DNA of 54,203 nucleotides from Clostridia bacterium (GCA_028280575.1 JANQLN010000104.1:1-54203); one strand, 5' to 3'. Positions 1 through 54,203 are shown, counted from the stretch's first letter. Numbers and translations: made by a program. The notes: generated by a model from the sequence alone, not told the origin.

Positions 1-85
1 TATTGTCAACGCATTTTCAAGAATAACGGAGATTTTTGTTCTCCACTTCTTTTAAATATAACTCTTTTAGCTAAATGTCAACGAT

Positions 86-112
86 ACAGTACACTAGTAC
101 CTTGCGTCATTT
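86..112 (+). repeat. Terminus-like copy of a dispersed repeat
   Basis: This stretch matches the left end of the large palindromic element at the far end of the window (54098-54124) at 25 of 27 positions in the same orientation; the shared core is CTAGTACCTTGCGTC. The internal palindrome of that element is not present here, so this is an end fragment or the point where one was lost. The TGA stop of the adjacent AraC gene (107-109 on the minus strand) lies inside it. The first 85 bases of the window hold nothing else I can identify. Confidence 0.6.
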
Positions 113-931
113 TCTGTTTTTTGCAGCAAATTGACTTGGTGAAATACCAACATGTTTTTTAAACATTTTGGAAAAATGATACGGGTCGTTATATCCGACA
201 GATTTTGATATTTGAGAAACCAAAAATCCGTTTAAAAGTAATTCACATGCTTTCTGCATCCGTATATGAATAAGCATCTGGTACATAGTCATATTGGTAA
301 TTTGCTTAAAAACAGCTCCAAGATAACTTTGGTTGAAGCCTATATAATCTGCGACTTCCTTCATGTCGACTATATTTGCGTAATTTGACACCAGATAATC
401 TTTAATTTTATACACATAATACTCATTTCGCTGCTTACTAGTTTGAAACAGGGGTTCTTGGCTTTTTTCTTCTATCAGTTGGGACAACAGTATCTCAAGC
501 CATCCATGCAGTCGAAGTTCACGTCCGTATTTAAGATTTTGCGTACCAATCATTTGAGAAAAGCACATTTGAATAAAATCAGGATTACTAGAGTGAATGA
601 TAGGATTTGACATTGTAAGTTCTGCCTGGTTAATATAACTGTCTGCTTTAAGACCGTTAAAGCCTACCCAAAAATATTTCCATGGGTTCTTGTTATCTGC
701 CTGGTAGAATGTAACAATATTTGGTTTAATAAAAAAACCCGATCCCTTACCAAGATGGTATTTATTATCTCCAACCTGATATACACCTTTGCCGCCTGTA
801 ATATAGTGGATGACGAAAACATCCCTTACAGCAGGTCCGTATGAGTGACCAGGATCACAGTCCTCAGTACCACAGAAGTGAACTTTGAGATCAACCAGAC
901 CTTGTTCGCGTATATCCACTTTAAACCTCAT
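107..931 (-). CDS. AraC-family transcriptional regulator with cupin-type sensor domain
   Basis: A 274-residue cytoplasmic regulator. The N-terminal half (about residues 10-100) resembles the AraC cupin-like ligand pocket (HYITGGKGVYQV, then a glycine-rich strand and FFIKP). The C-terminal 100 residues are the double helix-turn-helix: MKEVADYIGFNQSYLGAVFKQ is helix pair one, and ISKSVGYNDPYHFSKMFKKH with the terminal GISPSQF is the typical signature. The ATG at 931 has GGAGG upstream. It lies behind a second AraC gene in the same direction, and both point away from the GH2/GH43/sulfatase operon, so local control of that operon in response to a sugar is the likely role. The inducer cannot be read from sequence. 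Its stop codon falls inside a dispersed repeat. Confidence 0.9.
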   Translation of the reverse strand: MRFKVDIREQGLVDLKVHFCGTEDCDPGHSYGPAVRDVFVIHYITGGKGVYQVGDNKYHLGKGSGFFIKPNIVTFYQADNKNPWKYFWVGFNGLKADSYINQAELTMSNPIIHSSNPDFIQMCFSQMIGTQNLKYGRELRLHGWLEILLSQLIEEKSQEPLFQTSKQRNEYYVYKIKDYLVSNYANIVDMKEVADYIGFNQSYLGAVFKQITNMTMYQMLIHIRMQKACELLLNGFLVSQISKSVGYNDPYHFSKMFKKHVGISPSQFAAKNRK

Positions 932-1018
932 TCCAACACCTCCATAACGTGTATGTTTTATTTTAATATAGAGTTTTTAAATAAGTCAACACAGTTTCAT
1001 ATTCATCGGCAAATAGCA

Positions 1019-1882
1019 TTAAATGATGTCCCTGGTTTGTTTCCTGAAGTTTAAAGGGGACAGGCTGGTTTTTTTCTTAAATATGTTTGAAAAATAATAT
1101 GGATCGGCAAAAGATAGAGTGAATGCTATTTCTTTAACAGATGCTGATGAATTATGAAGCAGGTTTTTAGCGATGTCTATCTTTTTATGTAATATATAGT
1201 TATATGGTGAAATGTTTAAATCGCTTCTAAATGCATTTGTAATATGGTGGACGGGAATTCCGGTTTTTTTGTTGATAATAGACAGTGAGAGCTTTTTGTG
1301 GATATTATTATCAATAAACCTCTTTATTGTTAAGGTAGTTTGACTTATTTTATTTAAAATATTTTGTTGACTATGCGCAAGTCTTAATAATATTTCATGC
1401 AGATAAAGCATTAATTGTATGTGCTTTTCTTCAAAAGTATTATCTGAATTTAAGCAAAAATCCAATGATATGCTAAATAGCTTTAGCATATCGTTGCCTT
1501 CGTATAGGCATCTGTCTATTAAAGCATATGAAGATATCAGTTCAAGAAAAAAATCACCCATAATGTTAAACCAAAAGAACTCCCAATTGCAATGTTTTTT
1601 AGTATAATAAAGATGCTTTGTATTTTTTGGAAGAATAAAAAGATCACCTGCTGATGTGAGTATTGTGCCGCTTTTAGTTTCCAAATATCCGTTTCCTGAC
1701 TTAACATAACCAATAACGCTAATTGAGCGGCATTGGTTTTCGATTTTAAATTGGCTATCGCATTTTGAAAACCCAACACTTAAAATAGCCATCGAGCTTA
1801 ATCTTTTATAGCTGTTTGGAAACGTGAAAGCAGTAGCATTTTCACCTTTTAGAATCCTCATTATTTTATAGTCAAACCTCAT
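1019..1882 (-). CDS. AraC-family transcriptional regulator (second of pair)
   Basis: A 287-residue AraC regulator with an N-terminal cupin-like part (VIGYVKSGNGYLETKSG and GDLFILPKNTKHLYY, about residues 55-95) and a C-terminal double HTH (LSIINKKTGIPVHHITNAF, then VKEIAFTLSFADPYYFSNIFKKK and LSPLNF). The second HTH signature is well conserved and the first is more divergent. It is divergent from the GH2 gene across about 157 bp that carry a 9-bp inverted repeat, the natural place for its operator. No clear Shine-Dalgarno precedes the ATG at 1882; an internal ATG seven codons in is possible. The two AraC genes are only distantly alike, so this is not a recent tandem duplication. Confidence 0.88.
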   Translation of the reverse strand: MRFDYKIMRILKGENATAFTFPNSYKRLSSMAILSVGFSKCDSQFKIENQCRSISVIGYVKSGNGYLETKSGTILTSAGDLFILPKNTKHLYYTKKHCNWEFFWFNIMGDFFLELISSYALIDRCLYEGNDMLKLFSISLDFCLNSDNTFEEKHIQLMLYLHEILLRLAHSQQNILNKISQTTLTIKRFIDNNIHKKLSLSIINKKTGIPVHHITNAFRSDLNISPYNYILHKKIDIAKNLLHNSSASVKEIAFTLSFADPYYFSNIFKKKTSLSPLNFRKQTRDII

Positions 1883-1901
1883 TTCATTTTATATTAATGC
1901 A

Positions 1902-1925
1902 TTGTAATATTAATATATATTACAA
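1902..1925. promoter_or_regulatory. Inverted repeat in the divergent araC / GH2 intergenic region
   Basis: TTGTAATAT and ATATTACAA are perfect 9-bp arms around a 6-base spacer, midway between two divergent genes. A second, looser pair of arms, TAAATGA and TCATTTA, lies at 1974-1998 near a TTGACA at 1962-1967. AraC proteins often bind direct repeats, so operator function is an inference from position only. Confidence 0.4.
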
Positions 1926-2039
1926 TAAACGGTTTTGTCAAATCCTCATTTATTTATAATTTTGACAAGACATTAAATGATGGTGCTGATGTCATTTATA
2001 TAGGTATGATGAACCAGCATTTAAGAAAGGGTGGATAAA

Positions 2040-3779
2040 ATGAATTTATTGGAAAACGAAATTCCAAGGCCGGAACATCCAAAACCTCAAATGGTAAGAG
2101 AAGAATGGATGAATCTTAACGGGAAATGGGAATTTGAAATTGATAACTCGGTTTCAGGGGAAGATAGAGAGTTTTATAAAAGGGAGAAACTAAATGATGA
2201 GATTATTGTTCCGTTCTGTCCGGAAAGCAATCTGTCAGGTATTGGCAATATCGATTTTATGAACTCAGTTTGGTATAAAAAAGACATTGAAATACCAGAA
2301 AAATGGGCCGATAAAAATATACTGCTCCATTTTGGTGCAGTTGACTATACTGCGAAAGTTTGGATTAATGGTGCGTTTGCCGGGAAGCATAATGGAGGAT
2401 ATACCGGCTTTTATTTTAATATTACCAAGCTGCTGAAAAAAGGCAGAAACACAATAGTATTAAATGCTTTTGATAATGTAAGATCATTTAAGCAGCCTGC
2501 AGGTAAACAAAGAGATACTTACATGACAACAAAAGGATGCAAATATACAAGGACTACGGGAATATGGCAGACAGTTTGGCTTGAAGCTGTTAATAAGGAC
2601 TATATTGATCATTTAAAAATGACTCCTGATCCTAAGAATAAAAAGCTGGTTGTAGAAGCTCATCTAAAAGGTGATGTTCATCATTGTGAAGTAATAGTCA
2701 AAGCGCTTTATAAGAATAGAGAGGTGGGAGTTGGAAAAGGAATTGTATCATGGAAAACATCAATGATGGAAGTTCCTATATCTGAAGTAATACTTTGGGA
2801 ACCTGGCAAACCTGAATTGTATGACCTGGAGATATCTTTAAGGAAAAATGGCCAAGAGGTAGATTATATTAAAAGCTATTTTGGAATGCGTTCAATTTCA
2901 GTTACACCTGGGTACACCATTTTAATAAATGATAAGCCTGTCTTTCAAAGGTTGGTTTTGGATCAAGGATTTTACCCGGATGGTATTTATACCGCACCTA
3001 CCGATGAAGCCTTAAAAAATGATATTGAAATATCCATGGGACTTGGTTTTAATGGAGCAAGGTTGCATGAGAAAATCTTTGAACCAAGATTTCTTTATTG
3101 GGCTGACAAGCTTGGTTATATTGTTTGGGGAGAACATGCAAACTGGGGACTTGACGTAAGTGAAGCCCATTCAATAGGCTATTTCTTGCCGGAGTGGATG
3201 GAGTCTGTAAAGAGGGATTACAATCATCCTTCAATAGTAGGATGGTGCCCGTTTAATGAAACTCAGGAGAATACTTGCCTTGATGTATTAAATATCGTCT
3301 ATGAAACGACAAAACAATATGACACAACAAGACCTGTCATCGATACAAGCGGATATGTCAGAAGTCAAAAATCAGACATATATGATTGCCATAATTATTG
3401 CCAGGACCCTGTCTTAGTCGAGGAATGGTATGCACCATTGAAGGAGGGAAAGCCTCCTTTAAAAGAGCTTGGCAGAAATGTACCTGATGCGAGACTGACT
3501 TTTGTAAGTGAATATGGAGGAATAAAATGGGCTCCGGGAAATGAGACGGGATGGGGATACGGCGATGCACCAACATCAGAGGAGGAATTTATTGAAAGAT
3601 ATAGAGGGCTTACTACAGCATTATTAAAAAACTCAAAAATGACTGCTTTTTGCTATACGCAGCTTTACGATGTAGAACAGGAGGTTAACGGTCTGTATAC
3701 ATATAACAGGAAACCGAAATTTAATCCTGAGATATTTAAAAAGATAAATAAGCAAAAGGCGGCAATAGAAGAATTGTGA
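2040..3779 (+). CDS. Glycoside hydrolase family 2 (beta-galactosidase/beta-glucuronidase-like)
   Basis: About 579 residues, with the GH2 order: jelly-roll sugar-binding domain (residues about 15-185, containing WYKKDIEIP and the FGAVDYTAKVWING strand), immunoglobulin-like domain (about 190-285) and TIM barrel (about 285-580). The acid/base glutamate is in GWCPFNETQ (near residue 407) and the nucleophile in FVSEYGG (near 491). It acts on a terminal beta-linked sugar or uronic acid; which one cannot be told. No signal peptide, so it works in the cytoplasm. The chosen ATG has AGAAAGG nine bases upstream; an upstream in-frame GTG at 2031 abuts that site and is unlikely. It is the first gene of an operon with GH43 and sulfatase genes, divergent from two AraC genes. 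Confidence 0.87.
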   Translation: MNLLENEIPRPEHPKPQMVREEWMNLNGKWEFEIDNSVSGEDREFYKREKLNDEIIVPFCPESNLSGIGNIDFMNSVWYKKDIEIPEKWADKNILLHFGAVDYTAKVWINGAFAGKHNGGYTGFYFNITKLLKKGRNTIVLNAFDNVRSFKQPAGKQRDTYMTTKGCKYTRTTGIWQTVWLEAVNKDYIDHLKMTPDPKNKKLVVEAHLKGDVHHCEVIVKALYKNREVGVGKGIVSWKTSMMEVPISEVILWEPGKPELYDLEISLRKNGQEVDYIKSYFGMRSISVTPGYTILINDKPVFQRLVLDQGFYPDGIYTAPTDEALKNDIEISMGLGFNGARLHEKIFEPRFLYWADKLGYIVWGEHANWGLDVSEAHSIGYFLPEWMESVKRDYNHPSIVGWCPFNETQENTCLDVLNIVYETTKQYDTTRPVIDTSGYVRSQKSDIYDCHNYCQDPVLVEEWYAPLKEGKPPLKELGRNVPDARLTFVSEYGGIKWAPGNETGWGYGDAPTSEEEFIERYRGLTTALLKNSKMTAFCYTQLYDVEQEVNGLYTYNRKPKFNPEIFKKINKQKAAIEEL

Positions 3780-3812
3780 CAAGGGAAAGAGAGTTTGTAA
3801 TAGTGGGACAGG

Positions 3813-5321
3813 ATGGATTGTATGGATAATATTTATAAAGCGGATAGATGGGATGGTACATATAAAAACCCAATAATATATGGTAATTTTGCTGATCCTT
3901 CAATTATCAGGGATGGGGATAACTACTATATGGTACATGGCGGGACCGGGTATAGATCCATGTTAATGTGGCATTCGAGAGATTTAGTCAATTGGAGACC
4001 TCTATATTATGTACTGGAGGGTTATGAAGGAAATGTATGGGCTCCTGAGTTGATAAAGTATAAAGATACATACTATATATATAATTATGGCCCGGATACA
4101 AAAGGGGGCAATACCTGGGTTACTGTGACAAAAGATATTAAAAATGGACCCTGGAGTGAACCGGCTTCAATAGGAAATGTTGAAGGTATTGATCCGGGAC
4201 ATGTTATTGGTGAAGATGGTAAAAGGTATGTATTTATGTCTAAAAATATTGTTTATCCATTATCTGATGATGGGTTAAAGGTAACAGGACAAGGTAAAAA
4301 AGTATGTGATGATTGGCCTATACCTGATGATTGGGACATCGAAGGCGTGTGCACCGAATCTCCAAAACTGCTATGGAAAGCTGGATGGTGTTATTTAACT
4401 GTTGCTGAGGGAGGAACATTTGGTCCTCCTACAAGCCATTCTATCATAAGCTTCAGGTCAAAGAGTATATTCGGACCTTGGGAGCCTTCTCCATATAATC
4501 CTGTAAGCCATACAAAAAGCCGTGAAGAAACATGGTGGTCAAAAGGGCATGGTACACTTATTGATACTCCTTTAGGTGATTGGTATATTGTATATCATGG
4601 CATATTGAACAATAAACGGTATCATGGAAGAATGACTTTGATGGAACCTGTAAAATGGTCCTCGGATGATTGGTTCTACATACCAGGAAACTTGAAAACA
4701 GATAGTAATATAAAAAAACCTGCAAGCGGCGAAGCTGTTACTTGTAATATAAAATTAAGCGATGACTTCAAATCAGGTAAATTAGGTCTGCAATGGAATT
4801 TAATAAATAATGAGGCGGCGGAGCGTATTTCTTTTTCAGATGAAGGTTTGGTAATGAAATGCTATGGGTTAAGTTTACATGATACAAGTCCTCTATTGTG
4901 CTGGAACCAGCATGATTCAGTAGAAGTTGTTACGGAATTGACTGTGCAGGAAGGTTCCGGCGGAGGAATGACTTTTTATTATGGAAATATACAATCATGT
5001 GGTATTGCATTGGCGGATGGTTTAATAAAAGTATATAATATGGGAAAGCCATGGATGCAGAAACCAGTGAATTGTTGTGAATATAATGATAAACATATAT
5101 TTTTTAAATTAAAGAACATTAGCGGCATAGTAAGTCCATGGTATAGTAGGGAGGGTGTTCATTGGACAAAAATAAATATTTGCTTTGATGTTACAAATTG
5201 GAATAAAAATTCAAACTCAGGTATTGGTTACGGCTGGGTTCGTCCGGGCTTGTTTGCTTTTGGAAAAGGCAGCATCACGTTCCATCAATTTATATATCAT
5301 TCATTACATGGGGTTAAATAA
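3813..5321 (+). CDS. Glycoside hydrolase family 43-like enzyme
   Basis: A 502-residue protein. The first 300 residues are a five-bladed beta-propeller of GH43 type with all three acidic residues in family order: general base Asp in NFADPS (about 28), pKa-modulating Asp in GIDPGH (about 127) and acid Glu in CTESPKL (about 182). Residues about 315-495 look like the C-terminal concanavalin A-like sandwich found in GH43 xylosidases (SDDFKSGKLGLQWNL; DTSPLLCW). GH43 members release arabinose, xylose or galactose; this one cannot be assigned. No signal peptide. It begins 33 bases after the GH2 stop, so it is co-transcribed. ATG 3822 is an equally good start, since AGGA lies eight bases before it whereas nothing is well spaced for 3813. 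Confidence 0.85.
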   Translation: MDCMDNIYKADRWDGTYKNPIIYGNFADPSIIRDGDNYYMVHGGTGYRSMLMWHSRDLVNWRPLYYVLEGYEGNVWAPELIKYKDTYYIYNYGPDTKGGNTWVTVTKDIKNGPWSEPASIGNVEGIDPGHVIGEDGKRYVFMSKNIVYPLSDDGLKVTGQGKKVCDDWPIPDDWDIEGVCTESPKLLWKAGWCYLTVAEGGTFGPPTSHSIISFRSKSIFGPWEPSPYNPVSHTKSREETWWSKGHGTLIDTPLGDWYIVYHGILNNKRYHGRMTLMEPVKWSSDDWFYIPGNLKTDSNIKKPASGEAVTCNIKLSDDFKSGKLGLQWNLINNEAAERISFSDEGLVMKCYGLSLHDTSPLLCWNQHDSVEVVTELTVQEGSGGGMTFYYGNIQSCGIALADGLIKVYNMGKPWMQKPVNCCEYNDKHIFFKLKNISGIVSPWYSREGVHWTKINICFDVTNWNKNSNSGIGYGWVRPGLFAFGKGSITFHQFIYHSLHGVK

Positions 5322-5378
5322 CAAGATATAACAGTTAGTCCCAAAATTTGGATCAATAAATAAAAGGAGTGTTTACAT

Positions 5379-6926
5379 TTGAACGAAGAAAAGAGACCTA
5401 ATATATTATTAATACAAGCGGATCAGCTGTCTCCCTTTTCACTTGGTTTATACGGTAATCCGGTAGTGAAGACACCTTCAATTGAAGCTCTTGCAGTTGA
5501 AAGTGTTGTTTTTAATAAGGCATACTGTAACTATCCTTTGTGCGTACCCTCAAGAACGAGCATGATGACCGGCCAGTTCCCTTCAACAATAGGATCCTAT
5601 GAAAATGCTTTACATATGAATCCTGCGGAAGTATCGTTACCTCTTGTATTAAGGCAAGCAGGATACCGTACTGCAATGGTCGGTAAGAATCATGCATTTA
5701 CAGATGGTAGCTCGCCTGATGTTCATGGCGGTAACAGATTTTTTGACCATCCTGAAGCTACGGAGAAAAAACGCTGCGATGAACTTCATCGTATTTTTGA
5801 TATAGTATGTGAAGCTGACCATGGAGCTGGTGTTGAAGGCTGTATGTATAATGAGGAAGTGCTTGATTACTGGAGATGGGTATGTAAAAAGGTATGGCTT
5901 AAAGGAGATATGACACATGGCGTCAATCCATATGATTCAAAATGTTCAAGTTCCTACCTCCTTGGAGAAAAAGCTTGTCAGGTTTTACAGGAACTCTCGG
6001 CAGGAAATCAGCCGTTTTTCATGTGGTTATCCTATCCTGATCCTCATACCCCCTATCAGGTATCAGAGCCCTATGCTTCTATGTATAAGCCGGAAGAAGT
6101 TCCAAAACCCCTGGAAGATACACTGGATAATAAACCGGAAAGGCATAGAATACAGGTTGAAATGACAAATAAAAAATATTCGAAAGAAGCAATCCAGGAA
6201 ATCAGGGCGTTACACTATGGTATGATCAGCCAGATGGATGATTCAATTGGCCGTGTCATAGATTCATTAAAATCGACCGGACTTTGGGAGAATACAATTG
6301 TAGTTTTTACTGCAGACCATGGAGATAGCATGGGAGATCATGGTGTTATGCAAAAGCACAACTTTTTTTATGATTCTTTTACACGTGTACCGTTAACCAT
6401 AAGAATACCGGGGACTAAATCAAGATACACCAATTCATTGGTGTCATTAATCGATTTATTGCCGACTATTCTTTCATTGGTGAAACTTCCGCCGCTACCG
6501 CAGGCACAAGGTATAAACCTTTCATCCTTCCTTAAGGGGGACAGTGAAGATACTCAGCCGTATATTATGATGGAATGCGGCGACATGGGTGATGAGAAAG
6601 AATTGGTAAATGACCGGGGGTTTGAAATAAATAGAGTTGGAGGTTTAGGACGTGGTATAAGTCTTAGAACAAAAAAATACAAGCTTAATGCATATGAAAA
6701 TGATCTTTGGGAAATCTACAACATGGAAGATGATCCAGAGGAACTTAACAATCTATATGGGACAAAGGAAGGCAATCAATGTATTAATCAGCTTAGTAAA
6801 ACACTAATACAAAATATGTTAAGAATAAAAGACCGAAACCCGGTGAATAGAAAAATACGCCCTAATAATACAAATAGAAGAATTTTTCGTTGGAGCCCAA
6901 TAAATCCCATCAGCATGGACAACTAG
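5379..6926 (+). CDS. Cys-type sulfatase (arylsulfatase family S1)
   Basis: A 515-residue sulfatase of the alkaline-phosphatase fold. The sulfatase signature CVPSRTSMMTGQ begins at Cys55, which must be converted to formylglycine for activity; metal-binding residues are visible in LIQADQLSP near the start and in VVFTADHGDSMGDHG near residue 310. It should remove sulfate esters from a sugar or glycan. The TTG start is set by AAAGGAG seven to eight bases upstream. No signal peptide, so it acts on imported sulfated oligosaccharides. It is the third gene of the GH2-GH43-sulfatase operon. No sulfatase-maturating radical-SAM enzyme is encoded in the window. The TAG stop is embedded in a degenerate copy of the dispersed repeat. 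Confidence 0.9.
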   Translation: MNEEKRPNILLIQADQLSPFSLGLYGNPVVKTPSIEALAVESVVFNKAYCNYPLCVPSRTSMMTGQFPSTIGSYENALHMNPAEVSLPLVLRQAGYRTAMVGKNHAFTDGSSPDVHGGNRFFDHPEATEKKRCDELHRIFDIVCEADHGAGVEGCMYNEEVLDYWRWVCKKVWLKGDMTHGVNPYDSKCSSSYLLGEKACQVLQELSAGNQPFFMWLSYPDPHTPYQVSEPYASMYKPEEVPKPLEDTLDNKPERHRIQVEMTNKKYSKEAIQEIRALHYGMISQMDDSIGRVIDSLKSTGLWENTIVVFTADHGDSMGDHGVMQKHNFFYDSFTRVPLTIRIPGTKSRYTNSLVSLIDLLPTILSLVKLPPLPQAQGINLSSFLKGDSEDTQPYIMMECGDMGDEKELVNDRGFEINRVGGLGRGISLRTKKYKLNAYENDLWEIYNMEDDPEELNNLYGTKEGNQCINQLSKTLIQNMLRIKDRNPVNRKIRPNNTNRRIFRWSPINPISMDN

Positions 6927-6943
6927 TACTTTGCATCGATTTG
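6923..6943 (+). repeat. Degenerate copy of the dispersed repeat end
   Basis: ACTAGTACTTTGCATC matches ACTAGTACCTTGCGTC at 14 of 16 positions and both continue with ATTT after a one-base shift, in the same orientation as the copy at 86-112. It covers the sulfatase stop codon, as the copy at 86-112 covers the AraC stop. The remaining bases to 7012 are AT-rich with no clear terminator. Confidence 0.35.
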
Positions 6944-7012
6944 ATATTATACACTAAAATTAAATAATAGAAAATGTTTTCACTAAATTTTGGTTAACGC
7001 ATTCCTTATATC

Positions 7013-7747
7013 TTATCTATGAGTTTTTTTAGTAATATTTTCTATAGGGCAGCTGATTAAATGTGAAGTCGAATAAAGAAAGTAAAGCGTAGCTATTATT
7101 GATATTATTACAGCCGGAAAAGCTGTTACCGGCAGGGCAATCAAGTCCATTTTTCCAAGTTCTTTTAAAAATTGATCGCTGCCCGGGGGGCTTTTCATTA
7201 CCAGGAATGTTAACACGAAATTCAATACAGCACTAATTGTAAAAGTACCAACAAAAAATAAATTCGTATTAAAAATTATTCGATTAAACTCAGCATGCAG
7301 GGATTTGTCATTTAGTTTCTCCTCAATTAAATCCAAATTCATATTATTTAGGAATAAAGCTGTTATTAAAGGGTTGTCTGTCTTTAAACTAAAGAAAAAC
7401 GAAATCGCCATGATTAGAGGAAGCAAAGATTCTTTTATTGCAAACCACAATACGTTTGCTTTTAATAAACCCAGGACACCCGTCAATATGACACTCAAAA
7501 AACCAATTGCTGCAAAAAGATCAATTTTCCTTTCTATTATATATTTGTATATACCGAGGCTTAATGGAAATGAAATTGATATGAGCAAAACTGATCCATG
7601 TCCCAATATGCCTTCTTTTGAGAATTTCATCAAAATAATAGACGGAATAAGCACTGCTATCAGTATCACAATCAATGGGTTGTTTATCCCTCTATTTCCT
7701 TTCTTTGACCTATTTTTCAATGAAATCCTGTCAATGGCTTTATTCAT
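7013..7747 (-). CDS. VC0807-like multi-pass membrane protein
   Basis: A 244-residue protein with about six hydrophobic segments after a basic N-terminus (residues 8-20 are rich in K and R). The central stretch with IKESLLPLIMAISFFFSLKT, followed by LFFVGTFTISAVLNF, resembles the VC0807/septation-protein-A-like family, whose biochemical role is not established. It is the last gene of a four-gene minus-strand operon, 54 bases after the YhfC-like gene. The family assignment rests on recall of the pattern and is moderate. The reverse strand carries a 149-codon open frame that looks like a shadow of this gene. Confidence 0.6.
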   Translation of the reverse strand: MNKAIDRISLKNRSKKGNRGINNPLIVILIAVLIPSIILMKFSKEGILGHGSVLLISISFPLSLGIYKYIIERKIDLFAAIGFLSVILTGVLGLLKANVLWFAIKESLLPLIMAISFFFSLKTDNPLITALFLNNMNLDLIEEKLNDKSLHAEFNRIIFNTNLFFVGTFTISAVLNFVLTFLVMKSPPGSDQFLKELGKMDLIALPVTAFPAVIISIIATLYFLYSTSHLISCPIENITKKTHR

Positions 7748-7801
7748 TTTCTAACCCCTTTCAAAGTAATACTCTAATAATCTATTCCGTGCCGTTATTC
7801 T

Positions 7802-8548
7802 TCAAGACGGATATGTTTTTATGGTCCCGATTAAGGCTATAATGCCAAGAATAATAAATATTGATTGATACGCCCAATACTGAGAGGCCTTTGAAATATT
7901 TCTGATGCCTTTTTCTAAAATCAACCAAGCAGCTATGGCGTCCACAAGGCTTTTAAAAACGAAGGATATCCAAAAATATAGATATAAATTCTCCTGAACC
8001 GCTATAATTATTAACACACAACAAAATACATGAATGAATAATGTAAAAATTCTTTCTACAATTCCAACGGGTATCATCAATATGTTATTCATGTTAAGTG
8101 AGAATCTATTACCTGTATCATCTTCTACATTTTTGCGCTTAACAAGATAGATTACGCTACTTATTCCCAGGGCCAATGCTTCAAACGCACCAAACCCGAT
8201 TCCATAGCCAAGAATGTTCACCCGTTCCGCCTGGTTTAATACAGGTAAAAAATAAACAAAAGCCAAAACAAAACCACATTCAAATATTCCTGTAAGAAGT
8301 CCCATATAAGACCATGACAGTGCTTTGGATATTGTATTTCCCAGTTTATCCTTGAGAATCTTTAATATTTGTTTATTCATAGAATCTGACCACATAAATT
8401 TGAGAAAAACCGATATGATCCATGATATTCCACCCAGTAAAAATATACCCATTGAGATGTCATTTATTACAGCATATATCATAGAAAAAACTGCCACTGA
8501 AATCATACCGGTACCGGTTAAATAAAATATTGGATGTATTTTTTTCAC
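7802..8548 (-). CDS. YhfC-family putative intramembrane protease
   Basis: About 248 residues with seven or so membrane helices. The motifs ECGFVLAF, GYGIGFGAFEALALGI and VGIVERIFTLFIHV place conserved Glu, Gly-rich and Glu-Arg residues within membrane segments, as in the YhfC (DUF2324) family, which is distantly related to CAAX-type intramembrane proteases; activity is predicted only. The GTG start (VKKIHP) follows GGGAGGTCAGG; a longer frame opening at a TTG (8683) would overlap the upstream gene by over 100 bases and lacks a ribosome site. It begins 28 bases after the small membrane protein gene, so it is probably co-transcribed with it and with the XRE regulator. Confidence 0.65.
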   Translation of the reverse strand: MKKIHPIFYLTGTGMISVAVFSMIYAVINDISMGIFLLGGISWIISVFLKFMWSDSMNKQILKILKDKLGNTISKALSWSYMGLLTGIFECGFVLAFVYFLPVLNQAERVNILGYGIGFGAFEALALGISSVIYLVKRKNVEDDTGNRFSLNMNNILMIPVGIVERIFTLFIHVFCCVLIIIAVQENLYLYFWISFVFKSLVDAIAAWLILEKGIRNISKASQYWAYQSIFIILGIIALIGTIKTYPS

Positions 8549-8576
8549 TGCCCTGACCTCCCTCACAAATACCAAG

Positions 8577-9011
8577 TCATTCCGTATATCTCTTTTCCCA
8601 AAAATATAAAATAGTTTTATATAAAATGTAAATAAAAAGAGTACAAAGATATCCTTTTCCAAACGCATTTGACAAATGGCCAAAGTCCCTAACCTGTTTG
8701 AAAAAGAGCAAAATCACAGCAGTCGCAAATCCTGAAAACAAAGGAACTAAAAAAACAAAATACAACTGCTCTTTTTTATTCATTGAAACAGGATATGCAA
8801 CCGGTACACCTTTGGCTGCAAGGATAAAAAACTGGGCCAACGAGGCAATAATCCAAACTACAAAGATATCCAGAGTGCTCATAAAAGTTTCATTCAGATA
8901 AAACCACCTGTATAAAAGCAATACAAAAATACCAAACCAAAATATTGTGTAACCAATACTTTTAGCTGCATTAACATCTATATTTACTCTTTCATCATTT
9001 TTCATCTTCAT
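8577..9011 (-). CDS. Four-helix membrane protein of unknown function
   Basis: I do not recognise the family with confidence. The 144-residue protein has a charged 12-residue start and four clear hydrophobic segments (about 18-36, 45-67, 83-105, 118-136). The pattern resembles small membrane proteins that are paired with XRE repressors in Firmicutes. Its start overlaps the end of the XRE gene by 17 bases, which indicates translational coupling and a shared role: the repressor may answer to a state sensed in the membrane, or simply control the expression of this operon. Confidence 0.7.
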   Translation of the reverse strand: MKMKNDERVNIDVNAAKSIGYTIFWFGIFVLLLYRWFYLNETFMSTLDIFVVWIIASLAQFFILAAKGVPVAYPVSMNKKEQLYFVFLVPLFSGFATAVILLFFKQVRDFGHLSNAFGKGYLCTLFIYILYKTILYFWEKRYTE

Positions 9012-9222
9012 CCCCCTCTAGCCAGAATAGTTGATCAATAGATTTGTTTAAAACCTGGGACATTTTAAGGCACAAAGCTATTGTAGGGTTATATTTTTCC
9101 TTCTCTATAAGCCCTATGGTCTGCCTGGTTACTCCTACCACATCAGCGAGTTCCTCTTGAGTCAGCTTAACTTCAATACGGCTTTGCCGCACACTGTTTT
9201 TTACTATTTGGACCCACCTCAA
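8995..9222 (-). CDS. XRE-family transcriptional repressor
   Basis: A 75-residue single-domain regulator. The Cro/CI-type HTH is at residues about 14-68 (KLTQEELADVVGVTRQTIGLIEKEKYNPTIALCLKMSQVL), typical of the compact YozG/XRE group, followed by an acidic tail (GDEDEK). It leads a four-gene operon of membrane proteins and sits beside a perfect 25-bp palindrome that covers the promoter, so it very likely represses its own operon. The start is uncertain: the frame opens at TTG 9222, but GAGGTGGG lies just inside the frame, so translation could begin a few codons later at a non-ATG codon near the IVKNSV segment. Confidence 0.85.
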   Translation of the reverse strand: MRWVQIVKNSVRQSRIEVKLTQEELADVVGVTRQTIGLIEKEKYNPTIALCLKMSQVLNKSIDQLFWLEGDEDEK

Positions 9223-9233
9223 TCCACAATGCT

Positions 9234-9284
9234 AAAATGCAAAATATATATTACATTTTAAATGTAATATATATTTTGCATTTT
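9234..9284. promoter_or_regulatory. Perfect 25-bp palindrome over the XRE operon promoter
   Basis: Two 25-base arms (9234-9258 and 9260-9284) are exact reverse complements around a single T; they start and end with AAAATGCAAAATATATATTA and its complement. On the minus strand TTGACA (9289-9284), a 17-base spacer and TACATT (9266-9261) form a promoter whose -10 lies inside the palindrome. A DNA-bound repressor dimer, presumably the adjacent XRE protein, is the simplest use. It is far longer than a usual repressor site. Confidence 0.7.
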
Positions 9285-9299
9285 GTCAAGCGTCAACTT

Positions 9300-9348
9300 A
9301 TCACTTATAAAAAAGTGATTTGACTTTATGATAACCCTTTAATATAAT
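9300..9348 (+). promoter_or_regulatory. Promoter and upstream inverted repeat for the DUF401 gene
   Basis: TTGACT (9320-9325), 17 bases, then TATAAT (9343-9348). A perfect 7-bp inverted repeat, ATCACTT and AAGTGAT with a 6-base spacer (9300-9319), abuts the -35 box and may be a regulator site. Confidence 0.6.
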
Positions 9349-9391
9349 CTATTCTAACTAATGCAAATAATAAAATTTGGGAGAGGATCAA

Positions 9392-10609
9392 ATGTCAAAT
9401 GAGATGGTTGTTATAATTTCAATTGTTTTTATTGCTGTGAGCTTGTTTATGCTAAGAAAGAAAGTAAATGTAGGCCTGGTAATGTTGTTTGCATCTCTGG
9501 GCTTGATAATTATTAACGGAATATCGCTTGAGGATTCATTCAGATATGCATTAACAGGAGTGACTTCTTATAAAACAATTAAACTCATTTTGATTATTTG
9601 CCTTATTATGATGCTGGAAAATATAATGAGGAATTCGGGTATGATAAAATCCATGGTGAAAAATCTTAAGGATCTTCTGGGAAGCAGGAGGCTATCGGTA
9701 GCTTTGCTGCCATTGGTAATAGGACTTTTGCCTTCCCCGGGAGGAGCAAGGTTTTCATGTCCTATGATTGAAGAGGTGGCAGGAAAATCTGTGGATTCAG
9801 ATGATAAAAGCTTTGTTAATTACTGGTTCAGGCATGTCTGGATGGACGGCTTTATACTTTATCCCGGAATAATCCTGGCAGCAGAACTATCAGATATTCC
9901 CGTAATCAAATTTTTTGTACTGCTGATTCCTTTTTTTATATTGGCTTCCTTTTTAGGCTGGGTTTTTGGCATAAGAAAGATAAAAAATGAAGCACCAAAA
10001 AGATTAAACAGCAGGCGGGATAGTTTTAAAGAATTTTTAAAAGCCATGCTTCCCGTTATTCTAGTCATCATATTGTACATAATTCTTATGAATTTATCCA
10101 AATATGCGCTGGAAGTGTCCCTGGCTTTCACTGTAGTAATGTTGTTTTTTATAAAAGGATATTCTGTAAAACAGATTATAGATACATTAAAGAAAGCTTT
10201 TCCATTGAAATTCATAATTATAATTATTGGCGTTATGATATTCAGGCAGATGCTTTTTGATTCCGGGGCCATGGACAATATTATGCTTCTGGTTGAAAAA
10301 TATGATATACCCATAAAGGTTTTGTTCCTGATTGTTCCTTTTATTGGAGGCTTTGCTTCAGGTATTATGGTGACAGGGATATCGATTTCGTTCCCTATAT
10401 TAATCCCCATGGGGCTGGCGGACAATGTTTTATACCCGGTTTTGGCATTTGTCGCCGGATTTGCAGGGGTGATGACAACCCCCCTTCATTTGTGCGCCGT
10501 AATGACAGCAGATTTTTTCAAATCTGTTGTTGGAAAGCTGCTGATAAGAGTTGCATATATGGAAGCAGTCATAATGGGTGCGGTTGTTTTATTAATTACA
10601 TTTTTTTGA
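9392..10609 (+). CDS. DUF401-family integral membrane transporter
   Basis: About 405 residues, almost wholly hydrophobic with ten to twelve predicted membrane helices. LLPLVIGLLPSPGGARFSCPMIEE (about 115-140) and FVAGFAGVMTTPLHLC near the end are paired re-entrant-like motifs rich in small residues and proline, as in the DUF401/AF0261 family, which is related to anion and citrate-type carriers. The substrate is unknown. The ATG at 9392 has GGGAGAGG upstream; an in-frame TTG five codons earlier overlaps that site. It stands alone between its own promoter and the pheST T-box, divergent from the XRE operon. Confidence 0.75.
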   Translation: MSNEMVVIISIVFIAVSLFMLRKKVNVGLVMLFASLGLIIINGISLEDSFRYALTGVTSYKTIKLILIICLIMMLENIMRNSGMIKSMVKNLKDLLGSRRLSVALLPLVIGLLPSPGGARFSCPMIEEVAGKSVDSDDKSFVNYWFRHVWMDGFILYPGIILAAELSDIPVIKFFVLLIPFFILASFLGWVFGIRKIKNEAPKRLNSRRDSFKEFLKAMLPVILVIILYIILMNLSKYALEVSLAFTVVMLFFIKGYSVKQIIDTLKKAFPLKFIIIIIGVMIFRQMLFDSGAMDNIMLLVEKYDIPIKVLFLIVPFIGGFASGIMVTGISISFPILIPMGLADNVLYPVLAFVAGFAGVMTTPLHLCAVMTADFFKSVVGKLLIRVAYMEAVIMGAVVLLITFF

Positions 10610-10616
10610 ATTGACA

Positions 10617-10645
10617 TTGTACATTGGGGAAGAATATGTTATAAT
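10617..10645 (+). promoter_or_regulatory. Promoter of the T-box / pheST operon
   Basis: TTGTAC (10617-10622), 17 bases, TATAAT (10640-10645). It starts eight bases after the DUF401 stop and gives a leader of about 350 bases. Confidence 0.65.
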
Positions 10646-10654
10646 ACACGGAAA

Positions 10655-10945
10655 AGTTATATGGTTAAACGCAATGCCGGGAAGAGTAAATGAGTGGTAT
10701 TTTAAAGAGAGGGAATGTATTGGGCTGAGAGCATTCTTAGAGAAAATTCGTTGAAATTCGTCCCGGCAAGGGATAAATAAAAATTATTTTATCCCATGTG
10801 GTGAGCTGAACGTGTTGGTCCACTATTAGGCGGCAACGGTGCAGTACCGTTAATACTGGAAAAGTGTTTGCATAAGTTTCAATTTTGCGAAAAATCGGGT
10901 GGTACCGCGAAGATTAGCCTTCGTCCCAATGGGATGAAGGCTTTA
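10655..10945 (+). promoter_or_regulatory. T-box riboswitch leader, phenylalanine-specific
   Basis: The leader carries the T-box core GGGTGGTACCGCG (10898-10910) before a terminator (AGCC at 10917 pairing to GGCT at 10942, then TTT). Stem I closes with GCCGGGA (10676-10682) against TCCCGGC (10761-10767); AGTA at 10685-10688 is the S-turn element, and TTC at 10757-10759 sits where the specifier codon is expected. TTC reads tRNA-Phe and matches the downstream genes. TGGT in the core can pair with an ACCA tRNA end, as expected for tRNA-Phe. Uncharged tRNA should stabilise the antiterminator and allow pheST expression. Confidence 0.92.
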
Positions 10946-11003
10946 ATATGAGTATTTTGAAATAGTCGTTATAGAAAATTGCTCAATATGGGAGGTTGTA
11001 GTA

Positions 11004-12035
11004 ATGCTGGATAGGATAAAAGCACTTGGTGAAGGTGCAATTAATGAAATCAGAGCCTCTGAAAGCAGGCAAGACCTTGAAAAGCTTAGGGTTGGGCTTT
11101 TGGGTAAGAAGGGTGAATTGACGGAAATACTAAAAGGCCTTAAGGAGCTTGACGGCCAGATGAGAAAAGAAGTTGGCAGGGAGGCCAATTTATTAAAGGG
11201 CAAGCTGACCCGTATTATATCACAGAAGGCGGAGGAGCTCGGGCAAAAAGAAGTTGGAAAATCATTGGGCATGGATACGGGTTTTGATTTTTCCCTGCCT
11301 GGTACGGAGCTTCCGGTGGGTGCTTTGTCACCAATTACAATAGTACAAAGAGAAATAGAAAAAATATTTACAGGTATGGGCTTTAGCATTGTTGACGGCC
11401 CTGAAGTAGAGGATGATTTCCATAACTTTGAAGCACTTAACATCCCGGAGCACCATCCTGCCCGTGATATGCAGGATACTTATTGGCTGGAAAACGGACA
11501 GCTGCTAAGAACCCATACATCACCATGCCAGGTAAGGGCTATGTTTAAATACGGGGCACCGCTTAAGATAATTGCTCCTGGAAGGTGCTTCAGAAATGAA
11601 AACGTAGATGCTTCTCACGAAAATACCTTTTTTCAGCTTGAAGGAATGATGATAGATAAGAATATTTCAATTGCAAACCTTATTTATGTTATGAAGCTCC
11701 TTTTAAGTGAGGTTTTTAAAAGGGCAGTCAAAATAAGGCTGAGGCCCGGGTATTTTCCCTTTGTTGAACCAGGGTTTGAACTCGATTTGAATTGTCTTAT
11801 TTGTAATGGTGCAGGCTGTTCTACATGTAAACGCAGCGGCTGGATTGAATTGCTTCCCTGTGGTATGGTACATCCCAATGTACTTGAATATGCAAATATT
11901 GACCCGGAGGTTTATACAGGATTTGCATTTGGTCTTGGTTTGACAAGACTTGCCATGATGAAATACGGTATCCGTGATATAAGAGTACTGAATTCAGGTG
12001 ATTTACGGTCGTTAAAACAATTTGCTACCGTATAA
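11004..12035 (+). CDS. pheS: Phenylalanine-tRNA ligase alpha subunit
   Basis: A 343-residue class II synthetase subunit that activates phenylalanine in the alpha2-beta2 enzyme. An N-terminal coiled-coil arm (residues about 1-90, for tRNA binding) precedes the catalytic domain. Motif 2 is in GRCFRNENVDASHENTFFQ, motif 3 in GFAFGLGLTRLAMMKYGIRD, and the family CxxC pairs are in CLICNGAGCSTCKRSGW. The length is normal. GGGAGG precedes the ATG. It follows the Phe T-box and is 37 bases from pheT, forming the usual operon. Confidence 0.97.
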   Translation: MLDRIKALGEGAINEIRASESRQDLEKLRVGLLGKKGELTEILKGLKELDGQMRKEVGREANLLKGKLTRIISQKAEELGQKEVGKSLGMDTGFDFSLPGTELPVGALSPITIVQREIEKIFTGMGFSIVDGPEVEDDFHNFEALNIPEHHPARDMQDTYWLENGQLLRTHTSPCQVRAMFKYGAPLKIIAPGRCFRNENVDASHENTFFQLEGMMIDKNISIANLIYVMKLLLSEVFKRAVKIRLRPGYFPFVEPGFELDLNCLICNGAGCSTCKRSGWIELLPCGMVHPNVLEYANIDPEVYTGFAFGLGLTRLAMMKYGIRDIRVLNSGDLRSLKQFATV

Positions 12036-12072
12036 CAAAAATTACTCAAATAGTTTTGAAGGAGATTAAAGC

Positions 12073-14451
12073 ATGAATATTTCATTAAATTGGATTAAGG
12101 ACTTCGTCAACCTTGATGGTATTGATGTAAAAGATATATGGCATAGGTTTACAATGTCTGCCGCTGAGGTGGAAGATGTGGTTGAAAAGGGAAGGGATAT
12201 TCAAAATGTTGTAGTTGGGAAAGTGATCGATGTAAAGCCTCATCCTGATTCCAAAAAGCTTTCAATATGCCTTGTTGATACCGGAAAGGAAGTTGTCCAA
12301 AGCCTTTGTGGAGCCCCTAATGTTAAAGTGGGGATAAAAGTTCCCTTTGCGCTTGCCGGGGGTTCAATCAAAAAAATCGAAAAAATAGGTAAGGTTAAGG
12401 TAGCCGGTGAGGAAAGTAACGGTATTATTTGCTCTGCCATGGAAATCGGTATAAGCGACAGTCATGAAGGGGTTATGATTCTTCCCGGTGAATTTGAAGC
12501 AGGCAAAAGTATCAAAGAGTATCTGAATATTGATGATATTATTATTGAGGTTGATAACAAGTCAATTACTCACAGGCCGGATTTGTGGGGTCATTATGGA
12601 ATAGCGAGAGAAATGGCAGCAATATTCGGAAGGAGGCTTAAAAAGCCGGAAATTGATGAATTGCCAGGAACATCAGAGCTTCCCGGGCTTGACATAGAGA
12701 TTAGAGACAGTAATAAATGCAGCAGGTATTGCGGTATTGAGATAAGGGATGTAAAAGGTGGGACAACTCCCCTGGATATGCAGATCCGCCTTTATTACTG
12801 TGGTATGAGACCAATTGAACCCATAGTTGACCTTACAAACTATATTATGCTCGAGACAGGGCAGCCAATGCATGCTTTTGATAGGAGATTTATAGAAAAG
12901 CTTGTTGTAGATTCCACAAAAGAAGATATTGTCTTCAACACTCTTGACGGTGTGGAAAGAAAAATACCTCCGGACACGCTGATGATTTATAATAACGACA
13001 CACCTGTTGCTGTTGCAGGCATAATGGGTGGGGAAAATTCTGAAATATCGGAAAACACTATGGATTTATTCCTTGAATCCGCCAGCTTTAATGGTTATTC
13101 AACCAGAAAATCTAGCATGCTTCTAGGATTAAGGACGGAAGCAAGTGCCAGATTTGAAAAATCGCTTGATCCATTGCTTCCTGAAATTTCTATTAAAAGA
13201 TTTGTCAAACTGTTAAAAGAGATTAAAAGCGATATAAATATTACATCCAGGCTGACTGATATTTTTCCCGTAAAACCTGCACATATTGAGATAAAAATTG
13301 ACAAGCCCTATATTGATAAATATATCGGACATTCCATTGAAGATAAAAAAATAGTTGATATTTTGAACTCACTTGAGTTTTCAGTTACACAAAACGGCGA
13401 TGAATTCAATGTCAAGGTTCCGGGCTTCAGGGCAACCAGAGATATATCAATCAAAGCTGACCTTGTAGAGGAAATTACACGCATATACGGGTATGACAAC
13501 ATTGAACCTGAAACGGTTGATGTTATTCTTAAACCCCTTGATTTTAACAATGTGAGATTGACGGAGCACAAAATCAGGGACATACTTGCTATAAATCATA
13601 ATATTAATGAAATCCATTCGTATGTATGGTATGATAATGATTTTAATAAAAGGGCAGGGATAATCCATGATGCAAGGCTTAAGCTCATTAACCCCCACGC
13701 TAAAAACATGGACATACTTAGAAACAGCATGGTTCCTTCAATGCTCCAGGCAGCGGAAGGTAACGCAAGATTTTTTGATGAATATTCAATATTTGAAATA
13801 GGCAGTATTTTTAATATTGATAAAAAGGGAGGGGAATGCAAGGAGAATAAAAGCCTGTGTGTACTTTTGGCGAGCCGCACTCTTAATGAAGACAGCCTTT
13901 TTTACAAGTTAAAAAGCATTGTATCACATATGATCAAGGTACTTAAAAAAATTGAGATCGATTTTAGTGAAAAAAAACCTGAATATGTGTGGATGCACCC
14001 TGCAAAATCAATTAATATTAAATGGGAGGATAATATACTGGGATATATATCTGTTGTCCATCCGCAAATTTGTAAGAACATAGATAGAAAGATGAAATTT
14101 GCTGTCATGGAAATTGATATGAGGAAAATACATGCTTTATCAGAAAATGAGATTTTATATGAAGAGCCTTCCAGGTATCCTGAGGTTTACCTTGATTTCA
14201 GTTTTTTGGTAAACAGTGATATACCGTATGATAAAGTAAATGAAGATATTGAAGGGTTTAAGGATGAAATATTGAAATCCTTAAAATTTATTGACATTTA
14301 CACCGGCAAGGGTCTTCCTCAGAATAAAAAGAGTATGACATTCAGATTTACCATCGGTTCGTCGGAAAGAACCCTGTCAAGCGGAGAAATTGATGAATTT
14401 ACCAATAAGCTTTTGGATTATATGGACAAACTGGGGTATACTTTAAGATAA
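12073..14451 (+). CDS. pheT: Phenylalanine-tRNA ligase beta subunit
   Basis: A 792-residue beta subunit with the full bacterial architecture: EMAP/OB-fold tRNA-binding domain (VVGKVIDVKPHPDSKKL, about 45-150), B3/B4 editing domain (about 210-380, with VDLTNYIMLETGQPMHAFD), B5 domain (about 400-475), catalytic-like core, and C-terminal FDX-ACB anticodon-binding domain (SRYPEVYLDFSFLV to the end). It contributes tRNA recognition and hydrolysis of misactivated tyrosine. GAAGGAG precedes the ATG. It is followed by a terminator shared with the convergent spore-protein gene. Confidence 0.97.
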   Translation: MNISLNWIKDFVNLDGIDVKDIWHRFTMSAAEVEDVVEKGRDIQNVVVGKVIDVKPHPDSKKLSICLVDTGKEVVQSLCGAPNVKVGIKVPFALAGGSIKKIEKIGKVKVAGEESNGIICSAMEIGISDSHEGVMILPGEFEAGKSIKEYLNIDDIIIEVDNKSITHRPDLWGHYGIAREMAAIFGRRLKKPEIDELPGTSELPGLDIEIRDSNKCSRYCGIEIRDVKGGTTPLDMQIRLYYCGMRPIEPIVDLTNYIMLETGQPMHAFDRRFIEKLVVDSTKEDIVFNTLDGVERKIPPDTLMIYNNDTPVAVAGIMGGENSEISENTMDLFLESASFNGYSTRKSSMLLGLRTEASARFEKSLDPLLPEISIKRFVKLLKEIKSDINITSRLTDIFPVKPAHIEIKIDKPYIDKYIGHSIEDKKIVDILNSLEFSVTQNGDEFNVKVPGFRATRDISIKADLVEEITRIYGYDNIEPETVDVILKPLDFNNVRLTEHKIRDILAINHNINEIHSYVWYDNDFNKRAGIIHDARLKLINPHAKNMDILRNSMVPSMLQAAEGNARFFDEYSIFEIGSIFNIDKKGGECKENKSLCVLLASRTLNEDSLFYKLKSIVSHMIKVLKKIEIDFSEKKPEYVWMHPAKSINIKWEDNILGYISVVHPQICKNIDRKMKFAVMEIDMRKIHALSENEILYEEPSRYPEVYLDFSFLVNSDIPYDKVNEDIEGFKDEILKSLKFIDIYTGKGLPQNKKSMTFRFTIGSSERTLSSGEIDEFTNKLLDYMDKLGYTLR

Positions 14452-14468
14452 AATTGATATCCTGTTAA

Positions 14469-14506
14469 AAAGGCAGCCTTATTCAAAAGAAAAGGATGCC
14501 TTTTTT
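14469..14506. terminator. Terminator between pheT and the SASP gene
   Basis: AAAGGCAGCCTT (14469-14480) pairs with AAGGATGCCTTT (14492-14503) with one mismatch, followed by a run of T on the plus strand. The A run upstream means it can also end the convergent SASP transcript. Confidence 0.8.
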
Positions 14507-14508
14507 AT

Positions 14509-14733
14509 TCAGTTCATCATCTGGCGTTCAGCAAATGCAATCATCTTTTTTACCATTTGACCTCCTATAGGACCGCCTTCCTTACCGTTTTGATAAGAAG
14601 AAAGGTTTCCTTTGTAATGGTCGTTGTTCTCTTTGCAGTATTGAAGTGCACCAATTTCTCTTGCACATTCCAATTTAAACCTGGTTAACGCTTCCCTGCT
14701 TTTGGGAACTAATGGTTCTTTTGGACGTGACAT
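14509..14733 (-). CDS. Alpha/beta-type small acid-soluble spore protein
   Basis: A 74-residue member of the SASP alpha/beta family, which coats and protects DNA in dormant spores. The first family motif is degenerate but recognisable (RFKLECAREIGA, residues about 18-29, where the germination protease cuts), and the second is clear (GGPIGGQMVKKMIAFAERQM, about 54-73). Two cysteines (in LECAR and QYCKEN) are uncommon for a family that normally lacks them. AGAGGCAGGTG lies upstream of the ATG. I could not place a confident sigma-G promoter in the 284-base gap to the next gene. It shows that the host makes spores. Confidence 0.88.
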   Translation of the reverse strand: MSRPKEPLVPKSREALTRFKLECAREIGALQYCKENNDHYKGNLSSYQNGKEGGPIGGQMVKKMIAFAERQMMN

Positions 14734-14969
14734 TTATAATTCACCTGCCTCTCTAAAGCTATCTTTTGTTATTTTATGCAGTATTAAAATAAATAAAAGA
14801 TTAATATATGCCTGGGAGGGCAAATTCTGGCGTAAAAATTTAAAATTTTGTTATGCAGGTATTAATAGCTTATTCAAAGAAAAAACGGTATCCTTAAAAT
14901 ATTTTTATAGAGCATTTTTTGTAGAAAATACTTGTTTATTAATTTTAAATGCTAGAAAATAAGCATATT

Positions 14970-14998
14970 TTGCTTTTTTAGATCAAAACTATTATAAT
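14970..14998 (+). promoter_or_regulatory. Promoter of the AraC gene at 15018
   Basis: TTGCTT (14970-14975), 17 bases, TATAAT (14993-14998). The leader is short and GGGGGGAG follows almost at once. Confidence 0.55.
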
Positions 14999-15017
14999 AT
15001 AAAACAGGGGGGAGTGC

Positions 15018-15872
15018 ATGGATAAAATTAGAACCTATTTTGAAAAAGATTACAAGGGATTTTATATCTGCCATAATAGAAGAAGTAACGAATTTGATAT
15101 GAAGCTTAATCACTTTCATAATAATTATGAAATATATTATCTGATATCAGGTGAAAGGAATTATTTTATCAAAGACAGGATTTACAGGGTGGAAAAGGGT
15201 GACGTGGTGCTAATTAACGCATTTGACCTTCATAAAACTGTTTCTGCATCATCTGTTATGCATGAAAGGCTGCTCATAAATTTAACAAAAGATTTTATGG
15301 ATTTTTCATCATATATATGTGAAATAGATTTGTTTTCAGTGTTTGAAAGAGAAGACAATATTATCAAGCTGGAAAAAAATGAACAAACATATATAGAAGG
15401 TTTATTTTTTAAAATAATAAATGAATGGCGTGAAGAATCTGAAGGGTATATGGCTGTTGTTAAAAGTACAATACTTGAACTGCTTGTTTTTTTAAATAGG
15501 AAAAGAATAAATTCAATAACCCAAAAATATGAATATAAAAACCCCACTTATGAAAAAATATTGGACATTACCAAATATATAAATAATAATTATATGTATG
15601 ACATTACACTTGATTTGCTATCGGGGAAATTTTATATAAGTACGAGTTATCTGTGCAGGGTATTTAAGAAGGTAACAGGATTTTCATTTGTGGAATATTT
15701 AAACAGCGTAAGAATAAAGCGTGCCCAAAAGCTTTTGACAGAAACCGTATATAATATTACGGATATAGCGCAAAAGGTTGGCTATGAAGGGCCTACTCAT
15801 TTTGGCAGGGTATTTAAAGCAATTACAGGGATTTCACCATTAAAATTCAGAAAAATGAATAAAATGCAATAA
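15018..15872 (+). CDS. AraC-family transcriptional regulator
   Basis: A 284-residue regulator: cupin sensor (residues about 20-95, with LNHFHNNYEIYYLISGERNYF and VEKGDVVLINAFDLH, the usual His-rich strand pattern) and C-terminal double HTH (ITLDLLSGKFYISTSYLCRVFKK, then ITDIAQKVGYEGPTHFGRVFKA and GISPLKF). It stands alone between the spore-protein gene and pgi, without sugar genes next to it, so its targets are unknown; it may be a distant regulator of carbon use. GGGGGGAG precedes the ATG. Confidence 0.9.
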   Translation: MDKIRTYFEKDYKGFYICHNRRSNEFDMKLNHFHNNYEIYYLISGERNYFIKDRIYRVEKGDVVLINAFDLHKTVSASSVMHERLLINLTKDFMDFSSYICEIDLFSVFEREDNIIKLEKNEQTYIEGLFFKIINEWREESEGYMAVVKSTILELLVFLNRKRINSITQKYEYKNPTYEKILDITKYINNNYMYDITLDLLSGKFYISTSYLCRVFKKVTGFSFVEYLNSVRIKRAQKLLTETVYNITDIAQKVGYEGPTHFGRVFKAITGISPLKFRKMNKMQ

Positions 15873-15893
15873 GAAATTTTGTCAATTTATACT

Positions 15894-15921
15894 TTGAAAA
15901 AAAATGACTAAATGATATACT
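15894..15921 (+). promoter_or_regulatory. Promoter of pgi
   Basis: TTGAAA (15894-15899), 16 bases, TATACT (15916-15921), about 80 bases before the pgi start. Confidence 0.55.
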
Positions 15922-16000
15922 ATTACAGTTGTTAATTTAAACAATGTTTAATGGGTATTTAACTCTTAATTTGGAAACATTAAACAGGGAGGATTAAACA

Positions 16001-17308
16001 ATGGATAAAATTATACTGGACTATTCCAAAACAATTGGAATGATTGATGAAGCTGAAATGGAACAGATGGCAGAAAAAGTTAAATCTGCCCATAAAATGC
16101 TTCATGAGAAGACCGGACCGGGAAATGAATACTTGGGCTGGGTAGATTTGCCCGTAAAATATGATAAAGAAGAGTTTGATAATGTTGTTTCGGCTGCCCA
16201 GGAGATCAAATCAAGCTCGGACGCACTGGTAGTTATAGGTATCGGCGGCTCTTACCTGGGAGCAAGGGCTGCGGTAGATGCTTTAAATCATTCATTTCAT
16301 AATATGCAAAAATGTATGGATAGAAAATCACCGCTGATTTTTTTTGCAGGCAATAATATAAGCCCCAAATATATCAAGGACATGATGGTTTTGCTTGAAA
16401 ACAAGGATGTTTCAATCAATGTGATTTCCAAATCGGGTACTACTACGGAACCGGCTATTGCTTTTAGGTATTTTAAGGAATTTATGGAAAAAAAGTATGG
16501 CAAAAAGAAAGCGAAAAAGAGGATTTATGTTACAACCGACAGGGAAAAAGGAGCACTGAAAAAGCTTGCGGATGATGAAGGGTATGACAATTTTATAATA
16601 CCTGATGATGTGGGTGGAAGGTATTCCATGCTGACTCCCGTAGGACTTTTGCCCATAGCCTGTACAAATGCTGATGTTGAAGATATGATGAGGGGTGCGG
16701 GGGATGCATATGGATTATATAACAATGTTGATCTCATTGACAATGATTGCTATAAATATGCTGCAGCAAGAAATATACTTTACGGCAAGGGTAAAGGCAT
16801 TGAAATAATGGTTAATTATGAGCCTTCCCTACACTTTTTTACAGAGTGGTGGAAGCAGCTTTATGGTGAAAGTGAAGGCAAGGACAGCAAGGGAATCTTT
16901 CCGGCAGGTGCTGATTTTACCACCGACCTTCATTCAATGGGGCAGTATATTCAGGACGGGGTAAGGAACCTTTTTGAAACTGTATTAAATATTCAAAGTG
17001 TACGGGAAGATATGGTTGTTGAAAGCGATGAGGAAAACCTTGACGGTCTTAACTACCTTGCCGGCAAAACAATGCACTATGTTAATTCCAAAGCAATGGA
17101 GGGCACCATACTTGCCCATAATGACGGAGGAGTGCCAAACCTTATTTTCAACATACCTGAAATGAATTCTTATTATTTTGGTAAGCTTGTTTACCTTTTT
17201 GAAAAGGCTTGCGGCATCAGTGGATATATCCTGGGTGTTAATCCTTTTGACCAGCCGGGTGTGGAAGCGTATAAGAAAAACATGTTTGCCCTTTTGGGGA
17301 AACCTTGA
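16001..17308 (+). CDS. pgi: Glucose-6-phosphate isomerase
   Basis: A 435-residue enzyme that interconverts glucose 6-phosphate and fructose 6-phosphate in glycolysis. The PGI signature [13 protein letters not shown] is at about residue 204; the phosphate loop [12 protein letters not shown] is at about 143, and the C-terminal catalytic His/Lys region (ANPFDQ-like [16 protein letters not shown]) is intact. The length fits the shorter Firmicute form. GGGAGG precedes the ATG. It is monocistronic, with its own promoter and a terminator shared with the convergent gene. Confidence 0.96.
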
Positions 17309-17329
17309 TTTAATGGTATAAAGATATTA

Positions 17330-17356
17330 AAAAGAAAGAGAGATTCCCTTTCTTTT
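17330..17356. terminator. Hairpin between convergent pgi and the 17382 gene
   Basis: AAAAGAAAG and CTTTCTTTT form perfect 9-bp arms around a 9-base loop, with T and A runs at both sides. It can serve both convergent genes. Confidence 0.6.
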
Positions 17357-17381
17357 CAATATTATGTTGTAAAATTATACC

Positions 17382-17870
17382 TTATAATATCTTATCAAAG
17401 AAAGCAGGAAATACCACAGATAAAAATGTAATTATTGTGGCCGATATGATACCCCCAATAGCTATATAAATAAATGATTTTTTAAAATCAAGTTTTAAGA
17501 ATGCGGCAACTGCGCTTCCGGTCCAAAGGCCTGTAGTTGGAAGAGGTATTGCTACAAACAGAATAAGACCTATTTTTTCATATTTTTGTACTTTTTTTGA
17601 ACCCTTGTCCAGTTTGCGTTCAATATATTTATTTATTGCACTAAAAAACTTAAACCTTTTCATCCATTCAAATATCACATTGAATAATAAAAGTATAAAC
17701 GGGACAGGTATCAGGCTGCCCAAAAAGCTTGCTGCAAAAACTGCATATGGATTTAACCCGTATACGATAATGCCAATAGGAATTGCGCCTCTTTGTTCAA
17801 TTAAAGGTACTGCTGATATAATCATTACTTCTAATAGTTTCCACATTCTCAAAATGCTCCTTATATCCAA
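17382..17870 (-). CDS. Small multidrug export family membrane protein
   Basis: A 162-residue membrane protein of the Sm_multidrug_ex type (COG2426). Four to five hydrophobic segments are visible; the family pattern is IISAVPLIEQRGAIPIGI near residue 20, the proline-rich VAIPLPTTGLWTGSAVAAFL near residue 105, and FKKSFIYIAIGGIISATIITF after it. Despite the name, members show little direct evidence of drug export and the motif pair resembles DedA/VTT re-entrant loops. The ATG was chosen by length; no strong ribosome site is evident before it. It converges with pgi. Confidence 0.8.
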   Translation of the reverse strand: MDIRSILRMWKLLEVMIISAVPLIEQRGAIPIGIIVYGLNPYAVFAASFLGSLIPVPFILLLFNVIFEWMKRFKFFSAINKYIERKLDKGSKKVQKYEKIGLILFVAIPLPTTGLWTGSAVAAFLKLDFKKSFIYIAIGGIISATIITFLSVVFPAFFDKIL

Positions 17871-17942
17871 TTTACAATATTATATATATATTATTTGAAA
17901 CTGTCCATATATATGTTTTATTTTTTTACCTTTATGCACCTT

Positions 17943-17999
17943 AAGCACTACAGCGGAAAAACCTTGTAAAGCCGGGTTTTGAATCAACCCGCAGTGCTT
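17943..17999. other. Structured intergenic stem
   Basis: Outer arms AAGCACT and AGTGCTT (17943-17949, 17993-17999) enclose an inner CGGGTT/AACCCG hairpin (17973-17991). It lies between two minus-strand genes. Neither strand has a good T-run after the stem, so it is a weak terminator at best and could be a structured RNA or processing site. Confidence 0.35.
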
Positions 18000-18024
18000 T
18001 TAGAGCTTATAACATTTTTTAGTA

Positions 18025-18825
18025 TTAGGGAAAATTAAATAATGTCATCTCCGGCCTTGATAAAAACCTGAGAGGAACTACAACATTACCCAGTCCTCTG
18101 TTTATGTATACAGTTATACCGTTTATTCTGTGGAACCCTCTGGTTTTACCCTCTTTACAGAGCCTGTCACCCCTTAATATTTTAAATTCCAGGCCGAAAG
18201 GCGTCCAAATCTGGCCTCCGTGGAAATGGCCGCACAGCATATAATCAACCTTATCTTCAGCAAGAATAAATACGGTATCGGGATTATGGGCAAGTGTTAT
18301 ATTCATATATGAATCGGAACCTGATGAATAAGCTTTCAATATATCGGGTTTACCGCGCCTTATATCGTCAATACCTGTTATGCAATATTGTTTTTTATTC
18401 TTTTCTATAATGACAGACTCGTTTATAAGAAGCTCGGTTCCTGTTGACCTTATCATTTGAAAATAATCGTACACCTTATTTTTATCACCGTTAAATGCTT
18501 CATAGTCATGATTGCCCGGACACATAATTACCCTGCAATATTTTGTAAGGTTGCTTAAAAAATCAATAGACAGGCATGTTTGCTTTTCCGTGTCTAAAAG
18601 GTCACCGGTTATAACTACGGCATCAGGATTCAATAACCTGACTTTATTAAAAATTTTTTTCCGGGATACCTTTAATTTTCCTATATGTATATCCGACATA
18701 TGGATTAGCTTTAGCCCGGTTTGACTTTTGCTTATATTTACTGTTTTTAAATTAAGAATACTTGCCTCAAAACGCATATATAAAAAAATTGTTACCATAA
18801 ATATGCTTATATACAAAAAAGCCAT
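18025..18825 (-). CDS. Calcineurin-like metallophosphoesterase (YkuE-type)
   Basis: A 266-residue protein with one N-terminal membrane anchor (residues about 1-17) and a metallophosphatase domain. Metal ligands are in the family order: MSDIHIG (D, H), VVITGDLLD, CPGNHDYE, LAHNPDTV and CGHFHGGQIW. YkuE-type proteins are binuclear-metal phosphoesterases at the cell envelope; the substrate is unsettled, with lipid-linked or UDP-sugar substrates proposed for relatives. It is monocistronic. The 244 bases upstream are AT-rich and, on the plus strand, end in the promoter of the small membrane protein. Confidence 0.88.
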   Translation of the reverse strand: MAFLYISIFMVTIFLYMRFEASILNLKTVNISKSQTGLKLIHMSDIHIGKLKVSRKKIFNKVRLLNPDAVVITGDLLDTEKQTCLSIDFLSNLTKYCRVIMCPGNHDYEAFNGDKNKVYDYFQMIRSTGTELLINESVIIEKNKKQYCITGIDDIRRGKPDILKAYSSGSDSYMNITLAHNPDTVFILAEDKVDYMLCGHFHGGQIWTPFGLEFKILRGDRLCKEGKTRGFHRINGITVYINRGLGNVVVPLRFLSRPEMTLFNFP

Positions 18826-19021
18826 TCAAACACCCCGGTATTTATAATTGATACTCAAAAACCAATAACTTATACTTCCTATATTTATACACTGCCATCC
18901 AATTCATATTTTTATGCAGTTTAAATCAATGCAATTATTTACTATCATAATCCATATTTGTATAATAATCAATATTGCCTTAGAAATTTTTATTTTGTAA
19001 TTTACTCATAATTTAAAATAC

Positions 19022-19050
19022 TTGATAATATGGAAACCAAGTACTATAAT
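19022..19050 (+). promoter_or_regulatory. Promoter of the 54-residue membrane protein
   Basis: TTGATA (19022-19027), 17 bases, TATAAT (19045-19050). Transcription would begin near 19057, almost on the ribosome site, so the leader is very short. Confidence 0.6.
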
Positions 19051-19069
19051 GGAATAGAGGGGGTGTAAA

Positions 19070-19234
19070 TTGTTGTTTAAGAAAGAATCAGATTTAATGC
19101 CGAGGACCTATACAATAAAAGGTTATTCGAAAAAAGAATCCGCTTTTTGGAGGGTTTTGAAGCTTTCTGCTTTTGCCCTTGTTATCACGGCAGCCCTTGC
19201 TTTAGTTATATTATTTATCGTATATACTATATAA
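19070..19234 (+). CDS. Small single-pass membrane protein, 54 residues
   Basis: I do not recognise a family. The frame begins TTG (19070) or TTG (19073), with GAGGGGG six to nine bases upstream and a consensus-like promoter just before it, and ends at TAA 19232-19234. The protein has a basic N-terminal half (LFKKESDLMPRTYTIKGY, then KKESAFWRVLK) and one clear membrane helix (residues about 31-53, rich in A, L, V, I), ending IVYTI at the membrane face. The positive-inside rule places the N-terminus in the cytoplasm. It stands alone between the phosphoesterase and the AraC sensor. It is too short for most gene finders. Confidence 0.65.
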   Translation: MLFKKESDLMPRTYTIKGYSKKESAFWRVLKLSAFALVITAALALVILFIVYTI

Positions 19235-19540
19235 ACATTACCATGTAATAGGATTCTTCTCTTTTCATTTACAGTATATGACTCAAGCATTAAATCAGCC
19301 ATGTTTTATAAACCCAATATTGCAAAAAGTATTTTTTACCTATAAATATATCATGGGGTCCAATTCCAATTTGTAATGGTTCAATTCAAAATGCCCAAAT
19401 ATTGAAAATTAACCTTCTCTTTGATATACTAAAAACAAAAAATCTTATCTTTACTATAGTTTAAACGTAGCATGTGAAATCCTATTTTGATAGGATACAT
19501 ATATTAAGTGTACGGTTTATAATAAGAGGGGGGAAATTTT
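19235..19540. other. Intergenic region before the membrane AraC gene
   Basis: No gene is visible. A perfect 6-bp inverted repeat, ATCCTA and TAGGAT (19479-19496), lies 45 bases before the GTG start, and a TATAAT at 19518-19523 is only 18 bases from that start. A regulator site is possible but unproven. Confidence 0.35.
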
Positions 19541-21829
19541 GTGAAATCTGTTTTATGCAAATCACATCTATTCTATAAATATTTATTCTATCATTTTTTT
19601 ATACTGATTATTCCTTTGATATTTATTATATTTTTAGTTTTTAATTATTTTAGCGGAATATTAAAAGAGTCAATTATCCAAAGCAGTCAGGATACGCTGA
19701 TTAAAGTAAAAAATGTTATAGAAATGCAGCTGAAGGAAATTAATAATATTTCATTTCAGATATCCTACAACTCTGAGTTGACTCCCTATATGATAACGAA
19801 AAACTCTTTTAAGACAAAGAAAGGAATGGATGAGTTAAGAGACTATATTTCAACCAATAATTTTATCCATAATATGTTTCTTTACATCCGCGGAAGCAAA
19901 TATCTGTATTCTCCCTACAGCACATATACAATACCTAACTTCATAAACACAATATACAACTACAAGGAATGGAATATACAGGATTTTACAGACACTATTA
20001 ATTCTAGTAAAGGACCGGTATTGAGGCCTGCTGAAGAAGTTTATGTTAATACATATGTCAATAACAGGAGCAGCAGAAAATTGATAACATATGTTGTTCC
20101 AATTCCTTCTTACTCTTCAAACTGTTACGGTACGGTTTTGTTCCAAATAAAAAACGAATCTTTTAGGAAGCTCATAGAGAACACATTAAATGGCTATGAC
20201 GGCAATACTATTATTTTAGACAATGCAGACAAAGTAGTAACAAGTTTTAAAGATGAAGACTATATTTATTCAACTGAATTTGAAAATTTAATAAAATTCC
20301 CTCATAAAATAGACAGCAAAACGGTGTCAATTGAGGGAAAAGAGTATTTGTTTTCATATGTAAAATCTAAAAGTTCAGGATGGTGTTATGTTACATTAAT
20401 ACCTATCAAAATCATAATGAAAAAAGTTTCTGCCATTAGAACAACAACTATTATAGGATTGGTTATATTGCTGCTGGTCAGCAGTATTATTATTTATCAT
20501 GTATCATATATACAATATAACCCCATACGCAAGCTGAAAAATTATACTGAAAAAACTTGGGGGGAACCCATTGACAGCAAGAATGAAATTAATGCTATTC
20601 ACCTTGCAATAGACCATATAGCCAATGCAAATGTAGATTTAATCAATATAGTAGAAAGCAGCAAGTCCGCTTTAAAGGACTATCTCCTGCTTAAGCTCTT
20701 AAAGGGCCATGTATATGATATTGGCGGGTTTAACGCAAAGGGAAAGGATATAGGTATCACATTGACAAAACCATACTTTATGGTAGCTATTATGCATATG
20801 CACAATATTGATAAAATTAAAAGCTTTGACAAGAACAAAATAATTTCATATATAGAAGAAAAATTGCCTGCTGACTTTGAGGGATATGTTAAAGAAACTG
20901 TAGACGAACACTTGATCCTTCTATTAATGGCAACCTCGGAAGAAAAAAATGAAATTATAAAAGGGCATATGGATGCTTTGCGCAAGTCAATTAATAAACT
21001 GTGGGGGATGCAAATTACAATGGGACTCGGAAAGCAATATTGCCGGCCTGATGAAGTTGGAAAATCATATCTTGAGGCTTTGATGTCAATATCCTACAGA
21101 TTTATAAAGGGAAACAACAAAATAATATGTTCAAGAGAGCTTTCAGATCAAATTAACAACTTCGATATATTCCCTAACAGTAAAACTAATTTACTGGAAT
21201 TATCAATTAAACAGGGCAGCACTGAGAAGATCAGTGAAATTATTATCAATATTGTCGAATCCATTCAAAATAACAACATGTCGATTTTTGCCGCCAGGTG
21301 CCTGTGCTACGATGTCATCAATACGGCTTTAAAAACAACAGGTGAATTAAACATGAAGTATTGCTTGAACAAAAATGAATACCCCGATGTCATTTCTTTG
21401 ATGAAGCTTGACACGGTTGAAGAATTAAAAGAGGTGGTACAGAGAATATGTTTTGATATTTGTAAATACGTAAAACAAAACAAAGAAAACGGAAGCTTTG
21501 ATTTGAAGAATAGAATTACCTCCTATATTAAAAATAATTATCATGATTCAATGCTTTCAATACAGGCAATGGCCGAATATTTTGGAATTTCATCTTCATA
21601 TTTAAGCCATTCCTTTAAAAAGCAGACAGGACAGACAATACTAAATTATGTAAATTATATAAGAATTGAAAAAGCCAAGGAGCTGCTTGCAGAAAATAAT
21701 GATTCTATAAAAAATGTAACATTCAAAATAGGATATCATGATGTTTCCAGTTTTATCAGAAAATTTAAAAAAGCAGCCGGGATAACTCCCGGGGAATTTC
21801 GTGAAATAAATGGAAAGAAGTATGTTTAA
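19541..21829 (+). CDS. Membrane-anchored AraC-type sensor-regulator
   Basis: A 762-residue one-component sensor. A membrane helix (about residues 13-36) and a second (about 298-320) bracket a 260-residue extracellular domain of the kind seen in Cache-type histidine kinases. A HAMP-like and linker region (about 320-650) leads to a C-terminal AraC double HTH (LSIQAMAEYFGISSSYLSHSFKK, IKNVTFKIGYHDVSSFIRKFKKA, GITPGEF). It probably binds a sugar outside, directly or through a lipoprotein, and activates the permease-lipoprotein operon that faces it. GTG start after GAGGGGGG. It converges with the DUF4091 gene, with a shared terminator overlapping its stop codon. Confidence 0.88.
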   Translation: MKSVLCKSHLFYKYLFYHFFILIIPLIFIIFLVFNYFSGILKESIIQSSQDTLIKVKNVIEMQLKEINNISFQISYNSELTPYMITKNSFKTKKGMDELRDYISTNNFIHNMFLYIRGSKYLYSPYSTYTIPNFINTIYNYKEWNIQDFTDTINSSKGPVLRPAEEVYVNTYVNNRSSRKLITYVVPIPSYSSNCYGTVLFQIKNESFRKLIENTLNGYDGNTIILDNADKVVTSFKDEDYIYSTEFENLIKFPHKIDSKTVSIEGKEYLFSYVKSKSSGWCYVTLIPIKIIMKKVSAIRTTTIIGLVILLLVSSIIIYHVSYIQYNPIRKLKNYTEKTWGEPIDSKNEINAIHLAIDHIANANVDLINIVESSKSALKDYLLLKLLKGHVYDIGGFNAKGKDIGITLTKPYFMVAIMHMHNIDKIKSFDKNKIISYIEEKLPADFEGYVKETVDEHLILLLMATSEEKNEIIKGHMDALRKSINKLWGMQITMGLGKQYCRPDEVGKSYLEALMSISYRFIKGNNKIICSRELSDQINNFDIFPNSKTNLLELSIKQGSTEKISEIIINIVESIQNNNMSIFAARCLCYDVINTALKTTGELNMKYCLNKNEYPDVISLMKLDTVEELKEVVQRICFDICKYVKQNKENGSFDLKNRITSYIKNNYHDSMLSIQAMAEYFGISSSYLSHSFKKQTGQTILNYVNYIRIEKAKELLAENNDSIKNVTFKIGYHDVSSFIRKFKKAAGITPGEFREINGKKYV

Positions 21830-21844
21830 AACAAACTTCTTTCC
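21812..21844. terminator. Bidirectional terminator hairpin
   Basis: GGAAAGAAGTATGTTT is mirrored by AAACAAACTTCTTTCC with a single mismatch and a one-base loop. It contains the AraC stop codon (TAA, 21827-21829) and lies just past the convergent DUF4091 stop. Confidence 0.65.
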
Positions 21845-21857
21845 ATATTATATTAAC

Positions 21858-23459
21858 TCAATCTGTACAGCAATTAGAAACAGCATCAAGCAGCTTTTTA
21901 TAATTCAGATTGAAATTGCATATATCAGTGTTTACTTCTTCAAAGCTGCTCATGCAGGAGTTCAATATTCTATCGGCTAAAGGCTTATTCTTTTTCGACA
22001 GCATAAGCAAAAGCTCATAATCCTCGGCTCCGGATCTCATAGCTTCAAGCCTTATACTAAGGCAAGGTCCGCTGTTGCCGGGATACACAATGTGGGTGTC
22101 GCCGGAAGGCACCCTTTTATCATGAATATCGGGACACAGCATGGGACAGGTCAGTTCAAACGGATTTTGATCGCGCAAATACTGGTTGAAACCCCAGTGC
22201 AAATATCCTGTAAGCCCGTGTTTATAGTTTCCCCAGTGCAGATATCTGGTTTTAATCAAAGGAATATCCATAAATCGATTCAAATAATTGCCTCCGGGAT
22301 TCCAGCATGTATAAAACCATATTATATCCCCTAATTCTTTAAGCAAATCAAAGCAGTCACGATTATTTTTATAGTCCTTGTTTGTAGGAACCCATATGTC
22401 AACAGCTCCTTGCAATCCCGTATATATCATTGCATCTATTATTTTGACACCGGGCATGAATTTTCTGACTGTTCCTGAAAGTATTCTATAGTCATTTGCA
22501 GAAGCTTCTATAGGCTCGTCTCCCACATGCTGTACAATTTTATCAAGCCAGTCGTTTCTCTTAAGAAGATCATACCAGGCAGAAAGGTACTGGGATAGGA
22601 AAGCATATCCTTCCACCGAAGCAGCGTCAATGGTTTTATCATATTCCAGTACAAAATTGGGAGCATCCCAATCTGTACGGGTTGCCACATGTGCACCTTC
22701 TATACAGGAAAAACCCAGCTCAAGGAAAAGCTTTATCATTTTTTCTGTTCGGCTGAAATCAAACTCATACTTATTGCCGCAAAGCTTATTAACTTTTGTT
22801 AAAAAAAACGGCACCATAAAATGCGTCTGCCTGGAACGCCGCATTGCTTTTGCATATTTAGCCGTCATTTCCCAGAATTCATCTGACCACATATCGATAT
22901 TATGCATTTTGGCAATGTTTTCAAGAGAAAACCAGTTGGTAACGGACAGTGTTTCTTTTTGAGGTACGGTGGCACAAAACACCTCCAAAGTCACAGGAAT
23001 AGTAATGGTTTCACCGTCAAACTCAAATGTCAGATTTCCGTTATAGGTGTGAGGCTTTATATTTTTTGGTATTTTCCAGCATACATAAACAGCCTCTGTT
23101 CCAGACGTTGATAAATAGCTCTTATCAACAGGCTTAAGCACATCATATACCCTGAATGGCGCCTGCCTTACAGCATAACCGGCCAAAGTCCCGACAGGGA
23201 CAGTTGACCCTTCAACACCGGTGTTTTCATTCACCAGTACGTCCATCATTTGATAAACCTCAGGGGTATCAATTAAATGGGAGCTGCTGTCATAATTCCA
23301 AATAACCTTAGTATTTTTTTTAACATGCTTGAATAAAATCTGGCATGCCGCGTAGGAATTACGTGCAGAGGAAATTATAATATTGTCGGAACCGGTATTT
23401 TTTATTTGGCTGTCCGGATAAAGCCATTGATTCGGACTGAAAACCTGGTATTTCATCAT
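21858..23459 (-). CDS. DUF4091-containing glycan-associated protein
   Basis: A 533-residue cytoplasmic protein. The first 180 residues look like beta-sandwich (SNDNIIISSARNSYAACQ type strands), then a TIM-barrel-like region (about 180-430, with FMVPFFLTKVNKL and QHVGDEPIEAS carrying an Asp-Glu pair) and a DUF4091-like C-terminal part (IKTRYLHWGNYKHGLTGYLHWGFNQY, then SIRLEAMRSGAEDYELLLML). Proteins with this domain accompany polysaccharide loci and are presumed glycosidases, without a well-defined reaction. It is the last gene of the minus-strand permease-lipoprotein operon. ATG 23459; a second in-frame ATG is one codon later. Confidence 0.78.
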   Translation of the reverse strand: MMKYQVFSPNQWLYPDSQIKNTGSDNIIISSARNSYAACQILFKHVKKNTKVIWNYDSSSHLIDTPEVYQMMDVLVNENTGVEGSTVPVGTLAGYAVRQAPFRVYDVLKPVDKSYLSTSGTEAVYVCWKIPKNIKPHTYNGNLTFEFDGETITIPVTLEVFCATVPQKETLSVTNWFSLENIAKMHNIDMWSDEFWEMTAKYAKAMRRSRQTHFMVPFFLTKVNKLCGNKYEFDFSRTEKMIKLFLELGFSCIEGAHVATRTDWDAPNFVLEYDKTIDAASVEGYAFLSQYLSAWYDLLKRNDWLDKIVQHVGDEPIEASANDYRILSGTVRKFMPGVKIIDAMIYTGLQGAVDIWVPTNKDYKNNRDCFDLLKELGDIIWFYTCWNPGGNYLNRFMDIPLIKTRYLHWGNYKHGLTGYLHWGFNQYLRDQNPFELTCPMLCPDIHDKRVPSGDTHIVYPGNSGPCLSIRLEAMRSGAEDYELLLMLSKKNKPLADRILNSCMSSFEEVNTDICNFNLNYKKLLDAVSNCCTD

Positions 23460-23498
23460 AATCCCACCCTCATAAACATAATATATTCAATTATAAAC

Positions 23499-23558
23499 TA
23501 CTAGTGGTCTGCTCGGAAAGTCCTAAATTTCTAGCAAAATAGATATATGCTATTTTGC
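23499..23558. other. Terminus fragment of the dispersed repeat plus hairpin
   Basis: TACTAGTGGTCTG (23499-23511) is the exact reverse complement of the outer 13 bases of the element at 54099-54111. Next to it GCAAAATA and TATTTTGC (23534-23558) form an 8-bp stem with a 9-base loop just after the lipoprotein stop, a weak terminator for the minus strand that would let part of transcription reach the DUF4091 gene. Confidence 0.4.
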
Positions 23559-23560
23559 AA

Positions 23561-25192
23561 TTATTTATTACTAAAATAACTATCAACTGCTTCCTGTTGA
23601 ATCTCTATCCACCTGGGCAATCCCATCTTATTTAATTCACTTATATATTTGTCCCAGTCATCATCAATTGAAGAATCTCCTGCAATCCATCTGGCCTGGT
23701 TATCACCAACATATTTAGAAATGTCTGTCCAAAGAATATCTGCTTCCTGCTGCTGCTCCGGAGTAAGCCATATCTGTGGAAATTTCTCCTTTATAATAAA
23801 TTCCTCATATACCTTATCAACATTTTCCTTCACAATACCCCCCACATTTTTTTCTATTTTGTCCCGCATCTCTTTTGTTATTAAATACGGGAATGAGCTT
23901 ATTGTTTCACTGTTGCGAAATTCATCAAAAGACATCCCTTCCGGCGTAGGAAGGTTTGTTATTGTTCCGTCTGATTGTTTCTCAATGGTAACACCAAAAG
24001 GTCCGCGTGCTACTTCAACAGACGTATCCGGATCAAAGAATTGGTCAACCCATCTGACAACAACTTCCGGATTTTTTGCTTCGGAAGTAACGGCAAATTG
24101 TGTCCTGAATATACTGGGATCTCCTTGAGGCCACATTTGGTGCCCCTTCTCTCCTTTTAGCGGAGGCAGCAGCAAAAAATTTTCTTCTGCTATTCTAGCG
24201 GTACACAAAGCGTGTGACTCCCAGGCGAAAAAGCTTCCCAATACCGCAGGTTCCTGTCGGGCTTTTGCAACATACTGCTGGTAATCCTGGGTAATGGCTT
24301 CAGGATCAAGCAACCCTTCCGAATAGAGCTTATTCAAGTATTTTATTGCATTTTTGTATTCCTGGTGAACCGCAGTAAATACTACCTTCCCATTTTCCAG
24401 AACTTTGCGGCCCCAGTTATCAACCCTGCCGAAGGACCCAAATAAACCATAAGGCTCATCGTTGCCTCCTAATCTGTAGCTCAAAGGAATCTCATCCGGT
24501 TTTCCGTTCCCATTTGGGTCATTTTCCTTAAAGGCTTTTAAAACCTGATAATATTCTTCTGTTGTCGTTGGCATGGGAAGATTCAGTTTTTCAAGCCACT
24601 TTTTATTAATATACATGACACCTTTTGTCAAGGGCTGCTTTGCGGCAATGGGCAGTGAATAAATATGACCGTCAGGTGTAGTTAGTACATCTCTGACCTC
24701 CGGCCAAATGCCAAATGCCTTATTAATGTTTTCCCCATAAGAATCAATCAACTTCTCCAGTGGAATCAACACGCCCTGGGACCCGTATGTCATAATATCC
24801 TTATCGCTTAAAAACCATCCCCCCATAGCGTCTGGATACGGCCCGGTTGCAAACATTAGATTTTTCTTTTCATTCGCCTGGGCGTAAGGGAAAACCTCCC
24901 ATTCCACAGATACATTCGTTTTTTCCTCAAGCCGTTTAAAAAATACCATTTCAGCCGGATCTTTTTCCGGCCCGGGAACCATAATTTTTATTGTAGTCTT
25001 CTCTTTTACAATGGGAAGACCTTTTAAATACATGTTACCCTCCATTTTCCTGCCGTCCGGTGACGTAGAGACATCACCCACAGTCTCCTTTTCCTGATTA
25101 CCCTTTTGTTCTTCTTTAGTACACCCAAACAGTGTGCCGTAAAAAACAAATACCAGCACCATAAAAAAGAACAATCCCTTACTAAGCTTCAT
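23561..25192 (-). CDS. Solute-binding lipoprotein, LplA/YtcQ type
   Basis: A 543-residue sugar-binding lipoprotein. The start is set at ATG 25192 by AAGGAGGAG seven bases upstream; the open frame extends 29 codons further but without a ribosome site. The signal peptide (KLSKGLFFFMVLVFVFYGT) ends in lipobox LFGC, with lipidated Cys24. Residues about 45-540 are the extracellular binding protein family 1 fold. A calcium-type loop, DPNGNGKPDE, is visible at about residue 215. It hands an oligosaccharide to the permease pair that precedes it in the operon. The ligand is unknown. Confidence 0.9.
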   Translation of the reverse strand: MKLSKGLFFFMVLVFVFYGTLFGCTKEEQKGNQEKETVGDVSTSPDGRKMEGNMYLKGLPIVKEKTTIKIMVPGPEKDPAEMVFFKRLEEKTNVSVEWEVFPYAQANEKKNLMFATGPYPDAMGGWFLSDKDIMTYGSQGVLIPLEKLIDSYGENINKAFGIWPEVRDVLTTPDGHIYSLPIAAKQPLTKGVMYINKKWLEKLNLPMPTTTEEYYQVLKAFKENDPNGNGKPDEIPLSYRLGGNDEPYGLFGSFGRVDNWGRKVLENGKVVFTAVHQEYKNAIKYLNKLYSEGLLDPEAITQDYQQYVAKARQEPAVLGSFFAWESHALCTARIAEENFLLLPPLKGEKGHQMWPQGDPSIFRTQFAVTSEAKNPEVVVRWVDQFFDPDTSVEVARGPFGVTIEKQSDGTITNLPTPEGMSFDEFRNSETISSFPYLITKEMRDKIEKNVGGIVKENVDKVYEEFIIKEKFPQIWLTPEQQQEADILWTDISKYVGDNQARWIAGDSSIDDDWDKYISELNKMGLPRWIEIQQEAVDSYFSNK

Positions 25193-25282
25193 ACTAAACT
25201 CCTCCTTGTTATTTATTGATAGGGCCATTTTATTTAATAAACAAACAGTGATATCAAATAAAACAATCCCTTTTAACACACA

Positions 25283-26173
25283 TTAGCCTTTCAATGAACC
25301 AATCATTACCCCCTTAACAAAATACTTTTGCAGGAATGGATACAACACGAGCAAGGGTAAACTTGCAATGATTATTAATGAATATTTTATTATTTCTGCA
25401 ATATTCTGTCGCTCTGCAAGTAAATCCTGATCTTTTACCATGGATAATTCCATTTGATTTTGGATTAAAATTCCCCTTAAAACCAGTTGAAGCGGAAATA
25501 ATTTTGTATCCCTGAGATATATTAAAGCATTGAAAAAAGAGTTCCAGTGCCCTACTCCGTAAAATAGGATTAAAATTGCTATCAAGGCTTTGGACAAAGG
25601 CAGTACTATTGAAGTGAAAAATTTTGTATGTGAGCATCCGTCAATAGTTGCCGATTCATACAACTCACGGGGAATACTGGTTTGTAAAAATGTACGGGCG
25701 ATTATTATATTCCATACACCAACTGCATTTGGAATTATCATAGCCCAGATTTTATTTACCATACCCAGATTATTAACTATTAAAAAAGTTGGGATCATTC
25801 CTCCTGAAAAAAACATGGTAAAGGCCAGAAAAAAAGAAATGACATTTCTTCCTATTAAATTCTTTCTGGAAAGGGCATATGCAGCGGTAAGCGTCATTGC
25901 AAGATTTATGGAAGTTCCCGATATTGCATAGACCAGCGAATTTTTATATCCTGATATAATATTAGGATCATTAAAAACTCTCCCGTAGCCTTCAAATGTT
26001 ACTTTTCTGGGCACAAACCAAACTTCTCCGCCGCTTACCAGAACAGGATCACTTATTGACGCAATAGCAACGAAATATAGAGGATATAGAACCAATAACA
26101 GTATAATAGTAAGAATTATATTGTTAACCCAGTCAAATACAATATCTGATTTTGTGCGGCTTAGCAAGCTCAA
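25283..26173 (-). CDS. ABC sugar permease, LplC/YtcP type
   Basis: A 296-residue permease with six membrane helices of the CUT1/Lpl class. The cytoplasmic EAA loop is ESATIDGCSHTKFFTSIVLPLS, and the typical ending FLQKYFVKGVMIGSLKG is present. The start is TTG at 26173, preceded by AAAGGGGG; this gives the same length as the second LplC in the window (296), whereas the longer frame to 26224 would overlap the previous gene. It pairs with the LplB-type permease just upstream and feeds from the lipoprotein downstream. No ATPase is in the operon. Confidence 0.93.
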   Translation of the reverse strand: MSLLSRTKSDIVFDWVNNIILTIILLLVLYPLYFVAIASISDPVLVSGGEVWFVPRKVTFEGYGRVFNDPNIISGYKNSLVYAISGTSINLAMTLTAAYALSRKNLIGRNVISFFLAFTMFFSGGMIPTFLIVNNLGMVNKIWAMIIPNAVGVWNIIIARTFLQTSIPRELYESATIDGCSHTKFFTSIVLPLSKALIAILILFYGVGHWNSFFNALIYLRDTKLFPLQLVLRGILIQNQMELSMVKDQDLLAERQNIAEIIKYSLIIIASLPLLVLYPFLQKYFVKGVMIGSLKG

Positions 26174-26189
26174 AACAAACACCCCCTTT

Positions 26190-27110
26190 CTACCAGAGAC
26201 TGACATCTGACATTTTTTGCGCAATTTTATTTACTATGGCTAAAAGTATAAAATTTATAACGGAATTAAATAAGCCTACCGCTGCTGAAAAGCTGAATTG
26301 TGCACCAAGCATACCTGTTTTATAAACATATGTGGAAATTATTTCAGAGGTTTGAGAATTCAAAGAATTCTGCATTAAATACACCTTTTCAAATCCAACG
26401 GACATTACGGATCCCAGATTCAGAATTAAAATTATAACTACAGTAGGTATTATCCCCGGAATATCTATATGAATTATTCTATCAATTTTTGTAGCACCAT
26501 CCATAATAGCTGCTTCATGTAGAGTAGGATCTATTTTAGATAGTGATGCAATATATATAATAGCACCCCAGCCGGTATTTTGCCATATATTGGACAGAAT
26601 ATACAATGGCCTGAACCATTCGGGTTTGGACATAAAGAATACTGCTTCCCCCCCAAAAAATCTTATTAAATGATTTACCAAACCGGTTCTCGGTGAAAGA
26701 AATATTATTATCATTCCCACTATTACAACTGTTGATATAAAATAGGGCGCGTAAGTTACGGTTTGTATTATTTTCTTATACCTGATGTTAGTTAACTGGT
26801 TTAAAAGCAAAGCAAATATAATTGGGACCGGAAAGCCTGCGGCAAGTGAAGTAATACTTAGAGTTAAAGTATTTCTTATTAATTCCCCAAAATAATAGGA
26901 ATTAAAAAATCTCTGAAAATGAGCAAATCCGACCCATTCACTACCACTTATTCCTTTGGTAGCTATAAAATTTCTAAATGCTATCTGTACGCCATACATG
27001 GGAACATAATGAAATATAATAATATAAATTATAGTTGGCAACAAAAAAAGATAAAGCTCATAATTGTGGCTAAGATATGAAATAGCACTTTTTTTGCTTG
27101 ACAGATTCAA
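26190..27110 (-). CDS. ABC sugar permease, LplB/YtcO type
   Basis: A 306-residue six-helix permease and the first gene of the operon. The EAA loop is EAAIMDGATKIDRIIHIDIPGI; the N-terminal YLFLLPTIIYIIIFHYVPMYGVQIAF is characteristic of the Lpl branch. It starts at TTG 27110 with AAAGGAGATG upstream. It forms a heterodimeric channel with the LplC-type protein that begins 17 bases after its stop. Transcription is probably activated by the membrane AraC sensor at 19541. Confidence 0.93.
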   Translation of the reverse strand: MNLSSKKSAISYLSHNYELYLFLLPTIIYIIIFHYVPMYGVQIAFRNFIATKGISGSEWVGFAHFQRFFNSYYFGELIRNTLTLSITSLAAGFPVPIIFALLLNQLTNIRYKKIIQTVTYAPYFISTVVIVGMIIIFLSPRTGLVNHLIRFFGGEAVFFMSKPEWFRPLYILSNIWQNTGWGAIIYIASLSKIDPTLHEAAIMDGATKIDRIIHIDIPGIIPTVVIILILNLGSVMSVGFEKVYLMQNSLNSQTSEIISTYVYKTGMLGAQFSFSAAVGLFNSVINFILLAIVNKIAQKMSDVSLW

Positions 27111-27422
27111 CTTAAATCATCTCCTTTTGTTTATACGCAGCATATTTTTATAAAGTTACTTATACTTTAACCGTTACTGTGTTAAATTAGCTATTTCCAT
27201 TTGGTTTTCGAATTCGACTAATATATATAATTGTACACTATAACTGATTTTTGTAATATATGTGATTTCTGTTTTTCATATGTTAAATTGATTTTTTATT
27301 GTTTTATTATAAAAATTATAATGTTATAATATATAGTAATAAAGGATAGGCTTGATATAAGTGAAATGACAGGAATAATAAAAAGCAGGATTGGGTTTGA
27401 ATTCTTTTTTTAGGAGAGTAAC
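27111..27422. promoter_or_regulatory. Divergent control region, permease operon / MerR gene
   Basis: A very AT-rich stretch with no gene. On the plus strand an extended -10, TGTTATAAT (27322-27330), lacks a good -35, as is usual for extended promoters and fits a regulated one. I could not place the minus-strand promoter with confidence. Confidence 0.4.
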
Positions 27423-28148
27423 GTGAAAACCTACACAACCAACCAAATTGCCAAAATAGTCGGTGTTCACCCAAATACCGTCAGGCTATATGAAGAGCTG
27501 GGACATATTTCTCCAGTTCAAAGAAAACAGAATGGATATAGAATTTTTACTGAAAAGCACCTGGAAGAGATGAGAATTGCCAGGCTTGCTTTTCCAGGCC
27601 CATATCCTGTAAGCAGCAAGGCTTTATTCGATATGATGAGTGCATTCATCAACGAATCATATGCTCAAGCACTTAATGATGTAAAACATTATAAAGATTT
27701 AGTCATAGAAGAAGAAAAAAGAAGTAAAGAATCTCTAAGAACGCTTGACCAATGGCATAAAGGACAATACGGAACAGATAGAATCATAGCCGTAGGCAGA
27801 AAGGCATTTGCTGGCTTAAATAGAATAAGTGTAGAAACAATTCGTAATTGGGAGAGAAACAGCTTATATGAACCTGCAATAAACTCAAGGAGGTATAAAC
27901 AATATAGTGAACTGGATTATGAAAAAGTTCAAATTATCAGGCTGCTCAGAAAGACTGGTTTTTCAATAGCATCTCTGGCAAAAATGTTTCATTCGAATGA
28001 AAAAGAGCAATTGCCTTCTTATTTTTTAGAAAAGGTTTATAAGAATTATGAGTCGGACTATGAGGCAGACGAATGGCTAAAACATATAAAGGACCATATA
28101 AAAAGAGCGGATGGCATTATTGAAAGAATTGAGTTGAAAATAAAATAA
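27423..28148 (+). CDS. MerR-type regulator with two HTH domains
   Basis: A 241-residue protein. Residues 1-70 are a MerR winged HTH (TTNQIAKIVGVHPNTVRLYEELGHISP with wing QNGYRIF). After a helical linker with a coiled-coil look (about 75-120) comes a second MerR-like HTH (AFAGLNRISVETIRNWERNSLYEP, wing RRYKQYSELDYEKVQIIRLLRKTGFS, about 125-195). MerR proteins normally carry one HTH and dimerise; two in one chain could bind as a pseudo-dimer. GTG start with TAGGAGAG upstream. It is 62 bases before the UvrA2-like gene on the same strand, so it probably controls that gene. Confidence 0.82.
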   Translation: MKTYTTNQIAKIVGVHPNTVRLYEELGHISPVQRKQNGYRIFTEKHLEEMRIARLAFPGPYPVSSKALFDMMSAFINESYAQALNDVKHYKDLVIEEEKRSKESLRTLDQWHKGQYGTDRIIAVGRKAFAGLNRISVETIRNWERNSLYEPAINSRRYKQYSELDYEKVQIIRLLRKTGFSIASLAKMFHSNEKEQLPSYFLEKVYKNYESDYEADEWLKHIKDHIKRADGIIERIELKIK

Positions 28149-28210
28149 CTAACCCTCCATTATAACCCCACTTAACATTTTCCAAGTAAAATACGACAGG
28201 AGGTGTTTTT

Positions 28211-30613
28211 ATGTCAAAAAATATTAAAATCAGGAATGCATACGCAAACAATTTAAAACACATTGACGTTGAAATTCCAAAAAACCGGATGGTTGTCATA
28301 ACAGGACTTTCAGGTTCGGGTAAATCGAGTATAGCCTTTGATATAATTGATAATGAATCTAGGAGGCAATACATGGAATCTCTCGGGTTAATTACTGACA
28401 ATGTATCAAAAGCAAAATGTGACTGGGTAAAATATTTGCCTCCATCTATCAGCATTAAGCAGCATTTAAATAACAAAAATCCAAGGTCAACAGTAGGAAC
28501 GGTTACAGAACTCTATACCTATATCAGGCTTCTCTTTGCCAAATTGGGCAAAAAGAATGGAGAGAATAAAGGCTGGTCTATGTCCGAGTTTTCTTTTAAT
28601 AAACCAAATGGCGCATGTGAATGCTGCACCGGTGTTGGTGTGATTAACGAAGTTGATATTCATAAGCTTATCGATTTTAGGAGAAGCATAAAGGAAAATG
28701 CTGTAAAAGAATGGGATATTCATTATATACAAAGAAATTCAGAGGTTCTTCAAAGTGCGGCAAAACACTATGGCTACAATTTCAGCATTCATGACAAAAT
28801 TGAGGATTATAACGAAGCTGCAAAAACTTTGTTCTTGGAGGGTTCAGACAGTGTTTCTATAAAAGCCCTTTATCCTGATATAAGACCGCCTAAAACTTCA
28901 AAAGAAGGAAAATTTGAAGGTATTATCACAAATATTAAAAGGCGCTATTCGGAAAAAGCAAACAATAAAACAGCCAGGGAAAAACTGGAGCAATACTTTC
29001 ATGAAATGACATGTCCAAAATGCCGGGGTATGAGACTTAAAGAAGCTGTTAGAGATGTTCAATTAGTTAAAAAGACAATTATAGAAGTCCAGTCTATGTC
29101 CATTAAAGAGCTGAATAATTGGCTGGATGAATTAGAAGCGGGTATTACAAAGGAAGAATGGATGGTAGCAGAACCTATGGTATCAGATATGCAAAGCCGT
29201 ATTCAAAAGTTTTTAAAAGTAAAAGTAGGCTACCTTAGTTTGATCAGGTCCATGCCGACCCTTTCAAACGGAGAAGCCCAGAGGTTGAAAATTGCTAATT
29301 TATTATCATCCGGGTTAAGCGGAGTCCTGTATATATTGGATGAACCAACCAAGGGCTTGCATGGAAAAGACGTGGATAATCTTCTGGAAATACTATGGGA
29401 GCTAAAAAACCAGGGTAACCATTTGCTTATGATAGAACACCATATGAGTGCAATTAAAAAAGCAGATTACATTATTGATATGGGGCCCGGCTCGGGACGT
29501 ATGGGCGGCGAAATTGTTGCAAAAGGAACAATAGAAGATATTTGCAGCAATAATGAGTCTATAACGGGACAATTTCTGAGTAAGCCCTTAGCTGTTGAAG
29601 CATATACCACAAAAGCAGAAGAAAAATATCTGATTATAGAAGACATTGAACTGCATAATGTACACCGTGAAACCTTAAATGTTCCATTGAATAAAATGAT
29701 AGGTGTAGCAGGTGTTTCAGGTTCAGGGAAGTCCACTATGTTCATTGATGTGCTGGCTGAAGAATTGAACCGGTATTATAAGGATGGTTACTTTACCCAT
29801 AAGCATTGTAAAATCATCAAAGGAATAGAGCATATCAGGGGAATAAAAGTGGTCAATCAAAAAACAGCCGGGCGTTCTTCAAGATCAAATCCTGCCACTT
29901 ATACAAAGGTTTATGATGACATTAGAAAAGCATTTGCAAAAACAACAAGAGCCGTTATATCAGGATGGGAAGCCGGCAGTTTTTCATTTAACTCACCTTC
30001 AGGCCAGTGCGGGGTTTGCAGGGGAACAGGCCAAATTGTTACCAGAATGCACTTTTTGCCAGATGTTAAAATAATGTGTCCAAATTGCAAAGGAAAACGA
30101 TTTAAAGAGAATATTCTAGACGTTACCATAAATGGGCTTAACATCTATGACGTTCTCAATTTAACCATTCAAGAAGCTGCCGATGTGTTTAAATCACATA
30201 AAAAAATATATCAAAAACTAGGCATGCTAATAGAAGTCGGCGTTGGCTATCTGCAATTGGGGCAGGAATTTTCGACACTTTCCGGTGGTGAAATGCAAAG
30301 AACGAAACTGGCTAAAGATTTGATTGACGACAACACAAAAGGTTACCTGTACATTTTTGATGAACCGAGTTCAGGACTTCATTTTGAAGACACAAAAAGG
30401 CTGGTAGATTTGTTTAAAAAAATTGTAGGCAAGGGTAATACAGTAATTGTTATTGAGCATAATCCAAAGTTTTTGGCAGCATGCAATCACATTATAGAAA
30501 TAGGACCGGAAAGCGGTGTCCAAGGCGGACAGGTTATCTTCGAGGGAACACCAGGCACATTAATGAATAAAGCATCATCGCCTACAGGCACTTATTTATC
30601 TACTCTATTATAA
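28211..30613 (+). CDS. UvrA2-like ABC-class DNA-damage/resistance protein
   Basis: An 800-residue protein with the tandem ABC-ATPase order of UvrA but shorter than housekeeping UvrA (about 940). Half one: Walker A GLSGSGKSS (32-40), CxxC zinc motifs (CECCTGVG; CPKCRGMR), signature LSNGEAQRL and Walker B LYILDEPTKGLH. Half two: GVSGSGKST (about 500), CGVCRGTG and CPNCKGKR, signature LSGGEMQR and LYIFDEPSSGLH. The domain used for UvrB contact appears reduced. Such UvrA2 proteins often protect against DNA-binding antibiotics; that is inference from the family. The LSNGE in half one is a small departure. GGAGGTG precedes the ATG. Confidence 0.88.
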   Translation: MSKNIKIRNAYANNLKHIDVEIPKNRMVVITGLSGSGKSSIAFDIIDNESRRQYMESLGLITDNVSKAKCDWVKYLPPSISIKQHLNNKNPRSTVGTVTELYTYIRLLFAKLGKKNGENKGWSMSEFSFNKPNGACECCTGVGVINEVDIHKLIDFRRSIKENAVKEWDIHYIQRNSEVLQSAAKHYGYNFSIHDKIEDYNEAAKTLFLEGSDSVSIKALYPDIRPPKTSKEGKFEGIITNIKRRYSEKANNKTAREKLEQYFHEMTCPKCRGMRLKEAVRDVQLVKKTIIEVQSMSIKELNNWLDELEAGITKEEWMVAEPMVSDMQSRIQKFLKVKVGYLSLIRSMPTLSNGEAQRLKIANLLSSGLSGVLYILDEPTKGLHGKDVDNLLEILWELKNQGNHLLMIEHHMSAIKKADYIIDMGPGSGRMGGEIVAKGTIEDICSNNESITGQFLSKPLAVEAYTTKAEEKYLIIEDIELHNVHRETLNVPLNKMIGVAGVSGSGKSTMFIDVLAEELNRYYKDGYFTHKHCKIIKGIEHIRGIKVVNQKTAGRSSRSNPATYTKVYDDIRKAFAKTTRAVISGWEAGSFSFNSPSGQCGVCRGTGQIVTRMHFLPDVKIMCPNCKGKRFKENILDVTINGLNIYDVLNLTIQEAADVFKSHKKIYQKLGMLIEVGVGYLQLGQEFSTLSGGEMQRTKLAKDLIDDNTKGYLYIFDEPSSGLHFEDTKRLVDLFKKIVGKGNTVIVIEHNPKFLAACNHIIEIGPESGVQGGQVIFEGTPGTLMNKASSPTGTYLSTLL

Positions 30614-30789
30614 ATGAAAACCGTGCTGCATTGCAGATTGCTCTATACTTACAGAGCTGAAGCATGAAAAATATACAGACCCGCTAGCATCAATTGCCGG
30701 AAATCTACGCCAGGATGCTTAAATTGTTAAATTTTTTCCTTCATCATCGCGTATCTGGGAAAGTGGGTTTGCAATCCGTTGAAACGCAA

Positions 30790-30831
30790 AAAGCCCCGTT
30801 ATCTGCTACAGCTTAAGCAGATAGGGGCTTT
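30790..30831. terminator. Terminator after the UvrA2-like gene
   Basis: AAAGCCCC, a 2-base bulge, TATCTGCT, then an 8-base loop-side spacer and AGCAGATAGGGGCTTT. The minus strand has a better T-run, so it may have ended a minus-strand gene whose remnant lies just beyond. Confidence 0.65.
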
Positions 30832-30860
30832 ATATAAAACGTGTAAATGTTTGATGCAAC

Positions 30861-31040
30861 TTAGTGCACCAGCTCCCCATTCAATATAACAGGTGTATTG
30901 TAAGGCACTTTGACCACCAGACCCTGTATATCGGACTGGGACTGAAACCATTTTGATATCTCATGCCGGAATTGACTGAATATATCTAAAGCCAGCCATT
31001 TATCCGCTTGATAGAAAAACCTGAGGGATGCGGTGGTTTT
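30861..31040 (-). pseudogene. 3' remnant of an unidentified gene
   Basis: A 59-codon minus-strand frame opens right after an in-frame TAA (31041-31043) with no start codon or ribosome site, reads like real protein (FFYQADKWLALDIFSQF; KVPYNTPVILNGELVH) and ends at TAA just before a good minus-strand terminator. I do not recognise the family. The best reading is the C-terminal end of a gene whose front was lost when the ABC-transporter locus arrived. Chance reading frame is the alternative. Confidence 0.35.
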
Positions 31041-31054
31041 TTAAAGAATAATAT

Positions 31055-31108
31055 TTGCAATAACTATTGAATAATGTTATAATGCATACGAAAATGATAA
31101 TCATTATC
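31055..31108 (+). promoter_or_regulatory. Promoter with near-consensus Fur box
   Basis: TTGCAA (31055-31060), 17 bases, TATAAT (31078-31083). The 19 bases at 31090-31108 match the Fur consensus GATAATGATAATCATTATC at 18 of 19 positions, including a perfect 7-1-7 palindrome (TGATAAT, C, ATTATCA). It covers the expected transcription start, the classical place for iron-dependent repression of the ABC pair that follows. Confidence 0.85.
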
Positions 31109-31134
31109 ATATACATTGCAGGAGGATAAACAGT

Positions 31135-32943
31135 ATGCCGGAAGAGAAAAAAAAATTCATTTTAAAAAGGTTTACCCCTTACATGGGCAAGAAAAAAGTA
31201 TTATTGCCTTTGTCATTAGTATTGTCAGGAATTTCAGCAGTTCTTAACATTTTGCCGTTTGTGCTTGTATGGTACATAACACGTGATATATTATCAGCTC
31301 CGCAATCCATTGATGTTTCAAATGTCAGTTTTTATGCGTGGCTTGCCTTTGCAAGTGCAATAGGAGGAATAGTCATATATTTTTGTGCACTTTTGAGTTC
31401 ACATCTTGCAGCTTTTAGAGTAGAAGTAGGGATGCAAAAGGTTGGCATGGAAAAAATAATATCTATGCCCCTTGGCTTTTTTGACAGGTATTCAAGCGGA
31501 AAAATGCGAAAGATTGTAAACGACGGAGCGGGAACAACCCATACGTTTTTAGCACACCAGCTCCCTGATATGGCGGGCAGCATCGTCTCTCCCATTATTC
31601 TGGTAGCTCTGATTTTCATTGTAGACTTGAGAATGGGTATTGCTTCTCTTTTTCCAATTATTTTGGGCTTTATGACAATGAGGTTCATGGTGAGCTCTCA
31701 AGGCAAAAAATTTCAAAAAATGTATTATGATTCTTTAGAGGAAATGAGCTCTGAATCCGTGGAGTATGTCCGTGGCATTCCGGTTGTAAAAACATTCGGT
31801 CAAACCATATTTTCCTTTAAGCGATTCTATGACAGCATAATCAAATATAAAGAGATGGTTTATGCGTATACTGTTCTTTGGCGAAAACCAATGTCATTTT
31901 ATACCACAATTATGCAATCAGCCGCGTTCTTTTTGATTCCTACGGCAATATTTTTAATAGGAAGAGGGGAAAACCTTCCTCTTGTGCTTGCGGACTTTAT
32001 CTTTTACATTCTTATATCTCCGATTTTCACTATGCTTTTGATGAAATCGATGTATTTTCGGCAAAATACTTTAATTGCAGAGCAAGCTATCGGCAGGCTG
32101 GATAACCTTTTAGACTATCAGAGCATGAGCTTTGTTGAGAACACAAGAAACATTAAAAATCACAGCCTGGAGTTTAAAGACGTAGTGTTTTCATATGAAG
32201 GAAGCAGCGAACTAGCTATAGATAAAATCAGCTTTAAAATAAACGAAGGGGAAACTATTGCACTTGTCGGAGCTTCGGGAGGAGGAAAAACGACAATTGC
32301 CCGTCTGGCAGCCCGCTTTTGGGACGCAGATGAAGGTGAAGTATTAGTGGGAGGAATAAATGTAAAGGATATTCCTAAAAAAGAACTGATGGACAATATT
32401 TCTTTTGTTTTCCAAAGTACAAGGCTATTTAAAGGCTCGTTAAGGGAGAATATAGTCTTTGGAAAAGAAAGCGCCGGAGAAGAAGAAGTAAACAAAGCAA
32501 TTGATTATTCCCAGTCAAGAGAAATTATAGAAAATCTTCATGATGGAGTTGATACGGTAATAGGCTCTAAAGGAACCTATCTTTCCGGGGGCGAACAGCA
32601 GAGAATTGCGCTTGCCAGGGCAATTGTAAAAAATGCTCCCATAGTGCTTTTAGATGAAGCCACTGCCTTTGCGGACCCTGAAAATGAGCATTTAATCCAA
32701 AAAGCCCTTAAAGAGCTTAGTCGCGGAAAAACAACTCTCATGATTGCCCATCGTCTTACAAGTGTGCAGAATGTTGACAGAATCCTGGTCATAGAAAGCG
32801 GGAAAATTGCTGAAACAGGAACCCACGAGGAGCTGCTTAATAGAGGAGGAATATATAAAACTATGTGGGATGAATACCAAAAATCTGTCAATTGGAAAAT
32901 TGTCACTAAAGATACTGTAAACAAAGGAGAACAAAATGCTTAA
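31135..32943 (+). CDS. ABC transporter, fused permease-ATPase, first subunit (iron-regulated)
   Basis: A 602-residue half-transporter: six-helix exporter-type membrane domain (about 1-320) and ATPase domain with Walker A GASGGGKTT (about 378), signature LSGGEQQR, Walker B IVLLDEATAF and H-loop AHR. The D-loop is FADPENE rather than the usual SLD, a form seen in the YbtPQ/IrtAB-like branch of exporter-fold transporters that import ferric siderophores. GCAGGAGG sets the ATG. The stop overlaps the second subunit gene (ATG at 32936), so the two are translationally coupled. A Fur box covers the promoter, supporting a link to iron uptake or siderophore traffic. Confidence 0.85.
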   Translation: MPEEKKKFILKRFTPYMGKKKVLLPLSLVLSGISAVLNILPFVLVWYITRDILSAPQSIDVSNVSFYAWLAFASAIGGIVIYFCALLSSHLAAFRVEVGMQKVGMEKIISMPLGFFDRYSSGKMRKIVNDGAGTTHTFLAHQLPDMAGSIVSPIILVALIFIVDLRMGIASLFPIILGFMTMRFMVSSQGKKFQKMYYDSLEEMSSESVEYVRGIPVVKTFGQTIFSFKRFYDSIIKYKEMVYAYTVLWRKPMSFYTTIMQSAAFFLIPTAIFLIGRGENLPLVLADFIFYILISPIFTMLLMKSMYFRQNTLIAEQAIGRLDNLLDYQSMSFVENTRNIKNHSLEFKDVVFSYEGSSELAIDKISFKINEGETIALVGASGGGKTTIARLAARFWDADEGEVLVGGINVKDIPKKELMDNISFVFQSTRLFKGSLRENIVFGKESAGEEEVNKAIDYSQSREIIENLHDGVDTVIGSKGTYLSGGEQQRIALARAIVKNAPIVLLDEATAFADPENEHLIQKALKELSRGKTTLMIAHRLTSVQNVDRILVIESGKIAETGTHEELLNRGGIYKTMWDEYQKSVNWKIVTKDTVNKGEQNA

Positions 32944-34669
32944 ATATTTTCAAAATAAATATGCTATGTCTGAAAAAGGTGCAAAAGACCTTTTTCACTC
33001 AATTGTTTGGACTATATTAATGAACTTTAGCTTTATCGTTCCTGTAGTCCTCGGCTTTAAATTTTTAGATGAATACATGAGTTTACTTTTAAACCATTCA
33101 AATAATCAGAAAAATACGATTCTCTATTACGTTGTTATGTCTGCAGCACTTTTTCTGGTAATATTTGTTATCGTGTATTTTCAGTACAACTCGACCTTCA
33201 CCAAAATTTACGAAGAAAGCGCACGAAGAAGGATCAGCCTAGCTGAAACATTGAGAAAGCTGCCTTTAGCTTTTTTTGGCAAAAAGGATATTGCCGACTT
33301 AAGCTCAACAATAATGGAAGATGCTACCCAGATAGAGACGCTCTTTTCCCATTCGGTTCCTCAAATTTATGCGTCAGTATCAACTATTCTAATCATGGGA
33401 GTGATGATGTTTTTTTACAACTGGAAGCTGTCTCTTGCCGTATTTTGGGTAGTTCCGGTTGCAGCCTTAATTTTTTATCTGTCAAGAAAGTTTCAAAAAA
33501 ATACGCATACAAAACTTTATAATTTAAAAAGGGATATTTCAGATAAAATTCAAGAGGGGCTTGACTCGGCTCATGAAATAAAATCCTATAATCGAGAAGA
33601 GGTCTTTTCAAATACTTTAAACTCAAAGCTTGACAATTATGAAAAGTTTATGATTAAAGGAGAGCTTTTGTTAGGCGCATTGATCAATCTGTCTTATGTA
33701 TTCTTAAAGCTTGGGCTTCCAAGTGTTATATTGTACGGAGCTTATCTCTTGTCAGCAGGTTCCGTAAACATTTTTACTTACCTTGTTTTTCTTGTAGTTA
33801 CGGCACGTATTTATAATCCGATAATGGATGTAATGAATAATTTTGCACTGCTTATTTATCTGAATGTGCGTATAAAACGCATGAAAGAGATGGATGAAAT
33901 GCCAAGACAGGATGGGAAATCTGAGTTTTATCCTGAAAACTACGATATTGAATTCAAAAACGTCCACTTCTCATATCAGGACGGTGTGCAAACATTAAAG
34001 AATGTAAGCTTTACCGCAAAGCAAGGTGATGTAACAGCGCTTGTAGGACCTTCCGGAGGAGGAAAAAGTACGGTAGCAAAGCTGTCTGCACGATTCTGGG
34101 ATATAGATAAGGGTGTTATCACCTTGGGCGGGGAAGATATTTCCCTTGTTAATCCTGAAACACTTTTAAATAATTATTCAATCGTTTTTCAGGACGTTAC
34201 ACTTTTTAATTCAAGTATTATGGATAATATACGTCTTGGGAAAAAAGATGCGTCGGATGAAGAAGTAACAAAGGCGGCGCAGCTTGCCCAATGTGATGAT
34301 TTTGTTAAAAAGCTTCCGCAGGGATACGACACACTGATAGGAGAAAACGGGGAAAGATTGTCAGGAGGCGAAAGGCAGCGTATATCAATAGCTAGAGCAA
34401 TACTAAAAGACGCTCCGATTATCCTGCTTGACGAAGCTACAGCATCTCTTGATACGGAAAATGAGAGTAAAATCCAAAGTGCACTTAGCGAGCTTATAAA
34501 AAACAAGACCGTCTTGATTATTGCTCACCGCATGAGAACAATTTCAGGAGCTGATAAAATTGTTGTTATTAAAGACGGTGCTGTTGCAGAAACAGGCACA
34601 CCTTTTGAACTAAAAGAAAAACAGGGAATCTTTGCATCAATGTTAAAGACACAATATCAAAATAGTTAA
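32936..34669 (+). CDS. ABC transporter, fused permease-ATPase, second subunit (iron-regulated)
   Basis: A 577-residue partner with the same plan: membrane domain (about 1-310) and ATPase with Walker A GPSGGGKST (about 371), signature LSGGERQR, Walker B IILLDEATASLD, H-loop AHR. Both ATP sites of the heterodimer look intact. It overlaps the first subunit gene by eight bases. Located downstream of the Fur-box promoter with no other iron gene adjacent: no siderophore synthetase or binding lipoprotein is visible, so if it imports a siderophore it may use one made by other organisms. Export of an iron-related compound remains possible. Confidence 0.85.
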   Translation: MLKYFQNKYAMSEKGAKDLFHSIVWTILMNFSFIVPVVLGFKFLDEYMSLLLNHSNNQKNTILYYVVMSAALFLVIFVIVYFQYNSTFTKIYEESARRRISLAETLRKLPLAFFGKKDIADLSSTIMEDATQIETLFSHSVPQIYASVSTILIMGVMMFFYNWKLSLAVFWVVPVAALIFYLSRKFQKNTHTKLYNLKRDISDKIQEGLDSAHEIKSYNREEVFSNTLNSKLDNYEKFMIKGELLLGALINLSYVFLKLGLPSVILYGAYLLSAGSVNIFTYLVFLVVTARIYNPIMDVMNNFALLIYLNVRIKRMKEMDEMPRQDGKSEFYPENYDIEFKNVHFSYQDGVQTLKNVSFTAKQGDVTALVGPSGGGKSTVAKLSARFWDIDKGVITLGGEDISLVNPETLLNNYSIVFQDVTLFNSSIMDNIRLGKKDASDEEVTKAAQLAQCDDFVKKLPQGYDTLIGENGERLSGGERQRISIARAILKDAPIILLDEATASLDTENESKIQSALSELIKNKTVLIIAHRMRTISGADKIVVIKDGAVAETGTPFELKEKQGIFASMLKTQYQNS

Positions 34670-34773
34670 TACCTTGTATTAATTACAATTGAGTGCGGCA
34701 CAGGGAATTCCTGCGCCAAGCGCAGACATTTGCGGCTATGGAGCGCCGCTATACTGTAGATAGGAACAGCAAA

Positions 34774-34812
34774 CAGAGGAAGGAGCTTTTACGCTTCTTC
34801 CTCTGTCTTTGC
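34774..34812 (+). terminator. Terminator after the iron-regulated ABC pair
   Basis: CAGAGGAAGGAGC and GCTTCTTCCTCTG (34774-34805) form a 13-bp stem with a single G-T wobble and a 6-base loop, followed by TCTTTGC and T-rich sequence. Confidence 0.8.
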
Positions 34813-34875
34813 TTTTACAATTTCTTTTCTTGTTGTTTCAAGCAAAAACACAGCAAAATAAAAATTTTTAGATTT

Positions 34876-34909
34876 CTCTTGACAAGATATATTGACAGGA
34901 GATTTGTTA
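34876..34909 (+). repeat. 34-bp direct repeat, left copy (promoter-like)
   Basis: Identical to 48159-48192 except one base (34903 T for G). In the right copy this is the tetR promoter region; here TTGACA (34892-34897) is kept but no good -10 follows and no regulator gene does. The rest of 34813-35050 has no gene; CCACTAGTG at 34992-35000 is a short, possibly chance match to the dispersed repeat. Confidence 0.75.
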
Positions 34910-35050
34910 AAAAATTTTAAGCCGTTGACAAGCAAAGCTATTTATTATATATTAAATAATGCTCAGGTGTTCAGAAACTTTTTGTCTTAATCCACTAGTG
35001 CTACAGACCGCTAAATGCTTTGACAGTTATGTCCGGTAAGGGGTTTTTGT

Positions 35051-36679
35051 ATGGAAAAAGTCAGTTGTAAAGAATGCAAACAATTTTTTAAGCTGTTCAT
35101 CCTTATGATTATTTCTGTGGTGGCTCTGGCCGGTTGTTACAGTCACGGAAGGGACGGTAAATTTAACAGTACCGGGAAGCAAATCGAAAAATCGGGTGCA
35201 AGCCTTGAAGAATCAGATCCTTATGCACCTGTTGAAGGAAAGAAGTATAAGATTACCATGGTATCGGAGGGAGGACCCTATCCAGAAGATGCTGACATGG
35301 TCAAATACTGGAACGAACTTTTCAATGTAGAAATTGTTTTTTGCAAAATAGATGAAAGTAACTGGGATAAAGAGTTGAACACGCTCTTTGCTTCCGGAAA
35401 AATCCCGGACAAGATAACGGTAAAAAATCCCGGTTCTCTTTACTCATATTATGTAAGGGGTCTGATTTGTGAAATACCCGAGGATGTTTTTAAGAGACGG
35501 GCCCCCAATTACCACAGATTATATGAGGAGGATGTACCGGGGGCTTTAATATACGGAAAAATCGGCGGTAAGCTTTACGGCCTGCCCAGATTCCGTGCCC
35601 ATGCAAATTATAGAGGGCCGCTGATCACGAGAAAAGACTGGCTGGATAATGTGGGATACAAAGTTCCAGACACATTGGATGAGCTTGGGAAAGTGCTCTA
35701 CAGCTACACATACAATGACCCGGACGGCAACGACAAAAATGATACGTACGGTTTATCAAGCAGCTCCTTAAATGCCGTATATGGTTCCTATGGATACATT
35801 CCTGAATTTTGGGCCGAAAGGGACGGATATCTTACTTACGGGGCAATCCAGCCTGAAATGAAGGATGCACTTGCGCTGCTCCGGAAATGGTATGCGGACG
35901 GTGTTATTGATCCTGAATTTGTAACAGGCGAAAATAAAGGAGGATATTGGGCACTGTCCCATTCCTTTCTTAACGGCCAGATAGGCCTGACCGGGCATGG
36001 AAATTATTATCACTGGTGTGTAAGCCGAAAGTACGACTACCTTGGAGCGAATCCCGCGGAATTTGAAAAAATTAATCCGGAACTGAATGATTTGCTCATA
36101 AACCTAAAGCCTCCCACAGGTCCGGAAGGTAAGCATGGAACCGTACAGGAGAATATCATTATGGGAAGTTTTCTGACAATGGGAAAGCATCTTGCGGACC
36201 AGCCGGATAAAATGGGTAAAATATTGCAAATATTCGATTACGTATATGATAGCTATGAGCACTACATTACGGCGAGAAGAGGGATAGAGGGCTTGCATTG
36301 GAAAAGGGATGAATACGGCAAAGCTGAAAAGCTTTTCAGGGGAGAGAGCAATGTGATTGGTGCATTTACTTCCATTGCCGAATGTGAACCTCTGAAGTTT
36401 TGGGATACCCCGTATTACAAGGAATTTGCTGAGGAAAACGGCTATGATTCGGGAGGCATAAGAGATGCCCTTCTAGCGCCCCTGCCTTCTATGTCAATGT
36501 ACTGGAGCGAGCTTGAGAAGCTAAGGGAAAAGACTTACCTGGCTATTATAACAGGCAATAGGCCGTTGGATTATTTTGATGAGTTTATCGGTATATGGAG
36601 AGCCTCAGGCGGAGATGTTTTAACCGGGGAAGCAAATAAATGGCATACCGGCATAAAAAATGTCCACATCAGGAGATAG
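35051..36679 (+). CDS. Solute-binding lipoprotein, LplA/YtcQ type
   Basis: A 542-residue lipoprotein. A basic start and hydrophobic stretch end in lipobox LAGC, with lipidated Cys29. The rest is a family 1 extracellular binding fold. A calcium-type loop, DPDGNDKND, is near residue 215. It precedes the membrane AraC sensor and is separate from the main permease operon, which has its own lipoprotein. It may serve the same permeases or present ligand to the sensor. ATG start after TAAGGGG. Confidence 0.88.
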   Translation: MEKVSCKECKQFFKLFILMIISVVALAGCYSHGRDGKFNSTGKQIEKSGASLEESDPYAPVEGKKYKITMVSEGGPYPEDADMVKYWNELFNVEIVFCKIDESNWDKELNTLFASGKIPDKITVKNPGSLYSYYVRGLICEIPEDVFKRRAPNYHRLYEEDVPGALIYGKIGGKLYGLPRFRAHANYRGPLITRKDWLDNVGYKVPDTLDELGKVLYSYTYNDPDGNDKNDTYGLSSSSLNAVYGSYGYIPEFWAERDGYLTYGAIQPEMKDALALLRKWYADGVIDPEFVTGENKGGYWALSHSFLNGQIGLTGHGNYYHWCVSRKYDYLGANPAEFEKINPELNDLLINLKPPTGPEGKHGTVQENIIMGSFLTMGKHLADQPDKMGKILQIFDYVYDSYEHYITARRGIEGLHWKRDEYGKAEKLFRGESNVIGAFTSIAECEPLKFWDTPYYKEFAEENGYDSGGIRDALLAPLPSMSMYWSELEKLREKTYLAIITGNRPLDYFDEFIGIWRASGGDVLTGEANKWHTGIKNVHIRR

Positions 36680-36792
36680 AAACGGATAATTCATGTGCAG
36701 GTTTTGTCTGTTCAGGTGTAATCCCATGGGTTAATAATAGTGTATTTTGGATTGTTTATTATTCAATATGCTGAAAAAAGGCTGGTGTATTT

Positions 36793-39102
36793 ATGAGGAG
36801 AGTGCCAAACTCAATTTTTTTCAAATTCTTGATATCATCCACATTGGCAATTATCATCACTGCAATTTCCGTTGGAATTATCAGTTATTACAGCTATTCA
36901 TCAAGATACAGGACAGAAATTAAAAATAAGAACAAAATAATCATAGGAAATATCAGCGATTTAATGGAGAAGAAAATATTTATGAATATAGAGAACATAA
37001 GACTTACCTGCCTGGCCGGCCAGATGGAGCCCCAATTCTACTATTTTTTCAAATTTTTCAATTCCGAAATCAATGCCGATGCATTTACGGGTTATGAGGT
37101 TTATTTGTACTTAAAGGAACTGGCTGCCCAAAACGGTGAAATAATTGACGGGATTTCTGTGTATTATGTTATGGAAAATATTTTAATATCTTCTTCAAAA
37201 GGAATAAATTATTTGGATAGAGATATGAACAGTAAAATTATTGATACAGGATGGATTAAGGATATATTTATCAGGTTCAATAAATACCATGTGAAGAATA
37301 GGGATAAATTTAAGGCTATGGATGTGCATGAGGACAGGGTTACATTCTATTTCAGCTATTCCAATAAAAATAATGAGGTTGCCCCTATGGGATTTATTAA
37401 AATTGATATCAAAAAACGTGCTTTTTACGATATTATAAAAGGCTATTCATCAAATGATTTAACCATTGTTGCGGATAAGGAAGGAAAGGTTGTCACTTTT
37501 GAAAACAGCACGGATATACCTGTCAATGTTGATAAAATCGTCAAAGATATTAAAATTCCCGAAAACGGCGCTTCCTTTACCTTGAAAATGAAAGACTTTG
37601 AATATGTTGAGTGCGTTGTATTATATGATGTTATGAACTATAATGACTATAGGATAATAAGGCTGGTCCCTGACAATATTTTTTTCAAGCATTGGCGGAT
37701 AATTACCAGGAACATATTAATTTTATGCCTGATACTTACTACAGCGGTGTGCGTGTATCTTTTTGCTGCTTTTTCCAGAATATACTATCCTTTGAAGATG
37801 GTCATCCGCAAATTGAAAGGTACGTCCGGCAATATGAAATCTTTTGATAATGAGTGTTCGATTATCAATAATTCCTTTGAACAGCTGACTGCAAAGGTTG
37901 AGGATCTGCAATCCGTTCTGGAAGCAAACCATCCCATTTTAGAAAACCACTTTGTTTTCAATATCATAAATCGCAGCATAGCTACTGAAGAACAGGTAAA
38001 TCAGCACATAAAAATCCTCAATTTCAAACTTGAATTCAATGGCTTGACGGCGATATACATGGATATTCATCCGGAAGATAAAAAACGTATGTCAGGCCGG
38101 GTAAAGCACTTTATAAGAATTGACATAGGGAATTATATTAAAGCTCTGGGCGACTTCAACATGTTTTATATGTCAACAATTTTATCGGATTACGATATGG
38201 CAATTGTGTATGGAGCAAAAGAAAAAAATATAATTGGGCTTGACAGGAGCTTAGAACAGGTTTGCACCCATTTCATGAAGAAATATAGAGTAAGGGTGTT
38301 ATTTTCAATCGGAGACCGGGTATCGGACTGGCTTGAGCTTTATAAATCATATGAAATGGCCCGCCACACCATAAAATATGAATACTTTTTCCCTGAAATC
38401 AGTGTTTTTAAGCATGATGATTTTAAAGGAAGAAAAAAAAACAGTGACAAAAAAATTGCCTCCATGCTTGACAAATTCGAAAAAAGCCTCAAAGGCACAC
38501 ATGAACAAAAAGGCCTTCAACTCATTTCAAATATTATGGATACATTGAGGAGCGGTTCGTTTACTGCCGATTACTGTTATAAAGTCAGGGATGAAATAAA
38601 TGGAATATTCATAAAATACCTGGAGGATGTTGAAGTCAGCATGTCGAAAATAACGGGGGTATCGGATGAGCCGGATATGGATATTTTTGCCTTTGAAAAG
38701 AACATTATATGCAAGATAAAGAAAGCTTTTCACTTGATAAACGAAAAAAAGGAAAATCAAGCACAGGACATCATCTTCAAGGTGAAGAAGTATATCAGGC
38801 AAAACCCCGGAGAAGATTTATCCCTGAACAATGTGGCCCAAAAGGTTTATTTGAGCTCATTTTATTTAAGCAAGCTTTTCAAGAGAGAAACAGGTAAAAA
38901 CTTCACCGAATATGTTACCGAGCAGAGGATGAATTATGCCAGAAAATTATTAATGGAGACCGATATTAAAATAAATGACATAGCTGAAAAAGCCGGTTAC
39001 AGCAATACATCATATTTTATCAAGGTCTTCAAGGAAACATACGGTTTCCCACCTGGAGCCCTCCAGAAAAACATGCCAGGCACAGGCCTGGATGCTGAAT
39101 AA
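36793..39102 (+). CDS. Membrane-anchored AraC-type sensor-regulator
   Basis: A 769-residue protein built like the one at 19541: membrane helix (about 10-33), extracellular region (about 35-295), second helix (about 300-325), cytoplasmic linker (about 330-650) and C-terminal double HTH (LSLNNVAQKVYLSSFYLSKLFKR, KINDIAEKAGYSNTSYFIKVFKE). It is probably the activator of the permease/GH92 operon beginning 155 bases downstream. The ribosome site before the ATG is weak. The two membrane AraC proteins in the window are alike in layout but not close in sequence. Confidence 0.88.
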   Translation: MRRVPNSIFFKFLISSTLAIIITAISVGIISYYSYSSRYRTEIKNKNKIIIGNISDLMEKKIFMNIENIRLTCLAGQMEPQFYYFFKFFNSEINADAFTGYEVYLYLKELAAQNGEIIDGISVYYVMENILISSSKGINYLDRDMNSKIIDTGWIKDIFIRFNKYHVKNRDKFKAMDVHEDRVTFYFSYSNKNNEVAPMGFIKIDIKKRAFYDIIKGYSSNDLTIVADKEGKVVTFENSTDIPVNVDKIVKDIKIPENGASFTLKMKDFEYVECVVLYDVMNYNDYRIIRLVPDNIFFKHWRIITRNILILCLILTTAVCVYLFAAFSRIYYPLKMVIRKLKGTSGNMKSFDNECSIINNSFEQLTAKVEDLQSVLEANHPILENHFVFNIINRSIATEEQVNQHIKILNFKLEFNGLTAIYMDIHPEDKKRMSGRVKHFIRIDIGNYIKALGDFNMFYMSTILSDYDMAIVYGAKEKNIIGLDRSLEQVCTHFMKKYRVRVLFSIGDRVSDWLELYKSYEMARHTIKYEYFFPEISVFKHDDFKGRKKNSDKKIASMLDKFEKSLKGTHEQKGLQLISNIMDTLRSGSFTADYCYKVRDEINGIFIKYLEDVEVSMSKITGVSDEPDMDIFAFEKNIICKIKKAFHLINEKKENQAQDIIFKVKKYIRQNPGEDLSLNNVAQKVYLSSFYLSKLFKRETGKNFTEYVTEQRMNYARKLLMETDIKINDIAEKAGYSNTSYFIKVFKETYGFPPGALQKNMPGTGLDAE

Positions 39103-39156
39103 CAGTGGATTTCCCCCAACAGGACCAATATTTTATATTATGACAATTTTTTTTTA

Positions 39157-39195
39157 TTGTGTACCCCATATGCAGATGCTATAATTGCATTGCAA
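39157..39195 (+). promoter_or_regulatory. Promoter of the second uptake operon
   Basis: TTGTGT (39157-39162), 17 bases, TATAAT (39180-39185). A short palindrome TTGCATTGCAA (39185-39195) sits at the expected start point. Confidence 0.55.
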
Positions 39196-39257
39196 GCCAA
39201 TAATTTTTATACAGATGTTTATCAATCAGTTGTCTGTTTCTTGAAAGGAGGAATAAT

Positions 39258-40211
39258 ATGCAAAATAGTCTGTCATTAAATAAAAATACCCGAAAACCTT
39301 TTTTAAATAAAGAAATAAAAACAAGGATAAAGCTGATGAGAGGCATTTACCTGCTGGCACTTTTACCTGTCCTGCATACGATAATTTTCAAGTATGGAGC
39401 CATGTATGGCATTATAATTGCTTTTAAGGATTACAATCCGGTTGCCGGCATACTGAAAAGCCCCTGGAACGGTTTTGAGCATTTCCAGTTTTTATTCAAC
39501 ACTCCAAGCCTGTGGCAGCTTGTTAGAAATTCATTAAGATTGAGTTTTCTCGGGTTGATTTTCGGATTCCCTTCTGCGGTGGTATTTGCCATACTAATCA
39601 ATGAATTAAGAAACATATCCTACAAAAAGGTTGTACAGACCATATCGTACCTTCCGCACTTCTTATCCTGGGTTGTTATAGGGGCTATGGTAAAAATGCT
39701 GCTTTCGACGGATAAAGGTCCCATAAATATGCTGATAGCATCACTGGGATGGGAGAAGATACCTTTTTTGGCTACCCCAAATATATTCATCGGAACTTTG
39801 GTTGTATCAGATATATGGAAAAACATGGGGTGGGGAAGTATAGTATATCTTGCTGCACTAACATCAATAAATCAATACCTGTATGACGCATCAGATATTG
39901 ACGGGGCAACACGGTTCCAAAAAATCAGGTATATAAACATACCCTCCCTGGTGCCTGTAATGACCATATTATTGATTTTAAGAATAGGGAGCATAATGGA
40001 CCTGAGCTTTGACCAGATTTTTAACCTTTACAACCCGCTCGTCTATGACGTAGCGGATATATTTGATACATATGTATACCGGATAGGCCTGATCAACATG
40101 CAGTATGATTATTCGACCGCAATAGGGCTTTTTAAAACCCTGGTAGGTCTGATACTGCTTTTGATTACGAACGGTATTGTCAGAAAAGTCAGTGATTACG
40201 CCCTATGGTAA
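39258..40211 (+). CDS. ABC sugar permease, LplB type
   Basis: A 317-residue six-helix permease with the Lpl-branch N-terminus (YLLALLPVLHTIIFKYGAMYG) and EAA loop DASDIDGATRFQKIRYINIPSL. GAAAGGAGG precedes the ATG. It is first in a run of six same-strand genes ending at 47983 and pairs with the LplC-type permease 40 bases on. No ATPase is encoded nearby. Confidence 0.93.
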   Translation: MQNSLSLNKNTRKPFLNKEIKTRIKLMRGIYLLALLPVLHTIIFKYGAMYGIIIAFKDYNPVAGILKSPWNGFEHFQFLFNTPSLWQLVRNSLRLSFLGLIFGFPSAVVFAILINELRNISYKKVVQTISYLPHFLSWVVIGAMVKMLLSTDKGPINMLIASLGWEKIPFLATPNIFIGTLVVSDIWKNMGWGSIVYLAALTSINQYLYDASDIDGATRFQKIRYINIPSLVPVMTILLILRIGSIMDLSFDQIFNLYNPLVYDVADIFDTYVYRIGLINMQYDYSTAIGLFKTLVGLILLLITNGIVRKVSDYALW

Positions 40212-40251
40212 TAAATACAGCCGGTCCGGCAGATGAAAGGAGCTTACAATT

Positions 40252-41142
40252 TTGGCAAAGTTAATCAGAGATAAAAAAGAGAGGATTTTTGATATACTGA
40301 ATATCGTATTCATGTTTCTTTTTTGCATAACCATTATTTATCCTTTCTGGGATGTGATCCGTCTTTCCATCGAGGATAACGGGGCAATCAAATCAATAGG
40401 CTTCAGGCTGTGGAATTCTAAGAATACGCTTGAAGCATATGATTATCTGATTTTTCACGACGGGCTCATATTGCGTGCATATGCAAATACACTTTTCAGA
40501 ACGGTCGTGGGGACAGGGCTTTCACTGATTGTTACCCTTGCAGGAGCCTATTCCCTGTCAAAAAGGAATTTACCGGGGAGAAACGCACTTACATTCTTCT
40601 ACCTGGTAACCATGTTTTTCAGTGGCGGACTGATACCCTCCTATATTTTAATTAGAAGTGTGGGGTTGTACGATTCGATATGGGTATACATTGTTCCGGG
40701 GTTATTGAGTGTATACAATATGATAATCATGAGAAATTTTCTTATGGCTATGGATGCGGGGATAGAAGAGTCTGCACTCATTGAGGGGGCGGGCTATGTG
40801 AGAATACTGTTCAGTATTATTGTGCCTCTCAGCACTCCCGTTATAGCAACTATTGCTCTGTGGAATGCTGTCGGGCATTGGAATGCATGGTTTGACAGCA
40901 TGATTTATACAAAGGGTACCAGGCTGATTGTGCTTCAAATGCTTATACGACGGGCCACGGAGGCGCTTGATAGTGTGGGGAGTGCAATATACAGCTTTAA
41001 CGACGAGAAATTGGCAGAGTTGGAACGGGAAAATGTCCAGGCTGCCACAATAATATTGACAATAGGTCCCATCGTCCTGACATATCCCTTCCTTCAAAAG
41101 TATTTTGTCAAGGGGATCATGATAGGGTCGCTGAAAGGATAA
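40252..41142 (+). CDS. ABC sugar permease, LplC type
   Basis: A 296-residue six-helix permease; the EAA loop is ESALIEGAGYVRILFSIIVPLS and it ends FLQKYFVKGIMIGSLKG, matching the other LplC in the window. The TTG start has GAAAGGAG upstream. It forms the channel with the preceding LplB-type protein and is followed 30 bases later by its lipoprotein gene. Confidence 0.93.
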   Translation: MAKLIRDKKERIFDILNIVFMFLFCITIIYPFWDVIRLSIEDNGAIKSIGFRLWNSKNTLEAYDYLIFHDGLILRAYANTLFRTVVGTGLSLIVTLAGAYSLSKRNLPGRNALTFFYLVTMFFSGGLIPSYILIRSVGLYDSIWVYIVPGLLSVYNMIIMRNFLMAMDAGIEESALIEGAGYVRILFSIIVPLSTPVIATIALWNAVGHWNAWFDSMIYTKGTRLIVLQMLIRRATEALDSVGSAIYSFNDEKLAELERENVQAATIILTIGPIVLTYPFLQKYFVKGIMIGSLKG

Positions 41143-41172
41143 AATTTTAACATTTAAAAGGGGAGATGAAGC

Positions 41173-42912
41173 ATGAAAGCAAGAAGAATTTTTGTTTTGG
41201 TACAGGTATTTTTTCTGGCAGCCGCACTTTGCGCATGTGCTAACCGGGAAGACAGCGATGAAAAAGGCAGTACAACCGCCGGCACTGAGAAAACCGATAA
41301 AGATTTGGGCGAGCCGGCAGTTGAAAACCCGTTTGCAGAGCATATGGAAATATCGTGGCTGGGTTATACTATGAAGAGTGATTATTACCCGGAGAATGAA
41401 TACCAGAAATATGTGGAAGAAAAGTATAATGTGACGATCAAGATACCCGATTTTCTTGACTGGAGAAATCCGGAGCAGATCAGCTTGATGGCTGCTACGA
41501 ATAATTTGCCCGATTTTGTCGCCATAGTCCGCGGCCTCAATATGAAGGATATCAATGAGCAGGGCCTTACCCGGACAATTCCCATATCTGCAGTCAGGGA
41601 ATATGCTCCTGACCTGGCTGAAGTGATGGACAGGAAAGGGGGATGGATAGTAAGCCAAAAACAGGGAGCGGAAGAATTATATGCTGTTTGCAGGTATTTT
41701 GAATTTGGTCCCTATGAGGAAACGGGCCTGTTTTTGCGATTGGACTGGATGGAAAATTTAGGAATAGAACCCAAGGGTGAGTTAACAGACCTTTATAACG
41801 GTATATATTATACATCTTCCGAGCCTTATACACTGGACGAGCTCAAGGATATTTTGCACAGGTTCGTAAATGATGACCCGGATAAGGACGGTGAGCACGA
41901 CACAATCGGATTGGAAAGGCTTTACTATAATTTTGCTTCCGCCTTTGGAATCCAGATGGGGTGGGATCACAGCAGGTTTGAGATAGGCAATATTCTGGAA
42001 GACGGAAAGGCGGTGCCCTGGTGGGGAAGCAAAAAACAGAAGGATTTTCTGAAATTTGCCAGAAACCTTTACAAGGAAGGACTGCTTATACAGGATGCCG
42101 TGCTTGAAATCAATTCAAGCGGAATGGATACGGAATACTGGGAAGCCGACCAGTGTGGTGCCATCATGCATTATTACTATAAAATTAAACCCGGTAAAAA
42201 AGACGGATTTTGTGAAAGCCTGATCAACAATGTAGAAGGGGCTAAATTCCTGATAGCTCCCATGCCCGTCAATCCTGAAACGGGACTATGTACAAGCGGT
42301 CCAGAGTTTTTTACAGACTATGGCAGTCCCTGGAACCAGAGGGATATCTCCGTTGTGAATGCCAGTGTGGATGATGCAAAACTGGAAAGAATTCTAAGAA
42401 TTTACAATGATATTAGCTGCAAAAAAGAGGATTTTGCGCGTATGTGGTTCGGTGTGGAGGGCAAGGATTACATGTGGAACGGAGAGCCGTTTGCCAGCAC
42501 CGTAGTATATCCCGAAAGCCGTAAAGCCAATGAACAGGGCTCCGGACTGCTGGGCGGGTATTTCTTTATACCGGAATATTATGATATTGTAAATGTCTAT
42601 GACAAGCCAATGGAAAAAATTTATAAATCATGGGGTACAACACAGGGACTGCTCGGCGGAAATCTGTATCCGTACAAAATGGACTTTTTAAATGAAACAA
42701 ATATTGTAGATGTCCGGAAGAGATATATTTCCGATTTGATGACAAAGACCCAGAAGTATTATGTAGAGGCTATCCTGGGAAATATAGATATTGATTCCAC
42801 CTTTGACGGCCATTTGAATAATCTTATGAAATCAGGTCTGAAGGAGTGGGTGGAAGAGTTGAACAAAGGCCTGGTGACCAGTGAATTCAAGAAAGGCAAG
42901 ATTGTACATTAA
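41173..42912 (+). CDS. Solute-binding lipoprotein, LplA/YtcQ type
   Basis: A 579-residue lipoprotein of the second uptake operon. The signal peptide (RRIFVLVQVFFLAAA) ends in LCAC with the likely lipidated Cys22; Cys at -2 of the lipobox is unusual. The family 1 binding fold follows. A calcium-type loop, DPDKDGEHD, is near residue 235. AAAGGGGAG precedes the ATG. It is the island's second lipoprotein, and its place right after the permease genes makes it the more likely transport partner. Confidence 0.9.
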   Translation: MKARRIFVLVQVFFLAAALCACANREDSDEKGSTTAGTEKTDKDLGEPAVENPFAEHMEISWLGYTMKSDYYPENEYQKYVEEKYNVTIKIPDFLDWRNPEQISLMAATNNLPDFVAIVRGLNMKDINEQGLTRTIPISAVREYAPDLAEVMDRKGGWIVSQKQGAEELYAVCRYFEFGPYEETGLFLRLDWMENLGIEPKGELTDLYNGIYYTSSEPYTLDELKDILHRFVNDDPDKDGEHDTIGLERLYYNFASAFGIQMGWDHSRFEIGNILEDGKAVPWWGSKKQKDFLKFARNLYKEGLLIQDAVLEINSSGMDTEYWEADQCGAIMHYYYKIKPGKKDGFCESLINNVEGAKFLIAPMPVNPETGLCTSGPEFFTDYGSPWNQRDISVVNASVDDAKLERILRIYNDISCKKEDFARMWFGVEGKDYMWNGEPFASTVVYPESRKANEQGSGLLGGYFFIPEYYDIVNVYDKPMEKIYKSWGTTQGLLGGNLYPYKMDFLNETNIVDVRKRYISDLMTKTQKYYVEAILGNIDIDSTFDGHLNNLMKSGLKEWVEELNKGLVTSEFKKGKIVH

Positions 42913-42972
42913 AAATTTACACAGCATTTGTTAAGTTAATGTATTAATGAATTAAGTATTGGGAGGCATATT

Positions 42973-44259
42973 ATGGAACAATATCCAATCGGTCTATGGA
43001 ACTCGCTTGACCTGGATTCGCTGGATCCCGGGGATGTGGACGACTGGAAGGACCTGGGAATGACCTTAGCCATAAGTCCGAAATACGACTTTGAAAGGCA
43101 TGACGGGAAAAAGATGAGGGAAATACTGGACAGGGCACATGTAAAGGGCATGAAGGTTTTTGTCAGGGATAAAAAGAGTGAATGGGGAGGCGTCCGTAAA
43201 GGCGAAGAAGCATATAGGAGAGGTTTTGAAGGGGCGCTTGAGGAATTCGGCAGCCATCCAGGGGTAATGGGATTTTATATCGGAGATGAACCGGACCGGC
43301 ACACCATGGAGGATGCCTGCATGGCATACCGCATCCAGAGGGAAATGGCCCCGGAGCTTGCTCCATTTTTGAATCTTCTTCCCTGGTATGTGAAAATAGG
43401 TGAACTGTTTGGAATTGCAGAGGGTGAAGAGGACAGGTTTGTACCCGTATCGGGCATAGAGGAGAGGACGGGCTATCCTGATTTTAGACAGTACCTTGAA
43501 GGCTATATCAGTCAGGCAGGACCGGCTTTCCTCATGTATGACTGCTATTCTCAAATGCTGCCCGGGGAAAAGGGATTGGATATGTATTTCAACAACCTGA
43601 GGGAATACGGAAGCGCAGCCCTAAGGCATGGGATTCCATTCTGGACCGCACTTTTGTCCATAGGCCATTTTATGTATGAATGTCCCTGTGAAGACGACTT
43701 AAGGTGGCAGCTGAACACTGCTGCCGCCCATGGGGCGGCGGGGATCGTATGGTATTATATCTACCAGCAGAAGACAAGGAGCAATTACAGGATTGCGCCC
43801 ATAGACGAGCACTGTGAAAAGACAGAAACATACGGATGGATGAGGAGGGTGAACAAAAGCTTTCTTAAGGGTAACGGACCCACGGTAAAGAGGCTCCGTT
43901 TGAAAAAGGTAATGCACGCGGGGAAGGCATACGGCGGGAACAGTGTCTTCAGTGAAGACGGATTGGTGCTGGATGTCAAATCTTTTTTGAAAACTCCCAT
44001 GATTGTGTCTGAATTCAAGGACGAAAAAGAAAACGATTATGTGATGGTTGTTAACAACAGCAGGAAGGATTCCACCCTTGCAGCTCTAGTGCTGCGCCGG
44101 CCCACAGGGCGAGTGGAACTGATTGGCTGGGAGAACAGGGCCCTGCCGGCAGAGCAGGAATGTTATTCCTGTGTGAAGGAAGAAGGATATGTGTCGCTGG
44201 TGGAGTGGTTTGCACCCGGACAGATGTATCTGTATAAGATAGACAGGAGGAAGATATGA
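42973..44259 (+). CDS. Putative TIM-barrel glycoside hydrolase, family unassigned
   Basis: A 428-residue cytoplasmic protein that I cannot place in a named family. The first 300 residues read like an (alpha/beta)8 barrel: DPGDVDDWKDLGMTLAIS, GMKVFVRDKK, GFYIGDEPDR (an Asp-Glu pair typical of a clan-A acid/base position), FLMYDCYSQM, PFWTALLSIGH and GAAGIVWYYIYQQK. The last 120 residues resemble a beta-sandwich. It lies between the lipoprotein and GH92 genes; its stop overlaps the GH92 start (ATGA), so they are coupled and should act on the same imported glycan. GGGAGG precedes the ATG. Confidence 0.7.
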   Translation: MEQYPIGLWNSLDLDSLDPGDVDDWKDLGMTLAISPKYDFERHDGKKMREILDRAHVKGMKVFVRDKKSEWGGVRKGEEAYRRGFEGALEEFGSHPGVMGFYIGDEPDRHTMEDACMAYRIQREMAPELAPFLNLLPWYVKIGELFGIAEGEEDRFVPVSGIEERTGYPDFRQYLEGYISQAGPAFLMYDCYSQMLPGEKGLDMYFNNLREYGSAALRHGIPFWTALLSIGHFMYECPCEDDLRWQLNTAAAHGAAGIVWYYIYQQKTRSNYRIAPIDEHCEKTETYGWMRRVNKSFLKGNGPTVKRLRLKKVMHAGKAYGGNSVFSEDGLVLDVKSFLKTPMIVSEFKDEKENDYVMVVNNSRKDSTLAALVLRRPTGRVELIGWENRALPAEQECYSCVKEEGYVSLVEWFAPGQMYLYKIDRRKI

Positions 44260-46463
44260 AAAGATTTGTTGAATACGCATCACCCTTTCTTGGGAATGGA
44301 GAAACAGAGCTTGGTGAGGTTGAAGGCATTGCGGCATCTTGGTTTTTCATAAAGGCGCAGACTGGAAACACTAATCCTGGGGCCTGCCTGCCTTTTGGGA
44401 TGGTATCGGTGTGCCCTTATTCGGGAGCATATGTATCGGGATACGGTAAACACCTGCCCAGTTACTATGGAGCTGTGGGAAAGATATCCAATGAATACCG
44501 TGCTACAGGCTTCACCCATTTCCATCAGAGCGGGACAGGTGGAATAGGGAAGTATTATAATTATATAAAGGTGACGCCTTTATCGGAGGGGATAGAAAAT
44601 TATGGGAAAGCATGGCCCCTGATAAGGGAAAGGGCACATCCCGGCTACTATAGTGCGGAGCTTGACGGCACAGGCATCAAAGCTGAACTCACAGTATCGA
44701 AAAAGGCGGCTTTTCACAGGTATTCATTTGCAAAAAGCGGGAAAAGGCATATTATGGTGGATTTTTCCGCAGGCGGACTTATGTTTGAGGGAATGGAATC
44801 AATTCCCCAGGAAGTTGAGCTGCAGGTTATGGATAAAAATACCGCAAGGGGCCGCATACTGGTAGAAGGCATAACCGTATATGCATACATCAGCCTTGAA
44901 GGCCTGTCAGAAGGGTGCCGCATAATGAAAAGCGGGAGAATAATTGAATTGACCCGTATTGATATGAAAAGGCAGGAGGTTGAAATGTCCGGTATCGTAT
45001 TCTGCTTGAAGGATAAAGGTGTGAAAGAATATAACATGAGAATAGGGTTTTCCCTCAAGAGCTTTGAAAAAGCGGAAGAGAATATTGGAGATATAGCAGG
45101 CAAAAGGTTTGAAGAGGCATGTGAAAACAGCATGAGCATATGGAATGAATATCTTGGCAGGATATGTGTGGAGGGGGGAAGCGAGGATCAGAAGGAAATA
45201 TTCTATTCACTGCTTTATCACAGCATAAAAAAGCCGGCCGACTTTGGAGGGGAAAACCCATTCACAAAAAGTGAAGAGGCGTTTTATGTCGATTTTGCGA
45301 CCCTGTGGGACCAGTATAAAACCCACACACCTCTGATGCTGACCTTTTATCCTGAGCACGGGAGAGATGCAATAAATTCATGCCTTTGTATTGGAAAGCG
45401 CCTTGGAGAATTTCCGAATGCAATACTCTTATGTGATGATTTTACAATATGTAACCGTCAGGGGATGGCTTTGCTGCACTACTCAATAACAGACGGGTAT
45501 TTCAGGGGCATTGGAGGTATAGAATGGGAAACTGCCGTGAAATTAATGATGGCAGACATATTCAATGAAAAGAACAGAAGCTTTCTGGAGGGAGGAAAAA
45601 CAGAGAGGAGAACCCATGTACTTGACCTGTCGGGTGCATGCTTTAGTAGCCTTTATTTATTGAAGCAGGCAGGAGACGTTGAGAATATGGAAAAGATGCT
45701 GAAGCTGTCGGGCTACTGGATCAATGTATATGACAGGGAAACAGGGAGGCTTGAAGAAGAAGGGTCCTATTATGAAGGAGGTCTATGGAATTATTCCTTT
45801 CGCCTGCTGCATGACATGAAAGAGCGCATATCCCTTTATAAGAGAGAAGAGGATTTTGTAAGAGATCTTGACAGCTTTTTCGGCTACGGGAAAGCTGCTG
45901 TCAGACAACCGGAAGACCCGACGGATGCTGATTACATCAAATGGGGGATTTCCCTGAACCGTTTTGAAGGATACAACAATGAACCGGATATGGAGGTCCC
46001 CTATGCATACATATATGCGGGAAGGCATGACAGAACCTGTGAAATAGTGAGGTCAGGAATGAAATATATGTTTGCAGCGGGAAGGGGAGGACTTCCCGGA
46101 AATGATGATTCGGGAGGGCTGTCGTCCTGTTATGTCTGGAATGCCATAGGATTATTTCCGGTAGCAGGACAGCCTGTGGTACTGATAGGAAGCCCGGTTT
46201 TCGACAGGATTACACTCAATATGGGGGGGAAAAGGTTTGTCATAAAAGCGAGGAACAACTCGGAGAAAAACATCTACATACAGGAAGCGTTTCTGGACGG
46301 CAAGGAAATCAGGAGGGCATACCTGTGGATAGAAGAGCTGTATTCAAGAGGAGAACTGGAGTTGGTCATGGGGAGTGAGTATAACGGCTGGGCAAAGGAT
46401 GAGCTCCCTCCTTCAAGGGATGATTACCTGTCAAAGCTTGGCCTGGAGGATTTGAAAAGATAG
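44256..46463 (+). CDS. GH92-family alpha-mannosidase-like enzyme
   Basis: A 735-residue enzyme with the GH92 plan: N-terminal beta-sandwich with NTNPGACLPFGMVSVCP, then ATGFTHFHQSGTGG, then the (alpha/alpha)6 catalytic domain with WDQYKTHTPLM and the GNDDSGGLSSCYVWNAIGLFP block (about residue 615). It ends with the typical SPVFDRITLNMGGKRFVIKA and NIYIQEAFLDG strands. GH92 enzymes are calcium-dependent exo-alpha-mannosidases acting by inversion. It has no signal peptide, unlike most characterised members, so it should trim imported mannose-containing oligosaccharides. Linkage cannot be told. The ATG overlaps the previous stop. Confidence 0.87.
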   Translation: MKRFVEYASPFLGNGETELGEVEGIAASWFFIKAQTGNTNPGACLPFGMVSVCPYSGAYVSGYGKHLPSYYGAVGKISNEYRATGFTHFHQSGTGGIGKYYNYIKVTPLSEGIENYGKAWPLIRERAHPGYYSAELDGTGIKAELTVSKKAAFHRYSFAKSGKRHIMVDFSAGGLMFEGMESIPQEVELQVMDKNTARGRILVEGITVYAYISLEGLSEGCRIMKSGRIIELTRIDMKRQEVEMSGIVFCLKDKGVKEYNMRIGFSLKSFEKAEENIGDIAGKRFEEACENSMSIWNEYLGRICVEGGSEDQKEIFYSLLYHSIKKPADFGGENPFTKSEEAFYVDFATLWDQYKTHTPLMLTFYPEHGRDAINSCLCIGKRLGEFPNAILLCDDFTICNRQGMALLHYSITDGYFRGIGGIEWETAVKLMMADIFNEKNRSFLEGGKTERRTHVLDLSGACFSSLYLLKQAGDVENMEKMLKLSGYWINVYDRETGRLEEEGSYYEGGLWNYSFRLLHDMKERISLYKREEDFVRDLDSFFGYGKAAVRQPEDPTDADYIKWGISLNRFEGYNNEPDMEVPYAYIYAGRHDRTCEIVRSGMKYMFAAGRGGLPGNDDSGGLSSCYVWNAIGLFPVAGQPVVLIGSPVFDRITLNMGGKRFVIKARNNSEKNIYIQEAFLDGKEIRRAYLWIEELYSRGELELVMGSEYNGWAKDELPPSRDDYLSKLGLEDLKR

Positions 46464-46552
46464 TCCTACGGTAGACATGACCCGTATTTTTATATGGATA
46501 CAATGTGCAGTGCACTGTAAAATAATACATACAATGGGGGAGGAAAGAGCAG

Positions 46553-47983
46553 ATGGAATTTAATAAAGGGCAAAAGCATGTATTTATTGACTGGTTTGGT
46601 GTAGAACCGGGATATGGTACTCCATGGCACAATAAAGTTGCAATGAACCATCTTTTTATACCCTATGGAATCAGGATAAAAATACACAGGCCCGTATTGG
46701 AAACCGAACCTGCCATATTGCCGGACAGACAGTGGGAAGGTATGTGCCTGGGTGCATATGCGACATTCATCAGGGAAGACGGGATATATAGGGCATGGTA
46801 TGAATGTATTGGCGCGGACGAAACAAGTGATATGAAGAGTTATCTTGCCTATGCCGAGTCGGAAGATGGAATGGAATGGAAAAAACCTGTACTCGGAGCA
46901 TATGAATATAAGGGTTCAACGGAAAACAACATTATCTGCAGGTCCCATGGGAGCTCAGTGCTGAAAGACGATGCTTTAATGATTGGCGGAAAGTATAAAA
47001 AATTAAGGGTGGAATATAATTCAGGCAAAACCTTTGATACACATAGGATTTACTTTGCACAGTCAGAAGATGGCATAATATGGAATGAATGGCCCGGAGA
47101 GGTATGCAAAAATCCTGCTGATACACAGAATATTCTTGTTTACAACAATATGGAAAGAAGATATGAAATATATACAAGACAGTGCATTGAATGGGAAAGC
47201 TTTTTGAGAAAGGAAGCTGAAAATCCTCCCAGGAGGGCGGTATGCAGGCTGGCAACTACGGATTTCAAAAACTGGGAGAAGCCGGAAATGTTAATAACAG
47301 TGAATCCCAATGACCCGCCTGACTGGGACATCTATACAAACAGCTACCATTCATGGCCGGGTACGCCAAATGCATACCTGATGTTTCTCGGCATGTACCG
47401 CAGAACCGATGACTGTATTGACATACACCTTGCTTTAAGCAGGAACGGTACCGAATGGTACAGGCCCACGGGCAGGGAAGCCTTGATTCCTAACGGGCCT
47501 TACGGTTCATTCAATTCATGCTCCATATATGCCACATGTGGAATACTGCCGGTAAGGAAGGGGCAGTGGTGTATCTATGTAAGGGCAGACCCATACGGAC
47601 ATAATATTCCTTACGGCAAGCTGAGAATGCCTTATTCGGCATACTACAGAGCGGTTATCAGGGAAGACGGCTTCTGCTCTGTACGGGCCGACTCAAAGGG
47701 AAGGTTCTGGACAGGCACAATTGAAAAATTTGAAGGTGAACATCTTTATATCAATGCCGTTGTTCCCTATTCCGGATATATAAGGGCAGGCCTTTATGAT
47801 GACGCTACAGGTGAAGAAATCAAAGGCTTCGGGCTTGATTCATGCAGGGAGCTCAATGGAGATGTACTCTGGGAGAAGCTTGCCTGGAGCGAAGGTGACA
47901 ATTTGGGGAAGCTTCATGGCAGGAAGTTCAGAATATGCTTTGATTTGTTTAAGTCCGATATCTATGGATTCAAGTTTGAGTGA
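46553..47983 (+). CDS. Predicted five-bladed beta-propeller glycosidase-like protein
   Basis: A 476-residue cytoplasmic protein I cannot name by family. Repeated strand patterns such as GIYRAWYECIG, AYAESEDGMEWKKP, YFAQSEDGIIWNEWP, RLATTDFKNWEKP and ALSRNGTEWYRP have the aromatic SxDGxxW signature of GH32/43/68/130-type propellers. The last 110 residues look like a beta-sandwich. GH130-type phosphorylases often work on mannosides, which would suit the neighbouring GH92, but I see no diagnostic motif. GGGGGAGG precedes the ATG. It is last in the operon, 90 bases after GH92; the gap to 48158 has no gene or clear terminator. Confidence 0.65.
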   Translation: MEFNKGQKHVFIDWFGVEPGYGTPWHNKVAMNHLFIPYGIRIKIHRPVLETEPAILPDRQWEGMCLGAYATFIREDGIYRAWYECIGADETSDMKSYLAYAESEDGMEWKKPVLGAYEYKGSTENNIICRSHGSSVLKDDALMIGGKYKKLRVEYNSGKTFDTHRIYFAQSEDGIIWNEWPGEVCKNPADTQNILVYNNMERRYEIYTRQCIEWESFLRKEAENPPRRAVCRLATTDFKNWEKPEMLITVNPNDPPDWDIYTNSYHSWPGTPNAYLMFLGMYRRTDDCIDIHLALSRNGTEWYRPTGREALIPNGPYGSFNSCSIYATCGILPVRKGQWCIYVRADPYGHNIPYGKLRMPYSAYYRAVIREDGFCSVRADSKGRFWTGTIEKFEGEHLYINAVVPYSGYIRAGLYDDATGEEIKGFGLDSCRELNGDVLWEKLAWSEGDNLGKLHGRKFRICFDLFKSDIYGFKFE

Positions 47984-48158
47984 TACAATCAATGATAAAG
48001 TGGTTCTGCAGTAACGATATTTAAATGGCGATTTTCCCCCGTTTTTTTACTTTGTAAAGATTTATGCATATTATATACACTAATATTTTCTAAATTCATT
48101 CCCAATGATAACTGTTTCATTATACACATAAATCTTCTCAATGTTAAAAATGAACAAA

Positions 48159-48203
48159 CTCTTGACAAGATATATTGACAGGAGAGTTGTTATGTGTTAT
48201 TCT
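48159..48203 (+). promoter_or_regulatory. tetR promoter within right copy of the 34-bp repeat
   Basis: 48159-48192 is the right copy of the direct repeat at 34876. TTGACA (48175-48180), 17 bases, TATTCT (48198-48203). A second TTGACA at 48162-48167 lies 13 bases earlier. Confidence 0.7.
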
Positions 48204-48209
48204 AAACAC

Positions 48210-48221
48210 TGTTAGCTAACA
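48210..48221. promoter_or_regulatory. TetR operator candidate
   Basis: TGTTAGCTAACA is a perfect 12-bp palindrome just after the -10 box and within AACACTG repeats. Position and form fit self-repression by the TetR protein encoded 26 bases on. A spaced version of the same half-sites, GTTAG and CTAAC, occurs at 48912-48927 before the ABC genes. Confidence 0.65.
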
Positions 48222-48246
48222 CTGTTTACATTAAGGGGGTAATGAA

Positions 48247-48864
48247 ATGCCGAAGGATAAGAGTGAAACTCTGGAAAAAATAATTCCCTGTGCGAAAAAA
48301 GAATTTTTAGATAAGGGCTTTGAAAGAGCTTCCATGCGGAAGATTGCCGCTGACGCCAATATGTCTGCAGCCGGCTTGTACCGGCATTTTGAAAGTAAGG
48401 AGGCTATGTTCGAGGCGTTAGTGCTTCCCGCCGTCAAGGGGATAAAGGAACTGCTTTTATCCATGCGGGACACTTTTTCCGAATTGCCGGGGGATATACA
48501 AAAGAAAGCTGTAAGCGACTATTCAAATGATAAGTTTCCTCTATTCATTGAGTACATCTATGACCATCTCGACGTTTTCAAGTTATTGACTACATGTGCG
48601 GACGGAACCCCCTATGCAAACTTCATTCACGACCTTGTTGAGGTCGACGTGGAATACAACTTAAAATTCATTGAGGCCACGGGTAACGACGCGTTAGCAT
48701 CAGGACGGTGCACACCTGAGCTTATGCACATTTTATCCAGCGCTTTCTATTCCGGTATCTTTGAAGTCGTGATTCACGATATGACAAGGAAAGACGCGGA
48801 TGATCACATTGAGAGATTACGGCGCTTTTTTGCAGCCGGATGGAATGCTCTTTTGAGGTTTTAA
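48247..48864 (+). CDS. TetR-family repressor
   Basis: A 205-residue TetR regulator with the N-terminal HTH at residues about 8-55 (KIIPCAKKEFLDKGFERASMRKIAADANMSAAGLYRHFESKEAMF) and a helical ligand domain after it. It probably represses its own promoter through the palindrome at 48210 and the ABC pair that follows on the same strand. The ligand may be the transported compound. AAGGGGG precedes the ATG. Confidence 0.9.
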   Translation: MPKDKSETLEKIIPCAKKEFLDKGFERASMRKIAADANMSAAGLYRHFESKEAMFEALVLPAVKGIKELLLSMRDTFSELPGDIQKKAVSDYSNDKFPLFIEYIYDHLDVFKLLTTCADGTPYANFIHDLVEVDVEYNLKFIEATGNDALASGRCTPELMHILSSAFYSGIFEVVIHDMTRKDADDHIERLRRFFAAGWNALLRF

Positions 48865-48872
48865 CTTAACTA

Positions 48873-48899
48873 TTTAATGGCTCTTTACGGGCCATTAAA
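48873..48899 (+). other. Intercistronic hairpin between tetR and ABC genes
   Basis: TTTAATGGC and GCCATTAAA form a perfect 9-bp stem with a 9-base loop, followed by A-rich rather than T-rich sequence. It may stabilise or process the transcript, or lower expression of the ABC genes; it is not a good terminator. Confidence 0.5.
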
Positions 48900-48945
48900 A
48901 AATCTTATATTGTTAGCTGTTTCTAACTTAAAAGGAGGAGTTTTT

Positions 48946-50688
48946 ATGCACGACAGGCAAAAGAAAAATCCGCTTTCCCGCTTGGCGGATTTCGCAAAAC
49001 CCCATAAAGGAAAATATGCCTCATCCGTTATTTTTGCTATTGCAGGCGTGGCGGGGGGATTCATTCCCTATTTCGCTGCAGCAAGAATGATTATCAGTTT
49101 GATCGAAGGCAACGAAGAGCTTTCGTTCTATCTGACATGGTGCGGTGCGGCGGCTTTGGGATTTGCAGTGAAGGTTCTTTGTATGAATATTTCCACCCAC
49201 TTTTCTCACAAAGCGACTTTTGCGGTTATTTCGGAGGTGCGGTACCGGATGGCTTCCAAGCTGACACGAGTGCCCATGGGCTATCTGCTGGATACGCCGT
49301 CAGGCAAGCTGAAAACCACGATGGTAGAACGGGTGGACAGTATAGAAAGTCCGCTTGCCCATGTGCTGCCTGAGATGACCGCCAACCTGCTTGTGCCGCT
49401 TGGCATAATTGTTTATCTGTTTACGCTGGACTGGCGTATGGCGTTGGTATCGCTGATTACCCTGCCTCTCGGATTCATCGCCTATATGGGTATGATGAAG
49501 GATTACGCTGTCAGATACACCGCTGCCACCAATGCGGGAAAACATATGAGCGCCACTGTGGTGGAATACATCAACGGCATTGAAGTTATTAAGGCATTTA
49601 ACCAGTCGGCAAACTCTTACGCCAAGTTTACCGATGCCGTGCGGAAAAACACACGGCTTGTACTGGATTGGATGAAGGCCACGCAGGTTTATTCTGCAAT
49701 TGCCCAAAGTATATGGCCCGCCGTACTTTTGGGAGTACTTCCTGCGGGCTGCCTGTTTTACCTGAACGGCTCCCTCTCCGGGCCGGATTTTATTACTATC
49801 ATAATTTTGTCTTTTGGCGTTATTGGACCGCTTATTGCCGCTGTGCGCTTTACCGATGATATTTCCAAAATAAGCACCATCATTGGAGATATTGGTGCGA
49901 TTTTGGATGAGCCTGAACTGGAAAGGCCGGCGGACTCAAAGAAGATAACCGGTTATGGTATTGAGCTTCAAAACGTCACTTTTTCCTATGGGGAAGAACA
50001 GGTTCTAAAAGGAATAAACCTGGTGATCCCGGCAGGCGGAGTGACCGCTCTTGTAGGCCCCTCCGGCAGCGGAAAATCTACCGTTGCCAAGCTTATCGCT
50101 TCCTTTTGGGAGGTAAGCGGCGGAGAAATTACTTTAGACGGCGTGAATATTAAGGATATTCCAACGGGCCAGCTCATGGATATCATTGCGTATGTGCCCC
50201 AGAATGGCTACCTATTTGACGATACGGTCCGCAATAATATCCGTATGGGAAAGCAGGGCGCAACAGACGCCGAGGTGGAGGCTGCGGCTAAAGCTTCCGG
50301 ATGCCATGATTTTATTATGAAGCTGGAACACGGCTATGACACGGTTGCAGGCGGGGCAGGAGGCCATCTGTCCGGCGGGGAGCGGCAGCGGATTGCCATT
50401 GCGCGCGCTATGCTGAAAAATGCGCCCATTGTTATTTTGGACGAGGCCAGTGCCTATATAGACCCGGAAAATGAAGCGGTCATACTGGAAGCGGTGGCAA
50501 AGCTGGTAGAGGGCAAGACATTGATCATCATTGCTCACCGGCTGTCTACCATCATTGATTCTGATCAAATTGCTGTTATCCGGAATGGAAGAATCGCAGC
50601 GCAGGGCAAACATGAGGACTTGCTGGAAAGCTGTGCGCTGTACCGCGATATGTGGCAGGCGCATACCGGTGCGAAGGACCGGATTTAG
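48946..50688 (+). CDS. ABC transporter, fused permease-ATPase, first subunit (TetR-linked)
   Basis: About 580 residues: exporter-type six-helix domain and ATPase with Walker A GPSGSGKST (about 370), signature LSGGERQR, Walker B IVILDEASAYID, H-loop AHR. The D-loop region reads YIDPENE, again of the YbtPQ/IrtAB-like kind. ATG 48946 has AAAAGGAGGAG upstream; a longer frame from 48877 overlaps the intercistronic hairpin. Codons are clearly GC-richer than in the Fur-linked pair: 42 of 60 bases are G or C at 50341-50400, against 32 of 60 in a matching stretch at 34321-34380. It pairs with the next gene. Confidence 0.87.
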   Translation: MHDRQKKNPLSRLADFAKPHKGKYASSVIFAIAGVAGGFIPYFAAARMIISLIEGNEELSFYLTWCGAAALGFAVKVLCMNISTHFSHKATFAVISEVRYRMASKLTRVPMGYLLDTPSGKLKTTMVERVDSIESPLAHVLPEMTANLLVPLGIIVYLFTLDWRMALVSLITLPLGFIAYMGMMKDYAVRYTAATNAGKHMSATVVEYINGIEVIKAFNQSANSYAKFTDAVRKNTRLVLDWMKATQVYSAIAQSIWPAVLLGVLPAGCLFYLNGSLSGPDFITIIILSFGVIGPLIAAVRFTDDISKISTIIGDIGAILDEPELERPADSKKITGYGIELQNVTFSYGEEQVLKGINLVIPAGGVTALVGPSGSGKSTVAKLIASFWEVSGGEITLDGVNIKDIPTGQLMDIIAYVPQNGYLFDDTVRNNIRMGKQGATDAEVEAAAKASGCHDFIMKLEHGYDTVAGGAGGHLSGGERQRIAIARAMLKNAPIVILDEASAYIDPENEAVILEAVAKLVEGKTLIIIAHRLSTIIDSDQIAVIRNGRIAAQGKHEDLLESCALYRDMWQAHTGAKDRI

Positions 50689-50700
50689 GGAGGGATGAAA

Positions 50701-52449
50701 ATGTTCGGCATATTTAATAAATTCTTTGCCTTTGCGGGCAAACAGAAGGGCAAATGGTATAAGGGCATTGGCTTTGCCATTTTACACTCAGTATTTGAGG
50801 CATTTCAATTGTTGGCGATGGCCGTTGCAATCCGTGGGATTGTCGGGAATAACATGACCGGCCAAACCGTATGGATAACCCTGGGGATTATGCTGGTGAG
50901 CGTCATTGGAATGATGCTGACAAGGCATATTTCCGATCAAAGTGAAATTATAGGCAGCTATAAAATGTGCGAGGAAAAACGGATCCAGATTGGCGACCGT
51001 ATGAAGTATATGCCTATGGGCTACTTCAACAGCCACAGCCTGGGGAACATTACCGCCGCCGCCACAACAACTATGGAGGATATTGAGAAGATCTCGCCTC
51101 CGGCATTATCAAAGACGCTTCTCGGACTTATCCGCACATTGATTATCACCATTGGCCTGATAATTTTTGACTGGCGCATCGGTCTTATTACCCTTGCCGG
51201 AGCGTTATTGTTTTTCCTTATCAATGCGGTATTGCAGCACAAATCCCGTACGCTTTCCCCGGAACGTCAAAAAGCGCAGACGAAGGTTGTGGAAACCGTG
51301 TTGGAATATATACAGGGGATGAGCGTGGTCAGGGCCTTCAAACTGGATCAGGATGCGAACAAAGCGATGAACCGGGCCATAGCTGAGGCGGAAAAAAGAA
51401 ATTTCGAGATGGAAATTAGTCTTACCCCCTATGTTGGGGTGCAGCAGCTGGTGTTACGTTTGACCAGTGTTGTCATTGTGGCCGTTTCCATCGCTTTATA
51501 TTTATCCGGTGCAATGGAACTGGTTTTGTGCCTGTTAATGATTGTTTCCAGCTTTTTCGTGTACGGCGGGCTGGAAGCATCCGGGCTTATGGCCGCATTC
51601 CTGCGGCTGGTGGATGCGTCCATTGAACGTGTGGAGGAAATCAACAAAACGCCGGTTATGGATGTGGATGGAAGCGTACACCGTCCAAAGAATTGCGATA
51701 TCGCCTTCCGGAATGTAAGCTTTTCCTATGAAAGCAGGAAGATTATCGACAATGTGAGCTTTGCCATACCTGCCAAGACCTCGACAGCCATTGTCGGTCC
51801 CTCGGGGGGAGGGAAAACAACCCTCTGCAATCTGATAGCGCGCTTTTGGGATGCAGACGAGGGCAGCGTCATGCTGGGGGCTAGGGATGTTAAGGAATAC
51901 ACGCTGGACAGCCTGCTTTCCAACATCAGCATGGTATTCCAGAAAGTCTACCTGTTTAACGACACGATTGCCAACAACATCAGATTTGGAAAACCGGATG
52001 CCACGATGGAGGAAATGGTAGAAGCGTCGAAAAAGGCTTGCTGCCATGAATTTATTTCTGCGCTGCCCGATGGTTACGACACAATGCTGGGCGAGGGCGG
52101 AGCCACAATTTCAGGCGGTGAAAAGCAGCGAATCGCTGTTGCCCGGGCCATGCTTAAGGGTGCGCCTATTATCATTCTGGACGAAGCTACCGCCAATGTA
52201 GATCCGGAGAATGAGCTTGAACTGCAAACCGCCATAGCCGCTCTAACAAAGGACAAGACCGTTATTATGATCGCCCACCGGCTGAAAACGGTGCGCCATG
52301 CCGACCAAATCCTGGTGATCGACGGCGGCAAGATCATTCAAAGGGGAACCCATGACGAGCTTGCAGGGCAAAAGGGCATCTACGCCGACTTTATAGACGT
52401 CCGTAAAAAAGCTATCGGCTGGAAACTAAGCGGCAATAAAGTTCTGTGA
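50701..52449 (+). CDS. ABC transporter, fused permease-ATPase, second subunit (TetR-linked)
   Basis: About 582 residues with the same layout: Walker A GPSGGGKTT (about 365), signature ISGGEKQR, Walker B IIILDEATANVD followed by PENE, H-loop AHR. AGGGAGGG lies six bases before ATG 50701; an ATG two codons earlier abuts that site. It begins 12 bases after the first subunit's stop. With TetR this forms a three-gene, GC-rich unit. Drug efflux is the default reading, but the DPENE D-loop leaves siderophore import open. Confidence 0.87.
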   Translation: MFGIFNKFFAFAGKQKGKWYKGIGFAILHSVFEAFQLLAMAVAIRGIVGNNMTGQTVWITLGIMLVSVIGMMLTRHISDQSEIIGSYKMCEEKRIQIGDRMKYMPMGYFNSHSLGNITAAATTTMEDIEKISPPALSKTLLGLIRTLIITIGLIIFDWRIGLITLAGALLFFLINAVLQHKSRTLSPERQKAQTKVVETVLEYIQGMSVVRAFKLDQDANKAMNRAIAEAEKRNFEMEISLTPYVGVQQLVLRLTSVVIVAVSIALYLSGAMELVLCLLMIVSSFFVYGGLEASGLMAAFLRLVDASIERVEEINKTPVMDVDGSVHRPKNCDIAFRNVSFSYESRKIIDNVSFAIPAKTSTAIVGPSGGGKTTLCNLIARFWDADEGSVMLGARDVKEYTLDSLLSNISMVFQKVYLFNDTIANNIRFGKPDATMEEMVEASKKACCHEFISALPDGYDTMLGEGGATISGGEKQRIAVARAMLKGAPIIILDEATANVDPENELELQTAIAALTKDKTVIMIAHRLKTVRHADQILVIDGGKIIQRGTHDELAGQKGIYADFIDVRKKAIGWKLSGNKVL

Positions 52450-52493
52450 TGTTCAAGAAAAACTTACGGAAAAAATAAAAAAATTTTTCGTGT

Positions 52494-52530
52494 ACCCCCC
52501 TCATTTAATATGCATGCAAATGAGGGGGGT
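52494..52530. terminator. Strong hairpin after the TetR-linked ABC pair
   Basis: ACCCCCCTCATTT and AAATGAGGGGGGT form a perfect 13-bp stem. The sequence after it on the plus strand is only moderately T-rich; on the minus strand a long T-run follows. Confidence 0.7.
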
Positions 52531-52847
52531 TATTCTCCCTCTTTAATGCGACATTTTCTATGCCCCGAATTTATCCGCAAGCGCAGGGTACAGATTTTTT
52601 TGTGGAAGGATTTTTTAAATAAGCTTTATATCATATCCGTTTGAAAATGTTAACTCCGGCAGGGTAAAAAAGACAGATAGCTTTATAGAGATCAATGTGC
52701 TGGCGACCCTGCATACGTTAAACTTCAAAATTTTGTCTAAGTTTATTATGAACTGTGTTATAATGAAATCAGAAATGTAAAAAGTGAATTAAATAAACAG
52801 GTGTCTGGTTATAAATATCAGAATCCATAAACTGGGGGCTTTTAGCA
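52531..52847. promoter_or_regulatory. Intergenic region with extended -10 promoter for the MFS gene
   Basis: No gene is visible. An extended -10, TGTTATAAT (52756-52764), lies about 85 bases before the MFS start; the -35 is poor. GCAGGGT and ACCCTGC, about 40 bases apart near 52660-52715, may form a long-range stem of unknown use. Confidence 0.45.
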
Positions 52848-54083
52848 GTGCAGCAGGACTATAAATTAACAACTTTTTCATGCTTTGTGGGAATCTTTAT
52901 TCAAGCCATTGTCACTAACATAACTGCCATATTGTTTATTCCATTAATGAAGCTGTATGGTTTTTCGTATATACACCTGGGTTTGCTTGTTGGGATAAAT
53001 TTTACGGCACAAGTTATTTCGGATATTGTTTTCAGTGGATTAATAGACAAATACGGATTCAAAAGATTTACTCTGTCCGCTAGTATCTGCGCATTTTTTG
53101 GACTTTTGCTATTTGCTTTTACCCCTTTCATATTTGAAGATGTTTTTACAGGATTTGTGATATCAACTGTCATTTTTTCTGCTGCAAGCGGACTTTTAGA
53201 GGTTATTTTAAGTCCGATTATAAATGCAATACCAAATAAGGACAAAGGTCCTGCAATGACACTTATGCATTCTTTTTATGCGTGGGGACAGGTTGCTGCA
53301 ATTATCATCACAACACTGTTCATACACCTGTTTGGAAACAGCAGATGGCAGATTATCGTATTGCTATGGACACTTATACCTGTAATCAATTTCTTTATGT
53401 TCCTGTTTGCATTATTTCCCGATACTGTTCCGGAAGAGCACCGGCTTAATATGCGGGATCTTATTTTCAAGCCTTTTTATGTTATTGCTTTATTGGCAAT
53501 ATTCTTTGGTGCAGCAACAGAAGTTGTTATGAATCAATGGTCATCAACTTTTATGGAAAAAGCTTTAATGATGCCCAAATTAACAGGGGATTTGTTAGGA
53601 ATGTGTGGATTTGCATTTATGCTTGGATTGGCAAGAGTCTTGTATGGAATATATGGAGCTAAATTTAACGTGAATAAAATTCTTATTTTAAGCTCAGCAA
53701 TCGCAATTATATGTTATATTATCGTTGGTGTATCACCGGTTAACGGGATAAACTTATTTGCTTGTGCGGTGTGCGGTTTTGTAGCAAGTATGCTCTGGCC
53801 GGGAACCTTAGTGATAAGCGCAGGAAAATATCCCATGGCAGGTGCATGGATGTTCGCAATTCTTGCAGCGGCAGGGGATATTGGTGCTGCAGTTGGCCCC
53901 TGGGTTACAGGGGTTATAGCGGATAAATCTATGGCCGCACAGGGTGTGGTAAACCTTTCCGCTAAGCTTGGCATTACTTCCGAACAGCTTGGAATAAGAA
54001 TAGGAATATTAGCTGCTGTGATTTTCCCGATATTTGCGCTGCTTTGCCATATGTCTTTGAAAAAGCGTCAAAAAGCAGGCTAA
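52848..54083 (+). CDS. MFS transporter
   Basis: A 411-residue carrier with about twelve membrane helices. The loop between helices 2 and 3 has GLIDKYGFKRF, the MFS motif A pattern (G-x-x-x-D-x-x-G-x-R/K), and a comparable break follows in the second half. The pattern LMHSFYAWGQ resembles sugar-type MFS carriers, so a sugar or related substrate is possible. GTG start with GGGGG about nine bases upstream. It stands alone between the ABC unit and a repeat element. Confidence 0.85.
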   Translation: MQQDYKLTTFSCFVGIFIQAIVTNITAILFIPLMKLYGFSYIHLGLLVGINFTAQVISDIVFSGLIDKYGFKRFTLSASICAFFGLLLFAFTPFIFEDVFTGFVISTVIFSAASGLLEVILSPIINAIPNKDKGPAMTLMHSFYAWGQVAAIIITTLFIHLFGNSRWQIIVLLWTLIPVINFFMFLFALFPDTVPEEHRLNMRDLIFKPFYVIALLAIFFGAATEVVMNQWSSTFMEKALMMPKLTGDLLGMCGFAFMLGLARVLYGIYGAKFNVNKILILSSAIAIICYIIVGVSPVNGINLFACAVCGFVASMLWPGTLVISAGKYPMAGAWMFAILAAAGDIGAAVGPWVTGVIADKSMAAQGVVNLSAKLGITSEQLGIRIGILAAVIFPIFALLCHMSLKKRQKAG

Positions 54084-54097
54084 CAAGTATAAACTTA

Positions 54098-54203
54098 ACA
54101 GACCACTAGTACCTTGCGTCATTTAAAATATTGGATTTGCGGCGAGGATGATTTTTGCAAGACGAGGCGGAGGATTGAGGAATCCGGCACTTACTCGCTT
54201 GCA
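54098..54203. repeat. Left part of a large palindromic repeat element, cut by window end
   Basis: From ACAGACCACTAGT onward the sequence folds back on itself: GGATT (54172) pairs with AATCC (54185) around GAGG, and TGCAAGACGAG (54156-54166) pairs with the reverse complement of CTCGCTTGCA at the window end with one bulge. The centre is near 54178, so the full element should be about 160 bp and end near 54258. It has no coding capacity and looks like a MITE- or REP-like hairpin. End copies occur at 86-112, 23499-23511 and, degenerate, at 6923-6943. Confidence 0.75.

Follow-up and report, generated by a model that had tools for sequence, protein, structure and literature searches.

The eight genes at positions 35051-47983 are best read, with a probability of roughly 0.6, as an operon for the CUT1-type import and the breakdown of an oligosaccharide in an uncultured member of the Bacillota, where three enzymes without signal peptides would work in the cytosol. 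All three enzymes fall in divergent branches of known enzyme superfamilies. The most interesting part of the operon is the TIM-barrel protein, whose family appears to lack the nucleophile of clan GH-A. Our best guess is that the imported glycan is a hetero-oligosaccharide containing an alpha-linked sugar that is manno-configured or related. This reading is based on gene order, common strand, short gaps, an ATGA overlap, the transport and regulator families and the absence of signal peptides, together with the retained GH92 catalytic pair, the GH42-like model of the TIM-barrel protein and the profile match of the propeller protein to GH130 and GH32. Against it, the pairing of any of the three enzymes is unseen in the sampled relatives and the operon has no ATPase, monosaccharide kinase or isomerase.

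The window, which is the whole stretch of DNA that was analysed, is an entire contig (C130) of 54,203 bp, from a genome of 4.35 Mb in 143 contigs that belongs to a very small family. The eight open reading frames are all on the + strand, at the coordinates that a first-pass annotation had given (Table 1). Their order is lipoprotein, membrane AraC sensor, two permeases, second lipoprotein, TIM-barrel protein, GH92 protein and propeller protein. From 5' to 3', they are separated by 114, about 155, 41, 31 and 61 bases, a 4-base overlap (ATGA, at 44256-44259) and 90 bases, the overlap being the coupling of the TIM-barrel and GH92 genes that was described earlier. This layout suggests that the eight frames are probably a single operon. 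The next gene downstream is a TetR gene, which starts 264 bases past the propeller gene. A scan of the window with Rfam found no RNA element, and a search for anti-phage families gave no match.

Table 1. Features of the predicted operon and of the sequence upstream of it.
Feature	Position	Strand	Basis
Terminator-like hairpin, 14-bp stem, upstream of candidate promoter	34773-34806		consensus match only
Candidate promoter TTGACA-17-TATATT	34925..34953	+	consensus match only
SBP1, lipoprotein solute-binding protein, 5gx8/AlgQ type	35051..36679	+	lipobox LAGC; 5gx8, AlgQ1 matches
Membrane-anchored AraC-family sensor-regulator	36793..39102	+	HTH_18 E 7.8e-22; TM segments read from sequence
ABC permease 1, LplB type	39258..40211	+	BPD_transp_1, PF00528 E 4.5e-8
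ABC permease 2, YtcP type, TTG start	40252..41142	+	PF00528 1.3e-4 (below cut-off); UgpE model 1e-8
SBP2, second lipoprotein solute-binding protein	41173..42912	+	lipobox LCAC; 5xs8 E 3.4e-4
GH42-like clan GH-A barrel protein (predicted), C-terminal beta-sandwich	42973..44259	+	acid/base E106; model and alignment
GH92 protein, divergent clade	44256..46463	+	E507 acid, D618 base, D352; W390-equivalent = A389
GH130/GH32-like beta-propeller protein, Asp-box-like repeats, C-terminal beta domain	46553..47983	+	family profile

In terms of transport and sensing, the membrane AraC sensor, the two lipoproteins and the two permeases of the first-pass annotation were all recovered, through HTH_18, transmembrane segments, lipoboxes and permease matches. 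The sensor has an N-terminal transmembrane segment and a second one, both seen in the sequence. The best structure matches of SBP1 are 5gx8 (E 1.3e-21) and AlgQ1 (E 6.5e-14), and SBP2 matches a solute-binding protein of the 5gx8 type weakly. We take 5gx8 to be Smon0123, a binder of unsaturated glycosaminoglycan disaccharides, while the ligands of AlgQ are alginate oligosaccharides. A lipoprotein SBP and two MalF/MalG-type permeases, with an ATPase of the shared type elsewhere in the genome, are the components of a CUT1 system. None of the eight frames encodes the ATPase; the genome has one OB_MalK/MsmX-type ATPase gene, on contig C11, and an ATPase encoded away from the sugar-import operon is the usual shared arrangement. 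Genes for monosaccharide catabolism (kinase, isomerase) are also absent from the operon. The description of the uptake system as complete therefore holds for the binding proteins and permeases and fails for the ATPase and monosaccharide catabolism.

The same annotation stated that nothing here has a signal peptide. This is correct for the three enzymes, which have no N-terminal hydrophobic segment; the two SBPs are lipoproteins with lipoboxes. The maximum hydropathy over 15 residues in the first 65 aa is 0.30, 1.12 and 0.66 in the three enzymes, against 2.75-2.86 in the lipoproteins.

In the preferred reading, the AraC sensor, which is known to us as a gene, would detect the sugar outside the cell. 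SBP1, SBP2 or both would capture the oligosaccharide and hand it to the two permeases, which would draw their energy from a shared MsmX-type ATPase whose gene lies outside the operon, presumably the one candidate of the genome. The three enzymes would dismantle the oligosaccharide in the cytosol. The GH92-clade enzyme would be an inverting, Ca-dependent exo-alpha-glycosidase acting via Glu507 and Asp618, the GH42-like barrel protein would act through Glu106, and the GH130/GH32-like propeller protein would be the third enzyme in the breakdown.

The combination of a signal-less GH92 enzyme and oligosaccharide import is already known in Firmicutes, from SpGH92/NgtS of Streptococcus pneumoniae (PMC5215778), so that the kind of operon is known and its enzyme branches are variants. 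Both systems have a GH92 without known secretion signal, oligosaccharide import, and two permeases with a lipoprotein SBP and no local ATPase. The authors of that study suppose SpGH92 to act outside the cell despite the lack of a known secretion signal (PMC5215778). In contrast to the pneumococcal set (SpGH92, GH38, GH125, NgtS-P1-P2), the window operon has no GH38, GH125, ROK or endoglycosidase gene, its GH92 is of a different type, and the TIM-barrel and propeller proteins are extra. The operon type is common; what matters is that two of its enzymes break rules used for function prediction.

The assignment of the window protein to the GH92 sequence family, made in the first pass, is firm. 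PF07971 (E 7.3e-77), PF17678 (E 7.1e-30) and TIGR01180 are all above cut-off, and PF17678 and PF07971 together give the architecture of the family, an N-terminal beta-sandwich and an (alpha/alpha)6 catalytic domain. Both domains are shared with the mannosidases BT3990, BT3130, BT3965 and SpGH92 (2wvx, 6f8z, 6f91, 5swi), and the nearest chain to the window protein is 7zgm. Profile alignment to 6f8z and 2wvx points to E507 as general acid and D618 as general base, and alignment to the structures makes D352 the equivalent of the mannose-bridging Asp353. The roles of the acid, the base and the bridging Asp are described in PMC5215778 and PMC5930347. The catalytic residues, whose loss the first-pass annotation had named as fatal to its proposal, are kept in the window protein. 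With regard to the putative active-site Ca2+ ligands, N575 and E576 of the 'NNEP' motif are also kept.

GH92 relatives were sought in 391 genomes of the class, which gave five further full-length proteins at 37-39% identity, besides one at 41% (L051). These six and the window protein form one side of a tree branch with support 100/100. Because the other rows of the tree are few, the clade is distinct from the sampled GH92 proteins and not from all GH92. In BT3130, Trp390, Cys399 and Met400 belong to the -1 subsite and are fully conserved across mannosidases that differ in linkage specificity (PMC5930347). The equivalents of Trp390 and of the Cys399-Met400 pair are gone in all seven clade members, with Ala (A389) at the Trp390 position in the window protein and Ala, Cys, Ser or Thr across the clade. 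The change of this Trp to Ala is not by itself unique to the clade, since another GH92 group (L058, L059, L061) shares it. Residues found only in the clade include C462, D578, E580 and C625; relative to the known mannosidases, the Ser and His of 'NEPSHH' are Asp578 and Glu580 here, and the Trp of 'SAWY' is Cys625. The catalytic-base motif is NDD, which is associated with alpha-1,3 rather than alpha-1,2 enzymes (PMC12858847), and the alignment has no counterpart of the His-Glu motif in the 580-loop of BT3990 (alpha-1,2). The separate clade and the lack of a signal peptide also set the window protein apart from these mannosidases.

Since Trp390, Cys399 and Met400 mark the mannosidases of known structure and not membership of the family, the GH92 filing stands despite their loss. 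The remodelled -1 pocket makes plain D-mannose uncertain as the substrate of the clade. The automatic label "alpha-mannosidase" may be mistaken in a group of anaerobic Bacillota, because the clade keeps the catalytic pair and not the mannose pocket. In the sequence covered around the six relatives, LplB/YtcP-type transport genes were found near one of them (L107), about 5 kb upstream.

The TIM-barrel protein is predicted to be a GH42-like barrel of clan GH-A and not a known GH42. It has no match in Pfam, including GH42 at cut-off, and as a single query it found nothing in the genome-contig collection. An alignment of three sequences, used on the same collection, led to 26 loci of the family in Clostridia, Hydrogenedentes, Chloroflexi, Planctomycetes, Verrucomicrobia and others. 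An AlphaFold model built from 29 sequences (pLDDT 93.5, pTM 0.92) has GH42 as its nearest fold (5e9a; VIA-align Z 26.8, rmsd 3.1, 348 residues) and a GH164 beta-mannosidase as the second (Z 23.8), while the family profile matches GH5 and GH42 by sequence, and GH158 and GH2 weakly. Structure prediction, the check proposed in the first pass for this unassigned protein, thus placed it as GH42/GH5/GH164-like, although families nearer than GH42, GH164 and GH5 may exist. The comparison of the family with the GH123 gene of the same window, represented by one sequence, showed no relation between them (hhalign probability 0.6%).

Like GH42 and GH164 enzymes, the protein has a barrel and a C-terminal beta-sandwich, with Glu106 of beta4 aligned with the acid/base of the clan, and its beta6 'YDxY' matches the 'WDNYP' of GH42. 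It differs in its length (428 aa, against about 650-700), in the Asp105 that precedes the acid/base where Asn is usual in the clan, and in beta7, which reads FWTALLS and has no conserved carboxylate. E106 is present in 29/29 aligned sequences and is aligned to the Glu of the GH5 'NEP' (4lx4). D105, P107, D190 and Y192 are likewise invariant, and W9, N134 and Q246 are almost invariant. Because 'DE' was part of one of the two search patterns, the invariance of D105/E106 is to some extent built in for the loci which that pattern found; the pair also occurs in loci outside this pattern (L066-L070, FHVGDEP or FHIGDEP) and in tandem copies. Across the 29 sequences, no conserved Asp or Glu was found on beta7 (223-228) or after it (residues 222-238), hence the family seems to have no clan GH-A nucleophile. 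Membership of GH164, a family of retaining beta-mannosidases, is not supported: the fold is similar, yet no conserved beta7 carboxylate was found. This would make it a widespread clan GH-A-like family (Clostridia, Hydrogenedentes, Planctomycetes, Verrucomicrobia) without the nucleophile that defines the mechanism of the clan. Searching the literature for a GH42-like family without a nucleophile returned nothing relevant, which is weak evidence of absence.

A bolder reading, to which we give little credence, is that the TIM-barrel protein founds a new glycosidase family, a GH42-like clan GH-A barrel that has given up the beta7 nucleophile and relies on the invariant beta4 pair Asp105-Glu106, and that it partners a GH92 branch which has ceased to be a typical mannosidase. 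The mechanism of the TIM-barrel protein in that case may be substrate assistance, as with the Asp-Glu pairs of hexosaminidase families, or inversion with Asp190. Read by eye, a hydrophobic leader is absent in the Clostridia-type members and present in the planctomycete-type ones. Tandem genes of the family occur in L076:7555-14914 (five full copies and one split) and in L086:5629-13910 (five or more).

The propeller protein belongs to a large unclassified family, nearest to the GH130 mannoside phosphorylases and to GH32. The family profile matches the GH130 phosphorylases 7fip (E 8.5e-11) and 9fj8 (E 7.6e-10), as well as GH32 enzymes and others. The GH130 chains are reached only by this profile and not by the Pfam scan of the window protein, in which neither GH130 (PF04041), at E 0.1, nor GH32 gave a match. 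One relative (L040) is above the cut-off for the Pfam GH32 N-domain. When set against GH130 and GH32/GH43-type propellers (7fip, 9fj8, 3u14), the profile match covers the first propeller blades. Asp139 is aligned with the Asp of the GH130 motif EDPR, which reads KDDA here, the Arg not being kept, and the window protein has an extra C-terminal beta domain. The Pfam-recognised GH130 genes of the genome lie outside the operon. The TIM-barrel and propeller proteins had been put forward as candidates for new glycosidase or phosphorylase activities; both do fall in carbohydrate-active superfamilies, but a propeller phosphorylase finds no backing in Pfam GH130. The SEDGxxW-like repeats noted earlier are real and number three (SEDGMEW, SEDGIIW and SRNGTEW). 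Repeats of the SxDGxxW type are turns resembling the Asp box, an element with a structural role in other propellers. A model built from this sequence alone reached a pLDDT of 35.6, too low to use.

Propeller relatives are numerous in the order, at about 25-31% identity, and often adjoin LplB/YtcP-type permeases, amid unrelated gene sets. In the viral-contig collection, no relatives were found with the window protein, a close alignment or a relative as query, and a more distant propeller query gave two weak loci. An 80-residue piece at G000:C132:24400-24639 (L012; L034 about 9401-9640) matches the C-terminal end of the window propeller at 66% identity; it sits in an open frame of 115 aa and is likely the remnant of a close copy. 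Propeller domains are also found inside larger frames (L042:4339-14379, 3,346 aa; L045:2772-5243, 823 aa; L047:7923-10244, 773 aa), so the family also serves as a module. In L044:1500-12597 and L048, propeller genes lie beside genes that by eye are MttB-like, uroporphyrinogen-decarboxylase-like and PIG-L-like, a hint of methylated or N-acylated substrates in some propeller operons. A further locus, L041, has a frame resembling GH38 by eye, which makes a mannoside link possible for some members of the family.

A rather unlikely alternative is the import of mannan or high-mannose N-glycan, with the GH92 protein as a true alpha-mannosidase and the TIM-barrel and propeller proteins acting on the same mannoside, perhaps as a GH164-like beta-mannosidase and a GH130-like beta-mannoside phosphorylase. 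The GH92 enzymes with measured activity in the studies cited here are alpha-mannosidases (PMC5215778, PMC12858847), the window protein keeps Glu507, Asp618 and Asp352, and S. pneumoniae is a working model (PMC5215778). The best relatives of known structure of the propeller family are beta-1,2-mannoside phosphorylases, GH164 is a fold neighbour of the TIM-barrel protein, and five GH38 and two GH130 genes are found elsewhere in the genome. However, the clade has lost -1 residues that structurally characterised GH92 mannosidases share, which leaves "mannoside" unproven, and the nucleophile used by retaining clan GH-A enzymes, GH164 included, appears to be missing from the TIM family. Structure matches of the SBPs include 5gx8 and AlgQ and do not include NgtS (5suo). 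Nine neighbour proteins of the GH92-clade relatives were scanned; the glycosidases among them are GH30, GH10, GH28 and GH106-like, with no mannan or N-glycan family there, nor in the operon besides GH92. The usual carriers of this alternative (mannose pocket, mannan partners, SBP type) point away or are neutral. The term "mannoside-type" of the first-pass annotation finds no support in the pocket, the missing BT3990 motif or these neighbours, and a "mannan/N-glycan" label for the imported sugar is not supported by the evidence.

The claim that the three enzymes form one pathway on the same glycan found no support either, as relatives of the three were never neighbours of each other in the sampled loci. 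The 26 TIM loci (flanks up to 10 kb), 17 regions retrieved in the propeller and TIM searches and six GH92-clade regions yielded no second trio member (phmmer E 1e-4 throughout), a negative that is incomplete because several regions are short contigs. As no pair of the three is kept together in the sampled relatives, the case for a shared substrate comes from this operon only, and the sampled loci do not support the trio as a conserved pathway. In other genomes, both the TIM and the propeller families turn up again next to LplB/YtcP-type permeases, which is what one would expect of enzymes that work on imported sugars. A mixed cargo, in which one or two enzymes handle the imported sugar while the others arrived by shuffling, is unlikely. 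It would agree with the isolation of the trio and with the at least three near-full-length propeller paralogues (C126, C112, C88) and fragments in unrelated operons of this genome, with many in relatives, but not with the tight same-strand packing and the ATGA overlap. That the TIM-barrel protein, the propeller protein or both are non-catalytic, such as sugar-binding or regulatory relatives of glycosidases, is quite improbable: the apparent lack of the nucleophile in the TIM family and the name of 6n1a, a carbohydrate-binding protein among the PDB matches of the propeller family, speak for it, but the invariance of D105-E106-P107, D190 and Y192 from Clostridia to Planctomycetes fits an active site better than decay.

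Lastly, other carbohydrate genes were observed in the window and the genome. A second locus at 19541-27110 has a dCache-AraC sensor and, on the opposite strand, two permeases, an SBP and a GH123-type protein (PF13320 E 1.2e-51). At 2031-6926, GH2, GH43 and sulfatase (SGSH_C) genes lie in a row, adjoining two AraC regulators. The GH38 and GH130 genes of the genome are on C53, C27, C95, C116, C99, C13 and C49, and the genome has only one GH92.
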